Assembly (NCBI GenBank): GCA_037176725.1
Contig: JAZBRS010000020.1
Span: 56,944,001 to 57,008,000 of the forward strand
Source: Posidonia oceanica
Taxonomy: Eukaryota > Streptophyta > Magnoliopsida > Alismatales > Posidoniaceae
Reading direction: 5' to 3'
DNA: 64,000 nt
In this document: piece by piece, positions 1 through 64,000 of the stretch
How the letters are laid out: each line of letters starts with the position of its first letter
Numbering within the stretch: the first letter of the stretch is position 1
The notes under the pieces: model-generated
The model's database searches: none
What the model saw: only the letters and a program-made list of their open reading frames with translations
What the model was told of the DNA's origin: nothing
Position numbers and translations under genes: made by a program

Positions 1-2040
1 TTTTTGCTTGCCTTTTGTTTTCAAAACTTCTTCTAATGCATATCTCCTTTTCAAAATTGCATTCTAAGCCCAGTCTTTTGCAAAACCGCATGCAACCCCT
101 CCTGTTTTCAAAGTCCCTGCCTGTAAGCCCCAATCCTTTTCAAAAATTTGCATTTAAGCCCCTTTTCTTTTTTAAAAATAGCATTTGAACCCCCTTTTTT
201 CCTAAAAGTCTTCCTCCTTGTCTTTTCTTACTTTCCGCATGCATTCGCATCCATGTAGCTTTGCATTAAGCATCTTTTGCACACACCAAAGCCCCCTTAG
301 CTCCCATCCACCTGGGGGGACCTTCTTGCACACCCCTAGGATCTCCTGAACACTTAGATCTACTTTTCTCCCCTGTTCTGGCCCTCCTGCTTTGAAGCTG
401 CGATATCTTCCAATCCGGCCGTTGGATCTTCCCAAATAAGCTGCCCAGACGACCGCGGCGAAGCGCTCTTCAGCATGGACCAAGCAGATTTCAGATCAGG
501 CCCCAGGACTTCCAGGTATGTCCTCCTGAACCCCTGCATTGCATTCATCTGCATGCCATTTGCACTGTTTGCCTCGTTTTCGTTTTCTGTCTCTTTGAGC
601 ATGTAGAATAGGACCTCCTCTTCTTGTCTATCAGCTCCGATCTCCGTTTCGCGTTTCCCCAGGTGTTTTGTGTTATATTTTCCCTGGATTCACCACTTAA
701 TGCGACCTTCTTCCCCCTTTTCCACGATCCGATCGCATCGCGAGCTCTGGGCAGCGTGCGAGACAGATCGTGGAGCGGTTTAGTGGGAAACGGTCACAAA
801 AAGTGGTAATCCCTCCATTTGCTCACTTCTCCCCTTTGTAGGTCTCCACACCTACTCCGTGTGGCCCCGAACAGCGCCTGTTCTCACACATACGTTGTTC
901 TACTTCTCCTTTTGCTTCTTCCAAGCTCTTTCTCTGCATTAGCATTCGCATGGCTTTTTCGAGGTTTTACCTCGCTGCTTTTGGCACCGTTTAGCGTGCC
1001 CACTCTCGTTTTGGCACCGTTTTGCGTGCCCGCTTTGTCTTTGGCACCGTTTCGCGTGCCCGCTTCGTTTTGGCACCGTTTTGCGTGCCCGCTTTCTCTT
1101 TTGCGCTGTTTTGTGTGCCCACTTCTTTTTGGCACCGTTTTGCGTGCCCGCTTTCTCTTTTGCTCTGTTTTGTGTGCCCGCTTTCGTTTTGGCACCGTTT
1201 TGCGTGCCTGCTTTGTCTTTCGCGCCGTTTTACGCGCTCGCCTTGTTTTTGGCACAGTTTGCGTGCCCGCTATCGTCTTTTGCACCGATTTGCGTGTCGC
1301 CTTGCTTTCTTGCTCGTTTTGGCGTGCCGATCTTGTTGTTTTGCTCCGTTTTGCGTGTCGTTCTTGTTTCTTGCCTCGTTTTGCGTGTTTTACGCCGCTT
1401 TCTCTTGCACGTCGACCGCATTGCATGGTTTTGCCGTTGTTTTGCTTTTTCGCTTGCATTTGCATATAGGGCAGTGATGCTTACTGCCTGGAGTTCACAC
1501 GAGCTGGGTTTCGCCCGGTTCGGAACACAGATAGCGTAGCTGAGCACTTAGACAGCACGTTTACTTCCTTGCTTTGCATCTCTCCACTTAGAGCACACCT
1601 TGAGCATTCATTTAGGCACTCATAGGCACATAGGCATTCAGATCTGCATTTCCCTGCATATGCGAGCGTAAGCCTAGAAAGACCGATTCTCGGGCGTGTT
1701 GGGGGTGCCTAACACCTTCCCCGCACGTAACAGGAGTCCTTGCCCAGTCTTTTGGCCCGCAATGACCATATTGCCCTTATCCTAGGCTAGAGTCATTTCA
1801 TTTGCATGTATTTGCATTTGTTTCCTTTGCATTACTTTGCTTTGCATTTCTTGCTTGGTTTTGCGTGTTAATTCACGCATTTCCCCCGATTTTCCTTGTC
1901 TCCCGTTAATAGACATGGTGGCGACTCTGATTTGTCTTATCTTTCCTTTTTTTCCTCGATTTTAAGTGTTTTCGAGTTGAGCCTCTTCCTCGGATCAATC
2001 GCCGCTAATAGTAAGCCTGATTCCGATTGTGATTACTACA
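1..2040 (+). repeat. 5' LTR of element A (3' part only)
   Basis: This matches 21268-23189 nearly base for base and ends in GATTACTACA at 2040, directly before the primer site. It holds a pyrimidine-rich stretch, a TTTTGCGTGCC minisatellite (955-1400), a candidate splice acceptor (AG at 1468-1469), and a last ~570 bp that is conserved in all the A, C, D, E and G LTRs. That conserved part opens with a small hairpin (GGCAGT-GATGCTT-ACTGCC) and includes TGGCGACTC at 1919-1927, a copy of the primer-site core inside the LTR. It is 118 bp longer than the matching part of the 3' LTR, with the difference lying in the minisatellite. The promoter-bearing first part of this LTR is outside the window. Confidence 0.93.
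955..1400 (+). repeat. LTR minisatellite, CGTTTTGCGTGCCCGC-type units
   Basis: About 15 degenerate units of roughly 25-30 bp, each with TTTTGCGTGCC followed by a T/C-rich spacer. The array keeps several frames open on both strands, which produces long but meaningless ORFs. It lies just upstream of the candidate LTR splice acceptor and has counterparts at 22245-22540 (A 3' LTR), 29380-29600 (C), 36820-37470 (solo LTR G) and, reversed, 43680-43960 (E). Copy number differs in every LTR. Confidence 0.85.
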
Positions 2041-2041
2041 G

Positions 2042-2058
2042 TGGCGACTCTGCTGGGG
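2042..2058 (+). other. Primer binding site of element A, tRNA-Arg type
   Basis: TGGCGACTCTGCTGGGG begins two bases after the 5' LTR end. From memory, the 3' end of plant tRNA-Arg(ACG) plus CCA is complementary to TGGCGACTCCACTGGGG, so 15 of 17 bases match. A tRNA-Arg primer is characteristic of Ogre elements. This is where minus-strand DNA synthesis would start. Confidence 0.85.
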
Positions 2059-3301
2059 ACGGCAGACTCCAGCTTTCACTCTTGGCTTTTTCGCTCGCTT
2101 GTTTTGCAGCTTTGTCTGCCTTGTGTGCCTTCTCTGCCTGTTTTGCTCGCTTTTCTGTGTAGACTCCTAGCAAGTCGCTTCGTCGCTACTTTGCTTAGGT
2201 TTTGCACCTCTTTTCGCCTCGGATTGTGCTCCTTTTTGCTTGGCTTTGCTTCTCTGCTTGTTTATTTACTTATTGTCTTGCTTATGCTCCTACTTCCTTT
2301 ACAGCTTACTTATCTTTATTTTCTGTTGCTTACTTGCTTATTATTGCTTTAATTCTCGCACATTGCATGTCTACATACTTGTTTGGCAACAACACATGCT
2401 TTTTGAATGTTGAATGCTTCTTTTACACCTTTGCTATGTCACTACGCACGCACATGCCTTGCATACGTGCCTTTTGACTTGATGAATGTTTTTTTTCACC
2501 ATCATGCTCACAAACACCTGCACATGCCATGCACTTGCCTTTTGTTGTGTTGAATGATTGTCTGCCTGCCATGCTTGACTGATTTTCTTCCCTTTCGCAC
2601 ATGCCATGCCTAGGATAGTAGAGACTTGTTTGCTTTCCCCGTGGTTAACTAAAAATGGCAAGTAAAAAGAACTTTTAGGAGCAACTAGAGACTCTGAACA
2701 ATCCTTCACCCCCTTGGGTTAATAAAATGTGCAAGATAAAAAACTTTAATCATTTGCATAAGCATCATATAGGGCATGCATTCTTCTCATCTGAGTCCAC
2801 CTACTAGTCTGCGAAGGACGGTCCCGGCTTCTTGTTCCACCGCTTTGGGCGTGGCACGAGTCAGTCGGTCTGTCCCCCCCTCGTCTGGGGGTCGTGTCGG
2901 TGTTAGTAGAGGGTACCACCCACGCCTTGGCGGGGGGTAGAGGCCACCAACGCACCACCCTGTCATTTCCTGAGCTTTGGGCCGGGGAGTTAGACAGGGA
3001 ACCTACTTTTCTGACCTGAGTCGGTGACCCGCACACCCAGGGATACCTGAAGTAGATTACCTTACTAGGACACACTAGTTAGGTGAGGGGGGGCATACTA
3101 GAAAGCATGCATATCATTCATGCCATTTAACTAACTCATTTGCATTCATCTTTTTAGTTTCTAACCCTAATTTCCTTCTGTTGTGTCAGCGTGATCGGTA
3201 AGCGAGTTTCCCTTTGCCAGAGCTCGAGTACCGACCCCCGTTGACACCCCTTTTGCGACTTCATTCGCGACCATTCCCCCTCTGAGCTATCTGCATTTGC
3301 G
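2059..3301 (+). other. Untranslated leader of element A
   Basis: No coding signal. The first 600 bp is T/C-rich (CTTGC, TTGCTT runs). A block at about 2770-3010 is strongly conserved with the leader of element C (31009-31210), although the flanks are not. It contains a hairpin at 2875-2891 (CCCCC, loop TCGTCT, GGGGG) whose counterpart in C (31101-31115) keeps the C/G stem but has a different loop (TTATCCA). By position this could be an RNA packaging, dimerisation or translation element; that is inference. Confidence 0.6.
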
Positions 3302-3775
3302 ATGATAGCTCCTCTTAGGAATCACCGCTTGAACACTCGTCGCAGCCCTATTCTCACGCGATCTAGGTCAGCAATGGCCCAGTACGTTAGTGAGCCTTCC
3401 TTCACTCCTCTCTCGGAGGGTGTTTCCATTCCGGCCCCTCCGGTTGCTCCTTCTGTCCCCCTTGTTCCCCCTCCGACGCCAGGGTTTCCTCCCCTGACGT
3501 CTCTAGGTTCTCAGTACGTCTCGGGACAGTGGCAAGCATCTCTTCCTCCGGATCCGGTCGCCGAGTCTATCTTGACGGCCATTACTCGCGCTCCGGAGAC
3601 GCCATTGCCCCCTCCATCCCAGGGATACGTCACCTTTGACATCCCTCCTACCGCTGCTGCGACCTTTACTATAGAACCCTTTCCTCCTGGACAGTTCGTG
3701 TCCGTGCCATTCGCTTCTCAACCTTCGCCGGCACTGCACTTCAGTGTTCCCGCTGCCGAGACGCCCGAGGCGTAG
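3302..3775 (+). CDS. Pro-rich 157-residue ORF upstream of gag (ORF1-like or Gag N-terminus)
   Basis: This frame opens at ATG 3302; a second ATG at 3374 begins MAQYV, matching MAQHT at 31535 in element C. The product is rich in Pro, Ser and Val with no domain I recognise. It ends at TAG 3773-3775, and the same frame continues directly into gag. Element C has a TAG at the same relative place (31919-31921), in both cases following a GCG codon. The stop may therefore be a genuine ORF1 terminator, since Ogre elements are known to carry an extra ORF before gag, or a readthrough site, rather than a random lesion. The two copies are otherwise poorly conserved here. Confidence 0.5.
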   Translation: MIAPLRNHRLNTRRSPILTRSRSAMAQYVSEPSFTPLSEGVSIPAPPVAPSVPLVPPPTPGFPPLTSLGSQYVSGQWQASLPPDPVAESILTAITRAPETPLPPPSQGYVTFDIPPTAAATFTIEPFPPGQFVSVPFASQPSPALHFSVPAAETPEA

Positions 3776-5980
3776 TACCAGCACCTGATGGAGCTTGCCC
3801 AGAGACTGCAGGGCATGGCTCTATTAGTTCGTCCTTCCTCCATTCCTGTCGTTCCTGCGGTTCCTCTGAGGCCAGTTCTTGCATCTCATGCATCAACCTC
3901 CACACCTCCGCCTCGACCATTGTCTCAACTGCTCACGGTTCCGACGATGGGGGCCCGTTTACCGCCTCCTGCTGCACAACACTTAGCACAGCATGCTCCA
4001 CTTCCCTCTGGTGGTCAGTCTTTTGGACCGGCTGGAGCCCAGTACCTCACTGGCTCGCTGTCTGGCACCCCGCCCGTACAGCAACTGGTGCTCCGTCATC
4101 CTACTCCTCCCACAGCACAGCATGGCATCTGCTCTTCTCCTCTGCATCAGGTCCAGCATCCTGCATACACTCCTGCACACACAGTCCCCTAGCATGGATA
4201 CGCCGGCCATCCCGTTGCTCCACCAGGCGACGCTATGGTAGATCCGGAGGAGCACTTAGGTGCGACCCATTCGGCGTATGTGCTCGCCACCCCTGCTGAT
4301 CCCTCTCCTACAGCAGCAATCCCAGACCCCATCAATAATCGGATGGACGTCTTGGAGAAAGCACTACGACTAGTGCAGGGTACTGAGCACCAGACCTACC
4401 AATTCTGGGACCTCTGCTGCTTTCCAGAGGCGGGGTACTCCCTCCGAAGTTCAAAATCCCGGACTTCGAGAAGTATAATGGTAGGGGCTGCCCCCGTAGC
4501 ACACTTGATGGCGTATTGCGGTGATCTCGCTCAGCTTCAGGCTGACGAGAGGTTGCTGATCCGCTTGTTCCAGAAGAGTTTGACCGGGCCGGCACTCAAG
4601 TGGTTTACATCGCTTGATATGTCAGCCATCAAGACTTGGAACGACCTCAGTCAGGCGTTCTTGGAACAATACTCCTTCAATCTCGATCTGGTCCCAAAGA
4701 GGGCGGACTTGATCGCAATCAAGCAGAATTCTAGCGAGCCGTTCGGGGAGTATGTCGGCCGCTGGCGCGCCCTTGCCTCTCAGGTTCGAGATAGACCCTC
4801 TGACGAGGAGTCTATCGAGATCGTTATCAAGGGGGCACAGCCATCTCTTGGAGCTCTGCTTAGCATCCAACCAGTCACTACTTTTGCGGCACTCATCAGA
4901 GCTGGAGCGCGCGTGGAGAGTTCTTTGCGGAGTGGCAACTTCCCGGCTCTCTCTGCGTTCGCTAAGCAGGCCGCGATCAGCAGCAACAGTGCCAACAGCA
5001 GCGCATCCAACAACAACAGCGGCAGCAGCAACAATCGCCCGAAGAGGAAAGACTCGCCGAAAACCGCTGTTGCATTCGTCGACTCCCTTGCTGTGCCTGT
5101 TCGCTTGCCATCCCGGCCTGCCCCAGCTCAGATGGTGTACGCTCCTGCACCTAGGAATCCACCCACACCACAAATCACAACCATCGCTAGACCGGTCTAC
5201 CCTGCCGCACCGGTTCAGCAAGGCTCGTACCAGAGGCAGAGAAGGCCACCCATTGAGAAGCGGAAATTCGCCCCACTGGTGGAACCGCTCACGGTCATCT
5301 TGCCAAAGGTTGCATCGCTCCTGAAGTTCCCGGAGGTTCGTCCGCCGCCAAGTCCTCTGCCGCATTGGTTTAGGGCGAACCTCTTCTGCAATTTCCATCG
5401 AAGCGTCGGGCATTCGACGGACAATTGCTACTCCCTGCGGAACGCAATTCAGGATCTGATCGAATCGGGAATGATTGTGATCGACACGCACGAGGCACCC
5501 ACTCAAGCACACACCCATGCATCTGCACATTCAGCTGTTCCCCCTCATGCTGGCATCATCCACCAACCCCTACCAGAGCACACTTATTCGGTAGGGGCTG
5601 GAACCTCAGGCATTCACTCTGTCTTCCCTTCTGGGCCTACTACCTCCGTGGTAGACCCTTCTGATCTTATTTCTGATATCTCTGAGCCTTTCCCAGTCAG
5701 TCTCTATCTCGCGGCAGTTGCCGGCTCCGAGTCGGGAGTTCACTCGATCCGACCGCGTGCCAGGCCGGAGCGCCCTCTCGCGCCCCCCACCGTGCCTCCT
5801 CAGGCTCAATCCCCTGTACACCTCCTAGCTAGGGCCCAGCCTAGTTCCCCCATCCACCTCTTAGGACGACCCTAGCTACACCTTCTAGGCAGACCTCAAC
5901 CTGCCCCAGCCTTCCCACCCCAACAACCATACCCACTAGAGAGACCTCAGCACCCAATAGGTCCCCCTGTAACCCCTCCT
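3776..5980 (+). pseudogene. gag: gag of element A (capsid domain and zinc knuckle), broken by stops
   Basis: Gag would form the virus-like particle and bind genomic RNA. The capsid-type region (about 4530-4940) includes KSLTGPALKWF, FGEYVGRW and IRAGARVESS, typical of Ty3/gypsy Retrotrans_gag. A Cys/His knuckle, C-x2-H-x5-H-x4-C, begins at 5387 (CNFH...GHSTDNC). Between them is a Ser/Asn-rich linker, and after them a Pro/His-rich tail. In-frame TAG codons occur at 4190-4192 and 5873-5875; both fit CAG-to-TAG changes. Around 4430-4490 two small insertions (+2 then +1 relative to element C) shift the frame over about 20 residues, so a motif of the type PKFKIPDFEKYNG is present only in another frame. 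All other segments, including the protease downstream, lie in the same frame. Confidence 0.85.
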
Positions 5981-7183
5981 GTGCTCGAAGCACGTGCTCC
6001 AATGGTTATTGACTTAACCTTGGACACCCATCGCGTCCCTTACAGCTACGCCACAGAGATGTGCGCGGAAGTAACGCGATCAGGGAGGGTCTACAGGCCC
6101 CCAACACCGGCAATTAGGCCAACTCACCCTAGACCTGTTATGCCCCCACCCTCTAGCCAACCCATAGCAGATCCAACCTCAAATCAACCCGTAGCAAGCC
6201 AAATCCCTGCCCAGCCAGTAGCGGCCCAGCTTCCTGCCACTACCCCCTCAGAGCTTGCCCAAACCACTCCTCCTGTTGCCAAAAAAAGCCAACCTAAGGC
6301 AGACATAACCTCCCAACTTAAGAAGGTCAAAGCTGACATTTCCATTTGGGACCTAATCCACACCTCTGCCGAACACCGTGAAGCTTTTCTTCACGTGTTC
6401 CAAGCTGCCCGTGTGTCCCAGTCTATTGAGCCTTCAGCCTTGGAGAGCATGGTAGGGTTGATTGCGGAGCCCCAGGTCATCTCTTTTACAAGTGATGAAC
6501 TACCTCCGGCGGGGATTAATCATAATCAACCCCTGTTCGTCACGGTGCAGTTCAAAAACTTTCGCATTCCCCTAACACTGGTTGATAATGGGTCAGGCCT
6601 TAACGTCTGCCCCTTGCGTACAGCAACCAAGCTCGGATTCAAAGCCGAGGACATCACGCCAGCCGTGAAGGGAATGACAGCTTTTGACAACACACACCAT
6701 GACGCTCTAGGGATCCTGATCATCCCCCTCGCTATTGGCCCGGTCGTCTTCGATGTAGAATTCTATGTCGTTGACTTGAAGCCGAATTTCAATCTTCTGC
6801 TTGGATGCCCTTGGCTCCACAAGCATCAGGTCCTTCCCTCGACCCTCCATCAGATGACAAAGTACCGTCGTGGCGATGATGTCATTGTCGTCATGGCGGA
6901 GAACTTTGAGAAGGAGCGGATCGAGGCAGTCTCCCCCGTGTCTTCGCAAGCTATCCCGTTTGACCCCGAGACTTCCGAAGCTCTATATCGCGTTAATCGG
7001 TGCGAGCCGGTTAACTTCATTCCTGATCTTGAACGTGTCAACTCCTTGGCCGTTCACAGCAACCCCTTCCGAATGGTCGAGAATGTATGTCACAGGTGGG
7101 GTTACGTAAAGGGTACGCCGCTCGGGCATCACGGCCAGGGGATCGCAGAGCCGATCGTAGCGGTGGAGCGGAGGAAATCTTAA
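5981..7183 (+). pseudogene. Aspartic protease region of the element A polyprotein
   Basis: This segment is in frame with gag and pol. After a Pro/Gln-rich stretch, the protease has its active-site motif LVDNGSGLNVCP with Asp at 6584, a form of D-(T/S/N)-G seen in Tat/Ogre elements, followed by hydrophobic strands (FDVEFYVVD, NLLLGCPWLH) typical of retropepsins. It would cut the polyprotein. A Gly-rich stretch near 7100-7160 resembles the G-patch-like tail often found after Ogre proteases. The segment ends at TAA 7181-7183, beyond which the same frame stays open for almost 4 kb. In known Ogre elements an intron lies between protease and RT, so this stop could be intronic or simply a lesion. 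Confidence 0.8.
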
Positions 7184-10100
7184 GGCCTCGGTTACGAACC
7201 TAAGCTCAACGAAGATCACTGCCTTCAGCTCAAGGATCAAGAGCCAACCATTCCCAGAGACCTCACTAACTTCACCAGTGCAGGGGTTCTGGGATCAACT
7301 GATGATCAAGCTGCGGTGCCGGCAGAAGATTGGGTCTGCATTGAGGACTATTACTCGGATGAGGAGCAGTCTGGCACAGTAGAGGCAGTCCCAACCAGCA
7401 GCAAGGCAATGATCAGAGCAGAGGCCACACAGTCAGTCTATTCAGCTCTTCCTCTGGCAGAAACAGCAGGCAGCTCAGCAGGCCCTGTGGCAGAACTAGC
7501 AAGCCCTCACTCTTTTGCAGCCACATCAGCTTCCCAAGTACAGTCAGCAGCAGTGCAGGAGTCAGAGAAACTCCTTCTGGCAGAATCAAGCATGCTACCA
7601 GCGGTCACAGCAACATCAGTGCTAGTGTCCCTATCTCTGGAGGGACAATTAATCAACTCAGTCAGCAGCGCGGCTCAGCCCGCTTCAGCAGCCACATCTC
7701 CAGGGATGCAGCCGGCGCAGTCCGCTTCGCATCCTCCTGACAACCAGCAGCAGCTCTCATGGCAAGACCCAATGGCGTCAGAGGCTGCACTCTCTCAGTT
7801 ACGGCCTGATACAAAAGGCCAACTGAGCACTACACTCTCCGGGCCCTTGAGCCCTCCAAAGAGCACCTCTGCTTACTCTCCAACAGTGACCCTGGCAGCC
7901 TATTCATCTGTGGCACCGCTGACCTGTCTATTTGGGCCTTCTACATCGGAGTTGCCACCATCGGACGCGCCCGTGAACCAGATCATGCAGATTCCAAGGG
8001 CAGCAATCCGTCTTGCAGCCGGGCCAGTGCCGCAGGCCCCCGGCGCCTACTACGTCGACTCCCCCTCAGACGAGGAAGAAGGAGTGGCGATAGAAGCCCA
8101 GGTCGATTCTTGGATGTCCGACTTAGAGCTACTTTATCAAGAACAACTCGAGTCGATAGCAGAAGACCTGGCAGAGCACCAAGCTGCAGAAAGGAAAGGA
8201 AAAGCTGTAGTCACAGACCCTCCTCTGCAAGAAGACCATGCCTCTATCAAGGTCCTGGAAGAAGACTCAGCAGCGCCGGACTCCCCTAGACCAGATGAGC
8301 TCATCACTCTCCAGTCGAAAGGCGGGTCTAGGTGGTTTGTGCAACACATGCCTCACCGGAGCAGCATAGCGAGCGGCAATGCCCAGATCCGCCGCCAGTC
8401 CGGCACACCCTCCACAAGCACACTAGAAGACTCAGAAGAGGAAGCATCAGCAGTGCAAGCAGCAGCAGTAACAGAGCAGAAGGCAGAATCAATAACAGAG
8501 TTATCAGCAGCTTCAGCAGCAGAATCATCAGCAGAGCATTCAGCAGAATCAGCAAGGCCCTCAGCAGTATCAGCAGAGCACCCAGCAGAATCGGTCAGGC
8601 CAGAGCAAACAGTAGAAGGAGTTGCTGGGATGGAGGTCGCGCATCGAGGCTACAAGAATACCCGAGTGAGCGTGACCATCCTGAAGCGTCACCAGGGCCA
8701 AGCAGCGGAACACATACACTCTTTCGACATCACAAGTCCTTCTTTTGAGAAAGAGATCCTCTTGGAACTCATTGCTTATGGAGAGGAGGATGATACGGGC
8801 ATGGACGAGACTGATGAATCATTGCCCGAGTTCCGGCCCTATGACGACGACCCAGAAGGCCCCAACCTCCACGTTGAAGAAGAAACAGAGGTTGTCAACA
8901 TCGACACAGCTGAGGAAGTCAGAGAAGTTCATATTAGTGCCCAGTTGTCCACCCAGGCTCGAGCAGAGTTCATCGCATTCCTGAAAGAATATGCGGATGT
9001 CTTCGCCTGGAGTTACGAAGATATGGTCGGCCTTGACATAGAGGTAGTGGTGCACAATCTACCCTTAAACCCAGATGCCAAGCCAGTGAAGCAGAAACTA
9101 AGAAGATGGCGACCGCAGTGGCTGCTCATGATCAAAGAAGAGATAATGAAGCAGCTCAGAGTCAACTTTCTGAAGGTCGTCCTTTATCCTGAATGGCTGG
9201 CAAACATTGTACCTGTGCCCAAGAAAGATGGCCGAATCCAGATCTGCATCAACTACAGGGACCTGAACAAGGCGAGCCCCAAGGACGACTTCCCCTTGCC
9301 TCACATTGACGTCCTAGTCGACAATACAGCGGGCCACAAGATGCTCTCCTTCATGGACGGCTTTTCTAGATACAACCAAATCAAAATGGCAGAAGAAGAC
9401 ATGGAAAAGACTTCATTCATCACCCCTTGGGGAGTCTTCTGCTACCAAGTCATGCCGTTCGGCCTGAAGAATGCTGGTGCGACCTATCAGAGGGCCATGA
9501 TTGCGCTGTTCCATGACCTCATGCACCAAGAAGTGGAGGTCTATGTAGACGACATGATTGCTAAAACCAGAGAGCCTGAAGACCACCTTGCCTGTCTAAA
9601 AAAGCTCTTTCACCGTCTACGGAAATACAAACTGCGCCTGAATCCCAAGAAGTGCGTATTCAGGGTGTCTTCTGGCAAATTACTCGGCTACATTGTTAGC
9701 CAGAGGGGGATTGAGGTGGACCCATTGAAAGCACAAGCCATCGTGGACATGCCACCCCCCAGAACTGAAAAAGAAGTCAGAAGTCTGCTTGGGCGTTTAC
9801 AATATATCAGTCGCTTCATTGCACAGCTTACACCCATCTGTGAACCCATATTCAAGCTCCTGAAGAAAAATGCGCAAATCGACTGGAGCGAGGAGTGTCA
9901 GGCTGCATTTGCCAAGATCAAGCAGCTGTTGGTCAAGCCTCCTGTCCTGGTTCCCCCTACACCAGGGAGACCTTTGCTTCTCTACCTTTCTACCACGCAG
10001 CATTCCATGGGCGCCGTCTTGGGCCAACATGACGAATCTGGTAGAAGGGAGCACGCCATCTATTACCTGAGCAAGAAGTTTAACGAATGCGAAGCCAGGT

Positions 10101-11185
10101 ACAGTACACTAGAGAAGACCTGCTTGTCCCTTGTCTGGGCTGCACAGAAACTAAGACACTACATGATGGCATACCCAGTACAGCTCTTATGCCAGCATGA
10201 TCCTATCAAGTTCCTTTTCCAAAAGCCGGCCATGGTAGGCAGATGTGCTAAGTGGCAGGTGTTACTGTCTCAGTACGACATCACCTTTGTCACACAGAAA
10301 TCCATGAAGGGCCAGGCCATGGCAGACCATCTTGCTGACCTTCCTCTGCCTGAATACCAACCCCTCCAGACGCAGTTCCCTGATGAAGATATCCTCTTCG
10401 CAATGGAGGGCTCTGAGCAGAAAGATCTCGAAGAACAAGAGGAATGGCAGCTCTACTTCGATGGTGCAGTCAACAAAAAGGGCCGAGGCGTAGGCGCAGT
10501 ACTGACCACGCCCCAGGGACAGATGATTCCCATCACGAGGAAGCTGACTTTCACCTGCACAAACAATGAAGCGGAGTATGAAGCATGCATCCTAGGGTTG
10601 AAAGTCGCCCTCGAGCACAAGGCGCAGAAGCTGCATGTGCACGGTGATGCCATGCTAGTGATCTCTCAAGTGAACGGCGACTGGAGGACAAAAGACCCCA
10701 AACTTGTGCCGTATCACGAACACCTGCTGAGGCTGATGGAAGAATTTGAGAGCATCTACTTCACATACATGAACAAAGCCAAGAACGCGTACGCAGATGC
10801 ATTGGCGACTTTGGCATCCTGGCTCACTATATTTGAAGACGGTGCAGTGGATGTATCTGTTACTCGCATTGAGCAGCCTGCATATTGCCTGAGCATAGAA
10901 GAGACGGATCCAGCAGAGGAGCAGCCCTGGTATCAAGATATAAAATCTTTCCTGGAGTCTGGCAGCTTTCCTCCTGATGCCACGGCAACAAACAAGAGAA
11001 CTCTGGCGCGTCTGGCGTCAAAATATGTGTTGGGGGCTGGGCAGCTGTACAGAAGGTCATATAATCAGATGCTACTGCGCTGCCTGGACAAATCAGAGGC
11101 GGACACGCTGATGCTTCAAGTGCATGCAGGGACCTGTGGCCCGCACATGAACGGTGTCCTCCTAGCCAAGAAGATCATGCTCTAG
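7184..11185 (+). pseudogene. pol: Reverse transcriptase, RNase H and second (archaeal-like) RNase H of element A
   Basis: The frame is open from 7184; the first in-frame Met is at 7316, giving 1289 residues. About 430 residues of Ala/Ser/Glu-rich, low-complexity linker come first (7316-8620). RT spans about 9070-9870, with KKDGRIQICINYRDLN, FMDGFSRYNQI, VMPFGLKNAGATYQ and the catalytic YVDD at 9542-9553. The normal Ty3 RNase H follows (9935-10370; AVLGQ, AIYYLSKK, TLEKTCLSLVWA). A second RNase H begins near 10445 with YFDGA, EAEYEA, HGDAMLVI and YADALA, supplying the D-E-D-D set; this duplicated, archaeal-like RNase H defines the Tat lineage. The start of integrase is included before TAG 11183-11185. 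The RT/RH block itself has no stops. Confidence 0.92.
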
Positions 11186-12169
11186 GGATATTTCTGGTAG
11201 ACCATGGAAGCAGACTGCTGCCGGTTTGTGCGTAAATGCCACAACTGCCAGATCCATGGTAACTTCATCAAGGCCCCCCCACAACAGCTACATAACATGT
11301 CCTCGCCATGGCCTTTCTCCACCTGGGGGATCGATGTCATTGGCGCCATCCACCCTGCTGCTTCAAATGGTCATCGCTACATTCTGGTAGCGATCGATTA
11401 CTTTACCAAGTGGGTGGAAGCGGCCTCTTACAGGACAGTCACCGCTGTGGCAACAGAAAAATTTATCAGGAACAATATCGTTGCCTGATATGGGGTCCCG
11501 CACTCAGTCATCTCTGATAATGGCACAAACTTCATTGCCAAGAGGATCGAGGAATATCTGCAAAGTCTCAAGATCACGCATCATCGATCCTCGCCCTATT
11601 GGCCACAGATGAACGGAGCAGTGGAGTTTGCAAACAAGAACATTGTCAAAATCCTGAAAAAAATGGCAGAAACCCACAAGGATTGGCACGACAAGCTCCC
11701 GTACCCACTCTGGGCGTACAGGACATCAATCCGGACCTCGACGGGGGCCACCCTGTACTCTCTGGTATACGGTATGGAAGCGGTGTTACCTGTTGAAGTG
11801 GAGATCCCCTCTCTGCGGATCCTGCGGGAAGCTGAGTTGGAAGAGGCAGAATGGGTCGAAGACCGCTGCATCCAACTGAACTTAATTGATGAGCGCAGAC
11901 TGCAAGCTATGCACAACGCTCACTGCTATCAGAAGCGGATGGCCAGAGCATTCTTGAAGAAGGTTTAGCCCAGAAACTTTCAGCCAGGGGACCTTGTCTT
12001 GCGCGCCATTCATTTGCCTGATGGTCGAGGGAAATTCCGACCCAATTGGCGTGGCCCCTTCGTGGTCAAGCAGATCTTCTCGGGAGGCGCGGTAACTCTT
12101 GAGGATATGGACCAGGTCGAGCAATCTGAGCCCGTCAACCTCTGCTATCTCAAGAAGTATTATCAGTAG
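11090..12169 (+). pseudogene. int: Integrase of element A, four premature stops
   Basis: The zinc-binding region has HAGTCGPH and, after two stops, CHNC. The core carries Asp at 11333 (WGIDVIG), Asp at 11516 (ISDNGTNF) and Glu at 11624 (NGAVEFAN); the last two are separated by exactly 35 residues (DD35E). The C-terminal part has a NWRGPF motif but no chromodomain. In-frame stops are TAG 11183, TAG 11198, TGA 11486 and TAG 11966; the natural end is TAG 12167-12169. The copy in element E (52944-54024) has sense codons at 11183 (CAA), 11198 (TCA), 11486 (CGG) and 11966 (CGG), confirming that these stops are lesions. The enzyme would join element DNA to the chromosome. Confidence 0.9.
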
Positions 12170-13673
12170 CCGAAGGCGGCCCCGTTGCAGATGCCCTCCT
12201 CCCACTTGCACTTGTATTCTCACCTCTTGCATTCTTGTCCTACCTGCATCATCTATCTATTCAACTCTTGCATTCTCTCTTTTCAAATCATCATCGTCAT
12301 CCTTTCAAAGCAACCTCTATTTCAAATCATCATCGTCATCCTTTCAACTCTTGCATCAACTCTCTTCAAAATCATTATCGTCATCCTCTCAAGCATCACA
12401 TTTTTGGCCCGGTGATGAAAACCGGAAGTGCTTGCCTGCTGTGGAAAGAGTCCGCCCTACCTCACCCGGCACTACTTAGATGTCTTAGCTAGTGAGGGAG
12501 CCACCACCAACGAGGACAGGCGAACTGCCTAATCTCATAAGGACATACATCTCTGAGGGAGAAAAAAATGTTAGGATGTGAGTCTAAAAAAAAAAAAAAA
12601 AAGGTAGTAAGAGTAGACACCTAGGTTTGGGCACATCCAAGGAACAGAAGACGAAGACAGAAGCCGGCCCTAGAGATAGGGGTGTGCAGTCTAACCCTGC
12701 TCCTTCTATCCATCACACAGTAAACCCAAAGCCTAGATCCATTACAATTCAAACACCCTCCTTTTGCCACCAAAATGGGGATAGCAAAAGCCTGAAAAAA
12801 AAAAAAAGAAGAGAAAAAGAAGAGAAAAAAATCAAGCAAAAAAAAAAAAAAGCAAGCAAAGCAAAAAACAAAAAGAAGAAGAGGCAAAATGCAGCCCAAG
12901 AAAACAACAGGCACCATTATCCCCCATACCCTACTAGAGATCCCCAGCATGTCGAGCTTAAAAATCTACCACTTCCCTCCAAGAGCAAACACTCACCCTC
13001 TCCTGGCTAGGGGCAGAGAAAGACTGCATACCTATGAGGGAGAAATCAAAAAGAGAGAGCTGAAAGAATAGGTGTAGGTCCTGAGCGTTTGGCCAATAGC
13101 CTGTCCTCACCACACTACCACCTGTACAATGCCAACAACCCGTTCCGGAGTGCCACCAATGAGCCAAGAGTCTAAGTAGGGCCCGGTGAGTCGGGGACCA
13201 CTCTTTTCCTTTGCAGCAGGCACCAAAGCACCCCGTATGCTGAGGGCATCCAAGCATACTCATCCATCTAAGCATACTAACCACCTCATAAGCATATTAA
13301 TCACTACATCATGCATACATGCATCCTCTTCTATCATTCCTCTTCTAGCAATCATTCCGCTCTGCAACTCGCTTCGACTCTGAGACAGTACTTCTCCCCA
13401 GCAGAGCGCGTTGATGCCACTCGAGCTGCGCTGGCCCAGATCTCCTGCCGGCCCTCGACCCCGTTTTTACAAGACTGCTGCAGATTCCCTTTGCTTATCT
13501 TTGCCTAACTGCTATGTTCTGTTATCAACTGCTATGATGCATATGGAACTACTTTATTAGCCTCAGATTCTGCTTTCTATCAAAGATTATATGCCTGCGA
13601 GATCTGATTGTTTATTGATAGCAGGTACCTTCAAGCTCTGTAGCTCTCAGCCTGTACCTCTGCGATCTGTGCA
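12170..13673 (+). other. Spacer between integrase and ORF2 in element A
   Basis: Non-coding. It begins with three imperfect ~50-bp repeats of TCAAATCATCATCGTCATCC (12280-12400) and holds A-rich runs at 12584-12602 and 12785-12870. The A-rich part corresponds to the T-rich stretch at 52260-52400 of element E on the other strand. The spacer ends in a T-rich stretch and an AG acceptor at 13623-13624. The layout suggests an intron or 5' UTR for a separate ORF2 message. Confidence 0.55.
13600..13624 (+). promoter_or_regulatory. Candidate 3' splice site upstream of ORF2
   Basis: A T-rich stretch followed by GATAGCAG at 13617-13624, with the exon starting GTACCTTCA at 13625. Elements E (AG at 51265-51264) and D (AG at 63751-63750) have the same arrangement: a T-rich tract, AG, then GTACCTGA, and ORF2 starting about 45-50 bp downstream. 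Conservation of the acceptor in three diverged copies argues that ORF2 is translated from a spliced RNA. Confidence 0.55.
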
Positions 13674-14876
13674 ATGGGCTTCCCCACTCTATTAACTCCA
13701 GCACACTGCTCGGAAACCCTGCGAGAATGGATCGGCAGGCTCACTCAAGAAGACTGTGAGAAGCTGCGCCTCTGGGGGGTCCCAACTAAACTGCTGAAGG
13801 CCGCTGATGTGGAAGTCAGCCGTCACCTTCTGTGTGCCGCCACAAGATTCTGGAAATCGGCGCACCATGTCTTTCGCTTTGGCAGAACTGAGCTGACACC
13901 AACACTAGAAGAGGTGCGTCGGATCTGCGGCTTTTCAAAGATCATGGGGCCGCCCATCTTCATGAGGCGTGACGGATATCTCGTGGTCCTGAGCCAGCTA
14001 ACTGGGCTCCCTACTCGAAGCTGCCAACAAAGACTAATCTGCACCAGTGGGCCTGAACCTATGCTTCGCCTAGCGCACTTTGACGATATCATGAAAAAGC
14101 ACGTCGAACTCGGAGACGAGCTGTGGCTCCGAGGGTTTGTCATCCGCTTCCTGGGCGAGCTGATCTTTACTCATGGCCGACTGACAGTGGCCATTGAGGT
14201 TGCAGAAATAGCATTAGTTGTGGTGACCCAGCACATAGACCTGGCACCAATTGTCCTGGCGAAGACCTATCGCGGGCTGGACCGCATCTCACATCGCTGC
14301 CGCCACTTCCACGGTTGCGGGGCACTTATACAAGTCTGGCTAGCTGCGCACTTAGAGATGGACCTCCTGCGCCCTCAAGTGCATGCCTTTGAAGCTTACT
14401 GCAGCAGTGCCTGTGCCAAGACAGAAAAGAGCGTCAAAGAAGATTACGAGAAGCTATCAGCACTGACTGACGACGCTGTAACCTGGCGTATTGTCCCCTC
14501 TGAGGCCGAGCCATTCACTGTCTTTTTCAGTGCACGTGACACGCGGCTGATTGTGTTGCCAGGATTCACTACGGGTGTGGAATACCACCCTATCAGGGTC
14601 ATGCGCCAGTTTGGCTTCCGGCAGGGCGCCTTTGTTGACAGCACAGCACCCAAGCTTCTACAGACATATCCTCTTAGCACGACGGCCCCAACAAAGAAGC
14701 TCGCTAGTCTGATGCAGCACGGGGTGCGATCAATGGACATCGCAGCTGCAAGAGGTGTAGGGTGTACCTCTGAGTACCTGACCGAGGTCCAAGAGCTCTG
14801 GCCTATCAATGAAATCCCGCCAGCCGGCCCTCTATTCCCCGACTCCAGGCAGTCGAAGAAGGCCCGAACCGGCTAG
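13674..14876 (+). CDS. ORF2: 400-residue plant-mobile-domain-like protein, intact
   Basis: An uninterrupted frame downstream of integrase, on the same strand. I recognise the general pattern of the plant mobile domain / DUF7745-type proteins found in many plant transposable elements: RFW..AHHVFRFG..LTPTLEEV (residues about 58-83), LWLRGFVIRFLGE (about 146), FHGCGALIQVWLAAHLEMD (about 212), WRIVPSEAEPFTVFF (about 273) and VMRQFGFRQG (about 306). It ends with a short basic tail (SKKARTG). The biochemical role is unknown. Homologues in elements E and D are also exactly 401 codons with their stop, so length is under constraint even though both are broken. ATG 13674 is chosen because all three copies start MG(F/Y)PTL there. 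It could be an envelope substitute, a chromatin or targeting factor, or a captured host domain; the sequence does not decide. Confidence 0.85.
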   Translation: MGFPTLLTPAHCSETLREWIGRLTQEDCEKLRLWGVPTKLLKAADVEVSRHLLCAATRFWKSAHHVFRFGRTELTPTLEEVRRICGFSKIMGPPIFMRRDGYLVVLSQLTGLPTRSCQQRLICTSGPEPMLRLAHFDDIMKKHVELGDELWLRGFVIRFLGELIFTHGRLTVAIEVAEIALVVVTQHIDLAPIVLAKTYRGLDRISHRCRHFHGCGALIQVWLAAHLEMDLLRPQVHAFEAYCSSACAKTEKSVKEDYEKLSALTDDAVTWRIVPSEAEPFTVFFSARDTRLIVLPGFTTGVEYHPIRVMRQFGFRQGAFVDSTAPKLLQTYPLSTTAPTKKLASLMQHGVRSMDIAAARGVGCTSEYLTEVQELWPINEIPPAGPLFPDSRQSKKARTG

Positions 14877-15480
14877 GGCACTTATGCAGCTACTATGTAC
14901 TTTCTTTTCAAGTTATGCTGTATCTTTTGGCCTGCCACAGGCATTGTACTCATCAAGATCTATCAATGAAAAAGTGTTTTCTGCTGTCTGCTTGCACTTC
15001 AACACCTGCTTATTGCATCGCATAATCATTGTCAACCTCATCTTGGGCCCTCTGGCCAGACTTGCAGCCAACACAACGCAGGAAAAGTCCTCAGCAGCCA
15101 ATCCGGAGTCCAGAATCTCTGCAGACCCACGCCGTCAAGCCAAGCCATCCGGCGTCCCCAGCTGAGTCTTCTGCGGGCTGGCACCCCCGACTGCTCGGCG
15201 ATAGGTCCGTCAACCTGTCACCTTCAGCGGGTTGGCACCCCCAACTGCTCGGCGATAGGTCCATCAACCTGTCATCATCCCCAGCGGGCTGGTACCCCAA
15301 ACTACTCGTCTGACAAACACATCAGTTTTGTCTTCATCCTTCTGCTTTCGATGCCAAGGACGCGTTGGCCAACCCCTGGTGTCATCCCGACACCAGGGGC
15401 ATCTTTTGATCGCCCCTTGGTATCATCCTCCCCCTCCTTCCCCCATGATATTCCTGGTATCATGGGATGATTCGCTCTCG
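14877..15480 (+). other. ORF2 3' UTR and first hairpin repeats of element A
   Basis: 14877-15100 corresponds to sequences after ORF2 in D and E (GCTGTATCTTTTGGCCT...) and may carry the poly(A) signal for the ORF2 transcript. At 15170-15310 there are three ~65-bp repeats of the pattern GGGCTGGCACCC...CTCGGCGATAGGTCCGTCAACC, a form of the hairpin pair also seen in C and E. At 15373-15399 there is a perfect 11-bp hairpin, listed separately. Confidence 0.6.
15373..15399 (+). other. Perfect 11-bp hairpin, CCCCTGGTGTC / GACACCAGGGG
   Basis: Stem 15373-15383 pairs with 15389-15399 around the loop ATCCC. The same hairpin occurs in C (42039-42067, 12-bp stem with GGTATCG/CGATACC), E (49496-49522, reversed) and D (62011-62028, reversed). 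The G-C pair in A is an A-T pair in C, a compensated change. The position, between ORF2 and the polypurine tract, is the same in all four elements. Confidence 0.75.
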
Positions 15481-15905
15481 CGAAACCTTATCAAACATCA
15501 ATCTCATCATTACCTCATCCCCTCTTTGCCGGCCGATAAGTCTGATATCTTATCAATCATCAATCTCATCATTACCTCATCCCCTCTTTGCCGGTCGATA
15601 AGTCCGATATCTTATCATCTCTCATCATTACCTCATCCCCTCTTTGCCGGCCGATAAGTCCGATATCTTATCAATCATCAATCTCATCATTACCTCATCC
15701 CCTCTTTGCCGGCCAATAAGTCCGATATCTTATCATCTCTCATCATTACCTCATCCCCTCTTTGCCGGCCGATAAGTCCGATATCTTATCATCTCTCATC
15801 ATTACCTCATCCCCTCTTTGCCGGCCGATAAGTCCGATATCTTATCAATCATCAATCTCATCATTACCTCATCCCCTCTTTGCCGGCCGATAAGTCCGAT
15901 ATCTT
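15481..15905 (+). repeat. Tandem array, ~51/63-bp units with GATAAGTCCGATATCTTATC
   Basis: About seven units. Each has a constant part reading TTACCTCATCCCCTCTTTGC, then GGCCGATAAG and a hairpin GATAAG-(TCCGATAT)-CTTATC. Unit length alternates because a 12-bp segment (AATCATCAATCT-like) is present or absent. The array runs into a (TATCAATATCAATCATCAATTCTC) simple array up to 16060. Confidence 0.9.
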
Positions 15906-16074
15906 ATCAATTCTCTCCTTTTCTTATCAATATCAATCATCAATTCTCTCCTTTTTCTTATCAATATCAATCATCAATTCTCTCCTTTTTCTTATCAATA
16001 TCAATCAATCAATCACTCTTTTTCTTATCAATCTCTCAACCAATCAATCAACAATAACAGCTCTCTCAGGCTGA

Positions 16075-16870
16075 TAACCTAAACTATCATCTGGGTCGAT
16101 CCATGGTTGGCCCGCAGTTGTGTTATACGGCTGACATCCAGTAACTGTCCCTTGCAATTGCGGTTTCCAGTTGATAGGTCTGTAAACTATCCTCCAATTG
16201 ATAGGTCTGTAAACTATCCACCAGTTGATAGGACTGTAAACTATCGCTAGGCTGATATCCTAAACTATCACCAGCAATTGCATTATACGGCTGATATCCA
16301 GTAACTATCCCTCATCATTGCGTGTTTCCAGTTGATAGGTCTGTAAACTATCCGCCAGTTGATAGGTCTGTAAACTATCTGCCAGTTGATAGGTCTGTAA
16401 ACTATCGCTCCAGTTGATAGGACTGTAAACTATCACGCGCAATCATGTTATACGGCTGACACCCAGTAACTGTCCCTCGCAAATGCCATTTCCAGTTGAT
16501 AGGACTGTAAACTATCCGCTAGTTGATAGGTCTGTAAACTATCCGCCAGTTGATAGGTCTGTAAACTATCGTTCCAGTTGATAGGACTGTAAACTATCTG
16601 GCATTTGCGTTATACGGCTGATACCCAGTAACTATCACTCATGGTTTGTGGCTTTCAGTTGATAGGTCTGTAAACTATCCGCCAGTTGATAGGTCTGTAA
16701 ACTATCCGCCAGTTGATAGGACTGTAAACTATCCCACACAACCATGTTATACGGCTGATATCCAGTAACTATCACTCACAACTGCTCCGGTTGATAGGCC
16801 CGTAAACTATCACTCCAGGCTGATAACCTAAACTATCACTCCCGGTTGATAGGACCGTAAACTATCCGGA
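16075..16870 (+). repeat. Hairpin array of GTTGATAGGTCTGTAAACTATC and GGCTGATATCCAGTAACTATC units
   Basis: More than 25 short units, most about 26 bp, each able to fold (GATAG...CTATC). A second unit, starting TTATACGGCTGA, is interspersed about every 150 bp. It occurs as GATA-(TCCAGTAAC)-TATC and as GACA-(CCCAGTAAC)-TGTC (for example 16441-16476), a compensated change on both sides of the stem. No reading frame is kept. Confidence 0.9.
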
Positions 16871-17437
16871 CGATAAGCCCGTCACCTTATCACCTTTTTT
16901 GGCGTGGCCTTGTCCCAGGAAGGCAAAGTCGCGCACCCCCCTTTTGGCGATAGGAGAGTTGGCCTCTCTCCCCTCGCACCCCCTTTTTTCCTTTTTCTGC
17001 TAGCTCGCTCCCCGGGCGGGGACAAGCTGCACCCTTTCTTTTTCCCTGGCTTTGTCGCGCAAGTCTGGACTTCCTGCCAGATCCTCGTGCCACATCGCGC
17101 TTTCCCTTCTTTCAGCATTTCTTTCGCACCATCTCTGCACCTTCAATTGCTAGCATTACAAGCCAGTCTAACATCATCAGTATCATCTGCACTGCATCAG
17201 CACTAACCTTTGCACTAACATTTGCATTGCATATGCACTAGCATGCATTGTATGCATTGCATTTCATCCATCTGCATTTGCATCTTGCATTGCGGCAATG
17301 GGCTACGACGTTTGGTGTATCCGCCGAATAAGTAACTCACGCTAATAGCAATCATTTGGCTCTCCAGTCGAATGGGGCGTCTTCTCAACCCTGAGCAGCG
17401 GTCTCGGTCCCCTTGACCTCGCTCAGGGAGGGGCATC
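16871..17437 (+). other. Pre-polypurine region and polypurine tract of element A
   Basis: Non-coding. The last ~150 bp (17285-17437) is a block conserved with C (55450-55605), D (59798-59960) and E (47517-47670): a stretch with GTATCCGCCGAATAAGTAACTC, then GAGCAGCGGTCTCGGTC and TTGACCTCGCTCAGGGAGGGGCATC. The tract CAGGGAGGGGCATC (17424-17437) abuts the LTR and would prime plus-strand synthesis. The conservation upstream of the tract is much higher than in the rest of the 3' region. Confidence 0.8.
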
Positions 17438-20400
17438 TGTTGACACCCCATTTCGACAAGGCTGAATTGGCAAGATCTCGGGCGGCTAGGAAAAACCAAA
17501 ATTACACTTTCCCCCCTCACCCTTCCCTTCAAATCAAAACCCCACCTCAAACCTCAAAACCAAACCTAGAACCACACCCATTTTCTAACCTAGAAAACTA
17601 CCCCAAAACCCTCTCAAAACCTTACCCTGAAACCATCCAAGACCTTGCCCTAAAACCATCCAAACCTAGGTCCAAATCCAAACCCTAACCCTCCTCTTTA
17701 CCCTTCAAAACAAGCCAAACTTGACCTAAGCCTTTACCCCTCTTCCAAAGCTCAAAACCTGACCAAAATCCATAGGAAAATCCACCAACACCTACTTAAC
17801 AAACCCACCTAAACACTTAGAAATTCTTAAACCAAGACCATTCCCAAAAACCCTAGAAAACCTAGGTAAAACTACCCTTTTTCTACACCTTAAAACCCTT
17901 CCAAAACCTTCTTGAAATCAAACCAAAACTTCAGACGCAGCACTCCAAGCCCTAGCCTACCCACTCCCCAATTTTCATCCCATTCCAAGACTCCTAAGCC
18001 TTCCATTTACCCAAATTATCCTTTTCTCTCTCCTAGATTATCATTTTCTCTCTCCTCTCTCTCTCCTGATTATCATCTCTCTTTTCATCACCCTCTTGCT
18101 CTTTTTCTTGCTTGGCTGTGGGCCCCCTTTGTGCTTCTACCCTTTCTCTACCTTATTCCTATTTTTACTTTATTTTTAACATTTTCCTTGAATTTTAAAA
18201 AATCATTTTCCTCCAACTCATCTCTTTCCTTTTTATTTCTCCCTTTTCCCATTTTCTTCCTCCTTCTCTTTTCCTTTTCTTCCCTCTACTAAAATCCATA
18301 AAACCCCCTAAAAATCTGTAAAACTCTAAAACATAAGGGAAACAAATCAGAACTCTACGAAAAACAACTTAAAAACATTAAACAAACAATTAAAAACTTA
18401 AACCTAATTAAATCAAGCTAAAAAGAAAATCAAGCATGCAAACTAAAAAACGCAAAACAAACCAAAAGAAAATACTGAAAAATCAAGGAAAAAACTAAAA
18501 TAAAATCAAAACCCACCAAAAGTAAAAACCCTATCAAAAGAATTAAAAAACAAACCCTAAAAAGAAGAAAACAATTAAAACACTAAGATAAGTAATTAAT
18601 GAAAGGAAAAGCCTAACCTAACAAACCTAAGAGAAAAAAAACAACCTAAAAACTTAATTAAAGAGAAAATGAAAAAACACATTAAAAAGACTTAAAAACA
18701 CTCCATCAAACCAGAGAAACCCAATTAAAAAAAAACATCAAGAAAAATCAACAAACAAAAATCAAAAACATAATTCAAAAGACTTAAGAAAAGAAAACCC
18801 TAAAAGACTAAAACCAAAAAAGCCCAAAACCCACTCCAATTAATACGAAAATAAATCCTAAAAAATCCTAATTAATGTCCTAAATACTTAACAAGAAAAA
18901 CACAATTTTTAAAACAATTTAAAAGATTTAACAAACACTTAATCAAATGGAAAACAAATTAAGAACAAAACAAAACCCTAAAACCCTAATCAAGCCCAAA
19001 ACACACTAATTAACCCCAAACAGTCATTAAAAAAAATATAATTAAAATCCTAACTCACAACACAACCTTTCTAGTATTTTTGCTTATTTTTTAATTTATT
19101 TTTCCTAATTTTATTTCCTCACTTTTCCCTCTCCTTCTTCTTTCTCCTCTTTCTTTCTTTTTCTTCCTTCTCCCCTTTCTTTTGGTCCAACCCATTCAAC
19201 TTTTCCCCTCCTTCTTTCCTTCTTTCTTAATTTCTTTTTTTCTCTCAAGCCCACAACCCACGGCCCATGCATTTCCCCTCCTCTTTCCCTCCTTCTCTTC
19301 TTCTTCTTCTTCCTCTCTTCCTCTCCTCCTCTCACAGCAAAACGACAGACCTTCTTCTTCTTTTTCAAACCTCCACCTGACATCCAAGACCTCCCTCCAT
19401 CACTCCCATACCCTGTGGCCGACGACCCGCACAGCAACCCCCTCCATGCTCTGCCAAAGATGGCAGAAAGCCATCCCCTTGACCTTAGACCATTGAATTT
19501 CAATAGGGAGAGAGGAGATAAAAACGGGTTCTTTTCCTTCACAACGGGACTTTTTTGGCTCACACTCTGAAACACCAAGTCTCCAGCTCTCTCACCCTTC
19601 TTCCAGAACCCAAAAACACCTTGAAACCTTCCCAGAATCGGCCTCCGAAGCTTTCAGCACCCAACACCCTCTAGACCGACCATCTCCATTGAAAATCCAT
19701 CACCACGAACCTCCTAAAATCCCAAAACCTTGCCATTAGACTCACCAAGCAACCACCTTCCCGAGCCACCCAGAATCGCGGCCTAAAACCTCCCACGCTC
19801 CTCACAGTCCACTACAAACACTTGGGTCCTCTTTTTGCCCAAAAACTTCAAACCCCCATAACTTCCTCCACATTCAGTGAAATCCACTTCCGATTCCTCC
19901 CACGCACTCCCCAAGCAACCACCTAGCCGCCCGTACCCTTGGCTCGGCCTGGAACGCCGCACAACGCCGCGTCCACCTCGGCCTCCACCGGTGGAGCTCT
20001 GTTGAACCAGATCTCGCCTCGGGCTGTAGAACGCGCTCCCGATTGGTCCGTCGTCTTCCTTGGACCTCTGGCGATGCCCCCAAGCCTCCCCCGCACCAGC
20101 AGCCGCCGTCCTCCGCCGTCTCCACCTTCCTCCGGCCGGCCGAAAGCCACCTAGGTGGGTGGACTCTTCCGGCGTGCGCGAGGGCCGAAGCAAGCCTCCG
20201 CCGGATTCTCCTCGTCTCCCTCTTGCTCCTCGGCTTTCCCCCGAGGGTTTTCATCACCTGTGCCGCCCGCAATCCTTCGCCGAAGTCGTCATCTTCTCTG
20301 ACGCCGGCCACCCCCGCAGTAGCCGTCCCGCGCGTCTCCGCCGCCGCCGACGCCGCTGCAAGCCTCCTCCCTCGCCTCTGCCGCGTCACGCCGCTCACTC

Positions 20401-20480
20401 CCCACGCTCCGCCGCCCCGCGTCGCCTCCTCTCCGCCGGTCCAGAGCGAACACCGGTGGACCTCCGGCCGTCCCCCCACT

Positions 20481-22618
20481 GTAAGTCCGTTGCCTCCTTT
20501 TTTTTTTATTTTCAGTAACTTTAGTTAAATTTACGTTGCATTGCATTCATGTTATAATAACTTTCTAATATTGCATGTAGGTCCTGATCAGATTAAGTTT
20601 TATGTTATATTGAATTTAGAACTTTATTAAATTGCTTTAAATGTTTCTGGTTTTCAGTATTTGCATGATAGTCCACTTACTGTGCTGTCTAGTTGTAAAA
20701 AATTATGTTTTAGCCCTTCTACTTTTAATTTTTGCATCTGAGTCCTGCAGTAGTTTAATTAAATTTAATACTGTAAGTTTGCCTTATTGTATTGCATTCT
20801 GGGTCCTTCTTAGTTTCTGTTTTTGCATCTTAGTCCAATGCACTGTAGAACTTAGGGTTTATTTTCGTATTTTGCATACTGCATTGCACATCTGTCCCTC
20901 TGTTTTTCCATTTTTGCATATAGATCCATTTAAATGCACAATAGCCATTTTGCATGCATTTTTGCATATTGCATTGCATTTTCAACCCTGTTTTTTAAAA
21001 AAATTGCACATCAGTCCATAGACCTTGATTTCAGAGCACATTTTGCATCTAAAATTGCATACTCGGCCCTTGCACGTTTTAAAAATAACACGTAGGTCCT
21101 TGCATCCTTTTAAAAGCATGTAAAATGACCATTTTGCCCCTAAAGATGCATTTTAGCTCCCATGTTTGCGAAATTGCATGTAGGCCCTCCACTTGCATTC
21201 CCAGACTCCCCAGAACCCTATTTTCTGGAAAAATTGCATTTTAGACCCTAGAGTTTTTCAAAATTGCTTTTTGCTTGCCTTTTGTTTTCAAAACTTCTTC
21301 TAATGCATATCTCCTTTTCAAAATTGCATTCTAAGCCCAGTCTTTTGCAAAACTGCATGCAACCCCTCCTGTTTTCAAAGCCCCTGCCTGTAAGCCCCAA
21401 TCCTTTTCAAAAATTTGCATTTAAGCCCCTTTTCTTTTTTAAAAATAGCATTTGAACCCCCTTTTTTCCTAAAAGTCTTCCTCCTTGTCTTTTCTTACTT
21501 TCCGCATGCATTCGCATCCATGTAGCTTTGCATTAAGCATCTTTTGCACACACCAAAGCCCCCTTAGCTCCCATCCACCTGGGGGGACCTTCTTGCACAC
21601 CCCTAGGATCTCCTGAACACTTAGATCTACTTTTCTCCCCTGTTCTGGCCCTCCTGCTTTGAAGCTGCGATATCTTCCAATCCGGCCGTTGGATCTTCCC
21701 AAATAAGCTGCCCAGACGACCGCGGCGAAGCACTCTTCAGCATGGACCAAGCAGATTTCAGATCAGGCCCCAGGACTTCCAGGTATGTCCTCCTGAACCC
21801 CTGCATTGCATTCATCTGCATGCCATTTGCACTGTTTGCCTCGTTTTCGTTTTCTGTCTCTTTGAGCATGTAGAATAGGACCTCCTCTTCTTGTCTATCA
21901 GCTCCGATCTCCGTTTCACGTTTCCCCAGGTGTTTTGTGTTATGTTTTCCCTGGATTCACCACTTAATGCGACCTTCTTCCCCCTTTTCCACGATCCGAT
22001 CGCATCGCGAGCTCTGGGCAGCGTGCGAGACAGATCGTGGAGCGGTTTAGTGGGAAACGGTCACAAAAAGTGGTAATCCCTCCATTTGCTCACTTCTCCC
22101 CTTTGTAGGTCTCCACACCTACTCTGTGTGGCCCCGAACAGTGCCTGTTCTCACACATACGTTGTTCTACTTCTCCTTTTGCTTCTTCCAAGCTCTTTCT
22201 CTGCATTAGCATTCGCATGGCTTTTCCGAGGTTTTACCTCGCTGCTTTTGGCACCGTTTAGCGTGCCCGCTCTCGTTTTGGCACCGTTTTGCGTGTCTGC
22301 TTCGTTTTGGCACCGTTTTGCGTGCCCGCTTTCTCTTTTGCGCTGTTTTGTGTGCCCGCTTTCGTTTTGGCACCGTTTTGCGTGCCTGCTTTGTCTTTCG
22401 CGCCGTTTTGCGTGCCCGCTATCGTCTTTTGCACCGATTTGCGTGCTGCCTTGCTTTCTTGCTCGTTTTGGCGTGCCGATCTTATCTTTTTGCTCCGTTT
22501 TGCGTGTCGTTCTTGTTTCTTGCCTCGTTTTGCGTGTTTTACGTCGCTTTCTCTTGCGCGTCGACCGCATTGCATGGTTTTGCCGTTGTTTTGCTTTTTT
22601 GCTTGCATTTGCTTATAG
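20481..22618 (+). other. Candidate intron inside the LTR of element A
   Basis: A GC-rich block (19500-20480) stops at GTAAGT (20481-20486). The next 2.1 kb is T-rich and ends in a pyrimidine-rich minisatellite and TTGCTTATAG (AG 22617-22618), after which the sequence becomes conserved among all related LTRs. Equivalent boundaries are 35171-37546 in solo LTR G, 27638-29659 in C, 58915-57190 (reversed) in D and 46620-43595 (reversed) in E. The donor in A lacks the usual AG before GT, so this call rests on the repeated pattern. Confidence 0.45.
22245..22540 (+). repeat. LTR minisatellite, 3' LTR copy
   Basis: Same unit as at 955-1400 but with fewer copies. The net shortage of 118 bp in this LTR lies here, so the array has changed length since insertion. 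Confidence 0.85.
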
Positions 22619-23189
22619 GGCAGTGATGCTTACTGCCTGGAGTTCACACGAGCTGGGTTTCGCCCGGTTCGGAACACAGACAGCGTAGCTGAGCACTTAG
22701 ACAGCACATTTACTTCCTTGCTTTGCATCTCTCCACTTAGAGCACACCTTGAGCATTCATTTAGGCACTCATAGGCACATAGGCATTCAGATCTGCATTT
22801 CCCTGCATATGCGAGCGTAAGCCTAGAAAGACCGATTCTCGGGCGTGTCGGGGGTGCCTAACACCTTCCCCGCACGTAACAGGAGTCCTTGCCCAGTCTT
22901 TTGGTCCGCAATGACCATATTGCCCTTATCCTAGGCTAGAGTCATTTCATTTGCATGTATTTGCATTTGTTTCCTTTGCATTGCTTTGCTTTGCATTTCT
23001 TGCTTGGTTTTGCGTGTTAATTCACGCATTTCCCCCGGTTTTCCTTGTCTCCCGTTAATAGACATGGTGGCGACTCTGATTTGTCTTATCTTTCCTTTTT
23101 TTCCTCGATTTTAAGTGTTTTCGAGTTGAGCCTCTTCCTCGGATCAATCGCCGCTAATAGTAAGCCTGATTCCGATTGGGATTACTACA

Positions 23190-23835
23190 CACGTCATGTT
23201 TTTATTTTCGACTCCCTTGGGCCATCCCCTAGGCACGTCATGTTTTTATTTTCGACTCCCTTGGGCCATCCCCTAAGCACGTCATGTTTTTATTTTTGAC
23301 TCCCTTGGGCCATCCCCTAGGCACGTCAAGTTTTTATTTTCGACTCCCTTGGGCTATCCCCTAGGCACGTCATGTTTTTATTTTCGACTCCCTTGGGCCA
23401 TCCCCTAGGCACGTCATGTTTTGTTTTCAACTCCCTCAGGCCATCTCCTAGGCACGTCATGTTTTTATTTTCGACTCTCTTGGGCCATCCCCTAGGCATG
23501 TCATGTTTTTATTTTCGACTCTCTTGGGCCATCCCCTAGGCACGTCATGTTTTTATTTTCGACTCCCTTGGGCCATCCCCTAGGCACGTCATGTCTTTAT
23601 TTTCGACCCCCTTGGGCCATCCTTTAGGCACGTCATGTCTTTATTTTCGACTCCCTTGGGCCATCCCCTAGGCACGTCAAGTTTTTATTTTCGACTCCCT
23701 TGGGCCATCCCCTAGGCACGTCATGTTTTAAGTTTTGACTCCCTTGGGCCATCCCCTAGCCATGTCATGTTGTTATTTTCGACCCCTTTGGGCAATCCCT
23801 TTGGCATGTCATGTTTCCGCCTCCCTTGGGTAATC
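23190..23835 (+). repeat. 44-bp tandem array, CACGTCATGTTTTTATTTTC type
   Basis: About 14 units, period 44 bp, with the body GACTCCCTTGGGCCATCCCCTAGG. Units near 23620 and 23770 diverge. The 3' LTR of A ends exactly at the first CACGT. The CCTTGGG-CCAT-CCCCTAGG core looks like a worn version of the hairpin seen more clearly at 25360-25540. Confidence 0.93.
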
Positions 23836-23849
23836 CCCTCGACAAATCT

Positions 23850-24745
23850 ATAAGATCCCCAGAGCATAACCAGGACACCAAAGCAAAGATCCCCGGAGTA
23901 TAACCGGGATAACAAAGCAAACCAATCAAAGAAAGATCTCCGGAGCATAACCGGGACACCAAAGCAAAGATCCTCGGAGCATAATCGGGATAACAAAGCA
24001 AACCAATCAAAGAAAGATCCCCGGAGCATAACCGGGACACCAAAGCAAAGATCCCCAGAGCACAACCAGGATAACAAAGCAAACCAATCAAAGAAAGATC
24101 CCCGAAGCATAACCGAGACACCAAAGCAAAGATCCCCGGAGCATAACCGGGATAACAAAGCAAACCAATCAAAGAAAGATCCTCGGAGCATAACCGGGAC
24201 ACCAAAGCAAAGATCCCCGGAGCACAACCGGGATAACAAAGCAAACCAATCAAAGAAAGATCCTCGAAGCATAACCGAGACACCAAAGCAAAGATCCCCA
24301 GAGCATAATCGGGATAACAAAGCAAACTAATCAAAGAAAGATCCCCGGAGCATAACCGGGACACCAAAGCAAAGATCCCCGGAGCACAACCAGGATAACA
24401 AAGCAAACCAATCAAAGAAAGATCCCCGGAGCATAACTGGGACACCAAAGCAAAGATCGCCGGAGCATAACCAGGACACCAAAGCAAAGATCCCTGGAGC
24501 ATAACTGGGACATCAAAGCAGAGAACCCCGGAGCATAACTGGGACATCAAAGCAAACCCTAGAGCACAACCAGACAAACCAAGCAAGCCAATCAAAAGTA
24601 GGTACCCCAGAGCACAACCGGACAACAAAGCAAACCCCAGAGCATGACCGGACAAACAAAGCAAACCCGGAGCACAACCGGACAAACAAAGCAAAACCAA
24701 TCAGTAGAAAGATCCCCGGAGCATAGCCGGGTCAACAAAGCAAAA
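23850..24745 (+). repeat. ~80-bp tandem array, GATCCCCGGAGCATAACCGGG type
   Basis: About 11 units. Each has two copies of GATCCCCGGAGCATAACCGG followed by GACACCAAAGCAAA or GATAACAAAGCAAA, and a spacer CCAATCAAAGAAA. CCCGG-(AGCATAA)-CCGGG can pair, and some units have CTCG...CGAG instead. The open frames read through it on the minus strand are repetitive and not credible proteins. Confidence 0.93.
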
Positions 24746-25349
24746 CCAACGGTATTAGTGGACCCACTGTTCATTAACTCCCGGGTCAGAAGATGATGGT
24801 CCCCACCAAGAATGTAGGCAACATTCATTGAAAGGACACTTGATTCTGACGAATAACGCCAACGGTATCGATGGACTCATTGTTCATTGATTCCGAGTCA
24901 CGAGATTACGGTCTCTGTCGAGAATGTAGGCAACATTGAATGAAAGGACACCTAATTGTGACGAATAGAGCCAACGTGGCCGACAGAGAAGAGATCATCT
25001 CCCCTTTTGCCTGGGAGCATCATGGACCTCTCGCTCACCAACCCGCGTATCATGAGATGACGGTCCCCTTGGAGAGTGTAGGCTACACTTGAGGAAAGGG
25101 CACTTGATCATGGCAAATTGCATTCACGCATGTGTCAGTTTGCCTTGGGTGGTGAGAAAAATTCCTGAGCCAACCCGTTATACAAATTAAAGCCAGCGAT
25201 GATGGAGGAACCTCATTACCTAGGGTCATGCATTGCATATCATAACCCCTTTTTGCATTCCCGTCAGCACGCATCCATGCATAGCGCATTGTATTGCATT
25301 CGCATTGTACTGCATCCGCATTGAGTGGTCGTCGGAATCATTAGCTATC
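24746..25349 (+). repeat. Three degenerate ~130-bp repeats, then unclassified sequence
   Basis: 24746-25110 holds three diverged repeats with AATGTAGGCAACATT, GAAAGGACACTTGATT and TGACGAATA. 25111-25349 has no recognisable feature other than GCATTGCAT words. Confidence 0.75.
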
Positions 25350-25545
25350 CATCCTATTAGTTTGACCCCCATGGGCCATCCCCGTGGCATGTCTTTTAGT
25401 TTGACCCCCATGGGCAATCCCCGTGGCAAGTCTTTTATTTTGACCCCCGCAGGCCATCCCTGTGGCAGTGTCTTTTAGTTTGACCCCCACGGGCCATCCC
25501 CGTGGCATGTCGTTAGTTTGTTCCCCTTGGGCAATCCCCTTGGCC
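25350..25545 (+). repeat. ~42-48-bp tandem array, GACCCCCATGGGCCATCCCCG type
   Basis: Four to five units. The cores CCACGGG-CCAT-CCCCGTGG and CCGCAGG-CCAT-CCCTGTGG both pair (the latter with one G-T), which is a compensated variation in neighbouring units. The units are related to the 44-bp array at 23190. Confidence 0.85.
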
Positions 25546-25674
25546 GTGTTTCTTTCATCGACCCTCTTTGTGTCCCGTCCAAGTCTGGTAGTAGTAGGCA
25601 TTGGATTTCATTTAGGTAGCGCCACACGAGGTATCGTCTCGCCTTGTAGATAGCTTCGTGCTGAAGCCATCTTC

Positions 25675-25688
25675 AAGGAGGGGCAATC
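25675..25688 (+). other. Polypurine tract of element B
   Basis: AAGGAGGGGCAATC directly before TGTAGATACC. It has the same form as the tracts of A, C, D and E. Confidence 0.75.
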
Positions 25689-26880
25689 TGTAGATACCCC
25701 GTTTTGGCACTCTCTTCATGTTAGGATAGTCTCTTGCATTAGGTCGCTCTTAGAAGCCCTCCACCCATTCTTGAATCTCACTTGAGCCAAATGTTCCTCT
25801 CAAGTCGAAATTGCTATACTTATCTAAGCCCCAAATGTTGGCAACCTGAGTGTTCTTTACGTCCTGACCAAATTTGGAAGTTAAATTGATTAAGGGTGTT
25901 GTCCGCTGGCTTCTCAGTGTACAACGTTGGCCGCTGGTTTTCCAGTGGCTAACATTGGCCGTTGGCTTTCCAGCGTCCAACGTGGCAATCCAATCAGCCA
26001 AAGCTTTCCTTATTTGGCCTAATCCAAAAATCATGTTTTTGCCTTCTTTGGAACCTATTGACTGGTCAAAGCCATCAAAGCCGAGTTTAATCACACTTAA
26101 AGACTCCTTAATTGGAGAATCTTCTTTGATCCTAGCAGTTATGCCTCGAAGGTCGTTATACGTGGGTACTCTCGCTTATAACGTTATACGTTGGTTTTCC
26201 AGCATATAATACTTCTGAAACAGGAAACTCTGTTGACTTGGCATTTGTGTCATTTTTTGTTCCTCACTTGCTTCTATAAAAGCAAGGGTACCCCCACTGA
26301 GTTCAAGGCCAGAATTTTGAGAGAGAAAAGGAGTTAAGAAACTTTTGGAACTCACATGCTCTTGAGATTAAAAATCTTAGAGAAGTGAGGTCCTTAAGAA
26401 TTGAAAGAGAGAAGAGAGATTTTAGAAAGAAGGAGAGTTTTCAAAAAGAGCTTGAGGATCCTTTTGTCGTTATTGGCTTCATGCCAACACAGTTTGCACC
26501 TTGTGCATAGACAGAGGAGACTCTATTTCATTCATTTCCTTTTCATTTCTGATATTACATGTTTAATTCCGTAGCATAATCAAGCATTTTTATTTCAAGT
26601 TCATCTCACTACGCTTTCTTTATTTTCTTTTCTACTAATTCTGGATAGGTTACTACACATATTGATCCATTTTTATATTGTTTTGTTCGTTTTGCTTTTC
26701 TAACGTTTGTCATACAAGGAGGAAGAAGGAAGAAAGAGCTTACCAAGCACGGGCACCCTTGGGCAACACTAGCGTTGTCCCAAGGTAGCTGAACCCGCAA
26801 CCACACTACATCTCCCTAAAGGCGTCTCGAGGGCCGGCGAAAGCGAACCGAGAGTGGCGATCACACCGATTCCATCACAC
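25689..26880 (+). repeat. LTR of element B, 3' boundary uncertain
   Basis: It starts TGTAGATACCCCG. At 25901-25986 there is a run of linked inverted repeats (GTTGGCCGCTGGTTTTCCAG and relatives) that includes CAGCGTCCAACG, and at 26176-26210 a similar hairpin around GTTGGTTTTCCAG. A TATA box is at 26275. The end could be TTACTACA at about 26657, giving 968 bp, or lie near GTGGCGATCACA at about 26855; I cannot decide. Confidence 0.6.
26275..26282 (+). promoter_or_regulatory. TATA box of the element B LTR
   Basis: TATAAAAG in a C/T-rich setting (CTTGCTTCTATAAAAGCAAGG), followed within 40 bp by GAGTTCAAGG and a purine-rich leader. Plant TATA boxes sit about 30 bp before the start, so transcription would begin near 26310. 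It is the only convincing TATA box I found in any LTR here. Confidence 0.6.
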
Positions 26881-27027
26881 GTGGAGTGACGGAGTCGGAT
26901 ACAAAAAAGGGGACCCCGAGAAAGAGAAGATAGAGTGAGCATGAGAGAGCAAAAAGAAGCCTCTTCTTCCCCAAACCTCCCTCACCATCTTCTTCTTCAC
27001 CTCGCCTTCCAAAAAACCCCATATCCA

Positions 27028-30000
27028 CAGCGTCCAACGACTCGGTTGCAGCAGTGGATGTTCCGCCTCCTTCGGCTCACCTCCCGTCCACTCCACCACC
27101 CCTTCGCACTTACTACCTGTCCCCTCTTGCACTCCAGACCATCCACTACCTTCCAAGGCCGAGTTACTCCACTTACTAGCCATCTTTTCTTCCCCAGCCC
27201 ATTTCCCGCTCTCTCTTCTCTTCACTGCCATTCGCCACTGGTTTCTCTGCCACCAGCATCTCCGGTGCTGCCTTCTGACCTGCCCACGCCCCCTCCTGCC
27301 ACCCTCGTGCCTTCCCCTCACCTAGAAGCCTTGCCATAGCCCTACCATCGCTTGCCATTCCTCTGCAAGCCGCTGCCATTTTGCAGCAGAACCCATGCAC
27401 CCACACACAAAACCATGCCAAACAGCCACCTTTGGAAGCACGCACAGACCAGCACAGCCCTCCTCTCGCCAATTCACCACCTCCACAGCAAAGACCAAAG
27501 ATCCACCTTCCTTCCCGATCCTTCGCCGCCCTCTCCCGTGCCCCCAGCAAGCCAAGCAAGCTCGTCAGAGTAAGCCTTGCCGCCATCTTTCGCAGCACCA
27601 GCCGCGAGCTCGACATGCCATTCCAGGTCGCGCACAGGTAGGTTCTCGCTTCCCTTAGCTAGAGCACTCATGTAGTAACATGCTAGGATAGTTAATACAC
27701 CTGCACGTCGCCTTGGTTGGCCGAAATTGGCTCGGCCTCCAGCAACGAGGCGGGGGAGATGGGTGGCCTGATCTGGCCATCCATTTCCAGCTCCGAACAC
27801 ACCGGCATGTTCGTCTCGACCCCCTCTTGCTTCCTGGATCCTTAGGTTCCAGCTTTGGATCGTTTTGGTCATGATTCGTGGCTAGGAGGATCTTCAGTGT
27901 GTTGGACGCCCAGGCTGGTGCGTCCAATGTTAGATACGGCAGTAGCCAGCATCCAACACCCTGCTTTGTTTGCCTCTGCCCTTGCTTTGAGGTTTGCCAT
28001 GCTTTGCTGTTGCTTTTTTTGTGTGAGTCTATGCTGCATGCCTTCTTTACACATTTTTAGATGCTATGCCATGTTTTCCTTGTTTGAATCCATGTTTAAA
28101 TCTTTCTTTGCATGCTTTAGATCTGTTTGCAATCTGCCTACGTTGGATGCCTGGGTGAGCCACGTCCAACGTTGGACGCTAGTTCATCCAGCGTCCAACA
28201 TGTTTGCTAGTTCACATTTGCTGCCATGCTTGCACCTTGCCTCTTTTTGATATCTATGCATGATCCGTGTATGTTTAGTGATGCCTGGCCCCTATGGCAA
28301 CCATGCTTAGGCTTGCTAATTTCCTCTCAAGTTGCATGCTAGCTTTCATAAGTTTTTTTACCTCTTTACTCCTATGCATGTTCTTCCTTTCTTACTTCTC
28401 ATGGATTATATGCTTGGTGAATGCTTCTTTCTTGCTCTGGCATGTCATCAGTAGTTTGCATGAATGTTAAATGGGGTTTAGAGCCGAGCTCCCCTTTGTG
28501 CAGGTGAGTTTGCATTCTGCAGGCGTTGGACGTCAGGGACTTCAGCGTCCTACATTGGACGCTATTGTCACCAGCGTCTAACGTCTTTGTTCTTCTGCTT
28601 TGCTTTTAGATGTTTGCATGTTGCTCTGATATGCATGTTTGCATGATTCCCGTGTTCATATGCTTGCTTAGCCTTCGTAGCATCTGCTCCTCAACTTCCT
28701 TAGTTCATATGCTATTTTTTTATGCAAGTTCTTGTGTATTTGTGCCTCCCAGTGCGTTGTACGCTGCTGTTCCTGGAGTCCAACATTGGACGCTGGTTCA
28801 GCTCGCGTCCAACGCTCTGGTTAAGCTTCATGCCTGGCACATGTTGCTTTCTTGGTTTCTTTCGTATCCTATGCTTGCATGCTTAGTCTATGCTTGTCTA
28901 CAGTAGCCCAAATGCATGCTCCTAATTTTTATTTGTCATCTGTATGCTTATTTGTCTTGTCTTCTGGCCTGTGTTGGACGCCAGCCTCTCTGGTGTCTAA
29001 CGTTGGATGCCATGCTCTTGGGCGTCCAATGCCCTGCTTATTTTAATTGCTAATTTTGGCTTGCCCCTTGCTCTGAATCTGCTTCTGGTTTGCTGTCCTG
29101 TTAGCCCTGCATGTCATGCACCCAATCTATTGCATTTCTGCATTAGTATTGCATTCATATAGCTAGAATGCATCCTTTTTCAAAAGTTGCATGCTGTCTG
29201 CCTCCAGCAGGTGTTGGACGCCAGCAATGCCAGCGTCCAACGCTTGCAGTAGGCTGAATTTGATTTTTAAAAACGTCGACTTGATTTCATTCGCCGTTTT
29301 CCATGTTTTATGGCTTCTTATGCGTACTGCTACCCCCATGCATGCTATTTGACCCCTGTTTTGGTTTTGCACCTCGCTTTTGCATCGTTTTCCGCACCTT
29401 TGCATTGTTTTCCACGCCTCTTCATCGTTTTCCGTGCCTTTGCATCGCTTTCCACGCCCCCGTATCGTTTTCTGCGCCTTTGCATCATTTTCTGCTCCCT
29501 TGCATCATTTTCCGTGCCTTCGCATCGTTTTTTGCGCCTTTGCATCGTTTTCCGTGCTTTCGCACCGTTTTCCGCACCCACTTTGGTTTATCCCTTGCAT
29601 GTCGCTTGCATTGCCTAGTTTTCCCCGCAGTTTTGTTTTATCACCTGCATCTGCATTAGGGCTATGATGCTTACTGCCTAGGAGTTCTCACGAAATAGAG
29701 TTCGCCCAGTTCGGAACACTAGCAGCGCTACTGAGCACATAGATAGCACGTTTATTTCCCATGCATAGCAGGCAGACATTCATTGCATTTAGGCATTAGG
29801 CTAGCACCTTCCTGCATTAGCGAGCGAGATTGCCTAAGAAAGACCGACTCTCAGACGTATCGGGGGTGCCTAACACCTTCTCCGTGCGTAACAGGAGTCC
29901 TTGCCCTTTCTCTTGGCCCGCATCGACCTTTCCTTCATCCTAGGCACGAGTCATAGCATAGCATAGCGTAGCATCGCATTGTGTTGCATCGCATCGTGTT

Positions 30001-30260
30001 GCATCGCATCCCTTTGCCCCCTCTTTGCATCCGATTTTGCATGTCTTTTCATACTTTACCCTTGATTTTCCCTGTCTCCCAATTCAATAGACCTGGTGGC
30101 GACTCCGATTTGTCTTATAATTTCTTTTTTTCTTCTTTTGCCAGCATTTTCGAGTCGAGTTTCTTCCCTCGGATCCTGCCGCATATAGTGAGCCTATTTT
30201 GATCGGTGCACGCAAGCTTTTGGCATCATGCATGGACGATCAGAATTTAGGATTACTGCA
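27028..30260 (+). repeat. 5' LTR of element C, 5'-truncated
   Basis: 27028-27700 matches 55889-56567 of the 3' LTR and (reversed) D at about 59510 downward. The first ~280 bp of the LTR is absent and replaced by element B sequence. It holds twin-hairpin modules at about 27899, 28131, 28521, 28750, 28971 and 29210; a GC-rich block ending at GTAGGT 27638; a minisatellite at 29380-29600; an acceptor (AG 29658-29659); and the shared U5-like end with TGGCGACTC at 30097-30105. It ends GATTACTGCA, with a G where A has A. Confidence 0.87.
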
Positions 30261-30261
30261 G

Positions 30262-30278
30262 TGGCGACTCCACTAGGG
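30262..30278 (+). other. Primer binding site of element C, with a second copy at 30442-30460
   Basis: TGGCGACTCCACTAGGG matches the complement of tRNA-Arg(ACG), as I recall it, at 16 of 17 bases. About 180 bp downstream a partial duplicate TGACGACTCCGCTGGGGAC (30442-30460) begins a stretch (GACTCCGGCTTTCG...) that corresponds to the start of the A leader. The primer site and early leader therefore seem to have been duplicated in C. Confidence 0.8.
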
Positions 30279-31459
30279 AGATGGGAATCACCAGCGGATA
30301 TTCCGCTGAAGATTCCAGACTCTGGCTTTTGCTTTGGCTTTCTCGTCGCTTGCATTCTGCATTCCCTTGCTTGCCTCGTGCCACTGCTTGCCTTGTCTGT
30401 GTGCCTGCTTGCCAGTATCGGCTCCCAGCAGAGTCGCACAGTGACGACTCCGCTGGGGACCTTAGACTCCGGCTTTCGTCTTGGCCTTCTCGTCTCTTGC
30501 TTTTGTGCTTTGCTTGCCTTACTTGCTTACCTGCCTGCTTGTTTATTTACTTGCATTATGCCATGATTGCTTGCATTGCTTTATTTACCTGCATCACATG
30601 CCTAAATACTTGCTTGGCGCACTATACATGCTTTTTGTGTGATATGTGTTTTGTTTTACACGAATACTATGTCACCATGCACGCACATACCATGCATACT
30701 TACTTTTTGATATGAGAAGTGTTTTCTTTTCATTATTATGACCACATACACTTGCACATGCCATGCCCATGCTTTTTGCCTTGCTGTGTGAATTGCTTGC
30801 ATGCCATGACTTCTTGTTTCTCTCCCATCCGCGTATGCCATGCCTAGGATGGTGGAAACTTGCTTGCTTCCCTCTTGCTTAATTTAAAAGCAACAATAAA
30901 GCAAAGCAATAACATTTAAGCACAACTAGAGCCAAAACTTGCAATTTTTCCCCTTAGTTAAATAAAATGCAAGTAAAACGCTCTAAAGCATTTTAGAAAG
31001 CATGCATTCTTCTCATCTGAGTCAACCCACAGTCTGAGAAGGATAGTCCTGGCCTCTTGCCCCCAACGCTTTGGTGTGGTGCAAGTCAGTCGGTCTGTCC
31101 CCCCTTATCCAGGGGTCGTGTCGGTGTTAGTGGAGGGTACCACCCATGCTTCTAGCAGGGTCGAGGCCACCAATGCACCACCCGTTATACCTGAGCTTTG
31201 GCAGGGTCGAGACGAGAGCCTTTTTTTTGGCCTGGAGTCTGCATAATCCCATTACCCCTAAGTGCGTCCTGGTAGGTCATCTACTCAGGACATGCATGGT
31301 GAGAGAGCAAACATTAGGGCATCCATCTGCATCATGCCACCCCTAATAACTTTTTTTTGCATCCAACCTCTGACGCGTTTATTTGTTTTATAGGTAGGTG
31401 CGGGTTCCTTCAGCTAGGATCCTGAGCATCCCTCTCTGTCTCTGGGCTGTCTGTCGCCT
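30279..31459 (+). other. Untranslated leader of element C
   Basis: Non-coding and mostly T-rich. The 31009-31290 block is conserved with A (2770-3070), including the CCCC...GGGG hairpin (31101-31115) and the following GTCGTGTCGGTGTTAGT. 30461-31000 holds CTTGC-rich sequence only. Confidence 0.6.
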
Positions 31460-32320
31460 TTGACGGTAGCTCGCCTTAGTCCTTGTGTCCCTGCCTTCAG
31501 CTGTAGACCTATTTGCTTTCGCTCGCCGTTCGCTATGGCCCAGCATACCGGCAAGCCCTCTTCCTCTTTGGCATCAGGGGAGATACCAACTTCAGTCTCT
31601 CCTTCCCCTGCTTTGGCGTCCCCCGTCTCCTCTCCACTTCTGGTGTAGGAGACCTCCCAGCCCCTTTATCTGGATCAAGGGTCGACCCTAGCTGACCTGG
31701 AGCTTGTCACCGAGTCTGCCGTGGTGATCACCACTCGGGCTCTAGGAGCGTCACCTTCTGTTCCATCCCAGGGCCTTCCTGTCTCGGGAATCCAGCCTTC
31801 TACGGCTGCCCCTTGCGTAGGATCCACTCCTATTGCTTCCTTGGTTTCTGCGCCTCCCTTGGCAAACACCTCCTTGCGTCCAGGCCTGTCGGTCGATGCT
31901 TTCTCTGCCTCACAAGCGTAGCGTTTATTGGCTAAGGCTGATAGGCTACGAAGCAGGGCTCTTGCACTTGACCCGATTATGGCTTGCTCTTCCCGCTCAA
32001 CCCTGGAGGTTCCAGTGCCGCCCTCTGTAGCCCTGCAGGTGCACTACACTGCACCTCCGCCCTTTCCATCACCCCGGCTCCTCACAGCCTCGGCGATGGG
32101 GGCGCATTATCGGCCTCTTGCACCTGCACAGTATTTTTCACAGCATGCAACTCCCTCCTCTGGTGGCCAGTCTTCTGGATTGGCAGGAGCACAGCACCCC
32201 TCAGGCCCATTGCCCGGCACTGTTCCAGTGCAACAGCTGCTGCTCTCCTGTACTACACCTTACATTGCACAGCATGTTATCTATCCATCTTCCTTGCATC
32301 AAGTTCAGACTCCTGCATAC
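31460..32320 (+). pseudogene. gag: gag of element C, N-terminal part
   Basis: One frame with ATGs at 31460 and 31535 (MAQHT, matching MAQYV in A). It is rich in Pro, Ser and Ala. Stops are TAG 31646-31648 and TAG 31919-31921; the second is at the same place as TAG 3773 of A. Near the end, QVQTPAY matches the QVQHPAY of A, and the solo LTR begins right after it. The frame resumes at 38177. Confidence 0.75.
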
Positions 32321-35300
32321 TGTTGACACCCCATTTTGACAGGCCGGATCGATTGGAACCTTCTGGTAGCTGCTGGACCCAAATCTAGACCCAAACCCAC
32401 ACCTTTCTCTTCCTCTTTTCCCTCAAAACAAGTCCAAACTCGACCTAAGACTACCCCCCTTTCCCGAATCTGAAAACTAACCAAAATCCATAGGAAAACT
32501 CACCCCTGATGACTTAGTAAACCCACCAAAAAGCCTGCAAAATTTCAAACCAGAACCCCTCCCAAAAATCCTAGGAAACTTAGGCAAAACTACCCTTTTT
32601 CTATGCCTCAAAACCCCTCCAAAGCTTTTTCAAAACCAAACCAAAACCCTGGGACCAAGACTAGAAACCGTAGACCCCGCACCCGCCAAGTTTCACCCCT
32701 TTCGGAGACCTCTAAGCCCCCCTTTTGGCCAAATTATCATTTTCTCTCTCCGGGATTATCGTTTTCTCTCTCCTCTCTCTCTCCTGATTATTGTCTCTCT
32801 TTTCATCCCCTTCTTGCCCTTTTTCTGGCTTAGCTGTGGGCCCCCTTTGTACTTCTATCCCTTCTCTATCTTATTTCTATTTTTATTTTATTTTTAACAT
32901 TTTCCCTGAATTTTAAAAATCATTTCCCTCAAACCTATCTCTTTTCCCTCTATTTCCCTCCTTTTCCCATTTCTTTCCTCCTCCTCTTTCCCTTTTCTCT
33001 CTTTTGCAAAAACCCATAAAAATCCCTAAAAATCTGTAAAACCCCAACACATAAAAGAGACAAATCAGAGTTCTAAGAAAAACAACTAAAAAACATTAAA
33101 CAAGCAATTAAAAACTTAAACTTAACTAAATCAAGCTAAAAAGAAAATCAAGCATGCAAACTAAAAAATGCAAAACAAACCAAAAGAAAACACTAAAAAA
33201 TCGAGGAAAAAAACTAAAATAAAATCAAAACCCACAAAAAGTAAAAACCCCCATCAGAAGAACTAAAAAAAACAAACCCTAAAAAGAAGAATTAAAAAAA
33301 TAAACACTAAGATAAGTAATTAAAGAAGCAAAAAGACTTAACCTAATAAACATAAGAAAAACAACATGAGGACTTAATTAAAAAGGAAAAGGAAAACACG
33401 TTTAAAAGACTTAAAAAAACACCCCATCAAGCCAGAGAAATCCAACTAAAAATTTCAAGAAAAATTAACAAATAAAAAAATCAAAACATAATTCAAAAGA
33501 CTTAAGAAAAGAAAACCTTAAAAGATTAAAACTAAAAGCCAAAACCCACTCTAATTAATATAAAAATAAATCCTAAAAATACTAATTAACATCCTAAAAT
33601 ACTTAACAAGAAAACACAATTTTAAAAACAATTCAAAAGATTTAACAAACACTTAATCAAGTGGAAAACAAATTAAAAACAAAAGAAAGCCCTAAAACCC
33701 TAATCAAGCCCAAAACACATTAATTAACCCCAAAACAGTCATTAAAAAATCTAATTAAAACCCTAACCCACAACACAACCTTTCTAGTATATTCATTTAT
33801 TTTTAATTTATTTTTTCTAATTTTATTTCCTTTCTTTCCCCTCTCTTTCTTTCTTTCTTCCTTTTTATTTTCTTTTCTTCCTTACTGGGCCCATCAGCCC
33901 GTTTTCCTTTTTTCCTTCTTTTTTTTCAAAATCCCAGGCCCGGCCCACGGCTACAGTCTCCTTCTTCCTTCTTCCCTCCACACAGTGCCGTGCGTTTCTC
34001 CCCTCCTGCCGCAACAGTCCTGCCACATCTCAGCTCCTGCCATCGCCAGACCTGCGCTCGCACGCCTTCTGCCCGGACCAGACCGGCGTGCGCCGCATCG
34101 CATCCGTGCTCCTGCCACCGCCCCCTCGGCATTAAATTGCCACAGCCTTGCAGTCCTGCAAAAAAACCAAGTGAGGAGGAGTGTTCAAACCATAACCAGG
34201 AGGAGAGGAAGAAGGACGAGAGGAGTGAGAGAGACATCCCCAGAGAAACCGAGACTCCGGTGTGCAATCCGAACCTGAGAGAGCAATTCCAGAGCGTTCT
34301 TCCCCATCTCAAACAACCTCCTCCTTTCCCGACTGCATTCTTGAATTCCAGAGAGAAGAGAACCAGGAGAGAGCAGTCGGAGAGAGTCCTTTGCATCCCG
34401 GAGAGAGGTCACCCATTCCAGAGCCAATCTCCACCTGAAGCCTTCTCCTTTCTTCTCAGAAATCCCCAGAAAATCCTCCTTTTTTCTGCTCTAGTAATCC
34501 GACACCACTTCAAGCCTCCATCCTTCTCCCAATTGCTCCCCCAAATTCACCCAGCAACCAGTCATCTGCCTTCGCCATTTCCCAACCATTTCATCACCCG
34601 AAACCACCCTGAAACACCCTCAGACCACCCGACATTCCATCTGAAATCCAAACAGAACCCAACACGACCCATTCAACAATTCCCTTCATCACAGCCCGCT
34701 ACTTCCCACCAAACTCCACCCGGATAATCACTGAACCTCCACCTTTCCAGAGCACCCGGCCTCAAGCCCGGCCATCCCCCACAGCCTGCAAACCCCACTA
34801 CAAACACTTACCCCTCCTACTGTTCAGAAATCGGCCAACCTTCCAAATCCCCTCCACACTCTCTAGAACCATAACCCAGCCATCCAGATCGACTCTCCAG
34901 ACCTCCAGCTACCTCCCGGAGGGCTTCACTCCACCGGACGAGCAGCAAACAAGGCCCCCCACCTCCGGCAGCAACCTGAGAACCCAAGAACTCCAGATTC
35001 TCCTCCGGGCTCCAAAGCATCCATCCGATCGCCCAGAAGGCACCGGAAGCTCGCTCTGAACCAGCTCCAACCTCCGCGAGCGCCCGACAGTCACCGCTGC
35101 AACTGCACAGACGACGCTGACCAGCTCCGGTACTGCTGAGGTCGGGAGGACACACCAGACGCGGGAAAAGGTAATTCCTCACCAACTCAGCTCTCTCCCC
35201 TTCCCCTGCTGCTTTTCCACCGCTTAGAAGTAGGTTTTTGGTCCGCCTACTCCGTTTTCTGCTCGCCGGTCAGACCTTCTTCTCTGGCGCCGTCCTCCGA

Positions 35301-38171
35301 TCTTCCCGACGCTCCAGCCAGCGGAACGCCGTCCCGGTGACCCCCGGAGCTCTGCACGGACGTCAGCAGCCGCCTCCGCCGTTCAGCGCCTCCACAGCCC
35401 CCCTGTGCCGGCGGTCGTGAGGTCCGGTAGCTCACTGCTACAGTACTCACCTCCGCCGGCGGTCACTGTGCATTTATTTTTACAGTTATATAGTTTTTTG
35501 TGTGAATATTGCATGATTTGCTTAAGTTTCTTTATTTTTGCGTTTTAGTCCTTCTGTCATTTAAGTTGCTTTGTTTTTAATTTAAAACCATGCTAAATTG
35601 CTTTAAGTATTTCTGTTTTTCAGTATTTACATTTCGGTCCTGTTACTGTGCTGTGTAGTTGTAATCTTTTGCATTTTAGCCCCTCTGCTTTCAATTTTTG
35701 CACTTAGGTCCTGCTTTAAATCAGTTCATTTATTTGCATGTATTTTGCCATATTGCATTGCATTCTGGCCCCCTGCATGTTTCTGATTTTGCATTTCGGT
35801 CCATGCACTGTAGAAACTTAGGTTTTATTTCTGATTTTTGCATACTGCATTGCATGTTTTGGCTCCTGGTTTTGCATTTTTGCATTTAGGTCCATTTTAA
35901 ATGGACAGTAACCATCCTGCATGCATTTTTGCTTATTGCATTGCATTTTGGCCCCTGTTTTTTCCAAAAATTGCACATCAGTCCTGTCTTTTGGTTTTCA
36001 GAGCATATTTTGCATATAAAATTGCATATTTGACCCTTGCATGTTTTAAAAATGACACATAGGTCCTTGTATCCTTTTAAAGGCATGTAAAAAGACTGTT
36101 TTGCCCCTAAAATTGCATCTTAGCTCCCATGCTTACAAAATTGCATGTAGACCCTCCACTTGCATTCCCAGACTCCCCGGAACCTCATTTTCTGGAAAAT
36201 TTGCACTCTAGACCCTAGTTTTTCCAAAATTGCATTCTGACCTCCTTTTGTTTTCAAAACTTCTTCCAATGCATACCCTCTTTTCAAAATAGCATTCTGA
36301 GCTCAGTCTTCTGCAAAATAACCCTCTGCCCTCTCCTGTTTTCAAAACTCTCTCCTGAGGGCCCCGTCCTTTTCGAAAATTTGCATTTAGTCCCCTCTTC
36401 TTTCCCAAAAATGCATTTGGATCTCTGTCTTTTCCAGATTTTCCCCCTTGTTTCTTCTTGCTTTTGCATGCATTCTGCATCCATTTAGCTTTGCATTTTA
36501 GCATCCTCTTGCACACACTAAGCACTTCTAGCTCCCTTTCACTTGGGAGGACCTTTCGCACACTCCTAGGACCTCCCGAACACCTAGATCTGTTCTTCTC
36601 CCCTGTTCTGGCCCTTCTGCCATGAAGTTGTGATATCTTCCAATCCGACCGTTGGATCTCCCCAAATAAGCTGCCAGAGCGACCCCGGCGGAGTATTCTT
36701 CAGCATGGACCAATCGGATTTCAGATCAGGCTTCAGATGCCCAAGGTAAGTCCCCCGGAACTTCGGCAGTATTGTTTTGCATATCATTCGCATCGCATGG
36801 TTTTTGCGCACTCTTTTCGCTTTGTCTTGCACCGTTTTGCGTGCCGCCTCTTTGTCTCGCTCCGTTTTGCGTGCCCTTTGGTTTTCTTGCTCCGTTTTGC
36901 GCGTAGTTCTATTTTCTCGCACCGTTTTGCATGCCGCTTCTTTGTCTTGCACCGTTTTGCGTGCCCTTTGGCTTTCTTGCTCTGTTTTACGTGCAGCTTC
37001 GTTTTCTCGCTCCGTTTTGCGTGCCCTTTGGTTTTCTTGCTCTGTTTTGGGTGTTGTCCTGTTTTCTCGCTCCGTTTTGCGTGCAGCTTCGTTTTCTCGC
37101 TCCGTTTTGCGTGCCCTTTAGTTTTCTTGCTCCATTTTGCGTGCCCTATGGTTTTCTTGCTCTGTTTTGCACGTAGTTCTGTTTTCTCGCACCGTTTTGC
37201 ATGCCGCTTCTTTGTCTTGCATCGTTTTACGTGCCCTTTGGCTTTCTTGCTCCGTTTTATGTGCAGCTTCGCTTTCCCGCACTGTTTTGCATGCCCTCTC
37301 GTTTTCTCGCTCCGTTTTGCGCTCCGCTTTGTTTTGCGCCTCTTTTCGTTTTCCCGCACTGTTTCGCGTTCTTGTTCTGTTTCTCGCATCGTTTCGCGTG
37401 TCGGCCTCGCTCCTTGCATCGTTTTGCATTCTTGCTTCGTTTCTTACCTCGTTTTGCGTGTTTTACGCCGTTTTCTCTTGCGTGTCGATCGCATTGCATG
37501 GTTTCGCCGTTGTTTTATTTTTTTTTTCGCTTGCATTTGCATATAGGGCAGTGTTGCTTACTGCCTGGAGTTCTCACGAGCCAGGTTTCGCCCGGTTCGG
37601 AACACAGACAGCGTTGCTGAGTGCTTAGATTGCACGTTTACTTTCCTGCACTGCATTCCCTCACTTAGAACACACCTTTGAGCATCTAGATAGGCATTCA
37701 TTAGCACTTAGGCATTCAAAGTTTGCATTTCCCTGCGTATGCGAGCGTAAGCCTAGAAAGACCGATTCTCGGGCGTGTCGGGGGTGCCTAACACCTTCCC
37801 CGCGCGTAACAGGAGTCCTTACCCTCTCTTGGCCCGCAATGACCATATTGCCCTCATCCTAGGCACGAGTCACATCATTTGCATTCATTTGCATCTTATT
37901 TCTTCTGCATTGCCTTGCATTGCATCTTTTGCTTGGTTTTGCGTGATTATTCACGAATTTCCCCGGTTTTCCTTGTCTCCCGATTTAATAGACTTGGTGG
38001 CGACTCCGATTTTGTCTTATCTTCTTCTTTTCTTTCCTTTTTCTCTCTTTTAAATGTTTTGGAGTTAGGTCTTCCTTCTCGGACATAGCCGCTAATAGTG
38101 AGCCTGATTCCGATCGGTGCACGCGAGCTTTGGCAACGTGCATGGACGATCCGAACACTGGGATTACTACA
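32321..38171 (+). mobile_element. Solo LTR G (Ogre A-type), 5851 bp, CATAC target duplication
   Basis: It starts TGTTGACACCCC and ends GGGATTACTACA. CATAC stands on both sides (32316-32320 and 38172-38176). It has the same internal order as the A LTR: A-rich part 33010-33790, GC-rich block 33960-35170, GTAATT at 35171, T-rich part, minisatellite 36820-37470, acceptor AG 37545-37546, conserved end with TGGCGACTC at 37998-38006. There is no internal region, so recombination between the two LTRs has removed the rest. It disrupts gag of C; removing it with one CATAC copy (5856 bp, a multiple of three) restores continuity with the A gag alignment. Confidence 0.93.
36820..37470 (+). repeat. Minisatellite in solo LTR G, ~30-bp units
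   Basis: About 20 units of CTTGCTCCGTTTTGCGTGCC plus a spacer (CTTTGGTTTT or GCTTCGTTTT). It is the longest version of this LTR array in the window and creates a spurious open frame at 36737-37546. Confidence 0.9.
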
Positions 38172-38176
38172 CATAC

Positions 38177-39872
38177 ATAGCACCACACTTTGCACCCTCG
38201 CACGGGTATGCTGGCCCTCACATTACAACACCAGGTGGCGTGACGGTGGATCCGAAGGAGCGCTCTCGTGCGACCCGCATAGCATACGTGGTCCTTGCCT
38301 CTGCTGCACAACCATCGCTAGCAGCAGCCTCAGATGCCTTCCTTGCCAGGTTGGGTGATCCAGAGAGAGCACTTCGTCAAGTGCAAGGCCAGGACCGCCA
38401 GCCTTACCAATTTCACGACCTCTGTCTCTTTCCAGAGGCCGCACTCCCTTCGAAGTTCCGCATCTCGGACTTCAATAAATACAATGGTAGAGGCTGCTCC
38501 ATCTCGCATCTGAAGGCATATTACGGGGACCTTGTTCAACTTCAGGCTGATGAAAGGCTCCTTATCCGCCTATTCTAGAAGAGTTTAACTGGCCCCACGC
38601 TCAGGTGGTTCACGTTCCTTGACACGGCTGCGGTTCAGACTTGGACTGGTCTTTCTCAGGCTTTCCTTGAGCAATATGCTTTCAACCTCGACTTGATCCC
38701 CAAGAGGGAGGATCTCGTCGCCATCCGGCAAAGGCCCCAAGAGCCATTCGGGGAGTATGTCGGTCGCTGGCGCTCCACAGCCGCCCACGTTAGGGATAGA
38801 CCCTTCGAGGAGGATTTTATCGAGATGATCGTCAAAGGGGCGCTGCCAGCGACTGGGACTCTGCTTTGCATCCAGCACATCACTAGTTTTGCATCGCTGA
38901 TTAGGGCTGGCGCTCGCGTGGAAAGCTCACTACAGAGTAGGCACTTCCCCGCACTTTCTGCATTGGCTAGGCAGGCCAACGACACCAGCAATCGCCGCAG
39001 CAGCAGCAGCAACAACTCCGCTTCCGACTGCTCCAAGCAGCACGCCGTCACATGCACTGATCCTCCTGAAGTTCTTGCCCTTGCAGAAAGTTAGCCAGAC
39101 CCTTTTCCGCTAGTGCACGCACCTATTTATGCACCCACAGCACGCACTGTCACCGTTGAGCCAGTGCATCACGTCGCGCCAGCTTAGCAAGGACGACAGC
39201 CTGGGCAGAGACGAGTCCACCGCGCTAAGAGCGACTTCACCCCACTCGGTGAGCCACTAAGCGCAGTCTTTCCCCAGGTTGTGTCACTTCTGAGGCTTCG
39301 GGAAACTCGCCCGCCACCAAATCCTCTTCCGAGGTGGTACGATGCGAGCAAGTATTGCTATTACCATTGAGTCACGGGGCACTCGACGGATAATTGCCTC
39401 ACTCTCTGGGATGTTGTTCAGGACTTGATTGACAACGGGACCCTCGTCGTCAGTCCGTAGGAGGCTGCTCATACAGCTGCACCTACACTCGCACACCCTA
39501 GCGTAGCTGGCCCTTCCTTTTCTGAGCTTGCGGGCTTCGAGGATGCCGGAACCTCGGGGGCTTACCCCAATCTTCTTTGAATCCAACTCTGCCCCGGTGG
39601 GTCTTTCCGATCCCATCGGCGCAATCCCCTCTTCCTATCTCTCCCTGTTTGCCCAGGGGACACTCGGAAGCGCAACGGCACAATCGACAGCAAGCTCAGT
39701 CGCAACACCGTCTAGGTTAGCCTTTCCCCCAGCATCAGCAACCCCAGTGCTCCCCGCACTGCCATCAGCAGATCCAGCAGCCCTAGTGCTCCCCGCACTG
39801 CCAACAGTGGATCCCGCCGGCAGCATCAGCAGCATAGGGGCAGACCCAGCACCTCCCTCCCGAGGTTGCTGA
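38177..39872 (+). pseudogene. gag: gag of element C, C-terminal part with capsid and zinc knuckle
   Basis: It continues from 32320 in the same frame. Clear capsid motifs occur (LPSKFRISDFNKYNG, FGEYVGRW, IRAGARVESS), then CYYH...GHSTDNC (knuckle, near 39355). Stops are TAG 38576, TAG 39092, TAG 39185, TGA 39368 and TAG 39458; each could be a single C-to-T change. A frameshift between about 39460 and 39528 moves the tail, which is similar to A around SDLISDISEPF, into another frame up to TGA 39870. No protease follows: the next bases are a near-perfect splice donor. Confidence 0.85.
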
Positions 39873-39881
39873 CAGGTAAGT
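39871..39881 (+). promoter_or_regulatory. Consensus 5' splice site at the end of the element C gag
   Basis: GACAG followed by GTAAGT (39876-39881) is a full consensus donor, then T/C-rich sequence. It sits just where the coding similarity to gag ends. It may be the donor of an intron that once joined gag to downstream sequence, or the edge of a deletion that removed protease and pol. Confidence 0.45.
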
Positions 39882-40181
39882 CCCTCTTACCTCTCTTTTT
39901 TCTTGCATTGTCTTTTCTTTTCATTTTGTTTTGTTTTTGTGTTTTCTTGCCATGTCAGAAAATCATAAAAAGCATAAAGACAGCAAAAACCTTAAAAACT
40001 TGCATTTTTTCCTACATGCATTCAGCATCACTAGGCTGATACCCCTAACTATCCGGCGATAGGTCCGTTAACCTATCATCACTAGGCTGGCAGCCCTAAC
40101 TGCTCGGCGATAAGTCCGTCAACTTATCATCTGGGCTGATATCCCTAATTACTCGGCGATAAGTCTGTCAACTTATCACTT
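39882..40181 (+). repeat. Three hairpin-pair units of element C
   Basis: Three units, each GGCTGATA or GGCTGGCAG...CCCTAACT(AT/GC)..CGGC followed by GATARGT-(CCGTYA or CTGTCA)-ACYTATC. Second hairpins lie at 40058-40077 (GATAGGT/ACCTATC), 40109-40128 and 40158-40177 (GATAAGT/ACTTATC). Stem changes are compensated and the loop is nearly constant. Confidence 0.85.
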
Positions 40182-41624
40182 GGCACATATCAATCACTTT
40201 GCATGCATATTCGTCATCTTGCACATATCTGTCATCATGCATTGTCATTTATTGCATGTACATATCATTTCTTGCATCCCGTAAAGCGTAAAGCCAAAAA
40301 AATTAAGAAAATAAAAAAAAACAGCAAAAATATTTTCTTCGCCTTTCTATTGATTTTCCCTTTTATGTTTTCCTAAACAAAAATCATAAAAATACAAAAC
40401 CAATGCAAAACCCAAAAACATGTTTGTCCCTTCCCCTACTAAAATATACAAAACCCACAAACATTTGCATAATCAGAAACCCAGCTTTGGACAAACAAGC
40501 AGCGCCTGGAGGATGTCAAGCAGTGACGATCTCAGGCAGGTCTCACCCGAGCAGCGCCATCTCTTGCATGTGGCTACAGAGTGAGACTAGAGCAGAACAG
40601 AGCGACTCGCTGAGCCTAAAAAACTTCTGAAGCGAGATCCACCTTAACCAGAGAGTCCACCAGACATGGATAGGACCAAAGCAGAGCATAGCTAGAGGCT
40701 GTCGACACATTGCAGAGGCTGAGGGTGTACGCCGAGTAGCCGAACTCTCAATGCCTCACCTGGGACCGCTACCCCAAGAGGGCGAAGTCATGCATATCCA
40801 AAAGAATAGAGGTCATGTGAGCAAAAGAAATGACAACATGATATGCATGCTGAGCACAGAAGAAATATGCAGAAAGAAGTCAAAGAAAGAAGGCGCTCAT
40901 TAGAGGAGTGACGCGGACGAGTGTCGAAGCCACCTCAGCTATCATCTTCAAGCGCCACATTGGCAACTACACGGGATGCATTATCAGGAGGACCTGGCCC
41001 CACCTTCCGAGTGCAGCAGCACGCTCCAATCTCCTCTGCAGACATCTCTACTCCCCTGGCAGGCTAGATGCAACTCCAGTCACTCATGAGGGGAAAAGAA
41101 AGATCTATTCTGTGAGCGTCAAAAGCGGTAGTCGATCCCCGAAGAATTGAGACGGAGGCTAAGAAGCAGCATCCAACGCTTCTGCTACCCTGCAGCCAAA
41201 GACTATACTCTGCAAAGCTAAGGCCTCATCCCAAGCAAAGAATAAGAAAGAGAGCCACCGACCACAACTCAGCATGGAGTCGCTCGAGGATCGAGATCTC
41301 CTGAGTCAGGAATTGCAGAAGCACCCTCATGGCACAACTGCTTTGAGTCCAAAAGCCACCAAAACATGCATGCTGTAATATATCTTTATCTTCCCTTCTC
41401 CCTGTTTTCGAAAATCGGAGCCAAGGACAAGCACTTTTGCCTGCCTCGCTCAGAGGCTCATCGCTTTTCAAATTTTGCCGCCCACCGCGTGGGCAGGTCC
41501 GTGATAACCGGCATGTACCTCGTTTGTCACCTCGTGACGCCACGAAACGTGCCCACATTGAGACAATTGCACGCCTATCACGATGGGTTTCCTGTTTCCT
41601 TTCTGCATCATTCTGCATCCGGGT
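40182..41624 (+). other. Unrecognised internal region of element C
   Basis: 40182-40400 is A/T-rich with CATATCATTTC words. 40480-41300 is balanced in composition (GCAGACATCTCTACTCCCC, CGAAGTCATGCATATCC) but has stops in all frames and no motif I know. It could be an exon relic beyond the 39876 donor, or captured host sequence. I cannot assign it. Confidence 0.3.
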
Positions 41625-42410
41625 GGCAGCCCTAACTGCTCGGCGATGGGTCCGTCAACCTATCGTTTTATCATGCCATCATTCTACATCCGGGCTGGCA
41701 GCCCTAACTGCTCGGCGATCGGTCCGTTAACCTATCACTCTGCATTCCTCTACATCGGGCTGGCAGCCCTAATTGCTCAGTTGACGCCCGTTAAAACGTC
41801 ATCCTGCATATCCACGTTGCATTCGGGCTGATATCCCCAACTATTCGGCGATAAGTTCGTTAACTTATCACCCTGCATTTGCATTATTCCATTGCATTCC
41901 CCACCATCATTGCACTTTGCACGGTGAGCCCTTACATCCATCTCACTGCATTCGGGCTGGTAGCCCTAACTACTTGGCTAACAAACCTGTTAGTGTTGTC
42001 TCCACCTTGCATTTTGATGCCAGGGGCACTTCGGCTGTCCCCTGGTATCGTTCATCGATACCAGGGGCATCTTTATTTAGCTGCCCCATGGTATCCCATT
42101 TCCATCTGCATTTGGGTTGACATCCCTAACTGTTACGGGAGTGTCTATGGACCTCTACCACACCTTCGGGTATGGTATTCCCGTTGCATTCATGGTTACA
42201 AGCTATCCCACTTGTAATCACCCCTCTTGCTTGACAGACTCGCTGGCCTATCACCATCCGTGGGTTGATAGCCCTAACTATCCGGTGATGAGTCCGTTAA
42301 CTCCTCGCGGGCTGATAGCCCCAACTATCCGGTGATGAGTCCGTTAACTCCTCACGGGCTGATAGCCCTAACTATTCGACGATAGGTCCGTTAAGCTATC
42401 ACCCATTTCA
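41625..42410 (+). repeat. Hairpin-pair units of element C, second block
   Basis: Eight or more units of GGGCTGxxAGCCCTAACTxxTCGGCGAT..GTCCGTTAAC..ATC, including GGCAG/CTGCT, GGTAG/CTACT and GATAG/CTATC versions of the first hairpin and GATGGGT, GATCGGT, GATAAGT, GATGAGT versions of the second. At 42039-42067 is the 12-bp CCCCTGGTATCG/CGATACCAGGGG hairpin. The order matches the 3' regions of A and E. Confidence 0.85.
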
Positions 42411-43051
42411 TCTTAGTGTAATAGCATTTTGTTGCATGGCATTAGCATTTCATCATCTCCTGGACATCGTGCAATTGGGATTGTTTTCCCTATTTTGCGT
42501 GCCCGACGTTCCACTATTTGTACACTGCATTTCACAGCATTTGCATTGCATAGCATCATGTAGCTTCTCTGTATCTCCTTGTAGGGTCAGTCCTAGTATT
42601 GCATTTCATCATTACACAGACATTGCGTGCTTAGGATCCGAACCCTTGGTTCGCGTACTGCTTAAGGTAACATCCTCGGCACCTGTAGGACTTTCACAGC
42701 TTGCCGGCTTTGGTTGGCACCCGCAGTAGCGCTCGGGCTTGGGATCGTTTTCTCGGTTCCGCGTGCCCAGTGTTCCACTGTTTATACCCTGCATCCCACT
42801 GCATAACATCTCATGCATTGCACCCTTATTGCGTTGCTGCTCCTCTGTAGTCCTTACATCAACTTCCGCATTCCGCTTTCCCGGACATTTCGTACCTGCC
42901 ATTGCATGCACATCCCCTGCTTTACTTTTAGCATATTTACTTTCTGTTGTACTCTATGCGCTGGCATTGCCATTCGTCTACAGCCGAGCATTACGAATGA
43001 CACCCCCGTTGCCTGGCCTACTTGCATTGGCCAGCGACAGCATTGCATTGC
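42411..43051 (+). other. 3' region of element C before the E insertion
   Basis: Non-coding. It has two loosely repeated stretches with GCGTGCCC(A/G)(A/G)(C/T)GTTCCACT (about 42500 and 42765). It ends with ATTGC (43047-43051), the target duplication of element E. The sequence resumes at 54675. Confidence 0.6.
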
Positions 43052-46000
43052 TGTGAACGTGCCTCTTCCCTTTTGGGTTCAGACCGGAGAGGGTCCGAAA
43101 GAGAGAGGTTTTCACAGATGGAGCGACGTGAAGAAGGGAAAGATAAAGAAAAAGGGAGTCGCCACCTAGTCTATTCAATCGAGAGATGAGGAAAACCGGG
43201 GAAATGCATGAAAAACTTGCAAAACCACACAAGAAGATGCAATTCAATGCAAATGCTATGCAAAGAGGATGTCTCGTGCCAAGGATGAGGGAAAAAGGGT
43301 TATTGCGGGCCAGAGAAAGGGAAAGGACTCCTGCTACATGTGGGGAAGGTGTTAGGCACCCCCGACATGCCCGAGAAGCAGTCTTTCTAGGCTTACGCTT
43401 GCTTTTGAGGGGAAATGCATTCTTTGAATGCCTAAGTGCCATGAATGCCTAATTAAATGCTCAAATGTGTGCACTAAGTGTTGGAATGCGTGCAAGGAAT
43501 TAAACGTGCAGTCTAAGTGCTCAGTAGTGCTGTCTGTGTTCCGAACCGGGCGAACCCTGGTTCGTGAGAACTCCAGGCAGTAAGCATCACTGCCCTAATG
43601 CGAATGCAAGCAATTAAAACAAAACACCGGTAAAACCAGGCAATGCGGGCGACATGCAAAGCAAAACAACGTTAAACACGCAAAATGGTGCAAGAAGCGA
43701 AGGTCGGCACGCAAAACGGTGCAAGAAACAAGCGAAAAAAACATCGGAAATGCCACGCAATGCAGGGGTATGACAAGCAAAGGGGAAAGCAAATCCAGGC
43801 GAAAAACAAGCAATGCAATCGTAAAGGCAAAACATCGGAAAAGCCATGCAATGTAGGAGTACGACAAGTAGAAGCGAAAGCAAATTCGGGCGAAAAAACA
43901 AGCGATGCAAACGTAAAAGCGAAACATCGAAAAAGCCATGCAATGCAGGGGTATGACAAGCAAAGGTGAAGATTAGACGACATGACGGGCGTCAACCGGG
44001 CAGTTAGGGCTGCCAGCCTGGATGCAAAGGAGAGATAAGCGATGTGAGTGTAAGAACAAACACCGGAAGAACCACACAATGCGGGTGTGAAGACCTGCAA
44101 AGGGGAAAGGAAGCAAGTGGAGGGATCACTACTATTCTGCGACTGTTTCCTGCTAAACCGTCCCACGATGTGTCTCGCACGCTGCCCAAAGCTCGCTGCG
44201 CAATCGGATCATGGAAAAGGGGGGAGAAGGCTGCAATTAGAGGTGAATCCAAGGGAAAACTCAACCCAAAAACACTAAGGAGACGTGAAAAGAGGAAGCC
44301 GAGTAGATAGGCAAAAGGAGAAGCTCTATTCTACATGTGCGGAAAACGAGATGCGAAAACAGTGCATGCAAATGCAACAAATGATATGCAATGATACAGA
44401 AGGACTTACCTTGGAGATCTGAGGCCTGATCTGAGATGATCTTGGTCAGCAGAGAAGTCCGCTCTGCCAGGAGGATCCGAGTAGCTTGGTTGCGAAGATC
44501 CGACGGTCCGATCGGAAGATATCCAGGCTTCAAGGCAGAAGGTCCAAGAACTGGGGAGGAGAAGGGATCAAAGTGCAAAAAGGTCCTAGGGATGTGCAGA
44601 ATAGGGCCTCCCATATGCATGGGAGCTAAGGGTGCTCAAAAGTGTCCTAAGATACTAGGTGCAATGATATATGGGTGCAATGTATGCAAAAGTACAAAGA
44701 AAAGGACCTATGTGCAAAGAGAAAAAAATGCAGGGCGAGGCGCAAAATCAAAACAGGGTCCCGACAACATGCATGGGTGTTGTAGGCATGTACCGGGACC
44801 AACGAAATGCAAAGGGGCGGCGATTGAAATGGATTCGGCATTTAAAATGGGATGCAGCTTACAGCAAGTGTTGGACGCGACTAGCAGCAGCGTCCAATGT
44901 TGGACGTTGGAATAGCTCACGTCCTACACAGGCAGAAACCAGAATGCAGAAAACATGCAATGGAAACTTGGAAAACAGGGATTTGATGCAATGTAAAAAT
45001 CCAAGGATAGATAGGGCATGCTGGGAAATCAAAACACAAGGCCCAGAAATCAGAAGCAAGATCAAAGTGATTTTTGAAAAAAAAAAGAAAAAAGAAAAAA
45101 TGGCAAAGGGTGTTGGACGCTCAGATTGACAGCGTCCAATGTTGGACGCTGAGATCTGGACGTCCAACAACCAGGCCATGCTTTTTGAGAAAAATGAATG
45201 CATGTAGGCTGTATGGGTGCGATGCGGATGCAGAAATGTAGTACAATAGGTGCACGAGATGCAGGACCAACTTAACAGAGGATTAGAGGAGGAATCAGAG
45301 CAAGGGACAGGCCAGGATCAAGGATCAAAACAAATAGGTTGTTGGACGCCGGTAGGCATGGCGTCCAACGTTAGATGCCATAGGGGCAGACGTCTAACAT
45401 AGGCCAGAAGACAGAGAGGAGAGGAAGCAAACAAAAAGCAAACTAAAAGAAAATAAAATAAAATAAAAAAGGTGGGAGCATGCATTTGGGCTACTGGATA
45501 TGTGCATAGGACAAACAAGTGAACAAGGGGGGCATAAAAAATGCAATCAGACCTTACCTGTAGCTCGTGCCAGGTCAGAGACACAACCAGGTCATTGGAC
45601 GCGAGCTCGGCCGGCGTCCAATGTTGGACGCCAGCACCAGCAGCGTACAATGCCCTGGGAGGCACAACACAAGAAAAGACATGCATAAAATAGCAAAATA
45701 ATTCAAAGAAGCTAAAGAACAGTAGTTACTGAGGCTAGACATGCATGGTAACACAGAAGATATGAAAACAAGCAAGATCAAAGCATTATACAAGCTTTAA
45801 ACAAAAATTGAAGAGCCAGGACGTTGGACGCTGGAGCCAGCAGCGTCCAACGTTGGACGCTGAAGACTCTGACGTCCAACGACCAGAGCATGCAGACTTA
45901 CCTGTACTAAAGGGGGAGCTCAGCTCTACCCCACCTATGTGCATGCAAACACATTAAAGACATGCCAGAACAAAATAGACACCCACAGCAAGCATGGCAA

Positions 46001-47516
46001 GCATTTAATCCAAGAGGACAAGATAAAAAGGTAGCATGCATAAGAATATAGGCTTAAGACTTGCAAAAGGGAATAAGCAACTTAAAGAAATCCTAGCAAG
46101 CCTAAGCATGGTTGCCATAGGAGCCAGGCATCTCTAAGCAAGCATGGGTCACAAAATAACATCAAAAATATGCATGATGTAGGCATGGCAACAAGCTACA
46201 GCTAGCAGATATGTTGGACGCTAGGTGAACCAGCGTCCAACGTTGGACGTGGCTCACCCTGGCGTCCAACGCAGGCAGGAAGTAGATGGACATTTAAGCA
46301 TGCAAATGTGCTTTAAACTAGTAGGGAACAAGCTAATAAGCATGGCATAACATCAGAGAGCATTTAAGGAAGCATATGGCATGGATTTACAGAGAAGCAA
46401 GCAATAACAAGGCATGAAAGATAGCAGAACAAGAGCAAGGCAAGGGAGAGTGTTGGACGCCGGCCTATGCCGTGTCTAACGTTGGACGCACCAGCTGGTG
46501 TGTCCAACACACTGAACTCACTCTTGGTAGCGAATCACGACGAAAAGGATTCAAAAAAATGTAAAAATGCATGGGGACGTGCTACTAAGCATGCAAGACC
46601 AAAAGGGGTAGATAGCTTACCGTTTGGCGGCCTGGAACGGTGGCTCCACTTCGCTTGCCGGCGTTGCGGGTGTGTCTGTAGCAGCAACTTCGGCGAGGTC
46701 GCGTGAGTAGCTCGGAGCTCCGGAGGAGGTCGCGAAGGGTCGAGGACGGAGAGGGGAGTGCACTCTACGCTCTAGAGGTGGCGAATTCTCTCTGGTCTCG
46801 GTGTGGTGAGTGCTGCAACGGCTGGAAGGAGGCTGTTTTGTTGGGCTCGGGGGCTTGCATTCAACGGTGGCAGGGATTTTGGCAGGCAATGGCAGACCAT
46901 GGCAGGCGTGGCAGGCCGAAGCAAGAGTGGGAAGTCTTCGAGGAATGTCAGGTAGTTAGTGTGGAAGGTCCGGATGGTCGCCAAAGTCGTCGTGGTGGCA
47001 GAGATGGGTTGGCAAAGGTGGTGACCCCAGAGGTGAGCGGAAAATGGGCGGGAGTGAAAAATGAGGTGGTGGCAGGCTGTCACGCGGCCTTGGCGGCTAG
47101 TGGGTGGCGTGGAGTGGTGAGGGGATGGATAGTAAGTGGTGTACGGGCGGTGGAATGGACGGGAGGTGAGCCAGAGGTGGCAGAGCAACCGCTGCTGCAC
47201 TCGAGCTGTTGGACACCAGACCAGAGGGCGTCCAATGTAGGACGCTAGCACAGGCCACGTCCAACGTTGGATGCTGCCTATTCCAGCGTCCAACACACTC
47301 AGGTGGCACAAGCTGCAAATGGGCTTGAGTTTAGGCCTAGAAGGGTTGTAAAAGTTGCAAAGAGGCTTGATAAAGGCTTCTAGGGTTTGGGCAAGGTTTT
47401 GGGCTTGATTTTGGGCTAGAAAAATGGGTTAGAAAAGAGGGATGCCATTCCAGAGTCCACACGAGCCTGCAGGAGAAAACAACCAACTTTCGGGTTCTCA
47501 GAATGGGGTGTCTACA
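43052..47516 (-). repeat. 3' LTR of element E, 4465 bp
   Basis: Read on the minus strand it starts TGTAGACACCCC at 47516 and ends GGCACGTTCACA at 43052, a different end from the TACTACA of the others. It has twin-hairpin modules at about 44865, 45105, 45340, 45595, 45820, 46210, 46450 and 47210; a GC-rich block ending at GTAAGC (46620); an acceptor (AG at 43596-43595); and the conserved end with TGGCGACTC (43164-43156). At 43976-44025 it carries a hairpin pair of the type otherwise found in 3' regions. Confidence 0.9.
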
Positions 47517-47930
47517 AATGCCCCTCCTTGAGCAAGGTCAAGGGGGACCGAGGCCGCTACTCAGGATTGACAAGACACCCCATCTGAACCGGCGAGCGCG
47601 AAGTATGTGGGCGTGGGTTACTATTCCGACGGATGCGCCAGAAATCATGACCTGTCGCCAAAATGCGAATGCAAATGCAGATGCGAATGCAGATGTAATG
47701 CTATGCAATGATGATGCGATGCTGTTGCTAAAATATACCTGCACTAGTGTCTGCCACGCTGAGCTCCGTGGGGGAGATGCGGGCGATGCATGCTGACATG
47801 ATGTGAGATGCAACCCTGCCGGGGAGAAGCTTGCAGTGATTGTGCAAGATGCTGACGCTGCTACCTAGCATGTGATGCTGGTACTATTATCTAATGTGCA
47901 ATGCTGATGCAATGGGCAATGAGTTGACGG
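47517..47930 (-). other. Polypurine tract and conserved pre-tract block of element E
   Basis: On the minus strand the tract reads CTCAAGGAGGGGCATT (47517-47532) directly before TGTAGACACC. 47533-47670 matches the pre-tract block of A, C and D. 47670-47900 is rich in GCAATGCTGATGC words and has no further feature. Confidence 0.75.
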
Positions 47931-48180
47931 ACTCATTGCCGGACAGTTGGGGTTATCAGCCCAAAGAAAAGGACGCCAGACAGGGTGACAGGTGTCATCC
48001 AAGCAGTTTGGGCTGCCAGCCCAGAGGAGGGAGGGTAGCTTGTCCTCGCCCGAGAAAGCAAGCAGATGACCAGAGAGGATCGGAACAAAAGGGGCAAGAT
48101 CCCCCGTGAAAGAAAAGGGGGCATCTTTTCTGCTGAGAAAGCCAGCAAGAAAAGGGGGCGAACGACGAGTGATAGGCCTC
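47924..48180 (-). repeat. Hairpin pair and leader of the element E array
   Basis: On the + strand AATGAGT-(TGACGG)-ACTCATT (from about 47926) is followed by CCGGACAGTTGGGGTTATC. This is the minus-strand form of the CCGTCA-loop hairpin. 48040-48130 holds CTTGTCCTCGCCCGAGAAAGCAAG, the hairpin that is amplified in element D. Confidence 0.75.
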
Positions 48181-48189
48181 AGACCTATC

Positions 48190-49140
48190 GATCGCAAGAG
48201 GTCAGGAATGATAAGTGCAAGCCTTATCAAGACCAGGAAGGGACTAGGAATGATAGGTGCAAGCCCTATCAAGACCGGGATGAGGCAGGAAGAGGTCAGG
48301 AATGATAAGTGCAAGCCTTGTCAAGACCGGACCGCCAGGAATGATAGGTGCAAGTCCTATCAAGACCAGGAAGAGGTAAGAAATGGTCAGGAATGATAAA
48401 TGCAGGCCTTATCAAGACCGGACCGCCAGGAATGATAGGTGCAAGCCCTATCAAGACCAAGGAAAAGCAAGAAATGGTCAGGAATGATAAGTGCAAGCCT
48501 TATCAAGACTGGACCGCTAGGAATGATAGGTGCAAGCCCTATCAAGACCAGAAAAAGGTCAGGAATGATAAGTGCAAGCCTTATCAAGACTGGACCGCCA
48601 GGAATGATAGGTGCAAGCCCTATCAAGACCAGGAAGAGGCAAGAAGAGGTCAGGAATGATAAGTGCAAGCCTTATCAAGACCGGACCGCCAGGAATGATA
48701 GGTGCAAGCCCTATCAAGACTAGGAAAAGACAGGAAGAGGTCAGGAATGATAAATGCAGGCCTTATCAAGATCGGACCGCCAGGAATGATAGGTGCAAGC
48801 CCTATCAAGACCAAAAAAAGGTCAGGAATGATAAGTGCAAGCCTTATCAAGACCGGACCGCCAGGAATGATAGGTGCAAGCCCTATCAAGACTAGAAAAA
48901 AGGCAAGAAATGGTCAGGAATGATAAGTGTAGGCCTTATCAAGACCGGACCGCCAGGAATGATAGGTGCAAGCCCTATCAAGACCAGGGAAAGGCAAGAA
49001 ATGGTCAGGAATGATAAGTGCAAGCCTTATCAAGACCGGACTGCTAGGAATGAAAGGTGCAAGCCCTATCAAGACCAGGAAGAGGTCGGGAATGATAAGT
49101 ACAAGCCTTATCAAGACCGGATCGGAAGGAAAGATAGATG
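48190..49140 (-). repeat. ~91-bp tandem array alternating two covarying hairpins
   Basis: About ten units. Each unit has GATAAG-TGCAAGC-CTTATC (first at 48210-48228) then GATAGG-TGCAAGC-CCTATC (first at 48252-48270), separated by AAGACCGGACCGCCAGGAAT-like spacers. The loop is identical in both, and the one stem difference is compensated (A-T against G-C). The alternation holds across the whole array; one unit at about 49051 has lost its left arm. Open frames in it are artefacts of a period that suits all frames. Confidence 0.95.
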
Positions 49141-49670
49141 ATAGGTTTCGGACCCACCGACCGCGAGGGGGTAACTGATAAGATTCGGACTTATCGGCCG
49201 CAAGAGATTGGAATGTGATATGTTTTAGACCTATCGACCGCAGAGGAAAGGTGATAAGTTTCGGACTTATCGACTGCAAGAGGGAGGGTGATAAGTTTCG
49301 GACTTATCGACCGCAAGAGTTGGAAAGTGATAGGTTTCGGACCTATCAACCGCAATGGATCGGAATGTGATAAGTTTCGGACTTATCGACCGCAAGGGGT
49401 ACAGGGGCAAAGAAACGGATGGGCCCGCGATAGTTAGGCATGCCAGCCTAGATGCAGCTAGAGATGTGATACCATGGGGCAGCAGAAAAAGATGGCCTTG
49501 GTATCAGGGAGGATACCAGGGGACAGCTGAAGCACCCGTGGCATCGAAAAAGCGATAAACTAAGCTGACGTGCTTGTCAAACGAGTAGTTAGGGCTACCA
49601 GCCCGGTGATGAGTTGACGGACTCATCGCCGGATAGTTAGGGGTATCAGCCCGGTGGATACCCAGCCGGG
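49141..49670 (-). repeat. GATARGT-TTCGG-ACYTATC hairpins, long hairpin and hairpin pair in element E
   Basis: 49141-49400 has about seven units of GATAAGT-TTCGG-ACTTATC or GATAGGT-TTCGG-ACCTATC followed by CGACCGCAAGAG; again the stem varies in a compensated way and the loop does not. 49496-49522 is the CCTTGGTATC...GATACCAGGGG hairpin. 49612-49655 has GATGAGT-(TGACGG)-ACTCATC and GGATAGTTAGGGGTATC. Confidence 0.9.
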
Positions 49671-50017
49671 AGTGCTTGGCGGCTTTTGCCCGTGTTGACG
49701 GTGCTGGTCTGCAGAGATTCTAGCGTCCAAGTGGAATGCAGGGTCTTTTTGTAGCTTCCCTTGGCGCTGAGAGTGTTGATAGTTGCTTCTGAGCTTGTAG
49801 GTTCTGATAGTGCCCTCCTCATGACTCTGACGGGCTGAAGGAATATGCTGAAGATATGATTATAAGACCATGTATGCACCATGTTATGGAAACCAAACCA
49901 AACACACAAGCACATGGTACAAAACACCCTTGCATTAACAAAGTCTTGATTACACGCCTATAACGGGCAGAACAGAGTACAGCAAGACTCAGAAAGAGAT
50001 AAGCAGATGCGGAGGCC
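49671..50017 (-). other. 3' UTR of ORF2 in element E
   Basis: Read on the minus strand, it follows the ORF2 stop with sequence like that after ORF2 in A and D. It is T-rich and has no coding signal. Confidence 0.5.
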
Positions 50018-51220
50018 CTAGTCAGTACGGGCCTTCTTCGACTTCCTAGTGTCAGGGAAGGGAGGTGCGCCAGGCGGGATCTCATTAATGGGCCAGAGCC
50101 CCTGCACTTCCGTTAGATACTCAGGAGTACATCCTGAGCCCCTTGCTGCTGCAATGTCTGTGGACTTTATGCCATGGCGTAGGAGGTCTGCTAACTCTGT
50201 TGTGGGTGCAATTGTGCTGAAGGGATAGGGCTGGACTAGTTTTGGCGCAGTGCTGTCAACAAATGCCCCTTGGCGGAGACCAAATTGCCGCATAACCCGG
50301 ATGGGGTGATACTCTATGCCTTCGGTGAACCCTGGTAGGACGACCAGGCGCATGTCACGGGCGCCGAAGAAGACAGTGAACGGCTCTACTGCAGATGGGA
50401 TGATACGCCAAGTTATTGTATCATCAGTCAGCTGTTCCAGCCTTTCGTACTCTTCGCAGACGGTTTTGACAGTCTTAGCGTGGCCACTGCTGCAGTACGT
50501 CTCAAATGCATGCTTTTGGGGGCACAGGATGTCTACCTCTAGGTGTCCGGCCAACCATACTTGTACCAGGGCCCCGCAGCCATGAAAGTGGCGGTAGTGG
50601 TGTGAGATGCGGTCCAGTCTGTGGTATGTCTCAGCCAAGACAACGGGTGCCAGGTCAATTTGGTGGGTCACCACAGCAAGGGCAATCTCCGCAATCTCAA
50701 TAGCTACAGTCATCCGGCCATGATTGAAAATCAGCTCGCCTAGGAAACGGGTGACAAAGCCACGAAGCCACAATTCATCTCCTAGTTTAGTGTGCTTCTT
50801 GGAGACTTCTTCAAAACAGTTCAGGCGGAGCGTAGGTACAGGTCTGTCGACGCAGACCAGTCTCTTCTCACAGATTTGTGTAGAGAGTCCCGTAAGTTGC
50901 CTCAGGATGGTGACATAGCCAGAGCGCCTCATGAACACAGCAGGTCCCATGAGCGTGGAGAAGCCGCAGATTCGACGTACTTCCTCCAGCGTAAGCGTCA
51001 GCTCCGTCCTTTCGAAGCGAAAGACATGATGTGCTGGTTTTCAGAACCTTGCAGCAGCACACAAAAGGTGTCGGCTGACCTCCACATTAGCAGCTTTCAG
51101 GAGTCTGGGTGGGATGTCCTACAGGCTCAGCTTTTCACGATCAGCTTCGGTGAGCATAGCGATCCATCCTCGGAGAGTCTCAGAGTAGTGTGCTGGGGTC
51201 ACCAAGGTGGGGAAACCCAT
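50018..51220 (-). pseudogene. ORF2 of element E, two premature stops
   Basis: Minus-strand homologue of 13674-14876 with the same 401 codons. It starts MGFPTL at 51220 and ends RKSKKARTD. Two in-frame stops interrupt the first third: TAG at 51121-51119 and TGA at 51043-51041, the latter replacing the Trp of the RFW motif. The rest is open from 50950 and keeps the plant-mobile-domain-like motifs (FHGCGALVQVWLAGHLE, WRIIPSAVEPFTVFF, VMRQFGLRQG). There are no frameshifts, so it has decayed only by substitution. Confidence 0.88.
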
Positions 51221-52943
51221 GACAGGCAAGAATGCAGGCAGCTGGTGCGAAATCTTCAGGTACCTATAGCCAAAATTGTTTCATCAATCCAGAACATGTA
51301 CAGGCGCATAACATTGGCAGACAGAGAAGCAGATGTGCATATAAAGCTGATAAAGCAATTCAAACGCTATAGCTAGCAATAGACCACAGAATTCAAGCAC
51401 ATTCAGCTAAGCAAAAGGGGCATCGCCTGTACAAGGCAGAGCCAAACAAAAGGGTCCCTTGTCTTCGTCTGTGCGGAGCGAGGAGACAAGGGAAGGGGGC
51501 TTCGTTTGCCTGGAACGAAGTCACAAAGGAGGCACACTTGTCCTTGTTCTATACGGAGCAAGGGGGACAAGTGGAAAAGAGACTTCGTCCGTTCGGAGCG
51601 AAATCACATAGGGATTGGGGGTAGCGCCTGATTGCGTAGACCCGACGGCCCAAAGGGGGGGCCCCAGGGGGTGCCAAGGTTGTCCTGCTGCCTCTGGAGT
51701 GATCGCCCTGTCCTTGACTACTGATGCTTTCCCTGAGCTGCTGGACTAGCGGTGATTAGTTGATCTGAAGCTTGGAGGCAGTCAACCTACCTTGGCAGAG
51801 GTACTGTCCCAGTGTTGAGCTGAGCCTTGCAGAGTGGGTGGAAAGGGGGTGGGTATGATTTGATAGCGAATAGATGCATGCATGCTCTATACTAAATCTA
51901 TCGCCCTCAGCATACGGAGTGCTTGATGCCTGCTGCAAAGGAAGGAGCGGTCTCTGACTCACCAGACTCTACTCAGGTTCCTAACTTTGGTGGCGCACCA
52001 TAAGGGGTATTATGGGCGCTCGGATGGTGGTGTAGTGAGGACGAGGCTCCGTGCCAAACTCTCAAGGAGCTACACCTACTCTTTTCATTTTTTCTTGTCT
52101 TTTTTGCTCCCTCATAGGTGTGTAGTACTTTCCCTATCCCTGGCCTTGGGGGAAGATGGGTGTCTGGTGATGGCTGGGATGAGTGGTTAGGCCCCATAGG
52201 ATCTATGTATTTCCCAGGCGCAAATCTGGTTCCTCTCTAAGACAGGGAAAGGGGCAGAATCATGCTGCTTGCCTTTGTTCCTGGGGCTGACTTTTGTTTT
52301 AGCCCCTCTTTTTTTGTTTTGCTTGTTGTTGCTTTTTCCTCTTTTTTTTTTCGTTTTTGTCCTTTCTTTTTTGTTCCCTTTCTTTTTTTGCTTCTTCTTT
52401 TTTTGGTTCGCAGGTTTCCACTGTCCCTAACTTAGAGGTAATGGGGGCCTGATTTTGAGACAAAAGGGGCTAGGCTTTGTATGACTTGTGGATTTGTAGG
52501 CGTGGATGTGGATCCTTTCCAAGGCAAGTTGGAGGGACGAGGTCGTACTACACACCTCTATCTCCAGGGTTAACTCTTGTCTTCGCCTTCTAGTTTTCTG
52601 TGGGGGCTAGGCTAAGGCATGTGGGTCTTGCTTACACTCCCTCATACCCTAGAATTGTTTTCTCCCTCTTGAGGTGTAGGTCCTGAAAGGGTTTAGAAAT
52701 TTCGTCTGTCCTCCTTGGGTGGTGGCTCCCTCACTGGTTAGGACATCCAAGTAGTGTCAAGTGAGGTAGAGGGTACTCCTTCCAGAGCAGGCAAGCATCT
52801 CCGATTTTCGTCATCGGGCCTATGATAGTAATGTACACAATACATTTACAACTTTCTTTACTGAAAAATAAACAAGCCTAAAATGCATGGGAAAGAAGGA
52901 ATGCAAGAAGTATGAAGGAAAAGGTGTGCAAGGCAGTGGCGGG
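51221..52943 (-). other. Spacer between integrase and ORF2 in element E
   Basis: It contains the candidate ORF2 acceptor (minus strand TTTTGGCTATAG, then GTACCTGAAG; AG at 51265-51264). 51430-51610 holds hairpins such as CACTTGTCC...GGGACAAGTG and CTTCGTCCGTTCGGAGCGAA, the motif amplified in element D. 52260-52400 is the T-rich counterpart of the A-rich tract of A. There is no other coding signal. Confidence 0.55.
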
Positions 52944-54024
52944 CTACTGGTAGTACTGCTTGAGGTAGCATGAGTTGACCGGCTCAGACCGCTCGACCTG
53001 ATCCATGTCCTCAAGGACTGTCGTGCCACCGGAGAAGATCCGCTTGATTAAGAAGGGGCCACGCCAGTTGGACCGGAATTTCCCTCGACCGTCGGGGAGA
53101 TGGATGGCTTGGAGGACCATATCCCCTGGATTGAAGCTTCTGGGCCTAACCTTCTTCAGGTATGCTCTGGCCGAGCGCTTCTGGTAGCACTGAGCATGAT
53201 GTATGGCTTGCAACCTATGCTCATCAATCAAGTTTAGCTGGATATGACGGTCTTCGACCCATTCTGCTTCTTCTAGCTCAGCTTCTTGTAGGATCCGCAG
53301 TGAGGGGATCTCTACTTCAACAGGCAGCACTGCCTCCATGCCGTACACCAGAGAGTACGGGGTGGCCCCTGTTGAGGTTCAAACTGATGTCCTATATGCC
53401 CAGAGCGCGTACGGAAGCCTGTCATGCCAGTCCTTGTGAGTCTCTGCCATCTTTTTCAAGATTTTAACAAGGTTCTTGTTGGCAGACTCTACCGCGCCAT
53501 TCATCTGTGGCCGATAAGGCGAGGATCGGTGATGCCTGATGGGGAAGCCTTGCAGGTAGTCTTCGATCCTCTTGGCGATGAAGTTTGTGCCGTTATCAGA
53601 GATGAGCGCGTGTGGGACCCCATACCGGGCTATGATATTGTTTCTGATGAACTTTTCGGTAGCCACAGCAGTTACTGTCTTGTAGGAGGCCGCTTCCACC
53701 CACTTAGTAAAGTAGTCGATCGCCACCAGAATGTAGCGATGACTGTTGGAAGCTGGTGGGTGTATGGCGCCAATGACATCGATCCCCTAGGTGGAGAAAG
53801 GCCAAGGCGAAGACATGCTGTGCAGTTCTTGCAGGGGCGCGTGTATGAAGTTCCCATGGATCTGGCAGCTATGGCACTTGCGTACAAATTGGCAGCAGTC
53901 TGCCTCCATGGTTGACCAGAAGTAGCCTTGGAGCATGATCTTCTCTGTCACAGCACACCATTCATGTGAGGACCGCAGGTCCCTGCATGGACTTGGAGCA
54001 TAAGCGTGTCAGCCTCCTTCTTGT
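52944..54024 (-). pseudogene. int: Integrase fragment of element E
   Basis: Minus strand, starting just before the zinc-binding region (EADTLMLQVHAGTCGPHMNG) and running to the natural end QYYQ. A 1-bp deletion lies near 53960, a Trp-to-TAG change at 53789-53787 (in the WGID motif) and an Arg-to-TGA change at 53381-53379. The core keeps ISDNGTNF and NGAVESAN. It is clearly orthologous to the A integrase, and useful as a reference showing that four stop positions of A hold sense codons here. Confidence 0.9.
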
Positions 54025-54669
54025 AGGGATTTTGGCAGGCAATGGCAGGCGATGGCAGGCGTGGTAGGCTGAAGCAAGAGTGGGAAGTCTTCGAGGAATG
54101 TCAGGTAGTTAGTGTGGAAGGTCCGGATGGTCGCCGAAGTCGTCGTGGTGGCAGAGATGGGCTGGCAAAAATGGTGAGCCCGGAGGTGAGTGGAAAACGA
54201 GCGGGAGCGAAAAATGAGGTGGTGGCAGGCTGTCACGCGACCTTGGCGGCTAGTGAGTGGCTTGGAGTAGTGAGGGGATGGATAGTAAGTGGTGTACGGG
54301 CGGTGGAATGGACGGGAGGTGAGCCAGAGGTGGCGGAGCAGTCGCTGCTGCACTCGAGCCGTTGGACGCCAGACCAGAGGGCGTCCAACGTAGGACGCTA
54401 GCACAGGCCACGTCCAACGTTGGACGCTGCCTACTCCAGCGTTCAACACACTCAGGTGGCACAAGCTGCAAATGGGCTTGAGTTTGGGCCTAGAAGGGTT
54501 GTAAAAGTTGCAAAGAGGCTTGATAAAGGCTTCTAGGGTTTGGGCAAGGTTTTGGGCTTGGTTTTGGGCTAGAAAAATGGGTTAGAAAAGAGGGATGCCA
54601 TTCCAGAGTCCACACGAGCCTGCAGGAGAAAACAACCAACTTCCGGGTTCTCAGAATGGGGTGTCTACA
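54025..54669 (-). repeat. 5' LTR of element E, first 645 bp only
   Basis: It corresponds to 46872-47516 base for base apart from about 30 substitutions, and it starts TGTAGACACC at 54669. At 54025 it joins integrase sequence directly; the two partners share almost no homology at the join, which fits end-joining or illegitimate recombination rather than LTR-LTR exchange. Confidence 0.92.
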
Positions 54670-55605
54670 ATTGCATTTCCACTTTTCCATGTGCATGCAC
54701 CATCCCGCTTTCCCCTAGAGGAGTACAACGCAGTAAGCGTTAGCGTAAGCATACCATTTGCATCAGCATAGCATTCTAGTGTCTACATTCATCTGCATTT
54801 GCATGCACCTTCTTGCATTGCTTAGGGCATCCTTTGCATTGCATTGCCCCTTCTGCTTCTTCTGCCTGTTTGTTGCCTCGGCTGGAGGCAAGCATTTTCT
54901 CCTTCTCACAGCCTCACGAGCTTCTGCTTGTTTCACTTGTCCCGAACGGACAAGGACCCTTTGGTCTCCCCCGGAAGAGCAGCTAGCCTGCCCGAGTGGT
55001 AAGCGCGGTAGTCCACCTGGAGCTGCTTTTTGCGCAAGTTTGGACAAGAAGCCAACTTGTCTCATTGCATCGTAGAACTTCCTGCTTTCCCTCGCTTCAG
55101 CATGCATCACTTTGCACTACCCTAGCATTCCCTGTTTGGTGGCTGCATTCGCAGCACCGGCACACACAGCATTAGCACTAGCACTCACAAGCATGACAAG
55201 CACTCAAGCATTAGAACCCGCAAGCATAGCAAGCACCTGTAGCATCAGTATCAGCATTAGCACCAGCACTCACCAGGCATCAGCATAGCATCTCCCCATG
55301 CACAGCACGCGCACGTGCACTAGTTCATACTAGTTTAGCATCGGCATTTGCATCACACACCAATTCTACATTAGCATCTGCACTAACATAACATATGCAC
55401 TAACTTTTGCATTAGCATGCATTGCATTGCATTAGCATTCGCATCTGCATCTGCATTGTAGCATCGAGTCATGATTTTCGGTGCATCCGCTGGATAAATG
55501 ACTCACACCAATAGCAATTTGCGCTCCTGCTAGCGTCAGGTAGGGTGCCTTGTCTACCGTGAGCAGCGGTCTCGCTACGCTTGACCTCGCTCAGGGAGGA
55601 GCATC
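54670..55605 (+). other. End of the element C internal region, with polypurine tract
   Basis: It resumes after the ATTGC duplication. It contains a hairpin CTTGTCCCGAACGGACAAGG at about 54935 and CATTAGCA-rich simple sequence (55130-55440). The conserved pre-tract block (55450-55592) includes GAGTCAT...ATGACTC, and the tract AGGGAGGAGCATC is at 55593-55605. Confidence 0.75.
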
Positions 55606-56572
55606 TGTAGACACCCCATTCCGACAGCCCGGAAGTTGGCAATTTCTCCTGCAGGCTTGTTTGGACTCTGGAATGGCACTCTTTTTCAGACTAACCCATT
55701 TCGAAACCTAAAACCTTACCTAAACCCCAAGCCTTAACCCAAGCCTTTTTATACCTTTTTAAACCTTTTTAAGCCCAAGCCCAAGCCCATTTTCAGCCTT
55801 TTGCATCCTGGGTTTGTTGTACGCTGGAATAGGCAGCGTCCAACGTTGGACGTGCCCTGTGCTAGCGTCCAACGTTGGACGCCTTTTGCTCTAGCGTCCA
55901 ACGACTCGGTTGCAGCAGCGGCTGCTTCGCCTCCTTCGGCTCACCTTCTGTCCACTCCATCGCCCCTCCGCACCTACTACCCATCCCCTCTTGCACTCCA
56001 GGCCATCCACTACCTTCCAAGGCTGAGTTACTCCACTTACTAGCCATCTTTTCTTCCCCAACCCATTTCACACTCTCTCTTCTCCTCACTGCCATCCGCC
56101 ACTGGTTTCTCTGCCACCAGCATCTTTGGTGCCGCCTTCTGACCTGCCCACGCCCCCTCCTGCCATCCTCGTGCCTTCCCCTCACCCAGAAGCCCTGCCA
56201 CAGCCCTGCCATCGCCTGCCATTCCTTTGCAAGCTGCTGCCATTTTGCAGCAGAACCCATGCACCCGCACACAAAACCATGCCAAACAGCCACCTTTGGA
56301 AGCACGCACTGACTAGCACAGCCCTCCTCTTGCCAATTCACCACCTCTAGAGCAAAGACCAAAGATCCACCTTCCTTCCCGATCCTTCGCTGCCCTCTCC
56401 CGTGCCCCCAGCAAACCAAGCAAGCTCGCCGGAGTCAGCCCTGCCGCCATCTTCCGTAGCGCCGGCCGCGAGCTCGACATGTTGTTCTAGGTCGCGCACA
56501 GGTAGGTTCCCGCTTCCCTTAGCTAGAGCACTCATGCAGTAACATGCTAGGATAGTTAATACACCTGCACGC
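55606..56572 (+). repeat. 3' LTR of element C, first ~967 bp, cut by element D
   Basis: It starts TGTAGACACCCC. Exact or near-exact palindromes lie at 55839-55856 and 55865-55882. 55889-56567 matches the 5' LTR at 27028-27700. The donor-like CACAG-GTAGGT (56512) is conserved with 27638. Sequence of C stops at about 56572, where the end of element D begins; CACGC (56568-56572) is the likely target duplication. Confidence 0.88.
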
Positions 56573-59500
56573 TGTAGTAATCCTGAATTCTAATCGTCCA
56601 TGCACGATACCAAAGCTCGCGTGCACCAATCAAAATAGGCTCACTATATGCGGCAGGATTTGAGGGAAGAAACTCGACTCGGAAACGTTGGCAAAAGAAA
56701 AGAAAAGAAATGATGAGACAAAATCGGAGTCGCCACCAGGTCTATTGAATTGGAAGACAGGGAAAATCGGGGGTAAAGCATGAAAAGACATGCAGAACCG
56801 GATGCAAAGAAGGGGCAAAGGGATGCAATGCAATGCTATGCAATGCTATGCTATGCTATGCTATGCTATGCTATGCTATGACTCATGCCTAGGATAAAGG
56901 AAAGGTCGATGCGAGGCAAGAGAAAGGGCAAGGACTCCTGTTACGCACGGGGAAGGTGTTAGGCACCCCTGATACGTCTGAGAGTCGGTCTTTCTTAGGC
57001 AATCTCGCGCTAATGCAGGGAAATGCTAGCCTAATGCCTAAATGCCAGCCTAATGCCTAAATGCCATGGATGTCTACCTGCTATGCATGGGAAATAAACG
57101 TGCTATCTATGTGCTCAGCAACGCTGCTAGTGTTCCGAACTGGACGGACCCTGGTTCGTGAGAACTCCTAGGCAGTAAGCATCATAGCCCTAAATGCAGA
57201 TGCAGGCGATAAAGTAAAACTGCAGGGAAAACCAAGCAATGCAAACGACATGCAAGCGATAAAGCAAAGCAGGTGCGGAAAACGGGATGAAAGCGGGGTG
57301 CAAAACCAAAACAAGGGTTAGGCAGCATGCATAGGGGTTGCAGCAAGCATTAGAAGCCATAAAACGCAAAAAACGGCGAGCGGAGCAAAATCAACATTTT
57401 AAAACCAAGTCAAGCCAATTGCAAGCGTTGGACGCTGGCAACAGCGGCGTCCAACGTTGGACGCTGTCATCACTGGTGTCCAACACTTGCTGGAGGCAGA
57501 CAACATGCAACTTTTTAGAAAACCATGCATTCTAGCTATATGGATACAATAGAGATGCATGAATGCAACTAAATGGGTGCACGACATGCAGGACTAACCT
57601 AACAGAGGATTAGAAGAGGAATCAGAGCAAGGAGCAAGCTAGGATCAAAGATCAAAGCAAGCAGGTTGTTGGACGCCCCTGAGCATGGCATCCAACGTTA
57701 GACGCCAGAGGGACGGGCGTCTAACACAGGCCAGAAGATAGCAAGAGAAAAAAGCATACAAAAGGCAAAATAAAAATGGGGACATGCATTTGGGCTACTG
57801 GGGATGAGCATAGGGTAGACATGCAAGCATGGGATCACACAGAAAAAGCCAAAACTTACCAGCTCCAGCATGTGCCAGGCCAGAGGCACAACCAGAACGT
57901 TGGACGCGAGCTAGGCCGGCGTCCAATGTTGGACGCCTGCACCAGCAGCGTACAACGCCTTGGGAGGCACAACACACAATAAACATGCATAAAATAGCAA
58001 ATAAACTAATGAAGGCTGAAGAGCAGTTGAAAAGGAAACTAAACATGCATACAAACGCAGGAGATAGGTAAGCAAACAAATCAGAGCATCATGCAAGCCT
58101 TAAACAACAAAATGAGGGGCTGGGACGTTAGACGGTGGAGCCAGCAGCGTCCAACGTTGGACGCTAAAGGCTCTGGCGTCCAACGAGCAAAGCATGCAGA
58201 CCTACCTGTACTAAAGGGGGAGCTCAGCTCTAACCCCACCTATATGCATGCAAACATACAAAGGCATACTAGAGCAAAATAATCATGCATAGCAAGCATT
58301 TAACTTATGGAAAGCATTGAAGAGGAAAGCACGCATAGGAGTAGGATTAAAACTTTGCAAAAAGGAGCAAGCAACTTAAAAAGATCGTAGCAAACCTAAG
58401 CATGGTTGCCATAGGGGCCAGGCATCTCTAAGCAAGCATGGGTCATAAGCAAATATCAAAAATAAGCAAGGTGTAGGCATGGCAGCAAGCTACAACTAAC
58501 AGAGGTGTTGGACGCTAGGTGAACTAGCATCCAACGTTGGACGCGGCTCACCCAGGCGTCCAACGCAGGTAGATGACAGAATGATATTAAAGCATGCAAA
58601 GATGATTCAAGCAAGCATGGAACAAGCAAATAGGCATGACATAGCATCAGAAGACTTTTAAGGAAGCATGCAGCATGGATTCGCAAAAGAACCAACAATA
58701 ACGTAGCATGGAGAGCAACAGAACAAGAGTAAGGCCAGACAGGGTGTTGGATGCCGGCCTATGTCGTGTCCAATGTTGGACGCACCAGCTGGTGCGTCCA
58801 ACACACTGAACTCTGTTCTGGCCACAAATCACGACCAAAAGGACTCAAAAATAATATGAAAATGCATGGGAACATGCTATCAGACATGCATGACCTATGG
58901 GGATAGAGGACCTACCATTTGACGGCTTCGAATGGCGATTCCACCTTGCTTGCCGGCGTTGCTGATGTAGTGGCAGGAACTACTTCTGTGAGGTCGCACG
59001 AGCTACTGGAAGCTCCAAAAGAGTCGGCGAAGGGTCGAGGACGGAGAGGGGAGATCACTCTTGCTCTCGGAGGTGGCGAATTTCTTCTTGGCTCTGTGTG
59101 GTGACCGCTGGAATGGCTGGAACTTGCGGTTTTGTTCAGCTCGCATGGGTTCAAGTACTGGCAGTCAAGGTTGCAGGCCAAATTCTGGCAATTGTAGGTG
59201 GTGGCAGGTGCTAGTGAGTGTGGGGAAGCCACTAGGATTGTCAGGAGAGGGCATGGGTGCTGTCAGAGGGCCGGCGAGGTCAGGACGATGGCAGGTGTGG
59301 GCCGCGGAAGTCAGCTGCTGGCAGTGAGGGCTTAGAGAGCGGTTTTGGTGCTGATGAGGAGGGGATGGGCAGTAACTTGGGCTTGGAAGGTAGTGGATGG
59401 CGTGGAGTGGAAGAAGGGACGGGTAGTAAGTGCGGGGAGGCGGTGGAGTGGACGGGCGGTGAGCCGAAGGGGGCGGAGCAGTCGCTGCTGCAACCGAGTC

Positions 59501-59797
59501 GTTGGACGCTGAAGCAGAGGGCATCCAACGTTGGACGCTAGCACAGGGCGCGTCCAACGTTGGACGCTGCCTATTCCAGCGTCCAACACACTCAGTTGGC
59601 AAAGGCTGCAAATGGGCTTGGGCTTGGGCCTAGGAAGGTTTTAAAAGTTGCAAAGAGGCTTGGGGTAAGGCTTTTAAGGTTTGGGCAAGGTTTTGGGCTA
59701 GAAAAAGGGTTAGGAAAAAAGAATGCCATTCCAGAGTCCACACGAGCCTGCGAAAGAAAACAACCAACTTCTAGGTTGTTAGAATGCGGTGTCTACA
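56573..59797 (-). repeat. 3' LTR of element D, 3225 bp
   Basis: Read on the minus strand it starts TGTAGACACC at 59797 and ends GGATTACTACA at 56573. Twin-hairpin modules lie at about 57425, 57665, 57895, 58125, 58505, 58745 and 59500, with perfect 18-bp palindromes at 57447-57464, 58147-58164 and 59550-59567. A GC-rich block ends at GTAGGT (58915), the acceptor AG is at 57191-57190, and TGGCGACTC is at 56735-56727. Confidence 0.92.
56846..56880 (+). repeat. (CTATG)7 microsatellite in the element D LTR
   Basis: Seven perfect CTATG units, preceded by variant CAATG units. The C LTR has a related but unexpanded stretch (TAGCATAGCATAGCG) near 29955. Confidence 0.95.
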
Positions 59798-60245
59798 GAT
59801 GCCCCTCCCTGAGCGAGGTCAAGCGTAGCGAGACCGCTGCTCAGGGTAGACAAGACACCCTACCTGATGCTGGCGAGAGCGCAAATGATTGTAGGCGCGA
59901 GTCTTTCACTCGGCGGATGCACCGGAAAACATGACTCAGAGCCACCATGCAGATGCAGATGCGAATGCTGATGCTGATGCAATGCGTGCCAGTGCGGATG
60001 CAATGTATGTCGATGCAGCTATTTACCATGCAATGCTGTTAGTAAAAGAATGCGATGCTGATGCAGAAGGGGATGCGAAGAAAGTTGCAATGCAATGCAT
60101 GGGTTTGGCAATTAATCCAAGCCCACAAAAGAAATGCCTGACAAGACTGACGGGCTTGGCATCCGAGCAGTTAGGGCTGCTAGCCCAACAAGCAAGAGGG
60201 GTAGACAATTGGACGGCTGTCGACTGAGCAATTAGGGCTGCCAGC
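59798..60245 (-). other. Polypurine tract and conserved pre-tract block of element D
   Basis: On the minus strand CAGGGAGGGGCATC (59811-59798) abuts the LTR. 59812-59960 is the conserved block, with GCGGTCTCGCTACGCTTGACC and CCGGTGCATCCGCCGAG. 60150-60245 holds a worn hairpin pair (CAGTTAGGGCTGCTAGCCC). Confidence 0.8.
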
Positions 60246-60249
60246 CTGC

Positions 60250-61965
60250 AGGGGAAAACAGAGGCAGCTTGTCCTCGCCCGAGGAAACAAGCAAGAAAGA
60301 GAAAGGGGGCAGGCAAATGTGGGCATCGTCCGCACATAGCGAAGCCACGCAAGGGCTGATCCTCGCATGAGGATACAGGGCAGGACTCCGGGCATACGGG
60401 GTCCGAGGAGAGCTTGTCCTCGCTCGAGGAAGCAAGCAAGAAAAGAAAGGAGGTAGACAAGAGTGGGCATCGTCCGCACGGAGCGAAGCCACGCAAGGGC
60501 TGATCCTCGCATGAGGATACAAGGCAGGACTCCGAGCATGTGGGGTCCGAGAAGAGCTTGTCCTCGCCTGAGGAAGCAAGCAAGAAAAGAAAGGGGATAG
60601 GCAAGCGTGGGCATTGTCCGCACGGAGTGAAGCCACGCAAGGGCTAATCCTCGCACGAGGATACAGGGCAGGACTCCAAGCATACGGGGTCCGAGAAGAG
60701 CTTGTCCTCGCCCGAGGAAGCAAGCGCGGTCTCCGTGCGGACGGAGACGACAAAGGCTTGTCCTCGCCTAGGGAAGCAAGCGGGGGATTTCGCGCGGACG
60801 GAATCCGAAGGGGGCTTGTCCTCGCCCAAGGAAGCAAGCAGCAGTCTGATCCTCACCCGAGGGAACAGATAAGGGACTTCGTCCGCACAGAGCGAAGTCA
60901 CTCGAGGGGCTCGTCCTCGGCCAGGGAAACAAGCAGGCCTGATCTTCGCTCGAGGAAACAGGAGGGACTTCGTTCGCACGGAGCGAAGTCACAGGGGGCT
61001 TGTCCTCGTGCGAGGAAGCAAGCAAGAAAAGGAAAAAGGCTTGTCCTCGCTTGAGGAAGCAAGCAGGAGGGAAAGAAGAAAGAAGCTTGTCCGTCTGCAC
61101 AGAGTGGAGCCACGTGAAAAGGAAAAAGGCTTGTCCTCGCCCGAGGAAACAAGCAAGAAGGGAAAAAAGGCTTATCCTCGCCTGAGGACCAGTAGGAAAA
61201 GAAAGGAGGGGGCAAGCATGGGCATCGTTCGCACGGAGCGAAGCCACGCAAGGGCTGATCCTCGCACGAGGATACAGGGCAGGACTTCGAGCATACGGGG
61301 TCCGAGAAGAGCTTGTCCTCGCCCGAGGAAGCAAGCAAGGCATGCATACGCTTATCCTTAGCCGAGGCATAAGCGAGCCTGATCCTCGCCTGAGGAACAG
61401 GGAAACTCCATCCGCACGGAGCCACGCAAGGCTTGTCCTCGCCCGAGGAAGCAAGTGGGTCTGATCCTTGTGCGAGGAGACAGACAAGGGCTCTGTTCGC
61501 ATAGAGCCAAGTAGGGATTGTCCTCGCCCGAGGAAACAAGTAAAAAAGGAAAAAGGGCTTGCCCTCACCCGAGGAAGCAAGCGAAAGGAAAAAGGCTTGT
61601 CCTCGCCCGAGGAAACAAGCAGGAGGAGCAGAAGAAAGAAGCTTGTCCTCGCCCGAGGAAGCAAGCAAGCCTGAATCCGTCCGCACGGAGCGGAGTCACG
61701 CGAAATGAAAAAGGGCTTGTCCTTGCCTGAGGAAGCAAGCAAGCGGGAAAAAGGCTTATCCTCGCCCGAGGACAAGCAGGAAAAGAAAGGAGGCAGGCAA
61801 GCGTGGGCATCATCCACACGGAGCGAAGCCACGCAAGGGCTGATCCTCGTATGAGGATACAGGGCAAGACTCTGAGCATACGGGGTCCGAGAAAAGCTTG
61901 TCCTTGCCCGAGGAAGCAAGCAAGAAAAGAAAAAAGGCTTGTCCTCGCCCGAGAAAACAAGCAGA
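60250..61965 (-). repeat. Hairpin array CTTGTCCTCGCCCGAGGAAGCAAG in element D
   Basis: About 25 copies of a 34-bp unit built on TCCTCG-(CC)-CGAGGA inside CTTG...CAAG, mixed with GATCCTCGCACGAGGATA and CTTCGTCCGCACGGAGCGAAG hairpins. A higher-order unit of about 145 bp (GTGGGCATCGTCCGCACGGA ... GGTCCGAGAAGAG) begins at about 60312, 60455, 60600, 61210 and 61800. Nearly all sequence here can fold locally. The long frames through it on both strands are artefacts. Confidence 0.92.
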
Positions 61966-62499
61966 AAAAGTAAGAAAGCGATACTAAAGAGCAGCTAAAA
62001 AGATGCTCTTGGTATCAAGGATGATACCAGGGGATAGTCGGAGCGCCCCTAGTATCAAAAGCAAGGAATATGCAGACAAAACTAACGCATTTGCCAAGCG
62101 AGCAGTTGGGGATGCCAGCCTAGAGCGATCTGGGCAAAGGCGATCGCGGCGATGCATGGGTCTGCAGAGGTTCTTGCGCGCATGTGACTGCAGGGGGAGC
62201 TTTGCTGCAACTCTCTTGCTGAGGCTACGGATTGCATGGTGCTTGGGGAGGGAATTGTTCTAGATCTCTTGTGGGTACTGCTCTAGGCTACTTGCATGAG
62301 CTAACGCTTTGGGGTGCTTGATGCAGGTCCTGCAACATCCTGGCAGGAAGAGACATTCAATAGGCAAGGCATGCAACACAAACAAATGGCGTGAAATGTC
62401 TTTGTATTGAGTGAATCTCTGGTTACACGTCTCTGGTAGGCCAAAAGAGATACAGCATGGTTCAAGAAAAGCTATACAAGCTAACAACTGCATGGACGC
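61966..62499 (-). other. Hairpin and ORF2 3' UTR in element D
   Basis: The hairpin GGTATC (62011-62016) / GATACC (62023-62028) extends with wobble pairs towards CAGGGG and matches those of A, C and E. 62085-62125 has GAGCAGTTGGGGATGCCAGCC, a first-hairpin relic. 62380-62499 is the sequence that follows ORF2 in A and E (minus strand CCATGCTGTATCTCTTTTGG). Confidence 0.7.
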
Positions 62500-63702
62500 C
62501 TAGCTATGTCGGGCCTTCTTTGCTTGGCGGGAGTCAGGAAACTGGGGAGCGCCAGGAGGAATCTCGTTGAGGGGCCAGAGTCCCTACACCTCAGTGATAT
62601 ACTCAGAAGTACATCCTGAGCCCTTCACAGCTGCAATGCCTGTAGACTTCACCCCATGCCGCATCAGGTCTGCCAGCACTGTTGTGGATGCTGTCGTGCT
62701 GAGGGGGTAAGCTTGCGTGAGCCTGGGTGCAGTGCTATCAATGAAGGTGCCCTGTTGGTAGCCGAACTGCCGCATAACCTGGATAGGCTGGTACTCCACA
62801 CCCCTGGTAAATCCTGGCAGCACCACAAGCCGCGTATCGCGAGCATCGAAGAAGACGGTGAAGGGTTCTGCTGCAGATGGGATGATTCGCCAAGTTACTG
62901 CATCATCCGTCAGCTCAGACAACTTCTGATACTCCTTTGGCACGCTCTTGATAGTTCTGGCATGACCACTGCTGCAGTAGGTTTCAATAGCATGCCTCTG
63001 AGGGCACAAGAGGTCCATTTCCAGGTGTGCAGCTAGCCAGATTTGCACGAGCACTCCACAGCCGTGGAACTGGCGGCAGCGGTGCACGACGAGGTCTAGC
63101 CCATGGTATGTCTCTGCAAGGACGATTGGTGCCAAGTTAATCTGCCGGGTCACCACTGCAAGTGCAATCTCGGCAATCTCGATTGCGACTATCATCCTAT
63201 CATGCGTGAAGATGAGTACGCCCAGAAAACAGGTGATGAACCCTCGAAGCCACAACTCGTCTCTGAGTTTAGCACGCTTTTCCATAACAGCATCAAAATA
63301 TGCTAGGTGGAGCAGGGGCGTGGGCCCGCTGGTGTAGATTAGCCTTTGCTGGCAGCCTTTGGCAGAGAGCCCAGTTAGCTGGCTCAGGACCGCAGTGTAC
63401 CTATCGCGCCTCATAAAGACTGGAGGTCCCATTATTTGGGAGAAGCTGCAGATCCAGCGCACTTCCTCAAGCGTAGGAGTCAGCTTTGTCCTGCCAAAGT
63501 GGAAGACATGGTGCGCTGGCTTCCAGAACCTTGCTGCAGCACATAGGAGATGCCGGCTCACTTCAACGTCTGCTGCCTTCAGAAGCTTGGAGGGAATACC
63601 CCATGTGCGCAGCTTCTCGCGGTCGGCTTCAGTGAGTTTGCCAACCCACTCTCGCAGAGCATCTGAGCAGTGCATGGGAGTGACCAGAGTAGGATAACCC
63701 AT
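62500..63702 (-). pseudogene. ORF2 of element D, one premature stop
   Basis: Minus strand, 401 codons, starting MGYPTL at 63702 and ending at TAG 62502-62500 after AKKARHS. One in-frame TAG at 62586-62584 interrupts it after YITEV; A and E read VQ there, so the change is CAG to TAG. The first 372 residues are intact and keep RFWKPAHHVFHFG, LWLRGFITCFLG, FHGCGVLVQIWLAAHLEMD, WRIIPSAAEPFTVFF and VMRQFGYQQG. Loss of only the last 28 residues could leave a functional protein. Confidence 0.88.
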
Positions 63703-64000
63703 TATGCAGGAGGGAAAGTGCAGGCCGTTGGTGCAGAAACCTCAGGTACCTGTAATCAGAGTTGCATTTCATCAGATCAGGTATAAGCATACAACCACTG
63801 GCTGGTAAAGATGCAGATTTTACAACTAGCAAAGCAGTTTATCAAGTTTAACAGCTAGCATTTAGAGTGCAGATATTAAACACATTCAGACTAAGGCAGT
63901 TCTGCTGGGGCAAGTGGTTGGTCGGAGCTCTGGACCAGTGCAGCTTGAAGACGGTCGACGCACACTTGGTGGAAGTACTGTCTCAACGCCGAGCCAAGTT
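63703..64000 (-). other. ORF2 upstream region of element D
   Basis: It contains the candidate acceptor (minus strand CTGATTACAG, then GTACCTGAGG; AG at 63751-63750), 48 bp before the ORF2 start. The last bases (GGTGGAAGTACTGTCTCAACG) match the reverse of 13375-13395 in A. Confidence 0.55.

Follow-up and report, generated by a model that had tools for sequence, protein, structure and literature searches.

A tandem array of short hairpins in the genome of Posidonia oceanica raises the question whether a regular pattern of compensated stems reflects selection on a folded structure or the way in which the array was amplified. The array lies within a stretch of 64,000 nucleotides, here called the window (C19:56944001-57008000). 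Its initial annotation described about ten units of ~91 bp, each carrying a hairpin with the stem GATAAG/CTTATC (here form A) followed by one with the stem GATAGG/CCTATC (form B), and offered two explanations for this alternation: selection on RNA or single-stranded DNA structure, and amplification of a dimer whose halves were already structured.

TRF analysis revealed a period of 91 bp with 9.9 copies (48199-49085), which agrees with the annotated size, number and place of the units. By tolerant matching, 21 hairpins were located between 48210 and 49112, 11 of form A and 10 of form B, and the strict alternation of the two forms holds for all 21 of them, with decayed copies assigned by position. 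The spacing from start to start is 39 from A to B (42 once) and 52, 53 or 42 from B to A. The annotation had also described the loop as invariant and the sole difference between the stems as compensated; neither statement could be upheld, as five of the 21 loops deviate from TGCAAGC (48343, 48395, 48749, 48922, and 49094) and four of the 21 stems carry a one-sided change (48304, 48395, 48749, and 49052). In the covariation count, the eight distinct array sequences contain one pair changed on both sides. Hairpins with a stem of 6 and a loop of 4-10 are frequent in the window as a whole (n = 250 vs. a shuffled mean of 116.8, range 86-140, 20 shuffles), and the 48-kb bin shows the highest count (35). 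Additionally, perfect palindromes of the form CGTCCAAYGTTGGACG were found 13 times in the window (28163, 44891-46234, 54411-59550), mostly in presumed LTRs.

The window contains several giant Ty3/gypsy elements, some of them partial. The letter of element E, which hosts the array, was taken from the initial annotation, and the letters A, C, and F were assigned in this analysis. LTR starts adjoining a polypurine tract were found at +17438, +55606, and -47516. On the minus strand of element E, the open reading frame (ORF) for a plant mobile domain is followed by the array and then by the polypurine tract (Table 1). Since both the LTR start next to the polypurine tract and the ORF place it there, the array sits in the 3′UTR of element E, the sense strand being the minus strand, and the sense loop therefore reads GCTTGCA. 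The ORFs of element A at 4193-11185 contain gag, RT and RNase H domains as well as a protease-like stretch that scores below the Pfam cutoff; in its pol ORF, RT_RNaseH (927-1031) is followed by RVT_3 (1092-1210), and an integrase was read by eye downstream. The plant mobile domain (PF10536) scored above the cutoff in all three ORFs scanned for it (elements A, E, and F). According to the cited part of PMC6317226, an aRH domain between RH and INT marks Ogre and Retand, and a plant mobile domain is present in 57% of Ogre elements. Because of the second RNase H (aRH) and the plant mobile domain ORFs, the family is predicted to be an Ogre-type (Tat) Ty3/gypsy family; element E itself is without the second RNase H region, and its assignment is assumed by homology. 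The array units differ among elements A, E, and F. The start of an LTR (54669 down to 54025), which matches 47521-46872 at 95% identity, lies directly against an integrase-like stretch (54016 down to 52942); most of the 5′ LTR, gag and pol of element E thus seems to be missing. For element C, a gag-like stretch (38201-39565) is followed within 0.5 kb by a module tract (40033-42400), with no pol match between them, and this element is probably non-autonomous or deleted.

How the array arose can be read from the bases around the hairpins. At flank position -8, a T is found in 11/11 hairpins of form A and a C in 10/10 of form B, and positions -11, -10, and +25 track the hairpin type nearly as well. 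Because flanking sites differ along with the hairpin type, the A and B units descend from one dimer. The window's own genome (2,962,952,704 bases in 80 contigs) was searched with a pattern of the array in which the stem was left free, which yielded 73162 exact matches on the forward and 119806 on the reverse strand, with none for the reversed control. Among the 100 matches listed, 41 were of form A, 31 of form B and 28 not fully paired, and a third fully paired stem form did not occur. Twenty further arrays were taken from the best genome matches to the array of the window and are therefore close relatives of it. With stem and loop both left free, they contained 525 pattern matches (217 A, 193 B, and 115 not fully paired), each array contributing 16 to 52 matches in an A/B alternation with slips. 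A single bad pair was present in 95 of the 115 deviating matches and more than one in the other 20, at least seven of which are off-target with the loop AAGATAT. No new fully paired stem was present in the 525 matches, and none of the 115 deviants had been re-paired. The bad pairs, as written and with the off-target matches included, were of the G.T type in 50 and of the A.C type in 55 cases. The second alternative of the initial annotation is thus borne out by the flank letters and by the fact that A and B are the sole fully paired forms in the 20 arrays and among the 100 matches listed: the array is the amplification product of one A-B dimer whose single compensated difference was present before amplification. 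Independent compensated changes among array units, whose absence the annotation had named as speaking against selection, were found neither in the 525 matches from the 20 arrays nor among the 100 listed. By themselves, the alternating hairpins show no ongoing selection on folding.

It is nevertheless conceivable that the array hairpins themselves work, for example as kissing loops that join two genomic RNAs via many copies. The sense loop ends in the palindrome TGCA, which is retained in the two commonest loops of the 20 arrays (357 and 77 of 525 matches), and a 281-nt sense piece of the array folds with a z of -4.54. However, the antisense strand folds almost equally well (z -4.29), and the array stems decay without compensation and without a G.U bias. 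Moreover, the cited part of PMC11381356, which treats Ty3 RNA structure and its dimer palindrome, places the Ty3 dimer signal at the 5′ end. A function of this kind is therefore considered quite improbable.

The setting of the array is a different matter. Reading the sense strand of four tracts showed that they consist of short modules with two interleaved complementary segments each, the first of which would form a helix S1 and the second the main stem S2. The modules are PK1 (GGG-CT-GATAG-CCC-TAA-CTATC) and, directly after many PK1, PK2a (CGG-C-GATAAGT-CCG-TCA-ACTTATC), with PK2b, PK2c, PK2d, and PK3 as further relatives; the PK names serve as labels only. The window was scanned with position-weight profiles that had been seeded with its own modules and did not reward pairing. 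Of 76 matches, 72 were counted, four weak ones (+48166, +50397, -41873, and -48945) being dropped, and all but one of these 72 belong to the tracts of the four elements, where they occupy the sense strand (71 modules: 32 in A, 21 in C, 15 in E, and 3 in F); the remaining one is situated in the LTR of E. No match to the profiles was obtained in three shuffled windows. When the 28 bases following each of 27 PK1 were tested for a second module, the mean score was 13.7 vs. 6.8 for shuffled sequences, with p ≤ 0.05 in 15 and not in the other 12 cases.

Table 1. Features of the window that are referred to in the text (positions count from the first base of the window).
Feature	Position	Strand	Basis
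Element A coding region: gag, protease-like, RT, RNase H, second RNase H, integrase, plant mobile domain ORF	4193..14876	+	Pfam and reading
Element A 3′UTR with PK1, PK2a, PK2b, and PK3 modules (32 of 72)	15175..16891	+	Profile scan
Element C tract with 21 modules (PK1 and PK2a), downstream of gag-like stretch	40033..42400	+	Profile scan
PK1 then CGG-TT-GACG-C-CCG-TCATGT-CGTC module, inside 3′ LTR of E and outside 3′UTR	43976-44019	-	Profile scan
3′ LTR of element E, begins TGTAGACACC	from 47516	-	Read from sequence
Polypurine tract AAGGAGGGGCATT directly before 3′ LTR	47517..47529	-	LTR-start search and sequence reading
PK1 + PK2a pair; S2 AATGAGT/ACTCATT, compensated form of GATGAGT/ACTCATC	47918..47962	-	Profile scan
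PK1	48002..48022	-	Profile scan
Single diverged PK2c beyond the opposite end of the hairpin array	48171..48194	-	Profile scan
A/B hairpin tandem array, sense loop GCTTGCA	48199..49137	-	TRF, tolerant match, flank comparison
PK2c array of seven copies, CGGTC-GATARGT-CCG-AA-ACYTATC, with stems of both forms (A and B)	49139..49396	-	TRF, profile scan
PK1, decayed in this copy; form common to sister copies pairs better	49429..49449	-	Profile scan, locus comparison
GATACC-type hairpin region (H1-H2) of E, with counterparts in A, C, and F	49470..49562	-	Folding
PK1 then PK2d (S1 CGT/ACG; S2 partly broken in this copy)	49558..49604	-	Profile scan
PK1 (49652-49632) + PK2a (49631-49608), adjacent without linker	49608..49652	-	Profile scan
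Plant mobile domain (PF10536) ORF, sense-upstream of array, homology to 51220	50018..51040	-	ORF and Pfam
Element F: 3 PK1, PK2d modules, GCTTG...CAAGC hairpin array (29 cores, 60284-61913)	60140..62121	-	Profile scan

As can be seen from Table 1, the hairpin array lies inside the PK2c tract. The flanks of the hairpins and those of PK2c are marginally similar (0.033 and 0.066 of 1500 controls), and with a similarity that marginal we can do no more than infer that the hairpins may descend from PK2c. Beyond the window, 352 modules were found in 24 of 58 genome loci, 351 of them on the sense strand. Of the 20 longer loci, which are of the E type, 17 preserve the order PK1-PK2a-PK1, PK2c repeats, a gap with the hairpin array and further PK1 and PK2; two of the exceptions are without the first part (L047 and L049) and one without the first PK2c repeats (L055). 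Patterns in which S2 was left free matched 71649 times exactly for PK1 (36061 + 35588 on the two strands) and 133021 times with both arms for PK2 (66708 + 66313), the reversed controls yielding no match in either case. The module tract is thus present in four elements of the window and, with about 10^5 occurrences, throughout the genome. One of 12 random 5-kb stretches of the genome contained modules as well, which stand outside all other counts. Matches to the array pattern are strand-skewed genome-wide, whereas those to PK1 are not, and long one-way satellite arrays may exist.

Covariation in the main stem was examined both in the window and among the genome matches. In the window, the S2 of PK1 contains 23 cells changed on both sides vs. 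9.0 in shuffles (0/500 reach this value; slid versions give at most 6), and that of PK2a contains 10 such cells vs. 3.6 (0/500; slid versions at most 1). The S2 of PK3 shows a weak excess (339/5000 permutations reach the observed value), and PK2b and PK2c, taken alone in the window, show no pairing excess (5000/5000 and 1310/5000 permutations). For the genome, the 100 places listed per module pattern are the first ones in the genome and not a random draw. Among those of PK1, 289 of 300 tested pairs form, a count that omits the fixed A-T pair, vs. a permutation mean of 248.7 and a maximum of 264. Reduced to the 22 distinct PK1 arm pairs, 55 of 66 are paired, which 26/5000 permutations reach. 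In 43 of the 100 matches listed, PK1 has no pairing at the innermost position of S2, so that the stem comprises only four pairs in many copies. For PK2, the 100 matches listed include 34 distinct arm pairs with 138 of 170 cells paired (permutation maximum 136); the third S2 pair is T.C in 26 of these 100, and a broken stem, GAAAG/CTGAC, occurs in 14 of them, originating from a few tandem arrays. For two adjacent S2 pairs, all four combinations of A-T/G-C with T-A/C-G were observed, the combination of A-T with C-G once in the window and once among the genome matches listed. Since the copies are related by descent, all these shuffle counts overstate independence. Still, the pairing of S2 has been preserved through changes of its letters from one element family to another. 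Taken as a pattern in the sequence, this supports selection on structure for the S2 of the modules neighboring the array. The selection proposed in the initial annotation is hence not supported by the array, where arms change singly and G.T and A.C are about equally frequent, and finds support in the main stem of neighboring 3′UTR modules which that annotation did not describe.

Paired arms might also be kept by a DNA-binding protein, both arms of a module retaining the same half-site. GATAAG resembles the plant I-box, and several arrays share arms that read GATAAG and CTTATC. However, the arms change together (GGCA/TGCT, GACA/TGTT, AGTA/TACT, and AATGAG/CTCATT), whereby complementarity is kept and a single site is not, and the modules hold one orientation relative to the element. 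Such binding sites therefore appear highly improbable as an explanation.

The kind of departure from pairing bears on the strand and the molecule in which the stem would matter. Read in sense direction, and with the innermost PK1 and PK2c pairs excluded, the S2 departures amount to 19 G.U vs. 5 A.C in module sequences common to at least two loci and to 82 G.U vs. 22 A.C in private ones. The first PK1 pair, among the 100 matches listed, is G-C in 26, G.U in 66, A-U in 6 and of another type in 2 cases, with no A.C. All these G.U/A.C counts are weakened by shared descent. The lean towards G.U fits pairing in the sense-strand RNA and would not be expected if the arms were kept alike only as DNA, and it may mean that selection acts on the RNA and not on the DNA. 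A generic pseudoknot scan gave matches on both strands (38 and 39 per strand vs. 8-12 in six shuffles); it could therefore not discriminate between them and was replaced by the profile scan.

The same departures are relevant for the possibility that template switching during DNA or cDNA synthesis makes and repairs the stems, one arm being copied onto the other per event, without any selection on RNA. According to the cited part of PMC8794818, template switching can create stems and help to maintain them, and compensated arms around an unchanged loop, as seen here, can arise from it in one event. Any short inverted repeat would be exposed to it, among them the arms of the element F hairpins and of the H1-H2 region. 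However, it predicts equal numbers of G.U and A.C, which is not what the S2 sequences shared between loci or the first PK1 pair show, and it should have mended the hairpin array, which has been left unrepaired; furthermore, an inverted loop is absent from the 12 commonest loops of the 20 arrays. For these reasons, template switching seems unlikely to account for the stems.

The other inverted repeats just mentioned are structured in their own ways. The array of element F consists of hairpins with a CCTC...GAGG core on the minus strand and outer stems such as GCTTGT/ACAAGC, GCTTGC/GCAAGC, GTCTG/CAGAC, and CCTG/CAGG; the mean outer stem is 4.67 vs. 4.27 after permutation, and 1/1000 permutations reach this value. 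The regions of the GATACC type (15346-15466, 42008-42096, 49470-49562, and 61978-62060) have four arms and can be folded as two adjacent hairpins or as one hairpin within the other, with minimum energies for H1-H2 in A, C, E, and F of -54.4, -47.2, -25.7, and -33.1 kcal/mol, values that stand without a shuffled control. By eye, the differences of the GATACC arms between elements are partly matched changes. In another part of the window (23852-24690), the two sites flanking GCAYAA share changes as direct and not as complementary copies (CCAG...CCAG, CCGG...CCGG, and CCGA...CCGA) in several of 18 units, the remaining units being without such changes.

For the other segment of the modules, S1, the observations are less uniform. 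Its sequence differs by class (GGG/CCC, AGG/CCT, CGG/CCG, CAG/CTG, CGC/GCG, and CGT/ACG), and across classes it is paired in 165 of 180 cases, with five PK2d added by hand, a value that 8/5000 within-class permutations reach. This variation between classes is suggestive. Within PK2, a search with S1 free and S2 fixed gave, among the 100 matches listed, 1, 2, and 3 double changes vs. 2.1, 2.1, and 0.8 expected, a difference that amounts to no clear excess, and the S1 departures in these matches were 26 G.U and 40 A.C. In sequences common to at least two loci, 5 G.U and 11 A.C were counted, i.e., there is no lean towards G.U. The S1 arms within PK2 thus appear to decay independently, as CpG-rich DNA would, and we therefore keep the term pseudoknot as a possibility only: the modules may be pseudoknots, and nested folds give a PK1-PK2 pair other pairings.

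Known structured RNAs were also considered. At the gathering score, Rfam yielded no match in the window, and none at an E of up to 1 for 47500-49800, on which basis a self-cleaving ribozyme (hammerhead) or another known structured RNA was rejected; ARAGORN, run with bacterial settings, reported no tRNA. Searches for relatives outside this genome with DNA patterns yielded no match in viral_contigs and none in genome_contigs. With patterns derived from an alignment of the PMD, 47 and 39 stretches were matched, none of which was confirmed. A PMD protein search gave 27 matches, of which 26 came from ena and one from jgi, all on contigs no longer than 2185 bases.

Altogether, we consider it the best explanation, with a probability of about 0.72, that a dimer was amplified in an Ogre-type 3′UTR, within an older tract of modules paired in S2. 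One A-B dimer was amplified in the 3′UTR of a minus-strand Ogre-type (Tat) element, having probably arisen inside the older PK2c tract, which flanks the array on both sides and likewise occurs in A and B forms. The sequence itself shows where and on which strand the array lies, that it descends from a dimer, how the modules are ordered and that S2 covaries; the steps that follow are proposals. The modules would fold via S2 in the sense RNA, S2 being kept paired across families, and could thereby serve the element in RNA stability, translation or packaging. Growth of the array may have occurred through a reverse transcriptase that pauses at the stems and re-primes on an identical neighboring unit or, alternatively, through unequal recombination after insertion.

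A simpler view would regard the whole tract as a plain functionless satellite, given that palindromic units amplify well. The array did indeed multiply in the form of a dimer and is drifting, amplification has also affected PK2 arrays whose S2 is broken, and the strand skew of the array pattern (73162 vs. 119806) hints at long one-way arrays; in the cited part of PMC7004042, the tandem repeats of Tat 3′UTRs are described as hypervariable and as seeding satellites. However, 17 of the 20 loci of the E type keep their module order, and S2 covaries between families, which leaves this view somewhat unlikely.

Tandem repeats in the 3′UTRs of Tat elements (Ogre and Retand) are described, in the cited parts of PMC7004042 and PMC11963269 (with Macas 2009 as cited there), as family-specific, variable in monomer and length, and a source of satellites, and their origin and function are stated to be unknown (PMC11963269, part cited). 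The array reported here resembles them in lying between the last ORF and the 3′ LTR and in having units specific to the element family, and differs from their description in that its units carry stems covarying between families. The main text of PMC11963269 uses none of the words hairpin, pseudoknot and secondary structure, and that of PMC7004042 neither hairpin nor secondary structure. Among the titles and abstracts listed by searches of the literature outside subscription journals, none reported covarying stems or structured modules in Tat 3′UTRs. Another resemblance is to the upstream pseudoknot domain of tobacco mosaic virus, which also consists of consecutive compact stem modules in a 3′UTR; PK1 and PK2 abut without a linker, at a spacing that would be compatible with H-type pseudoknots. 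In contrast to the viral domain, which has been structure-probed and tied to translation and replication (PMC4683447, part cited), the modules are without an Rfam match, their S1 is unsupported within its class, and they are known here from their sequence.

One further idea, which we regard as decidedly unlikely, is that Ogre-type 3′UTRs carry a modular series of tandem pseudoknots which function in the sense RNA and at which RT pausing also multiplies the units. If this were true, structure would explain at once the conservation of the module order and how the hypervariable arrays and the satellites grown from them originated. Taken alone, the array is an ordinary amplified dimer, and its setting, an ordered and abundant tract with a covarying S2, is the more interesting part. 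Compensated hairpins that alternate in an array are accordingly not by themselves evidence of selection. Should the units be RNA stem modules, which the covariation of S2 suggests, the question of the origin and function of these 3′UTR repeats would become testable.
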